Shown here: one piece after another, positions 1 to 49,588 of the stretch | How positions within the stretch are numbered: the first letter of the stretch is position 1 | Layout: each line of letters opens with the position of its first letter | Virus record (IMG/VR): IMGVR_UViG_3300025849_000055 | Coordinates: 1-49,588 of that record | Source: a virus | Length of the DNA stretch: 49,588 bases | Strand: one strand, 5' to 3' | The notes under the pieces: model-generated | Seen by the model: the letters and a program-made list of their open reading frames with translations, nothing else | What the model was told of the DNA's origin: nothing | Databases searched by the model: none | Translations under genes and position numbers: made by a program

Positions 1-232
1 TAGTCGATACGACTTCATATGCTCTCGGATGCTCTGATGCTTTTGCTACATCGAGCATTTGCTCTAACGCCTCTGTTCCAGATTCGATTACATTATAGAA
101 GTTACTTCTAGCGTACTCATAATCTTTATTCATTTTGTCGTCAGTGGGAACTGGCGTTCTTTCAATCACCTTCCCTTCAACTACATCATCCAGAGGCTCA
201 AGTCCTAGACTTTTACCTATTTCATCATTCAT
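1..232 (-). CDS. 16: Small terminase subunit gp16 (5' part only)
   Basis: The first 77 codons of a gene that runs off the left edge of the window. The ATG is at 230-232, preceded by an AAAGG ribosome-binding site about 7 nt upstream. The protein starts MNDEIGKSLGLEPLDDVVEG, and residues 31-60 (DDKMNKDYEYARSNFYNVIE and following) match the T4 gp16 pattern of an acidic N-terminus followed by a helix of the form (E/K)DYxxARxNFxxxxExGxxAL. Small terminase binds phage DNA and regulates the large terminase gp17 during headful packaging. It directly follows gp15 with a 14-nt gap, the T4 order 13-14-15-16. The identification rests on this short N-terminus plus synteny; the central oligomerisation domain lies outside the window. 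Confidence 0.8.
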   Translation of the reverse strand, partial: MNDEIGKSLGLEPLDDVVEGKVIERTPVPTDDKMNKDYEYARSNFYNVIESGTEALEQMLDVAKASEHPRAYEVVST

Positions 233-246
233 ATTATAACCTTTCT

Positions 247-1404
247 TTATTCGTGTTCGTCAGCAACACCTGATGTTGTGGCGCCATCGCCATCACCGTC
301 ATTTATCACAACCATTGCTTTCCAATCATCATCTATTCCAATGGTTTGTGTGAATGCGGCTCTTTCGCTATCGTTTGCTATGTTACCAGTGACAATCGGA
401 GTTACTTTTGCAGTTGAGAGTCTTTGTGAATTAGCGGCGACTTTTGATCCACTCCACACAGTTGGATTAGCGTTCGCTTCAGCAACTATATCTGGAGCAG
501 TAAATATATCTCCAACCTTGTACACATTACCTGTACTGTCATCATTGGTTAGATACTTATTCCAAGCCGTCTGCATATCGCCCGCAGATACTCCACTAGT
601 AAAGTCACCACCACCAATATCATATATTCTATATTTTGTACCCGGGGTTAAAAGAAACGCAACAGCAGGGTTAATACTTACAGTTGTAACAGCAGTTGGA
701 ATAGCGGGTGCTACTGTAATCTGTGAGCCACCTTGCGCTCTGCTATCTCCAGATTGAACTTCTGTTGTTGGATAAATGTCAGCATCAACAAAAGTAATCT
801 GCTTCTTGGTAGACACAGGTCCGAAGAAGTATCCTTTCATTGTAAAGTTCAATGTCCAAATCAATGCTCTTCTTGATTCAAAGTCACCTTCGTATGTGTC
901 TTCTTGTGATACACTGTTTAATACAATCGGTATATCGAAGTATGTGTTGAGTTCATCAATCAACTTGACACTCACTGTGCAATCTGGTTTGAAGAATGGT
1001 AGTATCTGCTCAACAATCTTTGTACCATCTTCATTATATTTTGTCATAATGTTCAACTGAAACTCAAGATCATATGGTGCAGGTGAAAACATTGTGGTCA
1101 TTGTTCCATCAGCCGCACTTGATCTAACCATCTTTGTGACACTTGTCAGCTTTCGATCTGGATTATATGTCATTCCAGTCATTTCAAAAGACATTCTTGG
1201 TAGAGTAATCGCAGGCGCATTGTTCTGTAGATTCTGATCGATTCTAGCAAGTATCTTTTGCATTGGTGCGTAGTTAATTGGCACCTTCATTCTTTGAGTA
1301 GTTGCGCTTCCAGTCTTTCTGCTTATTTCGATGTCGTTAAACATCGTACCGAATACAGCAACATATCGTCTAGTCGTCTCGTTGTAAAAGTGATTACCGT
1401 ACAT
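247..1404 (-). CDS. 15: Tail sheath stabiliser / tail completion protein gp15
   Basis: Homologue of T4 gp15, the hexameric terminator that caps the sheath and tube and joins the tail to the neck. Residues 1-205 align well by eye with T4: FYNETTRRYVAVFGTMFNDI near the start, VPINYAPMQKIL, IVEQILPFFKPDCTVSVKL, and ESRRALIWTLNFTMKGYFFGP. At 385 aa it is about 110 residues longer than T4 gp15. The extra C-terminal part (about 206-385) holds a copy of a module found in many proteins of this window (about nt 490-650, TKYRIYDIGGGDF then YKVGDIFTAP). It ends in an Asp/Gly-rich tail with DGDGDG. Its ATG overlaps the gp14 stop by one base (TAATG), so translation is probably coupled. The core assignment is firm; the role of the extension is unknown. 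Confidence 0.93.
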   Translation of the reverse strand: MYGNHFYNETTRRYVAVFGTMFNDIEISRKTGSATTQRMKVPINYAPMQKILARIDQNLQNNAPAITLPRMSFEMTGMTYNPDRKLTSVTKMVRSSAADGTMTTMFSPAPYDLEFQLNIMTKYNEDGTKIVEQILPFFKPDCTVSVKLIDELNTYFDIPIVLNSVSQEDTYEGDFESRRALIWTLNFTMKGYFFGPVSTKKQITFVDADIYPTTEVQSGDSRAQGGSQITVAPAIPTAVTTVSINPAVAFLLTPGTKYRIYDIGGGDFTSGVSAGDMQTAWNKYLTNDDSTGNVYKVGDIFTAPDIVAEANANPTVWSGSKVAANSQRLSTAKVTPIVTGNIANDSERAAFTQTIGIDDDWKAMVVINDGDGDGATTSGVADEHE

Positions 1405-2207
1405 TAGAAAATATCATCTCCAAATGGGTTGCCTTGACTAAAGTCAATAATGTTATCTGCCGCAATGTCATTGTTCTTATCAATGAAGTCTTCAAACGCA
1501 GTGTTTTGACTATCTGTGTTAGCATCAAATGTTGCATCAACAACAGGGGTGCCGTCAGCCTGAACAGTCTTGTGATTAGCAAATACTGCTGTGATTGCGC
1601 TTGCTTGATCTGCTGTCAACACATCAGCGACTGCGGGTATTGTGAATCTTTCTTGACTATATTCGAACAATTCACACTTCAAATCAAATGTTTGTAGTGA
1701 ACCCATTTGATAGAACACTGCTTCATGCTCAACAAATGTAATTTCGAATATCTTCTTGTTTAGTGGGAAATATAGAAGATCGCCTTCAAGAGGTCTTCTT
1801 TCAGTAGCAGTAACACCACTTGTTCCTCTATCTACATCGTCATTAGTACCATCACCATCACTGTCAGCAGTATCTATGAAATTAGAGACTGCATTTCTAT
1901 ATCTCTTTTGAGCAACTGTGAATGTGATTGAGTCACGAACTTCAAGACCAAACTTAGATAAGAAGTCGCCTTCGCCTTCAAAGCCTTCAACATTCTTGAT
2001 ATACATCTCAACTGGATACGCAGAAAGATACTGAGCCAAGTCATCTTCTTGAAAGATATTATCTCTAGAAGCAGGGTTTCTTGGAATATAGAAACAGTCA
2101 AGACCAAACATCTTGATAGACTCAATAACCAAGTCTTCTATAAGATCCTGTTCACCATGTACTCTATCTACAGAACCATAGTTGTTGAAATACGAATTTG
2201 TAGCCAC
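1404..2207 (-). CDS. 14: Neck protein gp14 (head completion)
   Basis: Homologue of T4 gp14, which with gp13 closes the filled head and forms the tail attachment site. Recognisable T4-like segments are LIEDLVIESIKMFGLDCFYI (residues 22-41), the FGEDL-like IFQEDDLAQYL, NVEGFEGEGDFLSKFGLEVRD, and EGDLLYFPLNKKIFEITFVE followed by EAVFYQMG. The length (267 aa) is close to T4 (256 aa). An insertion at about residues 110-140 contains an Asp-rich loop (ADSDGDGTNDDVD) of the calcium-binding type, which T4 lacks at this point. The C-terminus ends in GNPFGDDIF, like the T4 SPFDNDFMD tail. The start codon is GTG, not ATG: the frame has no ATG until residue 33, which is inside the conserved region. Confidence 0.92.
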   Translation of the reverse strand: MATNSYFNNYGSVDRVHGEQDLIEDLVIESIKMFGLDCFYIPRNPASRDNIFQEDDLAQYLSAYPVEMYIKNVEGFEGEGDFLSKFGLEVRDSITFTVAQKRYRNAVSNFIDTADSDGDGTNDDVDRGTSGVTATERRPLEGDLLYFPLNKKIFEITFVEHEAVFYQMGSLQTFDLKCELFEYSQERFTIPAVADVLTADQASAITAVFANHKTVQADGTPVVDATFDANTDSQNTAFEDFIDKNNDIAADNIIDFSQGNPFGDDIF

Positions 2208-2218
2208 TCTATTATCCT
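2205..2218 (-). promoter_or_regulatory. Ribosome-binding site and GTG start of gene 14
   Basis: On the minus strand AGGATAA (2212-2218) lies 7 nt before a GTG at 2205-2207, and its TAA is also the stop codon of gene 13. This Shine-Dalgarno match fixes the GTG as the start of gp14. Ribosomes finishing gp13 would be placed directly on the gp14 start. Confidence 0.75.
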
Positions 2219-3180
2219 ATCATATCGACTGCGGGCAAAGAATAACTTGAAGCCATTTCTTCTTCAAGTCTTTGAATCTCTTCTCGTGCATCGCTTAAAA
2301 TTTGTTCTCCATTGAACTGAACGCCACCGGGCAATGTCATGCCATTGAACTTAGTGAGATTTGATCCCCACTGATATTTAATTTTTGCTGTTGCGTAGTT
2401 TTGCAAGAAACGATCTTTCCACAAGTCTGTGTATGTAGTACCGTCAACAACTTGATATGCTTCGACTACAACATGAGTTCCTACAGCCAGTGAGTCTAAG
2501 TTAGTGTCTAGAAACAGTCTATTTGTGTGTCTATTATATCGCATTGGAACTGCGCCTACTAACAGTTCTTCCATAAGACTAAGATTAGCCATTGACATAT
2601 AGAAGTGAGTCATGTTATAATTCATTATATCGTGAAGATTGTGCAATACAAACTGATACTTTGCGTTAAATATTCCAGACCCCGTACCAACATTAGACTC
2701 TGGTGTGAACACATTTACGGCACCTATGATGTTATCTGGAATCTCAATGTAGCCAAGTTCAAAGATTCCTTTTGTGATACCTGAGTTTGCTGAAGATTCA
2801 ATTGTTGCTGTTGTGGTAGAGTCTTCTCCAGTTATAACTTCGCCATGCACAAAAGCTACATCATTAGTTGGCTTGCTATATGTAATCTCTGCACCAGATA
2901 CCTCTAGAATTACTGCTTTAGCACCACCTGCGCCTGTAATGATCTCACCTACAGTGAAGTTCTCTGCTGTACTTGTAGTTAATTTAAGTGCTGAATTAGA
3001 TACTTTGTGCTTGAAATAAGTCTTTTCTACTCCATCAAAGTGATAGTCGTTATAATATGACAGTGCCTCATCAACTCTATCGTCTACTTGCTCAGTAGAA
3101 ACATTGATATCGATTACTGGTTTTCCCAATTTTCTGAGACAAAACTCTTTGAAGTCTGCTTTAGTTGTTGGCTGTGCCAT
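2212..3180 (-). CDS. 13: Neck protein gp13 (head completion)
   Basis: Homologue of T4 gp13, partner of gp14 in the neck. The N-terminus (FKEFCLRKLGKPVIDINVST, then DRVDEALSYYNDYHFDGVEK) corresponds to T4 DVILRRLGAPIINVEL and ALELYGEYHFDGLNK. The C-terminal part has VVEAYQVVDGTTYTDLWKDR, LQNYATAKIKYQWGSNLTKF and GMTLPGGVQFNGEQILSDAR, matching the T4 YATALAKELNGQI...MMLPGGVTIDGQRLIEEAR region. The 322 residues are close to T4 (309 aa). An insertion of about 70 residues (57-125, nt about 2805-3012) carries the paired pattern FTVGEIITGAGGAKAVI / FVHGEVITGEDSTTTATI, which is also seen in gp7. The first gene of its leftward unit, it has an AGGAATAA ribosome-binding site and a late-type box 32 nt upstream of the ATG. 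Confidence 0.93.
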   Translation of the reverse strand: MAQPTTKADFKEFCLRKLGKPVIDINVSTEQVDDRVDEALSYYNDYHFDGVEKTYFKHKVSNSALKLTTSTAENFTVGEIITGAGGAKAVILEVSGAEITYSKPTNDVAFVHGEVITGEDSTTTATIESSANSGITKGIFELGYIEIPDNIIGAVNVFTPESNVGTGSGIFNAKYQFVLHNLHDIMNYNMTHFYMSMANLSLMEELLVGAVPMRYNRHTNRLFLDTNLDSLAVGTHVVVEAYQVVDGTTYTDLWKDRFLQNYATAKIKYQWGSNLTKFNGMTLPGGVQFNGEQILSDAREEIQRLEEEMASSYSLPAVDMIG

Positions 3181-3211
3181 GCTTTATTCCTAAATTATGT
3201 TGATATAATAC

Positions 3212-3219
3212 TATTTATA
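3212..3219 (-). promoter_or_regulatory. T4-type late promoter box for gene 13
   Basis: Exact TATAAATA on the minus strand, 32 nt upstream of the gp13 ATG. In T4-like phages this box is read by the late sigma factor gp55. Transcription would begin roughly 10 nt before the AGGAATAA ribosome-binding site. A second minus-strand copy lies at 3261-3268. Confidence 0.65.
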
Positions 3220-3254
3220 ATCAATAGACTTGTGCTATTTTCAGATACAATGAG

Positions 3255-3272
3255 TATAAATATTTATAAATA
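3255..3272 (+). promoter_or_regulatory. Tandem T4-type late promoter boxes for the plus-strand cassette
   Basis: Two TATAAATA boxes on the plus strand, at 3255-3262 and 3265-3272, offset by 10 bp (one helical turn). They are followed 54 nt later by the ATG at 3327, which has an AAAGGA ribosome-binding site. They are the only visible promoter for the three rightward genes. Confidence 0.6.
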
Positions 3273-3326
3273 AGTGATAACAGACTTCGAATTAATATCT
3301 ATAATATATTCTAAAAGGATAAAAAA

Positions 3327-3644
3327 ATGTCAATACCAACAACTATTCCAACAATTGCCACTGTAAACGGCAATGGTGACTTTCCAGGCGTTAATGGATT
3401 CAACTACAATGGTGGTGTTACCCATTTTGCACTTTACGGCACATTTGCAGGGGCAACCATTACAATACAAGCATCTTTCGAGGAAGACGGATCCCATGTA
3501 TTCATTCCACTCACAGACGAAGCCGGTACTGGAGTTTCGATACAAGCTAACGAAGTTATAAAAATCGACATGGGTAAATGTAAGCTGAAATTTGTCGCTA
3601 CAGGTGCAACGGGTACTCCCGCTATAAAAATTAAGGCATCTTAA
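3327..3644 (+). CDS. Small beta-rich protein of unknown function, first gene of the inverted cassette
   Basis: A 105-aa protein with an AAAGGATAAAAAA leader before its ATG. It is rich in Thr, Ala, Gly, Ile and Val, with alternating hydrophobic residues (HFALYGTFAGATITIQASFE, then KIDMGKCKLKFVATGATG). This suggests a small beta-sandwich. There is no signal peptide or membrane segment. It ends one base before the ATG of the 769-aa gene and is probably co-expressed with it under a late promoter. Its size, composition and company suggest a small virion decoration or fibre-accessory protein, but I do not recognise a family and the role is inference from context. Confidence 0.7.
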   Translation: MSIPTTIPTIATVNGNGDFPGVNGFNYNGGVTHFALYGTFAGATITIQASFEEDGSHVFIPLTDEAGTGVSIQANEVIKIDMGKCKLKFVATGATGTPAIKIKAS

Positions 3645-3645
3645 A

Positions 3646-5955
3646 ATGGCTATAACCAGAGGGGTTCTATCTCGGGCTACTGAAGATCGAGTTGTTGTTA
3701 ATGTCCAAGAGGTGACAAATGACGAAAGTCCGCCTGTAATAAATGGCGCACCTTCAATAACATTAACTCCTTTGGAGGGAGCCGTTCATTCAACGACTCC
3801 AATTGCGACTGTACAAGCATCAGATAGGTTAAATTTCTCTTTCCAGAAACTGAGCGGTCCTACTGAAGTCACTATTGATCCTAATAATGGTCAAATAAAA
3901 ACGTCAAAAGCAGTATCAAAAACTGCTAGTTGGAATACGCCGAATTCGCCCGGAAATTCTTCTACAATTAAAGCAACAGACACTGCAGGCAATGATTCGT
4001 CTCTGACTACAATCAATATAAACCCTCAGTATGCGGGTGCGCTTGCAAGCTGGGCAACAGGTGAATCGGTAAGCCAAAGCACTAATATCATATCATATGA
4101 TCTTAGTAATTCTACTAATAACACTACCTTTCCTTATATGGATGAAGCGTTTAACGAATCGGAATTTGCAGGCTATTTTGATCAGTTGAATATTAATAAC
4201 AGCCCAGGAAGCACTAGTACTCAGCAATCTGGGTACGGTCGTGTAGAGGTTTTCGTGACTGACTTTTCTGACGATGACGCTCACACGCATATTAGGACAA
4301 TAGCAAGTGGTTCTAGTAATAATGTTCGGTTGGGTTTGGCGCAAAGTGGTAGTTTCGTTAAAACGTGGACAAGTGGAGATTCGATTGATGTAGTATTTGG
4401 TCTAGTACCAGATAATCATTACTACTATGAATTAATCACTAACCCAGGTTCACAGGGATATCCTAGCCAGTTTGGTGCTGATGAATTATTTAGAGATGCG
4501 CCTGATAATTGTATTAGAGTGCGACATTCTAGCGATGCAGATGATGTTACTATATCTACTGGTCAATTAGTAAATATTGGCGCAAAGAGATCAACGACAT
4601 ATGGTATATCCCCGACTATAAATTTCCCAACAGGTCTTATAAATGAGCAAGCTATTGGCAGTGTTACAAACAGTAATGGCGCTTGCTACTATGCTATTAA
4701 TAATGGTGATGGTACACTTTCTTTTGCAACTTCACGTTCAAATGCAGTCGCAGAAACCCCTGTTAAAGTTCAATTTTCTAACAGTGGTTGGGGCGGAAGT
4801 TATACAGATACATCAAGAACAAGTATTAGAATAAGACCAACCGCTCTTAGAAAACAAACATACACAGTTAGTGATCCATTTGAAGTGACTCATACTCCAA
4901 CACTAGCAAACCATACTCCTACACCTTGGAGTGGTGTCGGAGCGCCTGGCCAAGGGTCCACGATACAAGTATATTATTATGTACCCACTTTAGCGGCTAA
5001 TGCGTTTACCGATGTTATAGTCGCTAATATTTCTGGTGGAGTTGGTTCTTACACAACCAGTAATCCATACACTAGTTTCAGTGGTTATCAAATTGATACC
5101 AGTACGCCAAGTGTCTTTAAACTTCGACTACCACAAAATCAGACTGCATCCGGAACATATGTTCTTACTGTTGCTGATCAGGCCGGAGGTGCGAGAACTG
5201 TATCCTATACAGTGCAACCCGTTAGTGAAATTGTACTTACTTCTGGAAATAATGTGAGCATTTCATCAAGTTATAGCACTGGAGTTGTTGCTCAAGTGAC
5301 TTGTTCAGGTGGAAATGGTGCTTACACATTTGCGATTAATGGTGGCGCTACTACCAGTTCCTTAATTAGTAATGGACTGTCTATTAATAGTTCTAACGGA
5401 GAGATATCTTTAAACTCTGGGGTTGGTGCCGGAAGTTACAATGTAGGTTTCAGGGTTACAGATAGTTTAGGCAACTTCGAAGATTTTACTATTAATTTAG
5501 TTATAGCAGTCCCAGTAGTACAGACAATCACGATACAAGGTGTGGGATCACCTACTGGTGGTGTGTACTATTATGGCTACAGTGGGGGGCAATATGGTGG
5601 ATCAGGTACCATATCGCCACAAGTTGCACCATTTCCTTCGTTTGTTAGCGGTAATGTAACTTTAGGTGTTTATTATCAAGTCGCATTCGGTAGCTATAAC
5701 TTCTATGTGAACATAAATAATAATGGAGTTTCTTCAGGTATACCACAAAACACATTCACTCAATTAACAATTGATGATGGAGTTAATGTAAGGGTGTTTG
5801 ATACGTCTTCTGTGTACCATGGCTACTTAGCAAACCTTGGGTCAGCCCCTAATAGATATAGCCAATGGCGATGGGGCTTCAGCCCAGGAGATGCTCAATA
5901 TCAAAGAATTGTTAATATGAGCGCAGGCGATACAATTACACTCACCTTTACTTAA
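3646..5955 (+). CDS. Ig-like multi-domain virion/adhesion protein
   Basis: A 769-aa protein without signal peptide. It contains several segments of the putative-Ig / cadherin-like type: about residues 28-127 (ends TIKATDTAGNDSSLTTININ), about 441-526 (ends TYVLTVADQAGGARTVSYTV) and about 528-622 (GNGAYTFAINGG then ISLNSGVGAGSYNVGFRVTD then FTINLVI). The GxGxYxVxxxVTDxxGN pattern is the hallmark used here. A Tyr/Gly-rich stretch (about 635-655, YYYGYSGGQYGGSG) introduces a distinct C-terminal beta domain. Phages commonly carry Ig-like domains on surface proteins, where they aid weak binding to cells or surfaces. It lies second in a three-gene rightward cassette, 16 nt before the 920-aa gene. 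The domain class is fairly clear; its place in the virion is inferred. Confidence 0.75.
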   Translation: MAITRGVLSRATEDRVVVNVQEVTNDESPPVINGAPSITLTPLEGAVHSTTPIATVQASDRLNFSFQKLSGPTEVTIDPNNGQIKTSKAVSKTASWNTPNSPGNSSTIKATDTAGNDSSLTTININPQYAGALASWATGESVSQSTNIISYDLSNSTNNTTFPYMDEAFNESEFAGYFDQLNINNSPGSTSTQQSGYGRVEVFVTDFSDDDAHTHIRTIASGSSNNVRLGLAQSGSFVKTWTSGDSIDVVFGLVPDNHYYYELITNPGSQGYPSQFGADELFRDAPDNCIRVRHSSDADDVTISTGQLVNIGAKRSTTYGISPTINFPTGLINEQAIGSVTNSNGACYYAINNGDGTLSFATSRSNAVAETPVKVQFSNSGWGGSYTDTSRTSIRIRPTALRKQTYTVSDPFEVTHTPTLANHTPTPWSGVGAPGQGSTIQVYYYVPTLAANAFTDVIVANISGGVGSYTTSNPYTSFSGYQIDTSTPSVFKLRLPQNQTASGTYVLTVADQAGGARTVSYTVQPVSEIVLTSGNNVSISSSYSTGVVAQVTCSGGNGAYTFAINGGATTSSLISNGLSINSSNGEISLNSGVGAGSYNVGFRVTDSLGNFEDFTINLVIAVPVVQTITIQGVGSPTGGVYYYGYSGGQYGGSGTISPQVAPFPSFVSGNVTLGVYYQVAFGSYNFYVNINNNGVSSGIPQNTFTQLTIDDGVNVRVFDTSSVYHGYLANLGSAPNRYSQWRWGFSPGDAQYQRIVNMSAGDTITLTFT

Positions 5956-5971
5956 AATATGAGAAAAAACG

Positions 5972-8734
5972 ATGGCTACTAGGAAGTATTTAAAATTTGG
6001 GTTGAGAGCAGATAAAAATCTAGCTGATTTAACTGATAGTACAACTGCATTGGGTAATTGTCTTAATGACATAACCAGTGTGAATGATATAGATGGTACC
6101 CCAACTGGGTTTACTGTATCAGACTTGAGTCCCCTATTTGTGATTGCAGATAGTGATATAGATGAAACATTCGACTATACTAGACCGGCAGTTCCGCCAT
6201 ATGCGTTTACTAGACTAAAAGGGACTAGAGCGCAAGCGACAGTTATCGATAGTCTAGGTAGACAAAGCACTAAAGTTATCGAACCACAATTAAGAATACA
6301 AGACTACTTAGATAAGTATAAAACCGTATTTGGTGATCCACCTTTTATTAATGGTGGATCAGGTCCTATAGCAGACTTTATTCCAACAGACAGAATCAAC
6401 AGTAGCACTCAACAAGTTGGTTCTGTTGTTTCTGGTGATGATATTGTTTCGGGTAACGTATATAGACTGATTCAAATAGGGTCTCTTAGTGTTTTTAGTG
6501 CGGCATGGGATTCTCTAGGAGTGGCGACACCAGTTCCACTTGAAGATTCTAGCGGAACTGTTATCAATGCAACTACTTCTAGTGTGTTTACTGCATTACA
6601 GGCTGGCAGTGCTTCATTCCCAGGCGCATTGTTTATGAATATTTCAGTGCAGACCGGTAGTTACGAATCTCCCGAAGCTAACATAGCACCAAGTAACTTA
6701 TCTCCAACTAAATTATACACAAAGATTATAGATAACAATACAACTAACATTTATGTTGATGATTCTTACTGGAACGCCACCGGAAGATTCGTCATAAATG
6801 GTAGACTCTTTGATAACTTTCCAGACGCTAATGGTATATTACAGTTTACTGGTTATCAGGACGGGTCGTTTTCTCCGATAATATCGACTAATGGATTGTT
6901 TTTGTTAGAGCAGGATATAACTGCAAACGAATCCACAGAAGACAACTGGGAAACGATAAGAGGGGGTCTGAGCGATTCGTTTATACCATTCTATCCATTC
7001 TCATATGAGACCGAGTCAAACGCCGGAATTACGAGAATAACCTTTGATTCGAATGGAAAAGACATTATTAAGTTGGCGACTGGAATGTCTGTGACGATAA
7101 CAGATGGTGCTGAAGAGTTAACTGGTAATGTATCAACTGTATCTATTGATGGAAACTATGTAGATTTAGATTTGGACCTCGCTGTTGATAGTGGTGGAAC
7201 GACATATTCTAGACAATTACTAGTGATATCTTCAGAATTGGGTGGAGAAGAAGTATCTTTTTCTAGTATGGGGATTGCTCCAGTAGGATTTTCGCAGAGA
7301 AGAAGAGTTAGATACACATACTACTGGCCTGAAACCACATCGAATATCAACGCAAAGGCTGCGGGTGATATAAGCACTAGTCAATTCGGGTTTGAGAACT
7401 TTTACCCAGTAAACTCAAGTCAAAATTTCGACAGTAAAAAATATAGCTATCCATACTACCGTCAAAAAAGGGCAAGTCCTTTAAACGAATTAGCTAATCA
7501 CGAGTTAAAGGTGACAACAACCTTAAAGGATAGATATATACCAAAAAGTCTATCTAGTACTATTACACCACCTCTTCTATATAATTCCACTGGTCCTGAG
7601 ATGGTGGAAACTGAAGTATCTTTTAACAATCTAGGAAGATGTACTATATTTAGTGACGATTCTCGTTATAATGCATTTTTGTCTATTCAAGTAGGCGATA
7701 TTGTCACAATTTACAACACTGACAACTCCTCTTATATTGCATTTAAGATTGAAACGCTTGAGATAGATAATAATAACACATCTCCGGCAGCTGATAATAT
7801 TACATTTACTATCGACCCAACATTTGCTCTAAGTTTCTTAGCTGTAGATACTTCATATAAAGCAATTATATTAAGAAACGAAGGAATTGCCGGTATATAC
7901 AAATATGTAAATGATGGTGGTGATAATAGAGCGAACATTATAACTAGTGGTGGAGTCGGTGGTTCAATATCGTATTTCGTCAATGAGATATTCGAAGACG
8001 ATTTAGTGTATAAAATAGAGTTTACTGGTGGAGCCGGTAACTCTGATGTAAATCAATCTGGATTTAGAGTTACTTCAGTAGATCATAACAATACACCAGG
8101 TACTCTAAATGCTGACTTCACAGTTCAGGCAAACCCAAACTATAGTGAAACATTCGATAATAGTACTACTGGATTACTTGCTGTCTATCGATCAAAAGGT
8201 TTGATTGAAAAATCAACAGTATCAGAATGCTACGGGGTGATAGGAAAAGAATCTACTGCTCAAGTTAATTCGAATAACAATACCATAGACATTACAGATG
8301 TTACTGGTATATCTGTTGGGAATTTTGTGTATTTTGATGGTGTTATTCCTCATGGTTCTACAGTTGCTAGTATTATCAACACTGGTGGTCAAACAGCAAT
8401 TTCATTGAATGGTAGTAATGTGACATCAGCGGTTCTGTTAAAGGGATCAACTATAGTTTTTGTTGATCACACAGTTGATAGTACGGGTGATGGTAATGCT
8501 GATGGTTGGGAGGGGTTAAATAAAGAATATTGTATTATTCCATTGAACACTGCTCCGCCTTGGTCAGGAACTCCAGTAGGACTTAAAACTCCAGATGCTA
8601 ATCCTAATGTCGTGGCTAAAGAACTTAGATTCTCTAGATTGTCGTTTACATTGCCTACTACGAACATAACGGAAACTGTACCGACATCAACTCGCACATA
8701 TTTAAATATGACGTATACCGACCCAGATGGTTAA
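5972..8734 (+). CDS. Large virion-type protein, probable fibre or fibre-associated
   Basis: A 920-aa protein starting MATRKYLKFGLRADKNLADL, a type of N-terminus I associate with structural proteins of marine T4-like phages (from memory, not searched). The ribosome-binding site is weak (GAGAAAA). It holds a degenerate copy of the shared YxIxxxG module (about nt 6432-6612, VYRLIQIGSLSVFSAAWDSL) and a copy of the second shared module (about nt 8275-8475, NTIDITDVTGISVGNFVYF). Both also occur in the leftward tail proteins. Near the C-terminus is a TSP3-like Asp/Gly loop (DSTGDGNADGW). The presence of the same modules as the leftward fibres argues that it belongs to the virion. Its stop overlaps the stop of the convergent 728-aa gene by 4 nt. 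The exact role is unknown. Confidence 0.72.
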   Translation: MATRKYLKFGLRADKNLADLTDSTTALGNCLNDITSVNDIDGTPTGFTVSDLSPLFVIADSDIDETFDYTRPAVPPYAFTRLKGTRAQATVIDSLGRQSTKVIEPQLRIQDYLDKYKTVFGDPPFINGGSGPIADFIPTDRINSSTQQVGSVVSGDDIVSGNVYRLIQIGSLSVFSAAWDSLGVATPVPLEDSSGTVINATTSSVFTALQAGSASFPGALFMNISVQTGSYESPEANIAPSNLSPTKLYTKIIDNNTTNIYVDDSYWNATGRFVINGRLFDNFPDANGILQFTGYQDGSFSPIISTNGLFLLEQDITANESTEDNWETIRGGLSDSFIPFYPFSYETESNAGITRITFDSNGKDIIKLATGMSVTITDGAEELTGNVSTVSIDGNYVDLDLDLAVDSGGTTYSRQLLVISSELGGEEVSFSSMGIAPVGFSQRRRVRYTYYWPETTSNINAKAAGDISTSQFGFENFYPVNSSQNFDSKKYSYPYYRQKRASPLNELANHELKVTTTLKDRYIPKSLSSTITPPLLYNSTGPEMVETEVSFNNLGRCTIFSDDSRYNAFLSIQVGDIVTIYNTDNSSYIAFKIETLEIDNNNTSPAADNITFTIDPTFALSFLAVDTSYKAIILRNEGIAGIYKYVNDGGDNRANIITSGGVGGSISYFVNEIFEDDLVYKIEFTGGAGNSDVNQSGFRVTSVDHNNTPGTLNADFTVQANPNYSETFDNSTTGLLAVYRSKGLIEKSTVSECYGVIGKESTAQVNSNNNTIDITDVTGISVGNFVYFDGVIPHGSTVASIINTGGQTAISLNGSNVTSAVLLKGSTIVFVDHTVDSTGDGNADGWEGLNKEYCIIPLNTAPPWSGTPVGLKTPDANPNVVAKELRFSRLSFTLPTTNITETVPTSTRTYLNMTYTDPDG

Positions 8735-10917
8735 GACGAAGGCGTTGCTAATATTCTATAATTTCCTGCCGCAACATCTGATGCTGAAGAGTTAGCTACG
8801 AGGAAATACTCTTCACCATTGACGATGATTGGTATCTTATGTGTAATAGTTTGACCAGATATATTTACGCTCGTAGGCACTCCACTTGCATCGTCTGGAA
8901 AAGCTGTTAAACCATCGTGGATGATCGTATCATTATTCTCATCTTGGTAAGAACTTTGTAAAGTTGCAATCTGCTGACTATTAGTAAATAATAGCTTAGG
9001 TTCACCTATAGCTTTTCCGCCTGATCCTGATGTGTTTATGGAAGAATCATCTGCTGTGAACGACACTCCTACGGCAGGAGTAACTCCATTGAAGTTTCCT
9101 GAGGTTGTCCACTGTCTACTAGTACCCAAGTCTGTTATTGTGTAATTTTCTCCGTCAACAAATGACCCATAATCTGTTTCATCTTCTCTAGCGAAGTTGA
9201 AGTCGCCCGCTTGTGCTATTGCAGACGAAGTGAAGAGTGCAGGGATATTTATAGACACGCCTCTGGTGCTTATAATTTTATTAATATCATTCCAAGGATT
9301 GTCTTTACCAGTAAACGCTCTTTTTGCCTCATCAGTCATCGAGTTATGGATATATAATCCTGGCGGCTCTAATGCTTTTGCAGTAGAACCTGAAGAACCT
9401 GCGTTACCCACCCCTGTTGCGATAAAGATAACCGGATACGCTTCAGCATTTTGAATGGTTAAGCCAGCACCACTTGCATTTGCTGTAAAGAAATCACCAA
9501 CTGAATATGTAATTGGTGAGGAAGTCGTTCCGCCTATTGTATTCCAAATACTCTGTATATCAATGGTTAGTGTATAATTCGTACCAACACTAGGTACAGA
9601 GAATGATATCGCATCACCATCGACTGTTAATGAGAGTTTTATTTCAGAGATTGTTGAACTGTGAACAAAGTAATCAGCATTTGCAGGCAACTGTGTAATA
9701 TCATCATCAGTCGCCAGTTTAGTTAGTCGTACTTTGTTTCCTGCTACAAGTGAATGACCACTTCCAAGATTTATTGTATTTGATCCACCATTCATATCAG
9801 AGACACCAAAAGTTTTAACGCCTCTAGTATCCGTTCCTAAACTCTTTATCTTATAGACAACACTGTTTGTATTGTCAAAGCTGCCGTCTTCTACTATTTT
9901 AACACCAGTTGCAATAGTCCCTGCGCCAATATCGTCCCAGTCAGCACCACTACCGAGTGTAGTAATTTGATATTTTTCACCCACCACTAAAGAACCGAAG
10001 TCTGTTGGGGCTCCAACAATAATAGGAGTCCCACTAGATGGATTATTTACTATACTTAAAACTCCAGTAAGCTGTACGCCGTTTCTGGGCGAGAAAGTAT
10101 TTGGTTGATAGGTTAGAATAGTGTTTTTCTTTTTATAATTTATATCAGATATAATGTCATCTATGAGAGGTATTCGATATACGAAAGGGTCTTTATATAA
10201 CTCATCATCATCGGATTCCGCCTCTTCACCCTCACCAAGACTACTATCCTCAGCACCACTTTTTACAATAAGTTTTCTAATGTTTATAGGCAATATACTA
10301 TCATCTCTGGTTAAAGAGACTGTAGTAATGTCAGTCAATGGTAGTGTAGCCTGTGAAACTATATTTCTTAATTGAAAACTCTCTACACCATCGCTATTGA
10401 ATACTTCATAGTCGTAGCCAGCCTCGCTGTTTAATCTGAGTTTAGTACCATCTGGAAATGCTCTTTTACCTCTAAGTAAGTTGGCCTTAAAAGTCCAACC
10501 ATCAAGTGGATCATTTACTGCAAATAAATCTTGTCTGGGTAATACAGGAACAACTATTCCTCCCTCTCCGGCAAAACTAAACCCAGCATCAGTAGCTACG
10601 AATATATCGTTAACTTGTACAGAATCACCTGTTCCATACTCTGAATTATTTGCCGACCAACCAACAAGACTCCAATCTCGCCCTTCTCCCAAAGTCATTA
10701 TTTTATATTTAAGACCTAGTGTTAAGAACCCATAATCTACAGCAGGGCCGACAGCATTTGGATCGTTTTTTAGTCTAGATACGAACTTATTATTTCCATC
10801 GAAAAGTCTAATGTCATCTGCAATACCGCCTTTACCCAAGTTATTGAGTATGGCGGCATCACTAGTTGAACTATCACTTTCCACTAAGTTTAAATTCTTT
10901 ACAAATCCTTGAGCCAT
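8731..10917 (-). CDS. Tail fibre-type structural protein with repeated modules
   Basis: A 728-aa protein with an AGGAAAG ribosome-binding site. The N-terminus (MAQGFVKNLNLVESDSSTSD, then NNLGKGGIADDIRLFDGNNK) resembles the start of marine T4-like phage fibre proteins, as far as I recall, and probably attaches the protein to the virion. The rest is built from repeats. Four copies of the YxIxxLGxGxDW...VGxxFxA module lie at about nt 10588-10734, 9890-10010, 9470-9600 (degenerate) and 9020-9175. One copy of the second shared module is at about 9600-9810 (NTINLGSGHSLVAGNKVRL). There is no enzyme motif. It is the last gene of the leftward fibre cluster and ends convergently on the plus-strand cassette. 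The family-level function is inferred. Confidence 0.75.
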   Translation of the reverse strand: MAQGFVKNLNLVESDSSTSDAAILNNLGKGGIADDIRLFDGNNKFVSRLKNDPNAVGPAVDYGFLTLGLKYKIMTLGEGRDWSLVGWSANNSEYGTGDSVQVNDIFVATDAGFSFAGEGGIVVPVLPRQDLFAVNDPLDGWTFKANLLRGKRAFPDGTKLRLNSEAGYDYEVFNSDGVESFQLRNIVSQATLPLTDITTVSLTRDDSILPINIRKLIVKSGAEDSSLGEGEEAESDDDELYKDPFVYRIPLIDDIISDINYKKKNTILTYQPNTFSPRNGVQLTGVLSIVNNPSSGTPIIVGAPTDFGSLVVGEKYQITTLGSGADWDDIGAGTIATGVKIVEDGSFDNTNSVVYKIKSLGTDTRGVKTFGVSDMNGGSNTINLGSGHSLVAGNKVRLTKLATDDDITQLPANADYFVHSSTISEIKLSLTVDGDAISFSVPSVGTNYTLTIDIQSIWNTIGGTTSSPITYSVGDFFTANASGAGLTIQNAEAYPVIFIATGVGNAGSSGSTAKALEPPGLYIHNSMTDEAKRAFTGKDNPWNDINKIISTRGVSINIPALFTSSAIAQAGDFNFAREDETDYGSFVDGENYTITDLGTSRQWTTSGNFNGVTPAVGVSFTADDSSINTSGSGGKAIGEPKLLFTNSQQIATLQSSYQDENNDTIIHDGLTAFPDDASGVPTSVNISGQTITHKIPIIVNGEEYFLVANSSASDVAAGNYRILATPSS

Positions 10918-10926
10918 TATACTTTC

Positions 10927-13900
10927 CTAGATTTCGTCCATGTCTATAGTCCAACCATATGTTGAGGTTAGTACCTGATATTTTTTCTTTGGATGACTTG
11001 GGTCATCAGTATCGCCGGGTATATCATCTAGTGCCCTAACCGATAGTCTTACTGCTAAACCATTTCCGTCCAAATACTTACCTACGCCATTCAATGCAAA
11101 CCCTCGTTGCCCCTTTAGATATACAGCAACATTTCTTCTTGGTGTTGGAGAATCCACCAAAGCAGTTGTATATAGATCAGCAATTAAATCACCGGCAACA
11201 GATGCGGGTAGTCTATTGTTCTGAAGATTTATCTTATTAGTTTCATTACAAAAGGCAAGACTGAATGGAGTATATCCATCAAAATCATTAATAGAGCAAT
11301 TAATATCCAAGACTTTAATTGCCGCTGAAAAGTCTGGAATATTTCCAGTAAAGTTGTTGCTCGAAATGTCAAAATATCTCAAGTTGCCGGCTACAGGTTT
11401 TGGGAAGCTACCAGAGAAAGAATTTCGTTGAATTTTATAGTCAGATAATGAAGTCAAACTATTCAAAGCATCAATACTTCCAGTATATCCTAGATTAAAT
11501 AAAGCATTTTGTGTGGCGTAAGAGACTCGTCTAAATCTAGCACCGGTGTCGTTAGATGAATTTCCTGCGCCACCGCCTAGATCATAATACGATTGTCTTT
11601 CAGCTATGGCTCCATAGCCTGTACTATATGAAGATGAACCAGATGCGTCAAACTCATCACCATAACTTCTTACACCGCCTCTGCTACTCCAAGGCGCATT
11701 TGATGGGCCTGTACGAACCACTCTATAACTTTGACCATTAAATAAATGCTTAAGGTGTACTCTGTTCATATTAGAACGACTCTCGGCAGGCAAGAATATG
11801 TCTCCAACCTTCGGGTTAGAACCTGTTTGGTTTTCAGTACCTTGATACCCTGAAAAATTGGTAGGATATGGAGTATTCGCTACCCAACCCACATTTTCCC
11901 ATCTGAATTTTATTTGCGCCGGAGTACCTGATCCTGTGTCTGATATAAGACACCACAGACCCGGAGTAATATTATCAATATTTGATTCTTTATATCTCAA
12001 ATACTGGTTATTCTGAGGTGTAGTCCCGTATGCTGAAGATGTGCTAAAATCTACATGGGTTTGATCTGTGTCACCGGCGCTCCAACCAAAATCTTCAAAT
12101 TCTTTGTGATATAAATCACCATAGTAATTCAAGTTAAACATTGTTGATGTTGACGATATTCTATTGATTCTATATATTGCACCAACATTAGCGGCCTGTG
12201 GACTTGAAAGCCTACTTTTATTATTATATAGAAAACACTTCTCTAAACGAGTTTTACCACTCAGAGACGGAAAAGCTCCAGTACCATTAACAGTAATGGA
12301 ATAAATCTGTTGTAGGTTTGTGCATGATTCCAGAGGTATACTATATACTTCTGAGTTTTCTGGATTATCGTTTACCCATCTTGTAGATGTGGAATGATGA
12401 CCGTACATAAAGAGATACCGAAGCGAATTTTTGATATCGTCAAAATGTTTACCCGTTCTATTTGGTCGACCGTCTATTCCCCAGAAATCTCCTAAAGCGT
12501 TATAACCTACACCATGATCATATCTCGTACTTCCTCTAGGCCCATAATATTGGTAATAATACATTCTTTGGTTATTGCCACTAAAGGTATTGTCGTCAGG
12601 TGTAAATTTAAGCCCTGTATTATAGTAAACCCTAACTAGTCTTAGGTTGGGCTTAGCCGCCATGTACCCAGAGAAGTTTCCTCTAACTGACCTATTACCA
12701 TTGAGCGAGTACTGCCCGCAATATCGTACAAATAAGTAGGTCATGGCCGAATGCCCGGCGATCTTATCAGATGTCCATGTTCTATCTGCCAAAGAGTAAT
12801 ACGGATCTGGCTCAAAATGATTCAACCAGAACGTAGATAAGTTTGGATTATTGGATATATCAACAGTATTGTGATCAGTGTATGCACTGCGGAAATATGT
12901 TAGTTTTTTACTTCTACAGTACACACTTCTATCGGCATTACTCTTTAATCTGTCAGCAGATGAGACATTATTTGCCATAGTGCCAGCAACATACGGAGTT
13001 TTATTGATAGATTTAAGTGGTACAGAGTAATGATCCCACCTAGTCAATTCTTCACTATTACACATATGTCTAGATAAGTAGTTATATGCCGCATAGTGTA
13101 TTTTTTCTTCTTTGATTCCTTTGTATACTGGATCAATGAATATATCATCAGCAACATTCGGTCCCGCCCACTTGTGCAGAGAGTGAAGAAATCCGTTGGA
13201 AGCAGTATATGCGCCTGAAATGATTGCTGACCCACTTGTATTTCGCAATTGAAATGAATCTCCAGACACACTGTGAACTTGATAGATAGTTCCATCAGCA
13301 AGACCAGAAAGATTACTACCCATTTCGCCAGTAAACACCATAGCGGTTATAGGTGTGCCATCATCATATGCATGATATTGATATCGAACATAGTCGTTAT
13401 CGGCAAACCTATGATTAGCAATTGTAAACGTAGCGGTAGTGCTATTAACCGAATATACGCTTCCAATAGCCGGATTGAAAGTTACCATATATGATGGGTC
13501 TGGTCCTATAGGACTACTTCCAATACTAGTAATTCTTGGAGTACCTCTTTCGCTATTTGTCGCTCCAATCTGGAAGTTCTGGACATTTACAAGATGTGAA
13601 TAATCAATAGATATATTACCTTGAAAAGAGTTACGCAAATCTACTTTCTCCAAACTAGGTGGAAGTCGATTAATTTGCTCTTGAGCAACTATTTGGTTTA
13701 GCTGATCATTGACATTTCCCTCTGTACTAGGGTAAAGGGCTTCTAGATTGCCTAATCCTAATTCCTCTAGATATTGCCACCCATTCATAAGATCATTGTT
13801 CGTCATCTGCAATTCTAGCAGACCCGGTGCTATAAATTTAAAGTCTGGTATGACCTTGAACTTACCACTATTTAGAAGAACCCTAGACAGATTTTCCATT

Positions 13901-15063
13901 TTGGTAAAGGGAAACTCTTTTGTATATAGTCCACTAAATCTAATTTCACTAATCCTGCTTGGTGGATAGTATAGATTGAATGTATGTGTAGATGCCGAAT
14001 TCAACCCACTTTCATTTACATATGAAAGACGATTAGCGGCAACTACGGCTGCATCAAACTTATATGGAGGAGTGTTTAGTGTAATGTCTTGTCTTTTAAT
14101 CGAAAATGGTACTTTTCCTAAGTTGTCTTCTAGAATTGGTAGATTACCAGTGGTTGCGAACTGAGCAGTATAATTGCGAGTTCCACTAAACTCCCATGAC
14201 AAAGGTATACCCTTCATTACTGGGAAGTCCACGTTAGCACCATTAACATTAAGTCTAATAGTATGGGTAGGAATCTCTCCCCTAAACTCTTTTACTACTG
14301 GTTCTGATGTAACGCCTAGTTGAGTTAGAGACAGATATTCTCCAGAAACTTCTAGTTTAGCACCATAAGTTATATAGCTGTCTGGATTCGGATCACCAAT
14401 GGGCGACCAAGAAGAGACCCTTGATGTTGAAATGTCTGCACTTTTGATCGGCCACTTCTTTAAATGAAGCATGGTGATGTTAGTAAAATCGGTGACATTG
14501 GAGCCTGCGTTTAATCCACTCAAAACAAAACTAGTTTCCGATGGGGTACCCGTTACAGTATAATCACCATCAGTCAGGTCACTACCAGTATCTGCTACTC
14601 TTACTTGATCGCCAGCAACTAGAGTGTATGTTTTACCATTGACCACATTGGTTAATAATCCAGTGCCGGTAACAGTATTAGTGCCTGCAGTGACACCAGT
14701 GATATCTTTTATTGGAACAAGTTCAGGATTATTATAGTCAATATAATCATACTTGATTGCTCCTGCAATAACTCTATCATTAATAGCAAGATTATAGTTT
14801 TGAGTAGCATCTACTTCTTTAAATGTCTGTATTTGACCTTTTGCAGTACGAGCAGACTCTAACTGAGAATAGAACAATCTATCCTGATTATCAACCAAAC
14901 CAGAGATTTGATGAAAGTCAGCAACACCCAACTCTTCTGTACGCCTAACATTTCTAATCAAATCCAAGTCGGCTATTCTAAGACCTAGGTTAGCCAGAGA
15001 TTGATCAAAGCGATCTACATCAATAAGCGAGTTGGCTACATTTAATCCTCTGAGAATTGCCAT
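10927..15063 (-). CDS. Giant fibre-type protein with leucine-rich-repeat-like segments
   Basis: A 1378-aa protein. The N-terminus (MAILRGLNVANSLIDVDRFD, then SLANLGLRIADLDLIRNV) looks like a virion-attachment segment. LRR-like segments occur at about residues 356-512 (LSRVLLNSGKFKVIPDF, INRLPPSLEKVDLRNSFQGN), 950-1010 (LESCTNLQQIYSITVNGTGA) and 1199-1302 (GNLRYFDISSNNFTGNIPDF, NKINLQNNRLPASV). The LxxLxxxxNxFTGxIPxF form recalls the plant-type LRR consensus. Between them are one copy of the HxF...xGDxV module (about nt 13170-13460) and two of the YxI...G module (about 11630-11745 and 11785-11970). Another module copy lies at about 14450-14700. LRR folds usually bind proteins or glycans, so a receptor-binding role is plausible but unproven. 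It sits 9 nt upstream of the 728-aa gene. Confidence 0.75.
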   Translation of the reverse strand: MAILRGLNVANSLIDVDRFDQSLANLGLRIADLDLIRNVRRTEELGVADFHQISGLVDNQDRLFYSQLESARTAKGQIQTFKEVDATQNYNLAINDRVIAGAIKYDYIDYNNPELVPIKDITGVTAGTNTVTGTGLLTNVVNGKTYTLVAGDQVRVADTGSDLTDGDYTVTGTPSETSFVLSGLNAGSNVTDFTNITMLHLKKWPIKSADISTSRVSSWSPIGDPNPDSYITYGAKLEVSGEYLSLTQLGVTSEPVVKEFRGEIPTHTIRLNVNGANVDFPVMKGIPLSWEFSGTRNYTAQFATTGNLPILEDNLGKVPFSIKRQDITLNTPPYKFDAAVVAANRLSYVNESGLNSASTHTFNLYYPPSRISEIRFSGLYTKEFPFTKMENLSRVLLNSGKFKVIPDFKFIAPGLLELQMTNNDLMNGWQYLEELGLGNLEALYPSTEGNVNDQLNQIVAQEQINRLPPSLEKVDLRNSFQGNISIDYSHLVNVQNFQIGATNSERGTPRITSIGSSPIGPDPSYMVTFNPAIGSVYSVNSTTATFTIANHRFADNDYVRYQYHAYDDGTPITAMVFTGEMGSNLSGLADGTIYQVHSVSGDSFQLRNTSGSAIISGAYTASNGFLHSLHKWAGPNVADDIFIDPVYKGIKEEKIHYAAYNYLSRHMCNSEELTRWDHYSVPLKSINKTPYVAGTMANNVSSADRLKSNADRSVYCRSKKLTYFRSAYTDHNTVDISNNPNLSTFWLNHFEPDPYYSLADRTWTSDKIAGHSAMTYLFVRYCGQYSLNGNRSVRGNFSGYMAAKPNLRLVRVYYNTGLKFTPDDNTFSGNNQRMYYYQYYGPRGSTRYDHGVGYNALGDFWGIDGRPNRTGKHFDDIKNSLRYLFMYGHHSTSTRWVNDNPENSEVYSIPLESCTNLQQIYSITVNGTGAFPSLSGKTRLEKCFLYNNKSRLSSPQAANVGAIYRINRISSTSTMFNLNYYGDLYHKEFEDFGWSAGDTDQTHVDFSTSSAYGTTPQNNQYLRYKESNIDNITPGLWCLISDTGSGTPAQIKFRWENVGWVANTPYPTNFSGYQGTENQTGSNPKVGDIFLPAESRSNMNRVHLKHLFNGQSYRVVRTGPSNAPWSSRGGVRSYGDEFDASGSSSYSTGYGAIAERQSYYDLGGGAGNSSNDTGARFRRVSYATQNALFNLGYTGSIDALNSLTSLSDYKIQRNSFSGSFPKPVAGNLRYFDISSNNFTGNIPDFSAAIKVLDINCSINDFDGYTPFSLAFCNETNKINLQNNRLPASVAGDLIADLYTTALVDSPTPRRNVAVYLKGQRGFALNGVGKYLDGNGLAVRLSVRALDDIPGDTDDPSHPKKKYQVLTSTYGWTIDMDEI

Positions 15064-15066
15064 TTA

Positions 15067-18000
15067 TTATTGTTCCCTACTAGTTATGGTCAGTTGAATA
15101 TTTCCGTTATCTGCGGTAGGATCTACTTTTGTTGCTGTTATAAACACCGCTTTATTATTTAGTGCGCCACGACTAATGTCTTTTCTATCTCTCTGGAATA
15201 TATTACTTAATCCAATAGCAACTGTGTCGTTTGCCCCAACATAATATGAATATATAACTTGACCGGGTCTCAATGGATTCAAAAGAGTTTCGTCATACCT
15301 ACAAGCGGATAGTCCAGTATCACCATTAAATGCAGTAGGCGTATTCGTACTAGTCGTAAACGGCTGGGCAGGAAATTGTAAATTATCGTTCCACAATACA
15401 TCTTCGTGTACGAAGTTAGGCGTATGCGTAGTGACTATTCCCTGCTCAGATATTTCTTCTATAACAATACCATTAATTCTAGAGTCATCACTTAAAGCAA
15501 AAACTGGATACAGTGGTTGATCAGAAAAACTTACCGCTTGAACTATGCTAAATTCTTTATGTCGGAAAAGTCTATCTCCATTTTCGTCTAAAGAAAACGC
15601 TCTCCAGTTATCTTTTAACGTGATAGTTTTAGTCTGAATAACTTTGGGTGTTCCATTTGCACCAGTTAATGTCTCTGGATTATATGTTTCTAAATGGCCC
15701 AGTAGTCCTTGTTCAGCGTAGATATAAGGACTAGTATTCTCTTCGTCTTCTATAGTTGGAACAATAACGTCACTTGTGTAAAAGAAACCTGTGCCAGCAA
15801 AGTTTACGCCTACTTCAGAAGTACCTTGTTTTATTTCCCCACTCGATGGATATGATCCACCTTCAGCAAAGACGATCTTACTTCTTTCTATTCCATCTGA
15901 ATCATTTTCAAGAACTATTTCTTCGAATGCGTAGTTAATTGTACCTACTTCTCCTGCAACACAAGATATATTTCCTATATCCTCACCTTCTAATTTATTC
16001 TCGGCAACCCGATCCAGTCTAGGATCTACTTGAAGACGATCACCATAACTTGGGTCCCACTCTCCTAGACCAACTCTATCTCTCTCGTCAAAGTCTGTGT
16101 TGTAATGACAAAACTCTACAGACGGAAAGTCGTCTCTATTATATTCTACATACTCGCCTGTAGAAACTTCAAACTTAACCTCTGGATCACTATCGTCTCG
16201 GTCAGTCGTTGCAAAGGGTTTATGTGGCGTAACTCCTATAAGAAACTCGGCAAATTGCTTTCCACTATTTACCAATTTTCTAGCATTTAGAAAATGTATT
16301 TTAAACTTATTCTTAGTAATACCAATATCAGAAGAAACTACTGTATTGTAGTTTACAAGACTCGCTTCGAAGAATTTCTGTGGATTGGTTTTTGCGTCAT
16401 CTATTCTGAAAATACTTCCATCTAGTCTTCTAGTATCTTCGGCTACAGATTCCTCTAGAGCATAGGAGTAACTATTATACTTGCTATTGATTCCATTGCC
16501 ATTTCTTTTCAGTATACCACCATCTTCTCCGATAGATATGCCATATACACCATCTGCGATCACATGAGCATAGTAGTCATTATTCGTACCTAAAGCGTAG
16601 TTACTCGAACCAGTAGAAACATTTAACTGTCTTTTAAGATATGCCAACTGATTGGTGATACCATTGCCGGGAAGCGCACCATTTGCGTCAACATTATGCA
16701 CATAATTCGATGTCAGTACAATACTGGTTTTATTTTCACTGTCATATTCTTTCAAATCTGATGTGGTAAATGTGAGGCCTGTGGTGCCTCCTACTGAAGA
16801 AGTTATGTTATTTCCGTTAAGATTACTCAACTTAAATGCAGTAACACTATTTCCACTTGATCCTGTGATAATACTAGTTACTTCAAAAACTTGGTTTGTG
16901 GGATAATCATTAATAGCACTGTCAGTATCTGTTCCACTAACCTCAAATCTTTCCCCTAGTCTTATCTTTCTTGCATCACAAGTAAAGTGTCCAGTTACAT
17001 TTGTTACAGTAACATTTTGAAGAGGTCTCTGATTGGTGAACTTCTTAATCTTATATTGTGTGATTGGGTCCGATCCCATATACAGACAATCTCCAACCTG
17101 TAATGTATCGAAAGTTTTTATCAATGCACCAGAGTTAATAGAAACTATATTAGAATCCTGAGTTAAGTCAACAGAAAATCTATCATTCACAAGAGGAAAC
17201 TTAGGTTGTCCCGCACCATCAGCTATATCGTTAGAGCCGGTTTCGCCAGGACTAGATCCTGGTTGAACGAGAGCGATTCTATTTAACTCTCCAAGCCCTG
17301 AGTTTGTATATTTTGCAACGACTTTTCTAGTCTTTGGATGCTTACCATTCATCCAGATGCCTGGGCTATAGTTAAAATGTACTCCCATCGGAGACCCATT
17401 TACTTCTTCTATATCTATTCTAGCAAATGTGTCAGACGAAACAGAAATCTGATCTGGATATGATTTTTTATAGTTTTGCCTGTCCTCACCCTGAGTATTA
17501 GCAAGTGTTTCTTTTGGTAAAATACCTAGTATTGAAGTTCTAGTGTCGAACTCCTTTGTTGTTGTGCCAACAGAATTTAGTCTTATAGTGCCTTCGTCTC
17601 CACCATCAATATAGCAACTACTACCATATTTGTATAGATACATTGGCTCTCTGATATCTTTGGTATCACTTGTGTAAATAAGATACCTGAACTTGAAATC
17701 TGGATTTTCTAGAACAGGTTCGCCTAATCCATTCTCGATAACGAATGTGTGTAGAAGAACCCATCTACATTCATCATTTTCAATTGGAACATACGCATAG
17801 AATTTAGCACCAATTGCGCCATACCAAGAGAACTCGATCTTATACATCGTAACATCTTCAAATGATAATATGTAACCAGAATCTCCATCTCCCTGTAACT
17901 TATCACCATTCCATGCATCTCTTCTAATTACAGTTTCCCAAAGTCTACTATCGGTACCTATACCATACTGAGTAACTTGGGTAGAACTTTGATCATTAGC

Positions 18001-19245
18001 CGAAAGACCTTGTCGCTCAAGAAGTTCATCGGGCATCTTAACAGTACTTCTGCGAATAATGCTGAAGCTAGACCCTTTAAGTTGAAACATATATTCATCT
18101 GTATTGTTAGAGCAACCCCACTCTGCAATTTGATCCTGTGCTATAGCACTACCCGCAATCATTCTTGCACCAAAAGTAAATCCACTAGAACGACCAGGTT
18201 GATATCTAAAACTTCTTTTGCTCTGAAGTATACCGTAATGAGTTGTACTTGATGAGTCGCCAGGAATAGTGTCAGAACTACTACAGAACGCTCTAATCAG
18301 ATTGTATTCACCGAAAGCCTTATAACCCTCAATAGCAATTCTGCCTTCTGGGTCTGATTCTAATGCGATTAGAGTAGCCGGCATTTTTGGATACCCGTCA
18401 GTACGGGCTATGATTTTATCATAGAATACAGTCCATCTCTCAATAGCATCAAATGAGGTTTGTAAGAGAGGTTTACCATATTTGACATCATACCAAGTGT
18501 CTTTAGTGTTAAAATCTAAAACAGACCCTGCTTTATCGAATGTAAAGTCTAAAATGACATTATCTTCAACGTCAACGATTGTAGCATCTTCTTCCGAGAG
18601 GAAATTTCTATTAGCAAAAACAGGGTTGACAGAAATAAATAAGTTATAAAGATATCTTCCTAAAGCAACAAAATTCATATAATTTTTGAATTTTAGTGGT
18701 ATTTGCCCTTGGCCTATCTTTCTCTCTTTTGAGCCTTTTGGGTAAGTATATTGAGTAGGAAATGCGCTTAGATAGAGTGCTTGTTCGTCAGACCCCTCAT
18801 AAAATCTAACATTTGATCTTCTACCATAGACTGGATGCTCTTTTTCATACCATTGATAAGGATCGTTACTATGACCAATGTATATATCACTCGCATCCCA
18901 GTTCTCGGTGTCTAGACCGTATGTAGCAACATCAGAAAAAAGAGAAAGCTGTGTCTCTGCTCTGGGAACACCTAGTAATGAAGAACTAACCTGAGAAGTT
19001 TCTTTAAACTGCTCTACAATAGGTATAGATTCGCCACCATTAGGTATGCCAGGATTGTTATTGACATGAACACTTAGGGAATTGTCAGCTTTAGTGAGTG
19101 ACGTAAGTGCGGCACTTTCTTCAGTTACGAGAGGGTTCCCCGCATCATCAAATAGCGGGGTACCTTCTCTGTCGATAAGCTGTATAAACTGCTTTGTGAT
19201 CGGGGCCGGAGTTTTGTCGTACCCGATCTTTATTTGCTTTGCCAT
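15067..19245 (-). CDS. Giant structural protein, paralogue of the adjacent 1597-aa protein
   Basis: A 1392-aa protein sharing an ordered set of motifs with its upstream neighbour: SIPIVEQ...SSSLLGVPRAETQLSLFSDV (residues 73-105), KRSFRYQPGRSSGFTFGARM (about 341-360), MYKIEFSWYGAIGAKFYAYV (about 465-484) and YKYGSSCYIDGGDEGTIRL (about 536-555). The last two form a characteristic block that I recall from marine T4-like phage virion proteins. Between LLGVPRAE and FRYQPGR lies material absent from the paralogue. A copy of the second shared module is at about nt 16760-17000. No catalytic motif was found. Three bases separate it from the preceding gene. It is probably a fibre or baseplate-peripheral protein; the exact function is unknown. 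Confidence 0.75.
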   Translation of the reverse strand: MAKQIKIGYDKTPAPITKQFIQLIDREGTPLFDDAGNPLVTEESAALTSLTKADNSLSVHVNNNPGIPNGGESIPIVEQFKETSQVSSSLLGVPRAETQLSLFSDVATYGLDTENWDASDIYIGHSNDPYQWYEKEHPVYGRRSNVRFYEGSDEQALYLSAFPTQYTYPKGSKERKIGQGQIPLKFKNYMNFVALGRYLYNLFISVNPVFANRNFLSEEDATIVDVEDNVILDFTFDKAGSVLDFNTKDTWYDVKYGKPLLQTSFDAIERWTVFYDKIIARTDGYPKMPATLIALESDPEGRIAIEGYKAFGEYNLIRAFCSSSDTIPGDSSSTTHYGILQSKRSFRYQPGRSSGFTFGARMIAGSAIAQDQIAEWGCSNNTDEYMFQLKGSSFSIIRRSTVKMPDELLERQGLSANDQSSTQVTQYGIGTDSRLWETVIRRDAWNGDKLQGDGDSGYILSFEDVTMYKIEFSWYGAIGAKFYAYVPIENDECRWVLLHTFVIENGLGEPVLENPDFKFRYLIYTSDTKDIREPMYLYKYGSSCYIDGGDEGTIRLNSVGTTTKEFDTRTSILGILPKETLANTQGEDRQNYKKSYPDQISVSSDTFARIDIEEVNGSPMGVHFNYSPGIWMNGKHPKTRKVVAKYTNSGLGELNRIALVQPGSSPGETGSNDIADGAGQPKFPLVNDRFSVDLTQDSNIVSINSGALIKTFDTLQVGDCLYMGSDPITQYKIKKFTNQRPLQNVTVTNVTGHFTCDARKIRLGERFEVSGTDTDSAINDYPTNQVFEVTSIITGSSGNSVTAFKLSNLNGNNITSSVGGTTGLTFTTSDLKEYDSENKTSIVLTSNYVHNVDANGALPGNGITNQLAYLKRQLNVSTGSSNYALGTNNDYYAHVIADGVYGISIGEDGGILKRNGNGINSKYNSYSYALEESVAEDTRRLDGSIFRIDDAKTNPQKFFEASLVNYNTVVSSDIGITKNKFKIHFLNARKLVNSGKQFAEFLIGVTPHKPFATTDRDDSDPEVKFEVSTGEYVEYNRDDFPSVEFCHYNTDFDERDRVGLGEWDPSYGDRLQVDPRLDRVAENKLEGEDIGNISCVAGEVGTINYAFEEIVLENDSDGIERSKIVFAEGGSYPSSGEIKQGTSEVGVNFAGTGFFYTSDVIVPTIEDEENTSPYIYAEQGLLGHLETYNPETLTGANGTPKVIQTKTITLKDNWRAFSLDENGDRLFRHKEFSIVQAVSFSDQPLYPVFALSDDSRINGIVIEEISEQGIVTTHTPNFVHEDVLWNDNLQFPAQPFTTSTNTPTAFNGDTGLSACRYDETLLNPLRPGQVIYSYYVGANDTVAIGLSNIFQRDRKDISRGALNNKAVFITATKVDPTADNGNIQLTITSREQ

Positions 19246-19248
19246 AAA

Positions 19249-22200
19249 TTACTGCTCTTCCCACGTTACACCCAAGCTAATTTCGTCAGTGTTTGTACTT
19301 GCTGTGTCAGAATCAACAGCAAAGTATAAACTATCTGCAATATCTGTCAAAGGAAACGATAGATATTCTTTGTTATAGTCGAAGTATGGGCTCAAATCAA
19401 ATTGCTCAGTACCTGCTCTTAAATAAGTAGTCGCAACATTTACACCAGTACCTGCAATTGGTACAACACTATTTGATGCAATCTCGACTGAACTCAGCCC
19501 TTCTTTTTCTTCTGCACTTTTAGTTGCTGTAACATTATAAGCGATGTCTTTACCATCTGCTTGGAACTTCAAGTCTGGTAAGAATACTCCATTATTGAGC
19601 AGTTCTATCTGACCTTCAAACGATTGTAACAACTCGAAATAATACTGATCACCTTCTTTATATAGTCTACCGAAAACAGTCACCGCTTCAGATACTATTC
19701 GACCTCTAAACCAACCGAATATGTCTTCACCATTCTGTATGTATGGAGTAGCACTTTCAGTAACAGCGATAGGACTATTGCTATTATCAATAATGTATGC
19801 ACCATTCAACGTAAGCGTTCCAGAAGGAGTCACGCTAGTTTGGAAAGTAGGGGTCTTCTTAAAACGAAGTCTTACAGTGTTGCTACCAATGTTTGCAGTT
19901 GACAGCTTAGTTGGGTAAACCTGAACTCTATTACGAACTAAGTTACCTTCACGAGTTGACCTAATCGACTTCTTAGTCTCAACTCCATAAACAGTTTCCG
20001 ATCTATCTGGTAGTAAGAATACTCCATTTGTTGAGTTTAGTGGTGCTGACAAATGAACTCTATTATTAGCACTGTCAGCCCATACTACCTGAATATTCTG
20101 ATCTAATAGGCTATTGGTTTTAACTCTAGCGCCCATATAGAATACTGGATCAATAACTTTTACAGATTGGAAAGTTATAGCAGAGAAGCTACTTACTGCG
20201 TCAGTAGGCGATAAGCTAGTAAGAGTAAATGATGTCGCACTAGCCCCTGCGGCAACAACATAGTTTCCGCTAGTAATGTCACTTCCAGTATCAGTAATTT
20301 TTACAACATCTCCTGTTGTCACAGTAAAGCCAGAACCAGAGACAACTCCACCTGTTGAAACTCCTGTTACAGTACCTACAAACTCATCAATATATGTTTC
20401 ATTAACAACATAAGTTGGTGTAGTCGCAGACTCGCCGGGAACACTGTTAGCGGATTCCTCATATAGACCACCTACAGCAAATCTTTTACCTCTAGCAGAT
20501 ACTGTATCTTGGTTATTATGACTGTATAGTCGAACAGTACCTCTATCTCCACCATCGATGTAGTATGAAGCACCATACTTAACAATGTTGTGTGAGTTTG
20601 AGTTTCCATAGTCGCTCAAATATGTTTCACCATCACCAAGACTCTGCTCATCACCACCACCGTAAGTAGTGTAAGTAATAGGCAATGTTGCGTTACCAAG
20701 AGATGCAATCTTCAACTGATTCGATGCTCGCAGGTGATGTACTCGTACCCATCGTGCTTCACCATTGTCAACTGGAACATATGCCAAGAACAATGCACCA
20801 ACAGCACCATACCATGAGAACTCAATTTTAAGCATCGTTACTTTTGTGAAGTCGAACTTATATAAGCTATTTTGGTTGCTTTGTGTGCCTTCGGTGTTTG
20901 TGTAAATCTGACCGGGTCTAGCAGTACCGCCAGGACCAGTTGCTACATCACTATAAACACGCTTTCTAGAGCCTAATCTAGTAGAATCATTTTGAAGTGC
21001 TTCAGCAGTGCTTAACTTTCCATCAAGAACATCATGACTAAATCTTGAACGAGGTACACGATATTCGTAAACGCCCCAGTACTCTGGTTTAACATTATTC
21101 TTAATCCAGTTTACATATTCTGGATAGAAGTTTACATTATCGATCTGTGATCTAATCACATCAACATTGTTACTCAATTGTGGATTCAGTGCAGTGTTAA
21201 CGAATCCTATATACTCTTGATTCTCGTCTAAAGTAGTAGAAAGTAGATCGTCACCATAGGCATACATATATGGGAACACTCCACCAACAGGTGCGCTTGC
21301 AGATTGATCGCCTGGCGCATATTGCCTAAACTCTCTCTGTGTCGCTGGGTTACCTGCTGAGGGCTGGCCTGCACTACTTCTATCTGATGCATAGTTGGTA
21401 GTTGTTGCCGCTGTTGTCTGTATTTCTGATCTAAACGGAGGGGACGGAGTACCGTTAATTACACTCAAATCATAATCTTGAGGGAATATAAATGGTACAA
21501 CTGTGTCTATGTAGACGTTGCCCATAGCGGTGATGTTAGATGCATCCAGTGTCACTAAAAGTGGTTGTGTAGTGGTGGTTGGCATTGTTGTGCCATCAGC
21601 TTTAGTTAATGTAAACTCATTACCTTTAGGACCTATTACTCTTTTTACTCTTAGCACTTCTCCTTTGGATATAAGAACTTGAGTTGCTCCAGAACTACTT
21701 TGAATTTCTTGGGTCTCAGAAGCACCAGACCAACTAATTTTAACGTGCTGACCAAAGGTAACATTACCCTCGGTGAGTTTAAATATACTACCTACCTTAG
21801 TAATTTCACTTGAACTTTTAGTCCCAGCAGTAACTTGAGCAAGAACCTTTTTAGCATCTTTAAGTAGAGATGGATCATAAACGCCACCATGAACATGAAT
21901 AAGACCATCACGAAGAGTAATCAGATTACCCGGGAATGGGTTATTACCAATAGTCATGGTTTTAGTATCTTCATTGGAGAAGTTAGCAACAACTCTAGCG
22001 GCTAATGCAGCCTGCTTATTACGAAGAGTTAGTGACATACCAAATGCTTTCAAGTCTTCAAATAAAATGTCTTTAAGATGACTATGGCGGACAGGCTCAC
22101 TTAGAGTTGGTTTTGTGGCAGAATCAGCATCTAAGTCTTCTACTTGAGAATATACTGACATACCAGTTCCTCTAAGGAACATATTCATATTGTATGTAGT

Positions 22201-24042
22201 TTCTGCGTCTCCACCACCATCAATGTCGTTTTTATATCCATCAATTACATATCCAACGTCACGCTGACATTTATCCTTGATTACTTGCTGAAGAAGAGCG
22301 CCTCGGGTAGCATCAGCATCTACAAGTGATGCTAGTCCTGAAGTAGCATCATTTGATGATGTACCAAAACTCGCAGTTGAATATGTTATAATTTCCTGTA
22401 CTGTCGTCTCACCCGCTGAAAAAGCCACAGTAGGAGTCGAATTGGTACTGAATACTTTACCAACATAGACATCATTCACGCCCGCCATAGTATCATCTGT
22501 AGCGGGATTTAGTGCAGTGTGATCAGAAGTACGAGCAGTTTTTATAGAATACGTTCTATTAGCCTTCATTTCGCTTATACCCACAGACTTCTTCTTGACA
22601 GTCACATAGTAAGCCCAGAAGTTTCTTTTTACGTCATAGAAAGTTTTTGTTGCATCTTTTGCACCATAATCTATTGAAGTAGTTTGCGGTAAGAATGTAG
22701 TAGGGTTTGAGTTTGCAACGTCTTCTACAAATGCAGCCAGTACAACAGCTTGCAATGTACGAAGTCTAGCTTTTGCTGTCGCACTTAAAGTATCGAGTAT
22801 CTCTACAGCCGCATGAGAATCATCATAATTACCAGTAACTGTATCCTGAAACTGCTTTAACAGTCTTTCGTGTATAACTCTTTCAAATTTAGTAATGTTT
22901 GGGAATACGCCCACGCTTTGACCAACAGCCCAAGTACCTACAGTACCATCAGACAAACCAAAGTTTGTTGTGTTCCACTTAGTGTGTGCGTTACCACCAT
23001 ACTCCAAGTCTTGTAAAAACATATCGATCCAGTAGTCTAGATCACGTTTACATTTTGCTTCCATCTGGGCGGCAGTTAAACTTGCGCTCGCAGGATTACC
23101 TATAGATGTATTATATGCATCCGCTAAATCGCCATAGAATGTACTTTGACCAGTCATACTAGCGGAAAGAGTAGTACCGGCGTCAGTTCCTTTTGACACA
23201 TTAATTGAGCCGGTGTAGTTTGGAAGATCGCCTAAAATCTCATCAATAAGTTCGAATCTTTTTTCTGTTAATATCTTTCTGTCTGCTATAAGATCGCCTG
23301 AGGCACCACTAGCCTCGGCAGCACCTAACCCAACAATTCTATAGTCGTCTAATTGCGTGTTATCTATTGTATCCGCATCTGCAAATGGCGCATTGATATC
23401 AGCAGTGCCTAGATTATCTTCACCACGTTTTTTGGTAGTTCCTGCAATACCATATGGACTTACTGGTGAATACTGTAGAGATTGTGTTCTACGAACAACA
23501 GTAAAGTTATCTTCCTGACCATTGTTTCTAGTTTCCCAATAGTAACCATCGTACTTATCATAGATGCCGTATTTGCGAATAACTGGATTTCTTGAAAACG
23601 GAGTTTCGCCTACAGAACTCTTAATACCAAATGTAGCCGCAGATACACGACCAGGTTGATATCTAAAGAAACGCTTAGATGTCAATACAGAAACTTTATT
23701 ACGAGATGCTTCTACAAGCGCACCTGCTTCAGTAGGAAGATGCTTTACACCATCACCGATAATATGATATGCAGGCTTCATTGACCATTCTGTTGGGTTA
23801 ACATCGTAGGTGTTTACGTCAGCAAAGATACCCAAAGCAACCTCTGCTCTAGGAATACCTAGAAGCGATAGCGCAACTTCAGACTGTACTTTATTTTGCT
23901 CTTCTACTGGAATAGCAGTTTGATCAGAAGCCATTACTACTGGTATTGACTTCTCTGCAACTTGTGAGCCAGGAGAAACAGGAGTAGTTCTACCTACGTT
24001 AATTACTGCTGAGTTTGAGTTTACATTCGATATACTTGCCAT
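19249..24042 (-). CDS. Giant structural protein with an internally duplicated helical repeat
   Basis: A 1597-aa protein preceded by AGGAAAAGTAA. It shares with the downstream 1392-aa protein EKSIPVVMAS...SLLGIPRAEVALGIFADV (about 30-75), FFRYQPGRVSAATFGI (about 124-139), MLKIEFSWYGAVGALFLAYV (about 1066-1085) and VKYGASYYIDGGDRGTVRL (about 1152-1170). Here about 930 residues separate FRYQPGR from FSWYGA, against about 120 in the paralogue. The insert contains a two-fold repeat: KCKRDLDYWIDMFLQDLEYG (about 327) and KCQRDVGYVIDGYKNDIDGG (about 588), each followed by a Gly/Ala/Thr-rich stretch and helices. A copy of the second shared module lies at about nt 20165-20385. It is a probable late virion protein; its location in the particle is not determined. 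Confidence 0.75.
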   Translation of the reverse strand: MASISNVNSNSAVINVGRTTPVSPGSQVAEKSIPVVMASDQTAIPVEEQNKVQSEVALSLLGIPRAEVALGIFADVNTYDVNPTEWSMKPAYHIIGDGVKHLPTEAGALVEASRNKVSVLTSKRFFRYQPGRVSAATFGIKSSVGETPFSRNPVIRKYGIYDKYDGYYWETRNNGQEDNFTVVRRTQSLQYSPVSPYGIAGTTKKRGEDNLGTADINAPFADADTIDNTQLDDYRIVGLGAAEASGASGDLIADRKILTEKRFELIDEILGDLPNYTGSINVSKGTDAGTTLSASMTGQSTFYGDLADAYNTSIGNPASASLTAAQMEAKCKRDLDYWIDMFLQDLEYGGNAHTKWNTTNFGLSDGTVGTWAVGQSVGVFPNITKFERVIHERLLKQFQDTVTGNYDDSHAAVEILDTLSATAKARLRTLQAVVLAAFVEDVANSNPTTFLPQTTSIDYGAKDATKTFYDVKRNFWAYYVTVKKKSVGISEMKANRTYSIKTARTSDHTALNPATDDTMAGVNDVYVGKVFSTNSTPTVAFSAGETTVQEIITYSTASFGTSSNDATSGLASLVDADATRGALLQQVIKDKCQRDVGYVIDGYKNDIDGGGDAETTYNMNMFLRGTGMSVYSQVEDLDADSATKPTLSEPVRHSHLKDILFEDLKAFGMSLTLRNKQAALAARVVANFSNEDTKTMTIGNNPFPGNLITLRDGLIHVHGGVYDPSLLKDAKKVLAQVTAGTKSSSEITKVGSIFKLTEGNVTFGQHVKISWSGASETQEIQSSSGATQVLISKGEVLRVKRVIGPKGNEFTLTKADGTTMPTTTTQPLLVTLDASNITAMGNVYIDTVVPFIFPQDYDLSVINGTPSPPFRSEIQTTAATTTNYASDRSSAGQPSAGNPATQREFRQYAPGDQSASAPVGGVFPYMYAYGDDLLSTTLDENQEYIGFVNTALNPQLSNNVDVIRSQIDNVNFYPEYVNWIKNNVKPEYWGVYEYRVPRSRFSHDVLDGKLSTAEALQNDSTRLGSRKRVYSDVATGPGGTARPGQIYTNTEGTQSNQNSLYKFDFTKVTMLKIEFSWYGAVGALFLAYVPVDNGEARWVRVHHLRASNQLKIASLGNATLPITYTTYGGGDEQSLGDGETYLSDYGNSNSHNIVKYGASYYIDGGDRGTVRLYSHNNQDTVSARGKRFAVGGLYEESANSVPGESATTPTYVVNETYIDEFVGTVTGVSTGGVVSGSGFTVTTGDVVKITDTGSDITSGNYVVAAGASATSFTLTSLSPTDAVSSFSAITFQSVKVIDPVFYMGARVKTNSLLDQNIQVVWADSANNRVHLSAPLNSTNGVFLLPDRSETVYGVETKKSIRSTREGNLVRNRVQVYPTKLSTANIGSNTVRLRFKKTPTFQTSVTPSGTLTLNGAYIIDNSNSPIAVTESATPYIQNGEDIFGWFRGRIVSEAVTVFGRLYKEGDQYYFELLQSFEGQIELLNNGVFLPDLKFQADGKDIAYNVTATKSAEEKEGLSSVEIASNSVVPIAGTGVNVATTYLRAGTEQFDLSPYFDYNKEYLSFPLTDIADSLYFAVDSDTASTNTDEISLGVTWEEQ

Positions 24043-24051
24043 TTACTTTTC

Positions 24052-27000
24052 CTATTTAATCAGCCCTTGTGTCATCACAAAGTCGTCTATTATATTTATT
24101 GTTCCGTCAGCAGAGCCTGCGGCTTCGTTATTACCTGGGTCACTACTTACATATGTATTAGCACCAGAAGCAAAGAATCTTATTATTAAAGTTTTTGTTG
24201 CTCCCTCACCAGATATGTCTAGTACTATTCCGTAAGTATTTAGACTATTGCCTACACTGAACGAAGTCTTGTCTTTGATGATAACTTTTCGGCCTACAGT
24301 AAGATATGCAGGATTGCTAATATCAACAGTAAAGTCCTGATATGCCCTGCCTGCGTTCATTAGATCAACTTCAGTGCCACGAGCGACATTCTTACCAAAT
24401 TGTGGTGCGCCTGCTTCTTGATCTAGACCATTACTATCAAGTACTCGCCAATCTCCCCATGTGCCGACACTACTAATGCTACCGGCGTTAGCACCATATC
24501 TATAGCTTGCTGACCAAGCAACACCAACATGATATGAAGCAGGCGGATGTAGTTTACTAGCATCTGCTTCGCTTGCTCTTATCTGACTATCAAATATAGT
24601 TTGTAGTTCTCCTGCACTAAATCCACCTGTTAGGAGACGATCTAGTGATCCATGTCCTACATTGGTTATATTAAGTTTGAACTCGCCTCTAGTTTTATCT
24701 ATACCGGCATCCCCTGCTACATTTTCTATTTGAAGTCTGTCTTGGACAACAACTTTATGTAGAACTACTCCACCTGTCGTAATTTCTCCTGAAGTAGCTT
24801 CTCCTGCTCCCGCTATCGTAAATTCATTTCCGTTTGCATTTACATTAGTAACTTGATATGTGCCTGTGTTTATGCTTGTCGCACCGGCTGGGTTTGTCGC
24901 ACTTACTGTAACTTTGTCGTTGATAGTTACAGAAGTACCCGGTTGAGCGACTACACCACCAGTCGTGATTCCAGTAACTTCAGTTAGACTTTGTGTTCCT
25001 CTGTCTTGATAAGGAGTTGCATAGCCGGGACTAACTTTACCCGAAGTTGGTAAAGTTGTACTACCTTTCTGCTCTAATGTTGTACCGTTATAGACGAAAT
25101 CTGTTCCGACCATATTTACTATAGCGCCTGCCTTTGTCCAATCACAGTTACCAACATCTCGAATTTCATACGTCTCACCAGAAATCAATCCATAATTTGG
25201 TATGTTTGATGTCAAGTAAGAATTATTTCTTATATCTCTAGCACCAGGACCTACTTCGTCACCATATACTTCTTCTGTCGAACTTGAAGATGCGCCCAGC
25301 TTCCTGATCAAATTGGTATTATATGATATTGTTCCGCCTACAGCAGGATTAATTGTGTCCTGAGAGAGATCAAATACGCTACCATTTTCTTGATAAACAA
25401 ATGCATCGCTAGTATAAACGCCCGAAGGAAGACGAGACTGTAAATCCATAGCACTTCTAAGTATATTAACAGCATCATACTCAGAGTTAAATATATCTGG
25501 ACTACTCAAAAACTCATTAGATGGGCCCATCATCACGTTGGGGCTACTAATTAAGAAAGTTGATCCGTATGTGAATATTGCTGAACCAAGGTCAGTAGTT
25601 TCATCACCATCTTGAATATTACCAGTCAAGTTTTTAATGATGTTGTTTGCAATAACACCCTGCTTTGTAACAGAAGCATCGATAAAGTTAGTAAAGTTCT
25701 GAATAATATTTCCAGTAACAATAGTATTTTCGCCATCATCTATAGTTAGTGGTGAAAATTCATGTCTGTCGGATACTGCGCTATCTGATATCTCAGAAGT
25801 AACCAATTTAAATGCAGTTGGTGACGATGCGTTAATTCCCTCACCGACCAAATTCTTAATTCTACAGTTTTGGATTAGTATACCAGTTGATTGTGTACCA
25901 AAGTCGATAAAGGCATTACTATCATTAAGTAAGTATTGATTTCTATTGTTACCCTCAAAATCTATACCAATTAGAGATATTTGAGTAGGACCGAATTGAT
26001 CTTGCAGGAAAGTCCCTTTGATCACGCTATTATCTGCCGCACCACCATCAGTAGATCCTTCACTGACGTTGCTCCCAGTGTATCCACTGAATGGAATTTT
26101 TCTAATCTGAGTAATCCCTGGTACCCCAGTTAATCCAAAGAAAGACGGCACACTCAGATGTGAAACATTATATGTTTTTGCGTTTAGGTTAAGACTTCTT
26201 TGATCTGCTAGTGATTTAGAAGTAATTGCGTTCTGAAGTTTAGTAGTATCATTATGAACAATGTAGCACTTATTATTACTTATAACTGGATTACTTACTC
26301 CGTTGATAGAAACCTGATCTAATGCAGTACCAACAGTTAGCTGTATAACTCCACCCGCCTGTTTTGTAGGGTCTTCGAGTATTTCTACGTCACACCAACC
26401 ACAAAGTTTCGTTGAATTACTAGGGTCCGTAGGGTTGTCATTTGATCCCAAAGATTGTGGAAAGTGAATTACGTTTCTACCACCGACTAACTTTGATGGA
26501 ACCGCTTCTGGTAAATATGAATTATCAACTGGATCCTTACCTGACCAACTAACATAATCGAAATTATAATAGTCTCTCCAAGTATTTCCGTTAAAGTCTT
26601 TAGGTCCTAAAACAGCAACAAGATCATAATTACCAGTACCACCCTCTTGACGATATATAACTACGCCTTGATTGGAGACTAAACTTGCGATCTTGATACT
26701 AAGGAAATTGGAAGTATTGAAAGAGTTTCTTATCGTCTGTATGGTATCAGTCTCACCTGAAGCCGCAGAAGACAGCTTAATTATAGCCTGAGCAGTAGTT
26801 GTTCTCTTACCGATCTTACCTGTCTGTAAATCGAAGTACGCAATTTTATATCTAAGTTTTAGTGCAGGATTATCGGTAACCGTACCTTCTTCGAATATAC
26901 CATTAGCTACTTTAACTTCTTCAATAACAACCTCAGAGCTATTGTCATTGGCAGTCTTATTTCCACCAAAAACTCTTAAAATTTGACCTTTACTAAAAGA

Positions 27001-27666
27001 ATCTTGTATCTCCAAATTACTATCTGTTACTTGTAGCATAAAAGAAGTGTTTGGACTTCCGGTATTAGGAATCCATTGCGCTTCAATGTCTTGCAAGCTA
27101 TCTACAACATTACCACCATCAAATACATTACTATACTGATTAAATAGTCTACCAAAATTACTCTCGATAGCATTTGATACTTTAAGATCGCTATAGAAAA
27201 GTTTGTCTGTGCCCTCTGCAATATGATCAGTATTTACTACTGTTGCCTGGGCACCTGCGACAGAACTTTGTCTAACTTCAAGTGTTTTACGAGTAGCGCC
27301 CTGATTATTTCGTAATGAAACAAAGTTCTCAGTGTTTGCTAATAACGAGTTGTTAACAACTCTTGATGGTGCCCCAACAAGATTATCATAGTTTAAAAAA
27401 TACTCTGCGGTACGATATGCGCCATCGTAAAATAGCAACCCCGATTTAAGATTATTACTAGTGGTGTCGTCTGACCCACTAAGTGCAGACGTAAGATTCT
27501 GGATGATGTTAGCATCGGATAGAACAGTTGGGCTATAAACATAGTTCGATACATCACTAGCAGTTATCTTTCTACTACTGGTGTTTTGGTCATCAACAAT
27601 TGCAATTATATCAGCATCTGTGAGTGCATTTGCCGATAATAATTCTGTAAACTTTTTACTGCTCAT
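24052..27666 (-). CDS. Tail fibre/spike-type protein with a right-handed beta-helix
   Basis: A 1204-aa protein. The N-terminus (MSSKKFTELLSANALTDADI then IAIVDDQNTSSRKITASDV) is the FTELxxxxxLxDxDIxxxVD pattern common at the start of phage fibre proteins. Residues about 541-690 look like a pectate-lyase-type beta-helix, with short repeated turns such as GILIQNCRIKNLVGEGINAS, TIVTGNIIQNFTNFIDAS and GVIANNIIKNLTG. Such folds bind or cleave surface polysaccharides, but no catalytic residues can be assigned. Copies of the shared modules are at about nt 25078-25195 (TYEIRDVGNCDWTKAGAI) and 24745-24990. It is preceded by a 44-bp gap with an exact late-promoter box, so it may begin a transcription unit running to the 728-aa gene. 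The stop is TAG. Confidence 0.78.
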   Translation of the reverse strand: MSSKKFTELLSANALTDADIIAIVDDQNTSSRKITASDVSNYVYSPTVLSDANIIQNLTSALSGSDDTTSNNLKSGLLFYDGAYRTAEYFLNYDNLVGAPSRVVNNSLLANTENFVSLRNNQGATRKTLEVRQSSVAGAQATVVNTDHIAEGTDKLFYSDLKVSNAIESNFGRLFNQYSNVFDGGNVVDSLQDIEAQWIPNTGSPNTSFMLQVTDSNLEIQDSFSKGQILRVFGGNKTANDNSSEVVIEEVKVANGIFEEGTVTDNPALKLRYKIAYFDLQTGKIGKRTTTAQAIIKLSSAASGETDTIQTIRNSFNTSNFLSIKIASLVSNQGVVIYRQEGGTGNYDLVAVLGPKDFNGNTWRDYYNFDYVSWSGKDPVDNSYLPEAVPSKLVGGRNVIHFPQSLGSNDNPTDPSNSTKLCGWCDVEILEDPTKQAGGVIQLTVGTALDQVSINGVSNPVISNNKCYIVHNDTTKLQNAITSKSLADQRSLNLNAKTYNVSHLSVPSFFGLTGVPGITQIRKIPFSGYTGSNVSEGSTDGGAADNSVIKGTFLQDQFGPTQISLIGIDFEGNNRNQYLLNDSNAFIDFGTQSTGILIQNCRIKNLVGEGINASSPTAFKLVTSEISDSAVSDRHEFSPLTIDDGENTIVTGNIIQNFTNFIDASVTKQGVIANNIIKNLTGNIQDGDETTDLGSAIFTYGSTFLISSPNVMMGPSNEFLSSPDIFNSEYDAVNILRSAMDLQSRLPSGVYTSDAFVYQENGSVFDLSQDTINPAVGGTISYNTNLIRKLGASSSSTEEVYGDEVGPGARDIRNNSYLTSNIPNYGLISGETYEIRDVGNCDWTKAGAIVNMVGTDFVYNGTTLEQKGSTTLPTSGKVSPGYATPYQDRGTQSLTEVTGITTGGVVAQPGTSVTINDKVTVSATNPAGATSINTGTYQVTNVNANGNEFTIAGAGEATSGEITTGGVVLHKVVVQDRLQIENVAGDAGIDKTRGEFKLNITNVGHGSLDRLLTGGFSAGELQTIFDSQIRASEADASKLHPPASYHVGVAWSASYRYGANAGSISSVGTWGDWRVLDSNGLDQEAGAPQFGKNVARGTEVDLMNAGRAYQDFTVDISNPAYLTVGRKVIIKDKTSFSVGNSLNTYGIVLDISGEGATKTLIIRFFASGANTYVSSDPGNNEAAGSADGTINIIDDFVMTQGLIK

Positions 27667-27697
27667 TGGATATTTTCCTTGATATTATGCTATACTA

Positions 27698-27705
27698 TAT
27701 TTATA
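27698..27705 (-). promoter_or_regulatory. T4-type late promoter box
   Basis: Exact TATAAATA on the minus strand, inside the 44-bp gap between the collar-fibre gene and the 1204-aa gene. It lies 32 nt upstream of the latter's ATG, the same spacing as the box in front of gene 13. A ribosome-binding site AAGGAAAA follows it. Confidence 0.6.
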
Positions 27706-27710
27706 ATTGA

Positions 27711-29366
27711 TTAGGGAACTCTCTTCCACATATATGTCGTAATAAATGGCATACAACTATTATGTGGTTTTCCGACTTCCACTTCTGTAACACCATTCGA
27801 ATCTTCGTATCCATATACACCACCGCTATATGCGTATAGGTGGGCGTCATAATTTTGATTAGGTCCTTGGGCTCTTTTAGTACCCTGCAATGAAGTTGGG
27901 TTATTAGCATCATTATACAAGTAGAACTGCTCACCATGCCATGCTCTATTATCATGAACATGGTCTGGAACTTGTTCAGTTGTTAGAGTGTGAGAAACTG
28001 CGCCACCTATATGACCCTCTGTACCGAATCCTTTATGAACAACAGTCGAACTACTTGGAATAGTAAAGTTTCTATTTAGTCCGCCTGCCGGTATCGGGTT
28101 ACCACTTAGTGCAACTACAATAGTCGCTCCTGCTACAGATTTTACTGTAGCATTATGACCCTGTGAAATAATAATTCCATGCTGTGAAATATTCACGCCA
28201 GAGTTCATATTAACTTCTATCGCTTCCGTTGGTTTAATACCATGCGAAGAGTCTTGTAGTACTATGCTATAATCTTGGGTTGCATTTATATAAGTTATAG
28301 AAACAATTCCTTTACCAGTATCCCATCCAAGTAAAGTTTTACCCTGACCATAGCGTTCCCAGTTAGAGGCTCCCCAAGGCAAGATTACACTTGGGTCTCT
28401 ACTATCTGTGGTAATATATAATGCTCCTACTGGATAAATAGTCTCTAATAGTGTGACGATTCCAGGAGTAGTCAAGCTCGTGGCTTGACCATTAAATGTT
28501 GGTGGGTTAGTAGCAGTATCGACTACTTTATCATTACCATCTTGAGTATATACGTCACCAAAACCTAGAGTTCCATTTAATCCACTAACACCAGAAGTTG
28601 TAGAAATACTAGTGAAGTTACCACTTCTTGGTATGTTAGTACCAATAGCAGTGTTGTCAATAGCACCAGTCAATGCATTAATAGCACTAGGGGATAAGCT
28701 ATCTGAAGGGTCTGGATCGATATCAATTCTAGTACCCTTGATTGTCGATGGAGTATTAGTACCAATAGCAACATTGTCAAGAATACCATTTCCACCAGTT
28801 CCAGTACACTCTAGTTTGGTAAATTTACCTAAACCTGCTGTGGTCTGTCCAATGTTAATACCATTAAGAGCATCTGCTATCATATCAGAAGATACTTTTG
28901 CCCCATTACTTGAAGATATAACACCAGTTGTCTTATGTATTTTAAATGATTTAGTCGATGAACCAATCTCTAGTTCTGTATGAAGAGCATTCGTTTTAAC
29001 AAAAAGTGTATCTGTAAACCCGCCGGGCACTCCAGTACTAAACTGAAGAGTAGCTTCTGTCGTTACATTCGAACTATCATCAGAGCCAGTTATCTGTAGC
29101 TTAGAGTCTTCTCCTGTAATGATAACATTATTTTTATCTAAAAGTAGATAGTTAGCGTTGTCTGTAGACGAAATTATATCAGTCTTAATTTTTCTAGAGT
29201 TTGCTAGAGTTAAGTTGCCATTGAGAACAATGTTCCCAGTATTGGTTTCATTATCCCCTAGCGTGACACTTATTTTTGCCACTCCCAGTATGTCGTTCGT
29301 CAAATCTTTCCAGTTTCCAAATGTAGAAAGATTCGATACGGTTGTTAAGTCAGCCTTTGCAGTCAT
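27711..29366 (-). CDS. Short-tail-fibre-like protein with phage tail collar domain
   Basis: A 551-aa protein. Residues about 305-350 are a phage tail collar domain (TIYPVGALYITTDSRDPSVI, then WGASNWERYGQGKTLLGW), the fold seen at the tips of T4 gp12-type fibres. After an inserted segment (about 354-440) comes GGAVSHTLTTEQVPDHVHDN (455-473), a His-rich motif typical of these receptor-binding tips. The ending MPFITTYMWKRVP is the usual collar-protein terminus. The N-terminal half is beta-rich fibre shaft and contains a two-fold repeat of the form DN(V/T)AIGTN(T/I)P (about residues 196-206 and 237-247). It occupies the T4 gp12 position. Its ATG overlaps the stop of the 62-aa gene (ATGA). The role is probably host adhesion. 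Confidence 0.85.
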   Translation of the reverse strand: MTAKADLTTVSNLSTFGNWKDLTNDILGVAKISVTLGDNETNTGNIVLNGNLTLANSRKIKTDIISSTDNANYLLLDKNNVIITGEDSKLQITGSDDSSNVTTEATLQFSTGVPGGFTDTLFVKTNALHTELEIGSSTKSFKIHKTTGVISSSNGAKVSSDMIADALNGINIGQTTAGLGKFTKLECTGTGGNGILDNVAIGTNTPSTIKGTRIDIDPDPSDSLSPSAINALTGAIDNTAIGTNIPRSGNFTSISTTSGVSGLNGTLGFGDVYTQDGNDKVVDTATNPPTFNGQATSLTTPGIVTLLETIYPVGALYITTDSRDPSVILPWGASNWERYGQGKTLLGWDTGKGIVSITYINATQDYSIVLQDSSHGIKPTEAIEVNMNSGVNISQHGIIISQGHNATVKSVAGATIVVALSGNPIPAGGLNRNFTIPSSSTVVHKGFGTEGHIGGAVSHTLTTEQVPDHVHDNRAWHGEQFYLYNDANNPTSLQGTKRAQGPNQNYDAHLYAYSGGVYGYEDSNGVTEVEVGKPHNSCMPFITTYMWKRVP

Positions 29367-29551
29367 TTCGTTATCTCTTTAACAGTGTTTTGTAGCAGAA
29401 GCAAAGCAGATTCTAACTTTTCTATTCTATGCTCCAACCCTTTGATATATTTAGCTTGTTTCTTTCTAGCTAAAGCCCTATCATAACCAATTGCATCAGT
29501 ATTAACAATACCTGAACCAGTACTTGATCTTATGTAAGTCTCAGATTCCAT
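29363..29551 (-). CDS. Small coiled-coil protein between the DUF4815 and collar-fibre genes
   Basis: A 62-aa protein joined to both neighbours by overlaps: TAATG at its start (with the DUF4815 gene) and ATGA at its end (with the collar fibre). Residues 1-25 are polar (SSTGSGIVNTDAIGYDRALA). Residues 28-60 form a probable coiled coil with heptad-spaced Ile/Leu (KYIKGLEHRIEKLESALLLL). The tight coupling and charge-patterned helix suggest a small linker or trimerisation partner for the neighbouring baseplate or fibre proteins, or an assembly factor. I do not recognise a characterised family, and the function is inference from position. Confidence 0.75.
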   Translation of the reverse strand: MESETYIRSSTGSGIVNTDAIGYDRALARKKQAKYIKGLEHRIEKLESALLLLQNTVKEITK

Positions 29552-32500
29552 TAGTTTACTGCCACAGCTTTATAGCTAGATATGTGTGGGAATAAACTTG
29601 GAGTAAGTACAACACCATCAAGCTCAGAAGACCCCGCCAGTTCTACGGCAGTATTGTGTCTCATCGCTATTTTCATCTGGAATGCGACATAAGGAGTTGC
29701 ACTCGTAGGTTCGGTGTAGTTATATTCAAATTCACGATAGTCTTCTTGATCATTCAATGCCGAGTATGTTTTAGGATTTTTAATAGTAAGTAAAATCCAG
29801 TCAGGTTTTTCGTCTACATTTTCCTCTAAAATAAAGCGAGTGTAAACATCAATGACTGTACCGGGCGGTCTATATGCCTCAAGTAATACTTTCAACCCCT
29901 CGGCAGGCATTTCTGGATTTAACATAACTTCTTTAGAAATATAATTAGCCGAACCACCTGCGCCAGCAACATCATTTATCTGATACTCATAAACATTTAT
30001 ATTACTCAAATCATCATCAAGAGTTGGAGTTACTGATTTAAACCCACCGTTACTCATAGAAACTCTAAGTCTAAAGTCTTCTTTAATGCTAGTTACACCG
30101 GCACCTAGACTGTCGATCTGTTTACTCTTACTAATGATAACTCTTGGTTTATTTGTGCAGTACACATCTGAGTTTTCGTCAATAGGCTTATCTAGTTGAT
30201 ATACACCACCAACTTCTTCAAGCAGATTAACGCTAGTAGACGTTTTAGTTGTATTATCTAATGATACTTTTGGCTCGAAGTAAGATATTCCTTGACTATT
30301 ACAACTAGTGATAGTTGCTTGAGCGCCTGATGCCGCACCAATAATTCTTTGGTCATTTGGTCGTGCTTGACCATTTGCTCCTGGGTATTGTGTTGACGTT
30401 GCAACAGCGCAAACAAAGGTAGTTCCAACTGTAGGCACTAATGCATTATCACCAGATACGTCTCGCCAAGAGTTTTGAATATCTCCTGCACCACCACTGC
30501 CTAAGTTTGTTATGGTATATGTATTACCTACTATTAGCGGCACCGATGTTGAGTGAATTTGGTGGACTGCGCTATCATCAAAATAGTTACCAATTCTTGC
30601 AGAACTCTCAGTCAAGTGTAGTGTGTCTGGTCTTTCTGAATCATAATACTCAACTTTACCCGCTTTGAGTAAAGTCACAACAACACCAGTAGCACCATTA
30701 ACCTCATAGAAAGGCGTATCCAAATCAATATATGAGTTGGTATCAGTACCACCAGGCGTAGTAATATTTTCTACTTGAGCGACAATCATGTCAGGAGCTA
30801 GTCCTGCATCAATATCAGCCTGTGGTTGTTGAGTCTCTTCCACCATGAGATAGTCGCCTACAGCTATACCGACTGTTAAGCCGCTTAGTGTAGTGCTATC
30901 TATCTTAATTATCTCTGGAGTTTCATTGTCGTCATCTGGATTATCACCCATAGTACCACCACTAAATGTAGTACTTGTTACCACATAAGCAGTTTCGTCA
31001 TCTACGAAGTCTATAGCTTTAGCACTACCTGTAACTTTTTTACTGTCTCTTATAGTTAAGAACTCAACATCGTTGGGTACTAAATCACAAGTACCAACAG
31101 AATCACTAACAAAGCTATATCTATTAACAGTAAACTTCAAGTCTTCGTCTGTATAAGATTTCCAAGCACTGTCATTTGTAGGAGCAAATAGCACACCATC
31201 ACCCCAGTCATTATTGTAACCGCTTGCTTGAGCAGTAGTTCCTTTAGAGAAGCTACGTTTACCAACTGAAGCTGTATACAGTAAGTATTCTGGAGACCCA
31301 CCGTCAGGTATTACCGTAAAGCAATAGTCGGTGTCTGCTTTAAGTTTAACTGGATTTTCAAATTCAAATTTTGTAGCGACAGTACCATCATTAGAGATGT
31401 TTACGTCTGACTCATCTAAATATGCCTCTGCAAAAGGTAATACTTTTGTCGTTGGATATCCTAATTCTATCTCTCGTATCTGTACTGTTACACCTTGGTT
31501 TGTAGCCTTTCTCTTAAAGAATAAGTCGATATCACTAACATAACCATAGTTCGCCAGACCGGTATCTGATGCTCTCATCTTGAATGTTTGAGCAATAGGA
31601 TCCTGTCTATCTTTATCGAACTCTCTTTTTACTGAACTTGTCTCTGCTTCATTGTCTACATCTCTAGTGCTAGTATTTTGACTTTTACTTAGTCTATGAT
31701 GATATGAAGTCTGCGTTGCAGAAGCATAAGAAGTCCCCTGAGACTTAATATTACTGTAAGTCGAAACATCAGATATTTCTAGTCGATTTTGACCAGTAGT
31801 GTAGACTCCTCTAGGAACTAGGAAATATGCAAACAAGTTACCTCTAGAATCTGTCTTAACAGTCGAAGTCGTATAGTTATATCTCGTTGTAGTTCTACCT
31901 CTTCTTCTACCGTAAAAGAAATCAGCCCAGTTACGATATGGCAAATACTTAGGAGAAATGAATCTAAATCTTCTTCCGCTTCTACCACGATGTCTTCTTC
32001 TAGCACGGCGATAGAATCTTAACCAGTCATATCTAAACTGTCTGACATGAGTGTCTACATTTTTACCACCAAAGAAGAAGTGATGCTCTGTGTTAGGTCT
32101 TAGTCCGTTAACAGAAATTCTAATAACTTGAGGTCTCATATATGATCTAAATGCATGATGATGATATGCAGAATAGAGACTAGCAGTTCTTGGATAATTA
32201 GAGAGATGACCTGACCTGTACAAGTAGTTCAATCTCTTCGCATATGAATATGCGTGCCTACGAATACGGCGTCTGTATCTTGATCTTCGGCTTAATCTAA
32301 TATATCTCTGAAGTCTTGTCACACGATATATAATATGAGCTGGCAGTGCTGTATGAATCAACAAAGGATTGGTTATAACATCACGATGGAAAGTATACTT
32401 TGGATAAATATTCGCCTTTCCTTTAAAGCTATAACTATTCACTACACAGTTTCTAACGCCAGTTGCATATGGTTGACTTATGATGGGAGTTTTAGTCTCA

Positions 32501-35442
32501 TCAAAAGATAGTGTTATATTATCTTCAAAAAGTTCTGAAGTATTGACCAGAGTACTTGTGTCTACCTTTAGGTCTACAGTAAACTCTTTCATTGATGGTG
32601 ATGCAATAGTTTTACCATCATCGACAGACGCATTGAACTCTGGGTCTTCAAAGTCCGCCCCAGTTAAGCCTTCAAAACTATCTGCAAGAATACCGTTCTT
32701 GAATCTTTCTTCTCCATCAGCGCCTCTTATGATAAGACTTTTGGTTTCCTGTTCGGCTATAGATAATCTTACCATCTCAGTCAAAGAAGATAGTCTTGAG
32801 TCTATCTCGCCAATCTCTTCCATCGTATAACCTTGATTAGAAATTTCTTCCACCTCAATACGATTATCACCTTCTATCTCATTAGAGCCACCGGGTATAT
32901 TGATATTAGCAATACCATACTGTCGATTAAGTTGTGGTGGAGTTGGGTCTTCAGCCTCTCCGCCTTTAACCAATAATGTATTACCATACTCATCAATAAC
33001 AACAGAGTCTATTCTAGATAAAAAGTATAGGAATGTAGAACTAACTACAGAATTATTAGCAAATGATCGATATGAAGAAGTACCGCCTACTAAAGCCCTA
33101 TTTGCGATAGTATTTTGTGGTATCTGTGCATTGCTTGCTGTTGTTGAGATATCTACCTCAGCCCTTATGTAGGGGCGCATATCAATAGATTTAGCTAACT
33201 CATATGTGTTTTGGTTTTTTGCAGTGTATGGTGACAGTCTCTCTACATAGTCAGATGGATAACTATCTATAGTTATATATCCACCATTGACATTTCTCTG
33301 TAGATACTTAAATTTAACAAGCAATGTGTTGCTAATATCTGGAGCATTTGCTCCAGTCTTCAGTTGTATATAAGACAAGTCATATACACCATCTTTCTGA
33401 TTATTAACTAACGTAAATCTAGATGTAACATCTGTCATAGTGGTTTCGCCTGAAACCGCATCTGTAGCACTTGTAGAATCATTCGAATCAGCCATGAAGA
33501 CACTTTCAAGTTCAACTACGTTTGCCACACCTAAAGGCGCACGTTGTGTGAGTAGTTGATATACAGGCCTCATAAAGCCAGTAGTTTCGGTGATAATATC
33601 TGGGCTAGTTCCAGTCACAGCCATATCAAAGAATATGACTAATTCGTCATCAGCAGTTGCTGTACTGAATGTTAGATTCATACTAACAAACCCGGAATCA
33701 TTTACGTCAGTACCTGCAACAGCACCAGTCGCTTTATGCAGAACAGGTGTAGCATCTGTAGTTAAAGCAAATATATTTTCTAAAGCTACTATGGGCTGTC
33801 CATTAGCTTCTTTTGAAATAGTAGTAGTTTGTCCACTTAGAGTTTTTGTGACATTTCTTCTTTCAACAATAACATTATTGGTAGTACTACTAAGTCCAGT
33901 TTTACCAGTGTCGAATACCATACAGGCTTGATTCGATCCATAGAGTTTTGCTACTGTTTCTCCCGATTCGATAGTAAGTGCTTGTTTAACTGTTGTATCA
34001 CTACTTCTGGCAATGTGAGTAGCGCCAGAGTTTTTGTAGTTATCAAACTTTATGATATTATATACATAAACTCTACCATTCTCGCTTCCCCCAGAAAGAG
34101 GTGGTTGTACGTTTAATACGTTACAAGTACCGATTTGGGTACTACCAGAATTATTGTATAGATTGTAAGAATTGAACTGATTATTTGCATCTAGAGACAC
34201 ATCATAATCGATAGAAGTAGAAGTTCCGTTGACCAGAAATGGAATCTCGAAGTACTGTCCATAATCAACAGATGTCTTCTGATTATCTTTCGACTGAGTG
34301 GTGGTTACTTTGTCTACATTTATTTTAATATTGGTTACATTTGTCGCTTCTCTTCCATAGATAAAAGCCTTACCGGGCTCTATCTCCGCTTCTACTTGAG
34401 TACCAGATTTACTCAGTGTAGTTTCGTATCCATCGACAACATAATTACCAGACTCTTCATACGTTCTTCTTGCTAACTCATCACCTAATACATTGAACTC
34501 AGTAAAGTCACGAATCCTAGTAGCGTTACCATCAGTGTATCGAATTAGTGTGAAGAACTCTTCTGGTGCATTTGCAGTTTCATAAGCAACTAATTTAGGA
34601 ACAAGCTGAAGTCTGTCTGCGCCAGGTGCATTATAGTTATTAAACCCAGATGCATTGTCAAGTAGACTACTATCTTGGTTAGAATCGACAATATTTTCAG
34701 CAATAGAGAAGCCAACAGAAACTGGGTTGATTACTGTCGAGTCTGTTGCTGATTGACCGGGCACATTGCTGTATCTAGTAACAATAATAAATTGTTTTTC
34801 TACAAAGACGAAATGACCTTTTTGGTAGATAACTCCCTCATCGCAAGACACGCCAAACGCTTTACCTACATGATCATCGTTGTCACTATTAGAACCAAAT
34901 GCTGTAACAGTTGTATTTACGCCAGCAATATTAATTGGGGTATCATTCCAATCTCTTATTTCTAGTTTTTCACCACGACCGAATTCTTTAACTTCAGTAT
35001 TAGTGTCACCCACAGTGTCACTTTTTAGATAGTTAATAAAAAATGTTTTTAGGTTGGGGGATGCTGTTTCAAAGCCATTTAGACCTACGATGATTTCCGC
35101 TTCTAATCCATTAGTCTTTCCGACCAACTTATATCTTTTTGTTCTACCGTCATCATCAGTCACTTCATTATACAGTGCGGGATTATCAAATCCAACCTGA
35201 TCTTCTAGCTTGACATAATTAATGTCATCTCTAGATGTCAAGTTGACACCGCTTATAACAGTACCCTCTTTGTATACGTTTGATCCGAATCTCTCGACCT
35301 GTTTCTGTAGAATAGTCTGAAGCTGAGTTAACTCTCTTGCTTGTACAGCCTTAGAAGGTTTGAACAGAACACGATTAAACTGCTTGTCTTCATCAAAATC
35401 ATCGTAGTACGGATCTACGTTTAAGTCTTTATTGATACCCAT
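29551..35442 (-). CDS. Giant DUF4815-domain baseplate/tail structural protein
   Basis: A 1963-aa protein. The N-terminus (NKDLNVDPYYDDFDEDKQFN, RVLFKPSKAVQARELTQLQT, then ILQKQVERFGSNVYKEGTVI) is the signature of DUF4815 virion proteins of marine T4-like phages. It sits in the T4 gp9/gp10 position, between gp8 and the gp12-like fibre. A peripheral baseplate or fibre-socket role is therefore likely, although homology to gp10 cannot be shown by eye. Around residues 1090-1215 a conserved core (IRISVNGLRPNTEHHFFFGG, then STVKTDSRGNLFAYFLVPRG) is flanked and split by Arg/Tyr/His-rich segments (about 1040-1085 and 1135-1190). A shared YxIxxLG module lies at about nt 30395-30545. The C-terminus ends DGVVLTPSLFPHISSYKAVAV. 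The ribosome-binding site is AGGGAAAGAG. Confidence 0.85.
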   Translation of the reverse strand: MGINKDLNVDPYYDDFDEDKQFNRVLFKPSKAVQARELTQLQTILQKQVERFGSNVYKEGTVISGVNLTSRDDINYVKLEDQVGFDNPALYNEVTDDDGRTKRYKLVGKTNGLEAEIIVGLNGFETASPNLKTFFINYLKSDTVGDTNTEVKEFGRGEKLEIRDWNDTPINIAGVNTTVTAFGSNSDNDDHVGKAFGVSCDEGVIYQKGHFVFVEKQFIIVTRYSNVPGQSATDSTVINPVSVGFSIAENIVDSNQDSSLLDNASGFNNYNAPGADRLQLVPKLVAYETANAPEEFFTLIRYTDGNATRIRDFTEFNVLGDELARRTYEESGNYVVDGYETTLSKSGTQVEAEIEPGKAFIYGREATNVTNIKINVDKVTTTQSKDNQKTSVDYGQYFEIPFLVNGTSTSIDYDVSLDANNQFNSYNLYNNSGSTQIGTCNVLNVQPPLSGGSENGRVYVYNIIKFDNYKNSGATHIARSSDTTVKQALTIESGETVAKLYGSNQACMVFDTGKTGLSSTTNNVIVERRNVTKTLSGQTTTISKEANGQPIVALENIFALTTDATPVLHKATGAVAGTDVNDSGFVSMNLTFSTATADDELVIFFDMAVTGTSPDIITETTGFMRPVYQLLTQRAPLGVANVVELESVFMADSNDSTSATDAVSGETTMTDVTSRFTLVNNQKDGVYDLSYIQLKTGANAPDISNTLLVKFKYLQRNVNGGYITIDSYPSDYVERLSPYTAKNQNTYELAKSIDMRPYIRAEVDISTTASNAQIPQNTIANRALVGGTSSYRSFANNSVVSSTFLYFLSRIDSVVIDEYGNTLLVKGGEAEDPTPPQLNRQYGIANINIPGGSNEIEGDNRIEVEEISNQGYTMEEIGEIDSRLSSLTEMVRLSIAEQETKSLIIRGADGEERFKNGILADSFEGLTGADFEDPEFNASVDDGKTIASPSMKEFTVDLKVDTSTLVNTSELFEDNITLSFDETKTPIISQPYATGVRNCVVNSYSFKGKANIYPKYTFHRDVITNPLLIHTALPAHIIYRVTRLQRYIRLSRRSRYRRRIRRHAYSYAKRLNYLYRSGHLSNYPRTASLYSAYHHHAFRSYMRPQVIRISVNGLRPNTEHHFFFGGKNVDTHVRQFRYDWLRFYRRARRRHRGRSGRRFRFISPKYLPYRNWADFFYGRRRGRTTTRYNYTTSTVKTDSRGNLFAYFLVPRGVYTTGQNRLEISDVSTYSNIKSQGTSYASATQTSYHHRLSKSQNTSTRDVDNEAETSSVKREFDKDRQDPIAQTFKMRASDTGLANYGYVSDIDLFFKRKATNQGVTVQIREIELGYPTTKVLPFAEAYLDESDVNISNDGTVATKFEFENPVKLKADTDYCFTVIPDGGSPEYLLYTASVGKRSFSKGTTAQASGYNNDWGDGVLFAPTNDSAWKSYTDEDLKFTVNRYSFVSDSVGTCDLVPNDVEFLTIRDSKKVTGSAKAIDFVDDETAYVVTSTTFSGGTMGDNPDDDNETPEIIKIDSTTLSGLTVGIAVGDYLMVEETQQPQADIDAGLAPDMIVAQVENITTPGGTDTNSYIDLDTPFYEVNGATGVVVTLLKAGKVEYYDSERPDTLHLTESSARIGNYFDDSAVHQIHSTSVPLIVGNTYTITNLGSGGAGDIQNSWRDVSGDNALVPTVGTTFVCAVATSTQYPGANGQARPNDQRIIGAASGAQATITSCNSQGISYFEPKVSLDNTTKTSTSVNLLEEVGGVYQLDKPIDENSDVYCTNKPRVIISKSKQIDSLGAGVTSIKEDFRLRVSMSNGGFKSVTPTLDDDLSNINVYEYQINDVAGAGGSANYISKEVMLNPEMPAEGLKVLLEAYRPPGTVIDVYTRFILEENVDEKPDWILLTIKNPKTYSALNDQEDYREFEYNYTEPTSATPYVAFQMKIAMRHNTAVELAGSSELDGVVLTPSLFPHISSYKAVAVN

Positions 35443-35459
35443 TTTTTATACTCTTTCCC

Positions 35460-37451
35460 TTAAAAATCAAACGTGAACTTTATATTTTCGTTTTTACTAG
35501 ACTCTCTTGTAATAGGAGAAAAGTCAATGAAGTGCAATAGGTCACCCGAATATGCATCATACTGACCATACGAAATACTGTTAGTTATTTTACTATTTAT
35601 ACTGACTGGTGCTGTTGGGGTTTCTTTAATATAAAAAACACCTTTCTGAAACTTATGTTGGAAATCTCCATAGTAGTCTACAAGACTGATATATGTATTG
35701 GTAGTATCAGAACTAATTTCATGTATTTTACCCTTAACGATATCCAGACCATAATCATAATCTGTATTAGTGACATCCACCCTATCTACAACAAATGATA
35801 CTGTAGCATTTTTCTCAGACCCGATACTTGCAGTGTTTGTACTTGTGAATACATCACCTACTGAAGGAGACTCACCAGTAGCACCAATCGCTGTAAAGTC
35901 ATTGGTGCCCATTGTGCCGGCAACTCCTGTTCCTAAACTACAGATAGTGTAAGACACTCCGTCTACCATATTCTGAACGCTTATAGTTTTAATATACTGT
36001 TCAACATATGAATTGACTCCACCACCACCACGCAAAAGTGTGTGTATTGTGTCTAGGCTTTCATTTGCAGAATCACCAGAAGGATCAATGTGGTCACTTT
36101 CTGGTGTGCTAGAGTTAGGTACAGTCAAAACTGTTCTATTATCAAATGCAGTCGGAGTAACGGAAGCACCAGAAGAATCTGTAAATGTTGGATTTTTTAA
36201 TAGACCAATAATCGAATATTCGTTAAAGCTAGGAGTAGTTGCACTTCCACCAACAAATCCAATCGCCATAGATAACTTACTCATCGCAATTTCGGAAATA
36301 GGATCTTTACCATGACCACCTCTAGGAGAGACAATAGCACGAAGTATTGTTGGGTTTGACTGTACAGATGCAGAGGGTTTGAGAAGTGGTGGATACACCA
36401 CCTCGGCCTGAGCAAACTTATAATTAGAACCTCTAGTTTCAAACCCAACACTTTTCGCTGTACCAAATTCGTCTAGAATTAAATATGCCTTTGCTCTTGT
36501 GCCAGTTAAGGTACTAGAAGATATATTAACTTTAATCAATAACTGACAAACTTGTTGCGTAGAAAATATGTCTCTAGTTCTTACTCGTAATCTTATTTGG
36601 TTAGTATTGGCATCAGATGTGGTCGCCTCGACATCGTAAAGTTTACCTGTAGCACCATGTCTAAGATACATATTCTTATATGCATCTGCTGAAGAATAAA
36701 GAGTTCTATTAGTCTTGGTTGTTGCTGTGACTACTATATTTTTAAAATCTCCTACAGTAGTACTATCACCATCAATAATAATAACATCAGAAGTATTGTT
36801 AGCACTAGTTGCTTCACCAAATAGATATTGGTTAAACTGATTAGGTACAGTATCCTCTATGATGATATTAGAAATATCTTCTTTCGCACTTGCTCTAACT
36901 AAAGGATCGCCATAAGCATTATCTACGCCTGAAATTACTGGTAGAGGTAAGTCTCCACTAGATTTAAAATCCCGAACCTCAGATGCTAAAACCTTAAACA
37001 TAAACTGCCATCTATACCCGTCTTGAGTAATAGACATTTGATAGTTATTTTGATCGACTGTACCAGTTATTTCTTGAGATGGTGAATTATTGTTATTATC
37101 GAGACATTTAAAAATTAAGTAGTTACCGCTACCCTGTTCTCTGACAGAAACAACCATGTTTAGAGATTCAATATCTTTCGTGTCATCATATTGATCATAG
37201 ATAGTCCCCTTGACCCAAGGGTTTTCTATAAACATATATCTCGCATTGTTAGTACTTAACTTTTTACCAAATATGATCTTACGCAGAAAATCTCTTTTAG
37301 ATGTCTGCGTATTTTGTATTTTAGCACCAACCTGAAATTCTGATTTGGTCTTTGATCCAGAAGCAACTACATAATAGCTTTGGTCGTCCAAACTATTAAA
37401 CAATTCGTTCGTTGTCTCGATTTTAAAATTTTCTGTTATAATCTTTGCCAT
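35460..37451 (-). CDS. 8: Baseplate wedge protein gp8
   Basis: Homologue of T4 gp8, a dimeric wedge component that binds gp7 and gp10. T4-like elements are MFIENPWVKGTIYDQYDD near residue 72, NMVVSVREQGSGNYLIFKCL (compare T4 YRCLDVPD), QDGYRWQFMFKVLASEVRDF (compare T4 GDGYVWEYLFEIPPDV), and a C-terminus (SSKNENIKFTFDF) resembling T4 TEEINILFTF. At 663 aa it is about twice the length of T4 gp8 (334 aa). Part of the excess is a copy of the shared module at about nt 35830-35975 (SYTICSLGTGVAGTMGTNDF, then SPSVGDVFTSTN). It lies in T4 order, after gp7 with one gene (YHYH) between. A TATAAATA lies inside the gene at 35594-35601 but may be chance. Confidence 0.88.
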   Translation of the reverse strand: MAKIITENFKIETTNELFNSLDDQSYYVVASGSKTKSEFQVGAKIQNTQTSKRDFLRKIIFGKKLSTNNARYMFIENPWVKGTIYDQYDDTKDIESLNMVVSVREQGSGNYLIFKCLDNNNNSPSQEITGTVDQNNYQMSITQDGYRWQFMFKVLASEVRDFKSSGDLPLPVISGVDNAYGDPLVRASAKEDISNIIIEDTVPNQFNQYLFGEATSANNTSDVIIIDGDSTTVGDFKNIVVTATTKTNRTLYSSADAYKNMYLRHGATGKLYDVEATTSDANTNQIRLRVRTRDIFSTQQVCQLLIKVNISSSTLTGTRAKAYLILDEFGTAKSVGFETRGSNYKFAQAEVVYPPLLKPSASVQSNPTILRAIVSPRGGHGKDPISEIAMSKLSMAIGFVGGSATTPSFNEYSIIGLLKNPTFTDSSGASVTPTAFDNRTVLTVPNSSTPESDHIDPSGDSANESLDTIHTLLRGGGGVNSYVEQYIKTISVQNMVDGVSYTICSLGTGVAGTMGTNDFTAIGATGESPSVGDVFTSTNTASIGSEKNATVSFVVDRVDVTNTDYDYGLDIVKGKIHEISSDTTNTYISLVDYYGDFQHKFQKGVFYIKETPTAPVSINSKITNSISYGQYDAYSGDLLHFIDFSPITRESSKNENIKFTFDF

Positions 37452-37469
37452 TATTGGGTTCCAAATTTA

Positions 37470-38444
37470 TTATCTAGAGCGTTGTTCTCTAGTGCTTTCT
37501 CCTACTATATACGGGTAGGCTGGGGTGGACGGAAGTGACGGACTAAGCGCACTAGTACTTCCATCAGAAAATGTTAAGAAGTATGCATATGTACCCTGCA
37601 TGAAGTCTGGTGTAATACAGTATCTACCATTAAATCTATCTAAAGTTGCAAATGAATTGTCCCCTCTAAACTCATAGTCTTCTTTAAATGCTCCCTGAGG
37701 ATAATCAACATATGAAGGTCTATTCGACTCTTCACCAACAGGTGCTGTAAAAGAATACGCAGATCGCATAATCTCTATGGTACTAGTTGGGTCAGTTGGG
37801 TTTTCGAATCCATAAGGACCATATATTGGAAACCCATCTAGTGCCCATCCTATAATTTTAGAGTGCCCCGCAGTGAATGTTACGCCATCATACTCTACAG
37901 CACCATGTCTAGTAACTGAAGAGCCACCAAATGGATTGCTTCTAAAGTATTCGCTAGATGCAGTGAACTCTCCATTACTCTCAAATCCATTGAGAATAAA
38001 CTTACCATTTCTATATCTATATTCATTAGTCAAGCCTTCTGGTTTGCCACCACAAGGATCAAATGCATAAGCAGACCCTATTCCAGATAAGTTCCAAGTC
38101 CATCCATTACCTGCAAATGAGGTTACTGTTCCATCCACCCAATCAAGAAGGCTGTCTGAAGTTGGTGAGTAGATGGGAACCCCATTTACAGCAACACCAA
38201 CTAACTCGTCAGAATTTACTACCTGCTCGTTTGAATCTTCAAGTATAACGCTACCATTTGATATTCGTCCACCCCTACCGCCTTTATATGATATATTGTA
38301 CTCAACTGGGCCGCCAAAAGTATTATCTTGATCTTGAATCGATGTACCATCATTGAATAATCTAGTCGTACCATCGTTCACTAAATTGGTGCCCGCCTTT
38401 GCGGGGAAGGGATCTCCATCTGTTTTAATTTTTAGAATGCTCAT
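37470..38444 (-). CDS. YHYH-domain virion-associated protein
   Basis: A 324-aa protein. The segment HSKIIGWALDGFPIYGPYGF (about residues 191-210) is the diagnostic core of the YHYH domain. Further pieces of the domain are LVGVAVNGVPIY, AYAFDPCGGKPE, and RYCITPDFMQGTYAYFLTFS followed by YPYIVG. YHYH proteins occur in bacteria and in many marine T4-like phages; their biochemical role is not established, though some annotations suggest adhesion or metal binding. It lies directly against the gp7 stop (no gap) and 18 nt before gp8, in the middle of the wedge genes, where T4 has no such gene. That placement suggests a baseplate-associated virion protein. There is no signal peptide. Confidence 0.85.
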   Translation of the reverse strand: MSILKIKTDGDPFPAKAGTNLVNDGTTRLFNDGTSIQDQDNTFGGPVEYNISYKGGRGGRISNGSVILEDSNEQVVNSDELVGVAVNGVPIYSPTSDSLLDWVDGTVTSFAGNGWTWNLSGIGSAYAFDPCGGKPEGLTNEYRYRNGKFILNGFESNGEFTASSEYFRSNPFGGSSVTRHGAVEYDGVTFTAGHSKIIGWALDGFPIYGPYGFENPTDPTSTIEIMRSAYSFTAPVGEESNRPSYVDYPQGAFKEDYEFRGDNSFATLDRFNGRYCITPDFMQGTYAYFLTFSDGSTSALSPSLPSTPAYPYIVGESTREQRSR

Positions 38445-41400
38445 TTAATCCCCCACAATTCTGTCGGCTTCTTCTTGAGTAACAGAAACAAGTATGTCAC
38501 CATCGATAGACTCGTTTGCATTACCAACATGACCAGTACCATCTGCTGTAAGCACATCTCCATCGATAGACTGATTCGCATTACCAAGATGACCTATACC
38601 CTCTACTGCAAAATTATCTACTACCACATCATATGTTATGATAGATACATCTACTGTACTTTCAAAACTATTAACACTATTTATCAATGGTGTATTGAAC
38701 AGCTTAGTGCCAGCTACACCAACAACATCTTTAACTAGTGGAGTATATATCTTTGGGTCTGTCATTGTAGATACATCATATGAATATTCTTGATAATAAT
38801 TATTATCGTGAATCCTTGCACTTGATTCGTTCAAGAAAGAAGAATTATCTTTCCATCTACCCTCTGTATTACCTTGACCTGCAGTATTCAATACACCAGT
38901 AGCAACTTTCTGATTATATGTCGGGCTACTTGGTGTGGTATTGATAATATCAACCTCTTCATCATCTTCATATTTATATCCAGTATGTAAGACTTTAACC
39001 GAATCCAATTGACCTGTGCTATATTCAGCGGCACCTAAGATTTGAGCATTAGCCCCCATTGGTAGAGAGTTGGGGTCCTTTTTCATAGTAAGAATCTGTG
39101 ATTCTTTTGACCTTATTGTTATGCTTTTGCTTTTATCGATACCAAAGAAACTTACGGGTCTAAAGTAAAACTCTGTCCCCTCTCTTTTCAAGAATTTCAG
39201 TTTTACATCATACTTTTCTTCTTGTAATTCAAAAGTAGTCACACTCTGACTATACGGACCTGGAGTAGAAACGTCACCCTGCGTTAGTCTATACGCACCT
39301 ATAGATTTTAAAGTACTCTGTAGAGGCATACCTGCTATTTCTTTAGCTGACAGATATGATGTTATTGGAGTATTTACATATCCAGAAACGCCAGCATCAT
39401 TATTTTGGAATATAGTTCTAAGTATTGCTGGGTCTGGCTTGCTTAATACTGGTGCAATATATTTATTGAACAAAGCATATCCAAGAGGATTATTAGATAG
39501 TATTTCAATTGGAGTACGCATACTGTCTGACCACTCTGGAGACTTAGAACCACCATCCCAGAACTCGCTCATTGACCACATACCCCAATTCAAGAAGTAT
39601 AGATATTCTTTATACGCCAACTCTGCATCTGCTTGATCGGTTCTCCATAGCGGAGCATATGCTGATGGATCGAACATATCGGCATCAATCGCTTCTTTTA
39701 ATGCAAGATATAATTCAGTTGATTGCCATGTTATGTCACCAGTAGCAATCCAGTTAAGTTGCGTTTCACTACCTTCTACAGAACCCGGCACACCATAAAG
39801 ATGAATAGTATGTAAAAGATGTTCTAATACTTCTTCAATATCTCTATCACCAACACCTGGGCTAGGCCCACCAGTTGGTTTATACCAAATCATGTCATTG
39901 GTTTCATGTGAATTTAAGAATGTAGTGTATCCAGTATATTGTTGCTGACCAATGTCAGTTAAAAAGTTTGGAGTATATGCCGATCCACTACCATAAGCAA
40001 CTCTTTGAGCCGTTGGTACACCCTCGTGAGTAGTACCTACATCACCACTTAGTGTGCTGATCATTTTTCTTTGTGCAGTTTCGTCTATTTCTGGCGCATC
40101 TCTATCCATCAACAGTTCAACTACTCTTGCGACCTTCAATGCAAACTCATCTGAAACTTCAGGTGCGCCGCCTATAACACCACTCGCAACAATCTTCAGA
40201 CCATTAACAGTCACACTTCTAGTGAAGAGACTACTAACTGTAGCATCTGGGTCTATAAATTCGCCTTTCACATAGACTGCCTCAGTATCAGTAACAGGAC
40301 CTTCATATGGCGATCTTATTTGTTGACGTATAATATCATTTTTCTGTAATGTAAATGGTGGAATATCAAAAGTCATAATCAAATCTCGCAAGTCGTACTG
40401 TGCGATTATATTATTAAGAACTCTGACACCGACATCATTTTGATAGTTAGTACCCGGACTATCTTCTAGAATATTACTAATTCTACCTATGGTAAATGAT
40501 TGCTCTTTAAATGCATCTCTGTATGTCGTATCGATATTCTCTACACCAAGTTCTCCACTCGTTTCATATATAGAGTCGTAATACTCTGGAGGCACACCTA
40601 TACCTAACCATCTTTTCAGAGAATGACCACTACCATTTTGGTTTGCAGGAATCTTCTTGTTACTAAAAGTGCCTGTAACGTAATCATCATACAACTCGAA
40701 AGTATTTTCAGATATTGACTTTGCGTAATATTTTTGACCATTTTCTAAATCTTGAGAAGCAACTCCACCAAGCTGTGCATCTCCTTGTTGGAAAATATAT
40801 TGTTCTCCATCTACAAATCCATGCTTAGTTATAGTAAATAGACCTGCACTAACATCAGTTCCATCAAAGACTTTTCGTGGCTCTATAATTTCATTAAAAT
40901 GATCACCGATAATATCAGTTGTGAGTCTAATTACCTCGGTGTCAGTAACTTCGCTGACATCAAACGATGAAGATGCATTATACTGACCAATGCTCTGACA
41001 CTCGATTGTGTTGAAGTAGTCTCCATCTACAAACCCCAAGAATGACGTTCCACTTAACTCGTCTGGTACAGAAGTAAGAGTTGCGCCAGAAGAATCTTTT
41101 AGTGGATCGTTGAACATACCACTAGCAGTATAAAAAGCACTATTCGATTCCCCAGTAGGAGTTATAATATTTGAATAGTCTAAACAGAATCCAGTTCCAC
41201 TTATTGTGACTCCATCTGCAAGCGCACTAGCAGTGAACCGTATTCCACTAGTTGATGACAAGGCAATGAGGCCATCTCCAACTGCTTCAGAGATATTGAT
41301 CACTTTACCAGTTCCACCACTAGCGACAGTAATCTGAGTTGGTTTGTCGCTAACTGTTATTGTACTTCCAACATCTTCGTATCCTAATGAAACATTGGTC

Positions 41401-44400
41401 TGGCCTAAAGGATCATTGGTAGTTTGGCTAGTACGCTGATAATAATATGTTCCTGCAACTGTTGGTGCAAATGTAGCTATTGCTGAGTTAGTTCCGCTAT
41501 AAACAATTTCAGTACCAGTTAAATCTACTTGATCTCTAACAAGTCTGACTTCAAGACCATAGGTATCAAAGGTATCAGAATTACCTACAGTGCCTGCTTC
41601 AGAGACACTTTCAGGTGTTAAGTTCACTAAGCTACTTATGTCAAGACTTTCTTCTGTGTATAGTTGAAGTTTGGCGCCAGCGAATGGTCTCACATAATAT
41701 TTTGCACCATGAGTTAAGTCAGAAAAAGTCTCTATAGTACCATCATTAAGATTAGGCGCTGTATCCGCAAGACTACCATTGATAATATTACCCTCAGCAG
41801 AACCAGAACCAACTGTAGCCAAAGGTCGAACATAGTGGAAGGCTCTATTGGTAAAGTCTGTAATATCAGCACCTACTGCTAAAGTACTTGCAAACACATT
41901 AAAGGCTGTACCATCTGCTTGCACTGTACCATTAACAATTTTGAAAGTACCAATGATCGTGTTTGTAGATGTGTCAACATATCTAAAGTAATCATTACCC
42001 GCTACATTGTCTAGGTTAGTACCAGTAATAGTGGATTGAGAAGCATTATTACGATGGATATTAGTAATTGTCGGAGTGCCGTTGTCGCCATCAGGTAGAC
42101 TTGTAGTGACAAATCTTTTTTCTAGATAAGCTGTAACTAAATCACCTGATTCAAGTTCATGATCAACAGTAAATTCGAGTCGATCATTACCAGTGTTTAC
42201 TGTAGAACTCATAATTTCTTGACTAGCTGTTCTTCTAGGTTTTGTTCTAATCTTTAAGTCTGCGTCTGTTGTGACAGTATTATCAATTACTATAGTATCA
42301 CCAACATCCATAGTCAAGACTGGATTATTTGTACCAACAACCCCACCAGAATCTGATGAAGTTGATGTGTTTACAGTATAGGAAGTACTACCCGCCTGAG
42401 TAATATTAATTGGATAAGTATTATATGTGTAGGTACTAGGTGCATTAAATCTATCACCCGCTACTGGGTTTGCGCCTGCTCCATTTTGATTTGCTACCCA
42501 ACCTATAGATTCCCATGTTGCTTTAGGAGTACTTCCCACATCCTGAATCAGGTACTCTTTACCACGAAATATTGAGTTAGTCAAACCTCTATTTGTGTAA
42601 CCAGTTGGAATTGTTCTAGTATCAAGATTGGCGCCAAGAAGATTCCAGTCTGCGAAAGACGTTGTGCCAAAATCTTGAATGTAATATTCTCTGCCGGCTA
42701 CTAAGTTTACTGCTGGGACAAGATAGTTCGAATAGAAAGCATAATCTGGTTGACCTGCCTTTGGATGCGGATCACCAATCGCTAATGCATCTCCATTAGC
42801 GTCATTGGCAGGATAGAAAGCAGTGACTGTATCTGGAAAGTTTGGTGGTGGTGTGAAATTTGAACCAATTGTAATATTTGGAAACACGCCAACCAATTGA
42901 AGAAACTTATTAAATTTTGCCAGTACTTGCTTAGAGGCAGTAAACACTGCATCATATTTTTCTAAGTCGTGTGCAAATCCACCCAAAGATAGATTGGCTA
43001 AATTAGCATCAGTAAATACAAAGTCTGTACCGATTATCGGAGAGTTACAACCTATCTTAGAGAAGTCATCGTCAGTCATGTTACTACCCTTGTATTCTAG
43101 AGTATATACTTGACCATTATGAAGATCCTTTACTCCACCTCTATCGATACCAATAGTTGCTGTCTGTGGTGGTGTGAGAGGAGATATTGTTGGTATTCTA
43201 TCAACAACTTCTGATTCTAGTGCGACAGGGTCAACTTGACCAAAGTTTCCTAGATTTAACCAACTATCAAAATCAGTTGGAGTATCATAAATCTCTACGT
43301 CATTAAGACCATTATTCATTGCAAACTGATACGATATGAAGAACTGCGTTTCTGCAATAGAAAAGGATCCTTCCTTTAACATATCATTCACTGAAGTCTC
43401 ATCACCAAGATAAGAAGCATATATTGATCCACCATACTTTTCAGACGGCTCAGTGGGCTGATTCAAAAACTTATAGTATTTGTCAAGCGATGCCGGTAGT
43501 GGCTTAATTTGATCGAAGGTGTTGTTCTTAAAGTAAAATGCATTAAGGAAACTATCAAACAACAAGTTTCTATATTCAACTTGACCATCAACAATTACTT
43601 GGTGAGTCTCTGTAAACGCTTCAAACAGTTGATCTTTGTCTGTCTTAGTCTGAATGAATAGAAGCGGGTGTCTGTAGTCAGTAATAACAGCACTACCATT
43701 TACAGAATATTGTGGAGCAAGTGGAGCGTCTCTTCCAGTATAATCAACAGTAGAACCTGGGAATACAATTGTCTGCCCCTTTTCTAGTTGATATGGAGTA
43801 TCGCCCTTGAGAATAATTACCTGATTACTAATTTCGATTTGTGTATTTTCGTTAAATGGTATTGTATTTGGTTTGATATAACCATAACCACCATCAATTA
43901 TCTCATAGTCAATACTACCAACTTGTGCTTCAGATGAACTAGTAATGATACCCTTTGCGCCAGTACCAGACTTTTTAGAAACGATGTCAATAGTGTCACC
44001 TTCTCTCTGATTTGGAAGACGTACTGCTTTTGATATTTCCACATTACTGATAGAGCCGGCAATTAACTTACCAACATTGACGATAGTCTCTACTCCATCA
44101 TTCGTAGCAGAAATAACTTCAAGTGAGTCATCAGCAACAAACGTACCCTTAAGGTTCGACATATAAAGAATAGGAGTAAGTGCGCCCGAGAAATTAACAA
44201 ACACAATATCATCAACAAATGCTTCTGCGCCAGACAGATCACCTTTGATTGTATTACCACGCAGTATTGGATATCCATCAACAACAAAGATTGTTTTCAT
44301 CTCAAGGAAAGATTCACCACCCCATAGATTATGTGACGGCTTTAATATATTACCACCTGGGTAGAACACAGTAATGTCTTCATTAAAGAACATCTTGAAC

Positions 44401-44708
44401 AATAACTCAAGAGATTCCTTTGTACCCTTTCTTGTGTACAGATCATCGATGTGCTTAATAATAAATGGCACATCCACTGTCGAATCAATTGGTAGATCAG
44501 CAAGATACTTCTTCTTATAATATACAAAGAATGTAGGTAGAGTCGAGTCAATGTCTCGTAATTTTGGAATATCACGATCATTCTTTTGATCTAGATATTG
44601 ATAGTACGCCTCAACAAACGATATAAAGAACTCACTATTTTCTTTATATACACTTGGAAACTGACTCTCAATGTCAGAATAGATATGATCTCGAATTGTT
44701 ACGGGCAT
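38445..44708 (-). CDS. 7: Giant baseplate wedge protein gp7
   Basis: A 2087-aa protein, twice T4 gp7 (1032 aa). Residues about 18-128 (YKENSEFFISFVEAYYQYLD, VPFIIKHIDDLYTRKGTKES, LELLFKMFFNEDITVFYPGG) match T4 gp7 residues near 640-760 (FEAFCEAYIQYLSDGYG, FFESRSYDFYSTKGIEASYK, FLFKVLYNEEVEIE). The order gp6-gp7-gp8 agrees. Downstream are a paired-strand module (about nt 44090-44260, TIKGDLSGAEAFV), three YxIxxxG modules (about 43005-43125, 42600-42720 and 42440-42575) and HGF...GxxY modules (about 40595-40855 and 41815-42075). A C-terminal 20-residue tandem repeat is also present. gp7 is the central spine of the wedge, binding gp10, gp8, gp6 and gp53 in T4. Assignment is firm by motif and synteny; most of the length is beta-rich and not assignable. 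Confidence 0.88.
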   Translation of the reverse strand: MPVTIRDHIYSDIESQFPSVYKENSEFFISFVEAYYQYLDQKNDRDIPKLRDIDSTLPTFFVYYKKKYLADLPIDSTVDVPFIIKHIDDLYTRKGTKESLELLFKMFFNEDITVFYPGGNILKPSHNLWGGESFLEMKTIFVVDGYPILRGNTIKGDLSGAEAFVDDIVFVNFSGALTPILYMSNLKGTFVADDSLEVISATNDGVETIVNVGKLIAGSISNVEISKAVRLPNQREGDTIDIVSKKSGTGAKGIITSSSEAQVGSIDYEIIDGGYGYIKPNTIPFNENTQIEISNQVIILKGDTPYQLEKGQTIVFPGSTVDYTGRDAPLAPQYSVNGSAVITDYRHPLLFIQTKTDKDQLFEAFTETHQVIVDGQVEYRNLLFDSFLNAFYFKNNTFDQIKPLPASLDKYYKFLNQPTEPSEKYGGSIYASYLGDETSVNDMLKEGSFSIAETQFFISYQFAMNNGLNDVEIYDTPTDFDSWLNLGNFGQVDPVALESEVVDRIPTISPLTPPQTATIGIDRGGVKDLHNGQVYTLEYKGSNMTDDDFSKIGCNSPIIGTDFVFTDANLANLSLGGFAHDLEKYDAVFTASKQVLAKFNKFLQLVGVFPNITIGSNFTPPPNFPDTVTAFYPANDANGDALAIGDPHPKAGQPDYAFYSNYLVPAVNLVAGREYYIQDFGTTSFADWNLLGANLDTRTIPTGYTNRGLTNSIFRGKEYLIQDVGSTPKATWESIGWVANQNGAGANPVAGDRFNAPSTYTYNTYPINITQAGSTSYTVNTSTSSDSGGVVGTNNPVLTMDVGDTIVIDNTVTTDADLKIRTKPRRTASQEIMSSTVNTGNDRLEFTVDHELESGDLVTAYLEKRFVTTSLPDGDNGTPTITNIHRNNASQSTITGTNLDNVAGNDYFRYVDTSTNTIIGTFKIVNGTVQADGTAFNVFASTLAVGADITDFTNRAFHYVRPLATVGSGSAEGNIINGSLADTAPNLNDGTIETFSDLTHGAKYYVRPFAGAKLQLYTEESLDISSLVNLTPESVSEAGTVGNSDTFDTYGLEVRLVRDQVDLTGTEIVYSGTNSAIATFAPTVAGTYYYQRTSQTTNDPLGQTNVSLGYEDVGSTITVSDKPTQITVASGGTGKVINISEAVGDGLIALSSTSGIRFTASALADGVTISGTGFCLDYSNIITPTGESNSAFYTASGMFNDPLKDSSGATLTSVPDELSGTSFLGFVDGDYFNTIECQSIGQYNASSSFDVSEVTDTEVIRLTTDIIGDHFNEIIEPRKVFDGTDVSAGLFTITKHGFVDGEQYIFQQGDAQLGGVASQDLENGQKYYAKSISENTFELYDDYVTGTFSNKKIPANQNGSGHSLKRWLGIGVPPEYYDSIYETSGELGVENIDTTYRDAFKEQSFTIGRISNILEDSPGTNYQNDVGVRVLNNIIAQYDLRDLIMTFDIPPFTLQKNDIIRQQIRSPYEGPVTDTEAVYVKGEFIDPDATVSSLFTRSVTVNGLKIVASGVIGGAPEVSDEFALKVARVVELLMDRDAPEIDETAQRKMISTLSGDVGTTHEGVPTAQRVAYGSGSAYTPNFLTDIGQQQYTGYTTFLNSHETNDMIWYKPTGGPSPGVGDRDIEEVLEHLLHTIHLYGVPGSVEGSETQLNWIATGDITWQSTELYLALKEAIDADMFDPSAYAPLWRTDQADAELAYKEYLYFLNWGMWSMSEFWDGGSKSPEWSDSMRTPIEILSNNPLGYALFNKYIAPVLSKPDPAILRTIFQNNDAGVSGYVNTPITSYLSAKEIAGMPLQSTLKSIGAYRLTQGDVSTPGPYSQSVTTFELQEEKYDVKLKFLKREGTEFYFRPVSFFGIDKSKSITIRSKESQILTMKKDPNSLPMGANAQILGAAEYSTGQLDSVKVLHTGYKYEDDEEVDIINTTPSSPTYNQKVATGVLNTAGQGNTEGRWKDNSSFLNESSARIHDNNYYQEYSYDVSTMTDPKIYTPLVKDVVGVAGTKLFNTPLINSVNSFESTVDVSIITYDVVVDNFAVEGIGHLGNANQSIDGDVLTADGTGHVGNANESIDGDILVSVTQEEADRIVGD
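38501..38620 (-). repeat. 60-bp tandem direct repeat in the 3' end of gene 7
   Basis: Two copies with a 60-bp period (38501-38560 and 38561-38620). Of the first 50 positions of each unit, 41 are identical; the last 10 diverge. The unit keeps frame and encodes the 20-residue repeat GHLGNANQSIDGDVL / GHVGNANESIDGDIL near the gp7 C-terminus. It probably arose by a local slippage duplication followed by divergence. Confidence 0.85.
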
Positions 44709-44711
44709 ATA

Positions 44712-46481
44712 TTATAGTTCCAGTGGACTTACGTTTACTTTCACATCTTCACCACGAATCACAATGATACGATCCTTTGGTGGCTTGATATCTTTTCTTA
44801 CACTATTAGCAGTAAACTTAATTGCTTTACCACTAAATGCAGTTATAATTAAATCATTCAATTTAACATCACCTGTCATATAATTTATAGTACCTACAGA
44901 TGGGTTAAATACACTCTCGCTTGATCCAACAGATGCGCCCGATGTTACTAACATAATGTTACCATCACCATCATCCATTGCTTTCAAGTTAGTGGAGTTT
45001 ATAGTAAACTCAGACGAAGATACCGCAGGCTTATAAGAAGAGAAGCCTAAAGTGTTATCAAACTTATAAGGCTTAACAAGTTGTGTACCAAACGTAAATG
45101 CCGGAGAACGTGCCTTACCTAAATCAGGAACATACTCAATGATTGACTTAGCAACAATATCAGTAGAGACAATTGAAGGATCAAGTCCATCAAGATAAGC
45201 CGATAGTCTAGACTGACGAAGTGTCTTATTAAAGTCATTGAGGTTTGTATTCTGATAATCTATAATAGCATTTGCTACTTCACTCTGTATCTGTGCCGAT
45301 GACTTAGATGTGATATTCGGATCATAAGTAATCTCTACTTGCGTGTCAACAAATAGGAACTTAGCAACAACAAAGATAGGCTCAATCGTTAATGGAGTCT
45401 TGTCAGATAGATACTGTTTAAAGTTAGCAATCTCATAGTCAGCAACACCCTCACCACCAACTACGTCAACAGAGATAATGACCTTACCAAACTGTGGTGG
45501 ATTAACTTCATCACCACCATATACACTAATCGCTTGTATGTTAGGAAAACGAGAACGTAGTAGAGTCTCGTAGTCTTTTCTTGTAATTGCTCTCTCTTGT
45601 ATCTGCGAAGCCTTAGGCGCAAAATTACGAATCGATTCAATATCTTCTGCTTCTCTACCACCTGCGCTGTTCTGTGTTACTATGATATCCACTGAAGCCG
45701 CTCCGCCAAAAGCGCCAAGCGTCAAAGAAGTAATACCATTAGCGGAAGCGCCAGCAGATACTCTATACTTCGCTACAATAGAATCAGTGAATGTCGGCTG
45801 TACGCCAAATCTATCACGACCAAACTCTATGGAATACTTACCATCATTCTCGGGCTGTAGATAGAATACTTTATCAGTTGCTGATACGCCAAAGACATCA
45901 GAACGATATGTGTACGTTGCACCATTCACAGTCACTTTTAGGCTTCGTGTGTCTATATTGGGATTAGATAGAATCGTGTTACTGATAGCAAGAGTCTCTT
46001 GTACAATACGCCCTTCAAATAACTCTACATTATCTACAGTAAATAAAGAAAGATCAGTAGAACTACGAACTGCTGTATACGCTTTATCCGTTAAGAGATT
46101 GTAAGTCTTATTACCACATCGACCAATTAATGGCGTGCCTTCTGGTATGATGAAGTAGTTGTTTGTATTATTTGGATATGTTACATTGATTGTAGCTTTA
46201 GTACTTGCACTACGCTTACTAATAGGTAGATAGTTTAACTCTTTAGCATGAGATAATACGCTATTACGTTGTGTAGCAGAATCAAGGAACATCTCAGAGA
46301 TAGCCATATTATAGTAATAGCTATTATAGAAAGTGTTATATGATAGTACATCTAACAGTACATTCATGTTAGAGCCTTCATAGTCGAAGTCTTTGAATCT
46401 ATCTTGATTCTTTAGAAACGTCTTGAGTTCTTCTTTGGTGGCATTAAAGTCAAGATTTGTTACTGGTGATATATCTGTCAT
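44712..46481 (-). CDS. 6: Baseplate wedge protein gp6 (gpJ-like)
   Basis: Homologue of T4 gp6 (P2 gpJ family), whose dimers form the inner baseplate ring and tie wedges together. A characteristic N-terminus is visible: LDFNATKEELKTFLKNQDRF, YEGSNMNVLLDVLSYNTFYN, YYYNMAISEMFLDSATQRNS, VLSHAKELNYLPISKRSAST. Centrally, AGGREAEDIESIRNFAPKAS followed by RAITRKDYETLLRSRFPNIQ is the core conserved across gpJ-type proteins. The 589 residues compare with 660 in T4. Near the C-terminus a DDGDGNIMLV turn and the sequence SVGTINYMTGDVKLNDL are typical of the marine T4-like versions, as far as I recall. Its ATG shares one base with the gp25 stop, and three bases separate it from gp7. Confidence 0.95.
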   Translation of the reverse strand: MTDISPVTNLDFNATKEELKTFLKNQDRFKDFDYEGSNMNVLLDVLSYNTFYNSYYYNMAISEMFLDSATQRNSVLSHAKELNYLPISKRSASTKATINVTYPNNTNNYFIIPEGTPLIGRCGNKTYNLLTDKAYTAVRSSTDLSLFTVDNVELFEGRIVQETLAISNTILSNPNIDTRSLKVTVNGATYTYRSDVFGVSATDKVFYLQPENDGKYSIEFGRDRFGVQPTFTDSIVAKYRVSAGASANGITSLTLGAFGGAASVDIIVTQNSAGGREAEDIESIRNFAPKASQIQERAITRKDYETLLRSRFPNIQAISVYGGDEVNPPQFGKVIISVDVVGGEGVADYEIANFKQYLSDKTPLTIEPIFVVAKFLFVDTQVEITYDPNITSKSSAQIQSEVANAIIDYQNTNLNDFNKTLRQSRLSAYLDGLDPSIVSTDIVAKSIIEYVPDLGKARSPAFTFGTQLVKPYKFDNTLGFSSYKPAVSSSEFTINSTNLKAMDDGDGNIMLVTSGASVGSSESVFNPSVGTINYMTGDVKLNDLIITAFSGKAIKFTANSVRKDIKPPKDRIIVIRGEDVKVNVSPLEL

Positions 46482-46888
46482 TACCTTATCCTACTAAGAT
46501 CAATTGTGAGTACGCTGTCTTTACCACTATTTATTACGCTGAATATAATCTTAACGAATATCTCATGTCGATCTATATTAGCGTTTACTATAACATCTTT
46601 TACATCACAGCGTGGCTCATACGTTTTAAGTGTTGATTTAATATTTTCTTTTAATATAAGAATAGTATTCTGATCTATGTTCTCGAATAGACTACCTCTT
46701 ATATTACATCCAATGTCTGGTTGAAATAGGCGTTCTCCACGATCAGTCAATACTAAGTTCTTAATACTCTCTCTTACTGCTTGCTCATTAACTCTACGAG
46801 ATAAGTCAGCACGACCAGGTATCTGCTCTAGATTTGCTCCAAAGTCAGAAAAGAATTCAACTTGTTTACTTCTTGGTGTGAGTGCCAT
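46481..46888 (-). CDS. 25: Baseplate wedge protein gp25 (gpW/gp25 family)
   Basis: A 135-aa protein, nearly the T4 gp25 length (132 aa). It holds the family hallmarks VLTDRGERLFQPDIGCNIRG (residues 46-65) and the invariant EPR (91-93) in TYEPRCDVKDV. gp25 bridges gp6 and the sheath/tube initiation complex and is the conserved lysozyme-fold-like wedge component also found in type VI secretion (TssE). It is adjacent to gp6, like W-J in P2, whereas T4 keeps gene 25 in a different cluster. Its start (46886-46888) has the ribosome-binding site AGGAAAAA, and a late-type box variant lies 25 nt upstream. Confidence 0.96.
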   Translation of the reverse strand: MALTPRSKQVEFFSDFGANLEQIPGRADLSRRVNEQAVRESIKNLVLTDRGERLFQPDIGCNIRGSLFENIDQNTILILKENIKSTLKTYEPRCDVKDVIVNANIDRHEIFVKIIFSVINSGKDSVLTIDLSRIR

Positions 46889-46912
46889 GATTTTTCCTAT
46901 AGTCCGATTATA

Positions 46913-46920
46913 TATTTATG
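46913..46920 (-). promoter_or_regulatory. Variant late promoter box before gene 25
   Basis: CATAAATA on the minus strand, one mismatch to the T4 late consensus TATAAATA, in the 37-bp gap ahead of gp25 and 25 nt upstream of its ATG. This is weaker support than the exact boxes, but its placement in one of only three gaps over 30 nt favours function. Confidence 0.45.
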
Positions 46921-46925
46921 TGTTA

Positions 46926-48989
46926 TCATGATCGTTTCTTTTTAAATCCATCAATAGTATGCTTGTCTAATAAGGCTTGTATGTCAACATTTCGTTGTCC
47001 ACTATACCCTTCTTGCCATCCTCTACGAGCCGCAAGATCAAGATGTAGATGTCCACTGTATACACCAATACCAGTAAAGCCTGCTCTACTAGCGGCAACT
47101 ATAGTATCATCACGATTACTCTCGGTAATTGTAATGTCAACAGAGTATCCAGAATGATGTGAGTTCATTGCTATAGCACCCACTTGTTTATTTCTTCCTG
47201 ACTTCTTCTTTCTTACTTTATATCCTTGCTTGACAACATATGACTCACCAGTCTGATCTACAATACGAAGTAGCTTAGAGTATACATCATCTTTAATCTC
47301 ACTCCATCCGGCACCATCACCTTCAGCAAGTACTTCAGCCGAGAATGTAATATTACCACCAAGTCCAGACTCAGACACAGCACTAATGAATGATATCTCA
47401 CTCTCTGTAGGATGGGGGTGAGCAACATAGTCTGCTTCACGATTAGACGGGGCAGCCTTCTGATACTTACCAATACCACGCTTCTTCTTGGATTGTCTTT
47501 CTTCTTCACTTACTCGTATAGCACCATACTTAACTGCTTGTTGTGTATTAGAAGCACTTGCTGATCTAACTGCTCTTGCTTCTCTTCCTATACTATTCGC
47601 CATACGATTTAGTCTAAGTGCAGGCTCCATTAACTTTGATTGTAAGTCTCGTGCCATCTCACATAAGCGAAACAATATATTAGCAATATTCTCGGGCGTA
47701 AGTCTTTCAAATGACTCAGCCATCTTAACAACTAGCTTCTCCATATCTGCTATAATAGACTGTATGGTAGCATCTTTTAAATAGTCATTAATGTTTCTCA
47801 TGACTTTATTCATCTTCTTCATGATAGCAGATGCCGCACTCTCTAGTCCTTTGAGTAGAACAACAACACTACCAACGGCAGCTAAAGCAACACCCTTAGC
47901 GGCGAGTACAGCGCCTTGTATTACTTTCTTTAGTAAGTCTAGAAGTGTCTCTAATATACCCTTTTGCTTGATACTCTCGGCTAGCTTCTTAACATCTTTC
48001 TCTAGTAAGTTGCGTACATTACTAAGAAGTTCTTTACCATCATTCACTACAGCAAAGGCTTTTGTTAGATCAGATAGTACATCATTATAAGCACCACAGA
48101 CACTACCCGTTAAGTTCTGTCCAATGTTCTGAGCAAATCCAAAGTCAAGGTCTTTTAATAGATTCTGAAGTACCACATTCTTAGGATCAAGCGTACCTCT
48201 TAATATATTAAGAGACTGCTCACGAGTAAAGAATCCACTACCTTTACTCTTTGATACGTTGTTAGCAAATGCGGCTAGTCCTAATGCACTTGCGCCAAGT
48301 GCTGATGAAATAGTATTACCAGTACTATCTAGTCCCGAAATAGAAGAAGGTCCATTAGAAAATGTCGATGCAGTAGCACCACTCGTTGTCGATGGCTGTC
48401 CAAAGCGAAAGTCTGATGTATCTGGTATACCCGATGTATCTGCGTCAGAACCCGCCTCATTGCCCGCTGAAGTGCTTACATTGTTACTGATACCATTTGT
48501 GCTATCATCTAATACAGTACTTGCACCAGAGCCTGTGTCTATCGTAGACGTTGTTCCACCACTTCCAATCGCTCCAGTTGTCCCTAAATTGGCTATATCT
48601 TGACCAGTTAATCCATCAGATGCAGTGTCAGTACCCGATGAATTTGGTCTATTATTATTATATTCTGTTAAAAAATTGTTTAAATCGGCTACATTTACGT
48701 TGTTATCCATAGCATATTGTGCTACATCAGTGAAACCAATACCATCTTCACTGCCAAATTTGTCCTTCAGAGAGGGATAAGCGTCTAAATTTAGACCATT
48801 AAGTATGTTATTAAGGGCATTTGTAGAGTCAACTATGTCATCTCTATTGAGATTTTCGACTGGATCGTCACTAGGAACGAGACTTGCTAAGTCAATAATA
48901 GCACTTTGTAGTGCATCACTCGTACTCTTTAGCAGTTCTTCTCCTGCTCTTGAGCCAAGTGGTGTCGTATTATTACATTCAATACTCAT
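46926..48989 (-). CDS. Hub-type tail protein with C-terminal M15-like peptidase domain
   Basis: A 687-aa protein. Residues about 110-235 are a low-complexity Ser/Thr/Gly/Asp linker. Residues 260-480 are helical and include a hydrophobic, Ala/Val-rich helix (357-380, IQGAVLAAKGVALAAVGSVV). Residues about 530-675 look like a zinc peptidase of the M15 (D,D-/L,D-carboxypeptidase, phage endolysin) type: the motif SHHSGYSVDI gives H611 and D618, and GIGVYSGHLHLDL gives H649, spaced as in M15_3 proteins. This would cut the peptide stems of peptidoglycan during tail penetration, a job done in T4 by the gp5 lysozyme. It lies between a beta-helical spike-type protein and gp25, the T4 gp5 region. The peptidase assignment is by motif only. 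Confidence 0.75.
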   Translation of the reverse strand: MSIECNNTTPLGSRAGEELLKSTSDALQSAIIDLASLVPSDDPVENLNRDDIVDSTNALNNILNGLNLDAYPSLKDKFGSEDGIGFTDVAQYAMDNNVNVADLNNFLTEYNNNRPNSSGTDTASDGLTGQDIANLGTTGAIGSGGTTSTIDTGSGASTVLDDSTNGISNNVSTSAGNEAGSDADTSGIPDTSDFRFGQPSTTSGATASTFSNGPSSISGLDSTGNTISSALGASALGLAAFANNVSKSKGSGFFTREQSLNILRGTLDPKNVVLQNLLKDLDFGFAQNIGQNLTGSVCGAYNDVLSDLTKAFAVVNDGKELLSNVRNLLEKDVKKLAESIKQKGILETLLDLLKKVIQGAVLAAKGVALAAVGSVVVLLKGLESAASAIMKKMNKVMRNINDYLKDATIQSIIADMEKLVVKMAESFERLTPENIANILFRLCEMARDLQSKLMEPALRLNRMANSIGREARAVRSASASNTQQAVKYGAIRVSEEERQSKKKRGIGKYQKAAPSNREADYVAHPHPTESEISFISAVSESGLGGNITFSAEVLAEGDGAGWSEIKDDVYSKLLRIVDQTGESYVVKQGYKVRKKKSGRNKQVGAIAMNSHHSGYSVDITITESNRDDTIVAASRAGFTGIGVYSGHLHLDLAARRGWQEGYSGQRNVDIQALLDKHTIDGFKKKRS

Positions 48990-48993
48990 TTAA

Positions 48994-49587
48994 TTAGTCT
49001 CCAATGTCCATAAGTCCAGTGATGAACGGTGTCGTTCTCTTAATAACTGGCGGTTTATTTGCTTTACTCTTAGGTAGTTCGCCTGGAGAAACGACAGTTG
49101 CTATCTCTTGAACAGATATTCTTGCGTCCTTGAGGTCTTTTTGTGGATTTCTAGCACCCTCTTGTGTTGTAACTGCTGTTACGGCATCATCTGGTAGACT
49201 TGATCTAGCAGATGTACCAGAACCAAGATAAACTTTATTGCCATCTACATTTGCGAAACCACCAGATTCAATGTTTGCTGTGCCTGTTGCTGTCATGTCT
49301 GCTTGACCAGATAGTGCATTAATCGCTGTGTTATTTGCACTGATACGGGCATCTGCTCCTGCATGAGCATGGAAGTTAGCATCTGTCTTAATACTGGCAT
49401 TGCCTACTGAGTTAACTCCATATAGTCCACCTGCTGTAAATGACATATTACTACCAGAATCTAGATGAATAATGTCTGGTGTATTCATTTCGATGCCATG
49501 ATGACCCGAATCAGCATAGGGCAATAGTTGATCAGATACACATGGCACGCCTTTACTACTGATCTTGGTGTATGACTCAGTAAACAT
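48994..49587 (-). CDS. Beta-helical spike-type protein, gp5 C-terminus/spike-like (probably partial)
   Basis: 197 residues visible up to an ATG at 49585-49587. One base remains before the window edge, so a longer protein starting outside is possible and the start is undecided. Residues about 35-125 have short alternating beta-strand repeats rich in Ala, Ser, Asn and Gly (DIIHLDSGSNMSFTAGGLYG, ASIKTDANFHAHAGADARIS, MTATGTANIESGGFANVDGN). This pattern is like the triple-stranded beta-helix at the end of gp5/VgrG spikes. The C-terminal 60 residues are Lys/Pro-rich and end RTTPFITGLMDIGD. Position just upstream of the hub peptidase and gp25 supports a central spike role. No lysozyme domain is present in the visible part. 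Confidence 0.6.
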   Translation of the reverse strand: MFTESYTKISSKGVPCVSDQLLPYADSGHHGIEMNTPDIIHLDSGSNMSFTAGGLYGVNSVGNASIKTDANFHAHAGADARISANNTAINALSGQADMTATGTANIESGGFANVDGNKVYLGSGTSARSSLPDDAVTAVTTQEGARNPQKDLKDARISVQEIATVVSPGELPKSKANKPPVIKRTTPFITGLMDIGD

Positions 49588-49588
49588 A

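Follow-up and report, generated by a model that had tools for sequence, protein, structure and literature searches.

Why do three genes read against all their neighbours in the structural region of a T4-type virus, and do they travel as one unit? The locus lies in a DNA stretch of 49,588 nucleotides (the whole of it is called the window here; IMG/VR record IMGVR_UViG_3300025849_000055, positions 1 to 49,588). An earlier note, made from the letters alone, had described three rightward genes at 3327-8734 as an inverted cassette for virion parts that interrupts an otherwise leftward T4 gene order, and had suggested that it may be an exchangeable adhesion or host-range island. The open reading frames of 105, 769 and 920 aa (c105, c769 and c920) were recovered exactly, and 17 of the 20 coding ORFs chosen in the window read leftward, leaving these three on the plus strand. 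Comparison of the locus across relatives, which had been proposed beforehand as a check, divides the claim: the content of the slot in front of c920 varies, whereas the presence and orientation of c920 are constant. The related loci show two things, a conserved c920 and an exchangeable slot, rather than one island. The overall explanation that we consider probable combines a conserved inverted c920, a bidirectional late promoter and an exchangeable adhesin slot within the host-recognition region.

The T4-type order of the other genes is supported by PHROGs matches of gp13, gp14, gp15 and the baseplate wedge genes, together with a VrlC homologue (E 4e-111 to phiM12). The cassette has the three genes gp13-gp15 on one side; on its other side stand large fibre-type genes that read leftward, and to the right of these follow a gene for 551 aa with the Pfam domain Gp10_C, the VrlC homologue and the baseplate genes, whose gp numbers were inferred from the order annotated in cyanophage S-SM2 (gp25-gp6-gp7-gp8-VrlC-...-gp13-gp14-gp15). 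A 687-aa gene in the baseplate region (46926-48989) matched PHROGs 'peptidase' profiles (E 2.9e-12). Because gp13 of the window is less than 60% identical to every matched phage record and the closest proteins to the gp6-type one, at about 40%, come from Sinorhizobium phages, we place the window, by inference, in an uncultured marine clade of T4-superfamily myoviruses. No match of the window DNA to the phage records was obtained. As seen from the window and the relatives L058, L062 and L063, the gp13 proteins of this clade are 317-419 aa long, the extra length being variable, and those of more distant contigs about 247 aa.

Loci of gp13 and c920 relatives were mapped by profile searches, and the best 80 of 456 gp13 loci were kept. 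Relatives of c920 were reached first via the gp13 loci and then via an alignment; no relative emerged when viral contigs were scanned with c920 or c769 singly. The alignment-based search yielded 68 c920 loci, or 69 with the window. These contigs are not all distinct viruses, as L107, L108 and L109 with their identical locus map illustrate. Two c920 relatives were found in metagenome-assembled genomes of Opitutales (L162, JABBCA010000073.1) and Cellulomonadaceae (L163, NHEZ01000047.1); both are probably phage contigs binned with bacteria and so indicate no host. The features of the window are collected in Table 1.

Table 1. Positions of the cassette, its spacer and its neighbours in the window.
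Feature	Positions	Strand	Remark
gp13 + gp14	1404-3180		PHROGs
gp13	2212..3180	-	neck protein, divergent neighbour of the cassette; PHROGs
Divergent spacer	3181..3326		146 bp, late-type promoter motifs
ATAAATA motifs, minus strand	3212-3218, 3261-3267	-	in spacer
ATAAATA motifs, plus strand	3256-3262, 3266-3272	+	in spacer
Perfect palindrome TATTTATAAATA	3261..3272		two overlapping head-to-head T4-type late promoter elements
c105	3327..3644	+	105 aa, first cassette gene, no known domain
c769	3646..5955	+	769 aa, cargo protein of the window in the exchangeable slot
Putative c920-side joint	5961..6022		short conserved DNA stretch around the c920 start, common to L110, L088 and L082
c920	5972..8734	+	920 aa, conserved, always inverted, putative fibre-type structural protein
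TTAA	8731..8734		overlapping stop codons of c920 (+) and f728 (-)
f728	8731..10917	-	convergent partner of c920, conserved block
f1378	10927..15063	-	fibre-type protein, N-terminal anchor domain common to c920
f1392	15067..19245	-	next in conserved block, matches phrog_1645 virion structural protein
f1597	19249..24042	-	next gene of block, matches phrog_1645
VrlC homologue	29551..35442	-	far edge of the host-recognition region

The gene c920 lies on the strand opposite to gp13 in all 38 contigs scored, namely the window, 25 mapped loci and 12 further contigs. The latter come from 41 searched records, 13 of which had a gp13 match; one (G006) was dropped as a chance match (E 9e-4 in a 1738-aa frame). 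The gene is also arranged tail-to-tail with f728 at 65 of 65 scorable loci, after four of the 69 had been left out (L133 and L135 without a mapped c920, L121 and L122 as truncated contigs). The two stop codons overlap by 4 nt in 30 of these loci, and by 12 nt in 13; the window has the 4-nt overlap, in agreement with the earlier description of a cassette that ends flush against its convergent neighbour. The gene belongs to the conserved set of the clade, and because it is invariably inverted and coupled to f728, the way it faces is no argument for a recent insertion. All members of the clade have the reversal in common as a stable character.

The same counts bear on the idea that the cassette is a phase-variable adhesin segment, able to invert and sampled here in just one of its orientations. 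Invertible fibre segments occur in phages Mu (G) and P1 (C), and the cassette resembles them in being inverted relative to its surroundings and in its adhesin-like content. However, only short imperfect inverted-repeat pairs were found, none of which bounds the cassette, and relatives preserve the overlap of its last stop codon with that of the convergent f728. The absence of bounding repeats and the constant orientation contradict an inversion switch, and we give this reading next to no probability.

In all 12 further contigs with a credible gp13, c920 is located about 7 to 30 kb away from it, so c920 is constantly tied to the fibre block rather than to the neck gene. This distance also separates the cassette from the T4 wac (whisker) locus, whose place it had been said to occupy: the position between fibre genes and gp13 stands in the window but not in all relatives. 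A cassette equivalent to the whisker (wac/fibritin) would be a collar fibre attached to gp13, and the c105-type genes, which always adjoin gp13, would suit such a role. A search of Pfam and PHROGs (E<=0.1) gave no fibritin hit for c105, c769 or c920, though, and the structural model of c920 is beta-rich instead of a long coiled coil, which makes a whisker equivalent very improbable.

The earlier claim that the 920-aa protein carries the same modules as the leftward fibres holds for one of them. Comparison of the N-terminal domains of c920 (46 non-redundant rows) and f1378 (42 rows) by hhalign gave a probability of 95.3% (E 2.3e-8), and the c920 profile independently matched f1378-type frames in distant contigs (best E 8.5e-9). 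In contrast, the hhalign comparisons of the c920 N-terminus with f728, f1392 and f1597 all stayed below 1%, the f1597 set consisting of two rows of which one (L092) looks like a misassigned f1392, and BLASTP inside the window matched c920 to no other gene at E<=1e-3. The genes f1378 and f1392 come after f728 wherever the loci extend far enough. The best explanation of c920 is, on these profile comparisons, a fibre- or adhesion-type structural protein with an N-terminal anchor common to f1378.

Curated fibre families in Pfam and PHROGs gave no match for f728, f1378, c769 or c920, and the c920 family has none in PHROGs beyond one marginal match of one member. While a first AlphaFold model of c920 was poor (pLDDT 56.5), the model obtained with a deeper alignment is beta-rich and multi-domain (single chain, pLDDT 74.0, pTM 0.60). 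Searches of solved structures by sequence returned no match for c920 and one sub-threshold match each for c105 and c769, and Foldseek of the c920 model against the PDB gave nothing convincing. Against viral models the best probability was 1.00 but with a TM of 0.09-0.10, which is too low for naming a fold. VIA-align ranked an anti-sigma factor domain-containing protein first (Z 10.9 over 130 residues), and residues 335-421 gave single-domain matches of Z 7-8, among them T5 pb9, the N4 tail and also proteins that are not from phages. In 50,697 phage records, tblastn with c920 (members of the window, L018, L147 and L099), c769 and f728 found nothing, and profile searches of the gp13 regions in DLP6, phiM12, Melnitz, HTVC008M and P-TIM40 gave only E >= 0.1. 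As a counterpoint to the structural assignment, relatives of c920 and f728 are therefore absent from all searched phage records.

Two further observations concern the fibre block. Residues about 185-362 of gp15 (247-1404) align at E about 1e-23 with an inner part of the profile built for the f728 family, so that the tail-sheath-stabiliser gene gp15 and the fibre-type gene f728 appear to have a module in common. Internal stretches common to f1392 and f1597 suggest a duplication.

The divergent late-type promoters ascribed to the cassette were also recovered as sequence motifs. The spacer between gp13 and c105 contains four ATAAATA motifs, two per strand, and their clustering is kept in relatives. 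Over the whole window the motif is not enriched (17 found versus 20.2 expected, four of the 17 in the spacer); the putative promoter signal is the clustering in the spacer and its conservation. Among 36 spacers heading the c920 unit, which are distinct by exact sequence only, 83 ATAAATA motifs were counted versus 8.0 (sd 2.9) expected in first-order simulations, with a motif directed toward the c920 unit in 34 and away from it in 35. The palindrome TATTTATAAATA is present in 27 of the 36, compared with a simulated mean of 0.19 spacers and a maximum of 2. The nine spacers without it (L130, L136-L138, L140, L146-L149) head c920 homologues of 731-842 aa. The 10-mer core of the palindrome has 57 copies in 1.25 Mb of loci, 36 of them within these spacers and one in the window, and two copies within about 211 kb of reference sequence (six regions).

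The T4 late promoter is described as consisting of one TATAAATA element, which spans -13 to -6 (PMC1524935), and T4 late promoters as lacking a -35 element (PMC2988020); at the present locus the TATAAATA late-promoter element is found upstream of the putatively late genes. Because such a promoter is a single element without a -35 element, the palindrome, whose promoter activity we infer from the motifs, could initiate in both directions, though probably not simultaneously.

Behind this spacer lies the exchangeable part of the locus. A gene of the c105 family is directly divergent from gp13 in 11 contigs including the window, and the family was found only beside gp13, in cassette-bearing contigs. 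The large gene behind it, here termed cargo, encodes proteins of 769 (window), 477, 916, 926, 403, 869 and 1037 aa, and two further cargo proteins are cut by the contig end at 641 and 687 aa. Among eight cargo proteins scanned, five contain Pfam Cadherin domains (L003, E 2.9e-48; L004, 2.1e-32; L096, 4.5e-23; L086, 4.4e-20; L088, 4.3e-8), and L083, L084 and L085 have no Pfam match above the cut-off. The cargo proteins have a short N-terminal segment in common, as judged by eye in the alignment. For c769 itself, nothing in Pfam exceeded the cut-off, with sub-threshold Ig/cadherin-like signals only, and a full-length relative was not found. BLASTP aligned about 100 residues of c769 with the L084 cargo (E 3.6e-6); phmmer against the eight other cargo proteins gave nothing at E<=1, and hhalign against the cargo N-terminal profile gave 10.7%, which is not significant, seven other window proteins and the reversed sequence scoring below 1%.

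In some contigs a further gene of about 110 aa precedes c920. The slot of other relatives is occupied by an unrelated small leftward gene (about 110-136 aa), whose family occupies 57 loci but is missing from every one of 16 cassette loci that were searched; because of this distribution the two slot contents are mutually exclusive alternatives. The small gene was considered as a homologue persisting in cassette loci and rejected, the family being absent from all 16.

Such a slot might hold a passenger, that is, c105 and c769 could be a moron-like insert at a hypervariable position, with a promoter of its own, c920 alone being structural. Most relatives lack c105 and cargo, c769 has no family match above the cut-off, and the corresponding slot of Pelagibacter phage HTVC008M holds an inverted block of oxygenase-type genes. 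Against a passenger speak the late-type promoter motifs and the proteins that relatives encode there, which are cadherin-domain proteins with a common N-terminal segment and not enzymes. A foreign base composition was rejected, since the GC content of the cassette resembles that of its surroundings, and no terminator-like site flanks it. We therefore regard a passenger as unlikely.

Exchange of the slot can be followed between close relatives. The window and L086 have 92% DNA identity across gp13 and the promoter; this similarity stops at position 3339, 12 nt inside c105, beyond which the two are unrelated apart from short patches. At the protein level the two are 95% identical for gp13, 44% for c105, 38% for c920 and 45% for f728, and c769 is unrelated to the L086 cargo. 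Contig L083 agrees with L084 at 88% DNA identity over gp13-c105-cargo; beginning with the c920 start it follows L086 instead, at 95%, and about 100 bp at this start match both; to judge by these alignments L083 is evidently a recombinant. Five contigs that form one gp13 clade were rejected as a clade for c920 (p-AU 6.4e-7), these five rows having been picked after the protein identities had been seen. The mosaics point to recombination joints at the starts of c105 and c920. At the latter, cassette relatives have a second ATAAATA element and a strongly conserved stretch of about 55 bp; the window is without a second c920 promoter and has 16 bp between c769 and c920. The suggested exchangeable island thus narrows to the c105/c769 slot, which is swapped between apparent recombination joints; it does not extend to the cassette as one unit, in which c920 is conserved.

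Building on the gene content, orientation, promoter-motif conservation, mosaicism and anchor homology observed here, we propose that c920 is expressed late from its opposite strand by a bidirectional T4-type late promoter. The slot before it, filled by c105 and a large cargo gene in the window and ten other contigs and by the small leftward gene elsewhere, would be swapped by homologous recombination at two joints, one at the divergent promoter and c105 start and the other at the c920 promoter or start. The cargo would most likely be a secondary adhesin, displayed on the virion via c105 and/or its own N-terminal peptide, and its exchange would alter attachment to the host. Location in the virion, receptor binding and an effect on host range are predictions from sequence, and Cadherin and Ig domains are also found in proteins that bind no receptors. 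The proposal would divide host-recognition variability in uncultured T4-type ocean phages into a fixed part (c920) and a swapped part (cargo) with located joints, and would offer markers for linking metagenomic contigs to adhesion types. The putative palindromic late promoter may couple two divergent operons.

A more far-reaching version holds that the palindrome is a true bidirectional late promoter with mutually exclusive directions, that the slot is a dedicated landing site, and that c105 is a universal adaptor for cadherin-type adhesins. The exclusion would follow from the geometry, since the late promoter element measures only 8 bp and its copies have 4 bp of the palindrome in common. We put this version forward tentatively, as possible but more doubtful than not. 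If true, the palindrome would tie the dose of the inverted c920 and the cargo to the opposite operon, and the clade would have a second host-recognition device beside its ordinary fibres.

A literature search did not turn up this arrangement, although that does not prove it undescribed; several known systems resemble it in part. The T4 wac (fibritin) locus is similar in its position between fibre genes and gp13, as seen in the window, and in the module swapping described for this surface fibre gene (PMC3797505), but the cassette lies on the opposite strand, shows no fibritin sequence match and has a c920 that is not tied to gp13. HTVC008M also has rightward genes before gp13 that run against the structural direction. 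These are six genes (L153, 14668-17947) annotated as oxygenases, ferrochelatase and a hypothetical protein; unlike the cassette, the block is not of structural type, and a profile search found no c920 or c105 relative there. Host recognition modules common to unrelated Alteromonas phages are a further example of horizontal fibre-module exchange in marine phages (PMC10579305), although the module described there, a tail fibre with a chaperone, belongs to other protein families. The closest parallel is the hypervariable host recognition cluster reported between VrlC and the neck gene gp14 in pelagimyophages and cyanomyophages, a hypervariable island in the structural region that is tied to tail fibres (PMC7029224). 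Our locus likewise lies between VrlC and the neck genes and differs in gene content between close relatives such as the window and L086. It is part of the host-recognition region known at this position in marine T4-like phages, and differs from the described cluster in its conserved inverted gene, its predicted palindromic divergent late promoter and its defined two-joint cargo slot.

Follow-up and report, generated by a model that had tools for sequence, protein, structure and literature searches.

Proteins of the DUF4815/VrlC family are common in marine and other myophages, where they are regarded as integral to the double-layered baseplate. In the VrlC proteins of Bacillus phages, a lectin-like/CBM fold match (AF2/Dali) has been reported in the region equivalent to residues 1281–1450 of the protein described here (PMC11406892). 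The stretch of viral DNA under study (49,588 nucleotides, IMG/VR record IMGVR_UViG_3300025849_000055, referred to as the window) encodes such a protein of 1963 residues in a frame without interruption throughout (Table 1). Its match to PF16075 amounts to 145.5 bits in three stretches (Pfam, curated cut-off 30), bearing out the family assignment of an earlier sequence-only reading, and phrog_358 is matched with 785 bits (PHROG). A profile of 42 relatives matched 9euf, the solved phi812 baseplate protein, over residues 745–1460 (E 1.8e-41), and Foldseek comparison of the protein model with 9euf_0 gave an E of 2.0e-18 at a probability of 1.00. The low TM-score against 9euf is attributed to poor domain placement in the AlphaFold2 (AF2) model (pTM 0.41). 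By homology, the product is assigned to a known family; it is the DUF4815/VrlC baseplate protein of a T4-like bacteriophage.

The genes are arranged in the order gp25, gp6, a large protein, a protein that we take to be YHYH-like from our own reading of its family, a gp8-like protein, VrlC, and a Gp10_C-domain protein. The position in the baseplate operon adjoining gp8 is the same in Sinorhizobium phage phiM7 (gp25, gp6, gp8-like, then VrlC). Two side observations concern the baseplate and fibre genes. A module of about 50 residues starting with G-[ST]Y-I---G occurs in three different baseplate/fibre proteins of the window, at 30352–30531 (residues 1638–1697 of the DUF4815 protein), around residue 498 of ORF 35460–37451 and around residue 830 of ORF 24052–27666, as well as in the VrlC proteins of some relatives; it is possibly a shuffled domain. 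Moreover, the N-terminal 143 residues of ORF 19249–24042 are 91% identical to those of the related contig L011, with about 50–68% for neighbouring genes, which suggests a recent exchange of the fibre attachment end.

Table 1 Features of the VrlC locus, with positions in the window and residue numbers of the 1963-residue protein
Feature	Residues	Position	Strand	Basis
DUF4815/VrlC-like baseplate protein	1963 aa	29551..35442	(-)	Pfam PF16075, phrog_358, homology to phi812 9euf
Charge-inverted segment, net +4 here	1022–1047	32302..32379	(-)	Acidic in 39 relatives; AF2 helix 1033–1047
Block 1, Arg/Tyr-rich low-confidence linker	1048–1093	32164..32301	(-)	Composition, alignment, pLDDT below 50
Predicted beta-sandwich domain (GLRPNT...FFFGG ... 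TDSRGNLFAYFLVP)	1095–1252	31687..32160	(-)	pLDDT about 85–95 outside the loop
Block 2, expanded Arg/Tyr/Trp-rich loop	1128–1194	31861..32061	(-)	Only in window, L011, L091–L093; low pLDDT
DPIAQTF domain	1281–1450	31093..31602	(-)	Alignment to 9euf 790–953; PMC11406892
gp8-like baseplate wedge protein, neighbour		35460..37451	(-)	phrog_438; no compensating charge change (charge-switch scan)
Gp10_C-domain protein, downstream, possible partner		27711..29366	(-)	Domain match and comparison with relatives

Two strongly positive blocks in residues 1021–1200 were confirmed as a real feature of this protein. The first holds RLSRRSRYRRRIRR from residue 1049, the second YRRARRRHRGRSGRRFRF from residue 1144 and YGRRRGRTTTRYNY from residue 1177; in the 37-mer RVTRLQ...YLYR of block 1, 14 residues are Arg, precisely as first counted. 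Net charge amounts to +14 for residues 1021–1080 and +18 for residues 1141–1200, in a protein of −60 overall. The strongest 50-residue span of the protein reaches +17, about six standard deviations above the spans of all other ORFs in the window (1343 spans of 50 residues, sampled every 10 residues; mean −1.8, SD 3.1, maximum +9). The initial argument against a frameshift also holds. The ORF is open, the GC3 of the blocks (0.27) and their preference for AGA are the same as in the rest of the gene, and for the block 1 region only the annotated frame matches the homologue profile (45 bits, none for the other frames), which excludes compensating indels across block 1. The gene-like GC3 and Arg codon preference further rule out a patch of foreign DNA, and a repeat-driven expansion is ruled out by the lack of meaningful direct or inverted repeats in 31600–32500. 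Block 2 is also present in L011 and in L091–L093, contigs from other samples, and codons differ at 11–15 of 43–48 shared residues between the block-2 contigs, so that an artefact is already refuted for this block. No support was found for the notion that compensating frameshifts or an assembly error made the basic blocks, and its probability is considered negligible.

An AF2 run with the 42 relatives yielded a confidently predicted beta-sandwich domain with a helix at residues 1033–1047 ahead of it, and pLDDT values below 50 for the linker 1047–1093 (block 1) and the loop 1139–1191 (within block 2). A second model, in which the domain was folded alone, agrees with the first and hints at short helices within the loop. 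When the domain by itself was searched with Foldseek, no significant match was returned. The conserved core, described beforehand as flanked and split by the blocks, corresponds in these models to two halves of one domain, from which block 2 would project and which block 1 would precede.

Both blocks had been read as insertions. Alignment upholds this for block 2, which by comparison with relatives is a true insertion in the form of an expanded loop inside the predicted domain. It rules out block 1 as an insertion, and likewise both blocks as a single one, as the linker at block 1 is of ordinary length (73 residues here vs. 67–91 in relatives). Its net charge is +16 in the window phage, +8 and +14 in two sister lineages, and −12 to +2 elsewhere, and its identity within the clade is 0.05–0.17. 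Judged from the alignment, block 1 is a hypervariable linker of unconstrained sequence; according to the models it is probably disordered. At the same site, 41 distinct linkers of cyanophage VrlC proteins hold on average 13 Arg at a mean net charge of +7.8, ranging from −5 to +23. Such variation, together with the low clade identity and low pLDDT, fits tolerated drift, in which a flexible linker and loop turned Arg-rich by low-complexity change and serve no specific role. Drift is adequate for block 1 alone. As an account of the whole feature it is improbable, given that block 2 is conserved and that the acidic segment and domain positions were inverted in a coordinated way (see below). Another cationic tract was observed in the VrlC homologues L022 and L063, where unbroken Lys runs (K8–K10) lie just downstream of the beta-sandwich domain.

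In the homologue alignment, block 2 is confined to three lineages, the window phage and its sisters L011 and L091. Their loops comprise 68–69 residues with 18–19 Arg, a net charge of +17 to +19, and the conserved pattern RQFRY.W.R.Y...YLP.RNWAD...GRRRGR. The loops of 39 other relatives at this site comprise 28–55 residues with 0–9 Arg and a net charge of −5 to +9. Outside the clade, the loops of L102, L112, L123 and L125 are of intermediate basicity (net +7 to +9), so that loop charge varies by degree. Targeted scans of viral contigs retrieved the arm from the same phages and from no further lineages, and it was absent from the bacterial and archaeal genome contigs scanned. In a tree made without the loop and linker columns, the three lineages form one clade (support 100/100); a single change is needed, and this tree places the gain of the loop in their common ancestor. 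Within the clade, loop identity is 0.52–0.67 at a core identity of 58–61% (loop/core ratio 0.85–1.16), compared to a mean loop identity of 0.23 and a median ratio of 0.32 for 316 other pairs at 48–68% core identity, where it should be noted that the pairs are not independent and that only three lineages bear the trait. Because of the codon differences among the shared residues given above, protein-level constraint is the likely cause of the loop identity. In the clade, conservation of the loop equals that of the structural core.

The sequence-only reading overlooked a shift towards positive charge, in the same lineages, of the adjoining acidic segment and of further sites in the domain. Segment 1022–1047 has a net charge of −2 to −8 in 39/39 relatives, and of +4, +3 and +2 in the three lineages only; its identity is 0.27–0.46 in the clade vs. 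a mean of 0.65 elsewhere. Scanning for clade-specific charge switches revealed 12 in residues 1020–1280, all to positive and some of them outside the loop, vs. 25 in the rest of the protein (9 positive, 16 negative). The bias corresponds to a Fisher p of 0.0002 for a region that was picked after inspection of the data. By these sequence comparisons, the domain carrying the loop shifted positive in a coordinated way in all three lineages. Since only these three independent lineages carry the trait, the changes may be correlated through a single event in their ancestor.

The best explanation, to which we assign close to but below even chances, is that this known baseplate protein bears a cationic docking face peculiar to the clade, i.e. 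a defined baseplate site with an anionic partner. In the common ancestor of the three lineages, the domain loop grew by about 15–40 residues into an Arg/Tyr/Trp-rich arm and the acidic segment beside it lost its acidity and turned basic, so that it is now the loop, and no longer this segment, that is under constraint. The domain, which would formerly have made its contact through the acidic segment, may have been rewired to use a cationic face, the loop of which may order upon binding a negatively charged partner. In the window phage, block 1 would add positive charge to the same face, its sequence being unconstrained. A defined docking site is judged likelier than a non-specific sticky brush because the conservation of RQFRY, YLP.RNWAD and GRRRGR is as strict as that of the core. 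Tentatively, as a possibility rather than a probability, we propose a switch of interface from the acidic segment to the Arg-rich arm, with a shift of constraint, by which phages of the clade would dock to another anionic partner, either a protein or a host polyanion. Candidates are probably an acidic baseplate protein or a host-envelope polyanion, encountered at the tail tip or host surface. The Gp10_C-domain protein shows 57–67% identity among the three lineages vs. 26–33%, often partial, in most outside relatives. Conversely, the docking proposal lacks an acidic counterpart: the charge-switch scan found no compensation in gp8, with one switch, towards acid, and the ORFs nearby show no excess of acidity in the three lineages over relatives outside.

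A cationic domain could also meet phosphate or carboxylate groups of host LPS or capsule at landing, thereby stabilising irreversible attachment. Such an envelope-binding face is consistent with the whole domain, not one patch, having turned positive without a change in gp8, with Arg-rich linkers recurring at the equivalent position of VrlC in cyanophages, and with the lectin/CBM-like folds (AF2/Dali) just downstream in VrlC of Bacillus phages (PMC11406892). Still, it is rated less likely than a defined baseplate contact: the loop equals the structural core in conservation, which typical host-contact loops do not, and no LPS-binding family was matched. Binding of nucleic acid by the Arg-rich blocks in assembly or ejection is very improbable. 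Their composition is like that of Arg-rich motifs, and the best PDB sequence matches, to a basic loop of coronavirus nucleoproteins, are attributed to chance or composition at an E of 0.14 or worse and are not believed to reflect a likeness. Neither Pfam, PDB sequence nor Foldseek searches returned a significant nucleic-acid-binding match, and DUF4815 is a tail baseplate protein that is not known to contact the genome. In Pfam and PHROG, blocks 1 and 2 matched no known LPS- or nucleic-acid-binding domain, and in PDB none with significance. Among LPS, nucleic acid and an acidic baseplate protein, nucleic acid has the least support, with no positive evidence.

In summary, the block-2 arm and the inverted segment are what is new, the protein family itself being known already. 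A charge-flipped domain with moved constraint offers a testable handle on the contact made by the VrlC middle domain in a widespread baseplate protein. Furthermore, the comparison brings out the block-1 linker site as hypervariable and repeatedly Arg-rich across distant families, block 1 being one case by sequence. The window protein shares family, size class and place after gp25-gp6-gp8 with VrlC/DUF4815 (PF16075) of T4-like cyanophages, pelagimyophages and phiM7/phiM12, and is 30% identical to phiM7 VrlC at 85% coverage. Unlike in the window phage, the block-2 arm was not found in VrlC of the cultured phages in the collection (tblastn matches were weak, E 0.5 or worse). The DUF4815 protein of Staphylococcus phage phi812 (PDB 9EUF, 1152 residues) is homologous to residues 745–1460 of the window protein, including the beta-sandwich domain, but its loop is short (about 20 residues) and not Arg-rich, unlike block 2. 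The VrlC gene of cyanophage S-SKS1 (HQ633071.1, about 118976–126336; L290) apparently lies in an unannotated stretch. As in the window phage, a linker rich in Arg and in Thr/Ser occupies the site of block 1 in VrlC proteins of the S-SKS1 family (L035, L211–L289). They are distant (about 20% identity) and their linker sequence differs from that of the window, and we infer that the Arg-rich linker arose independently in this family.
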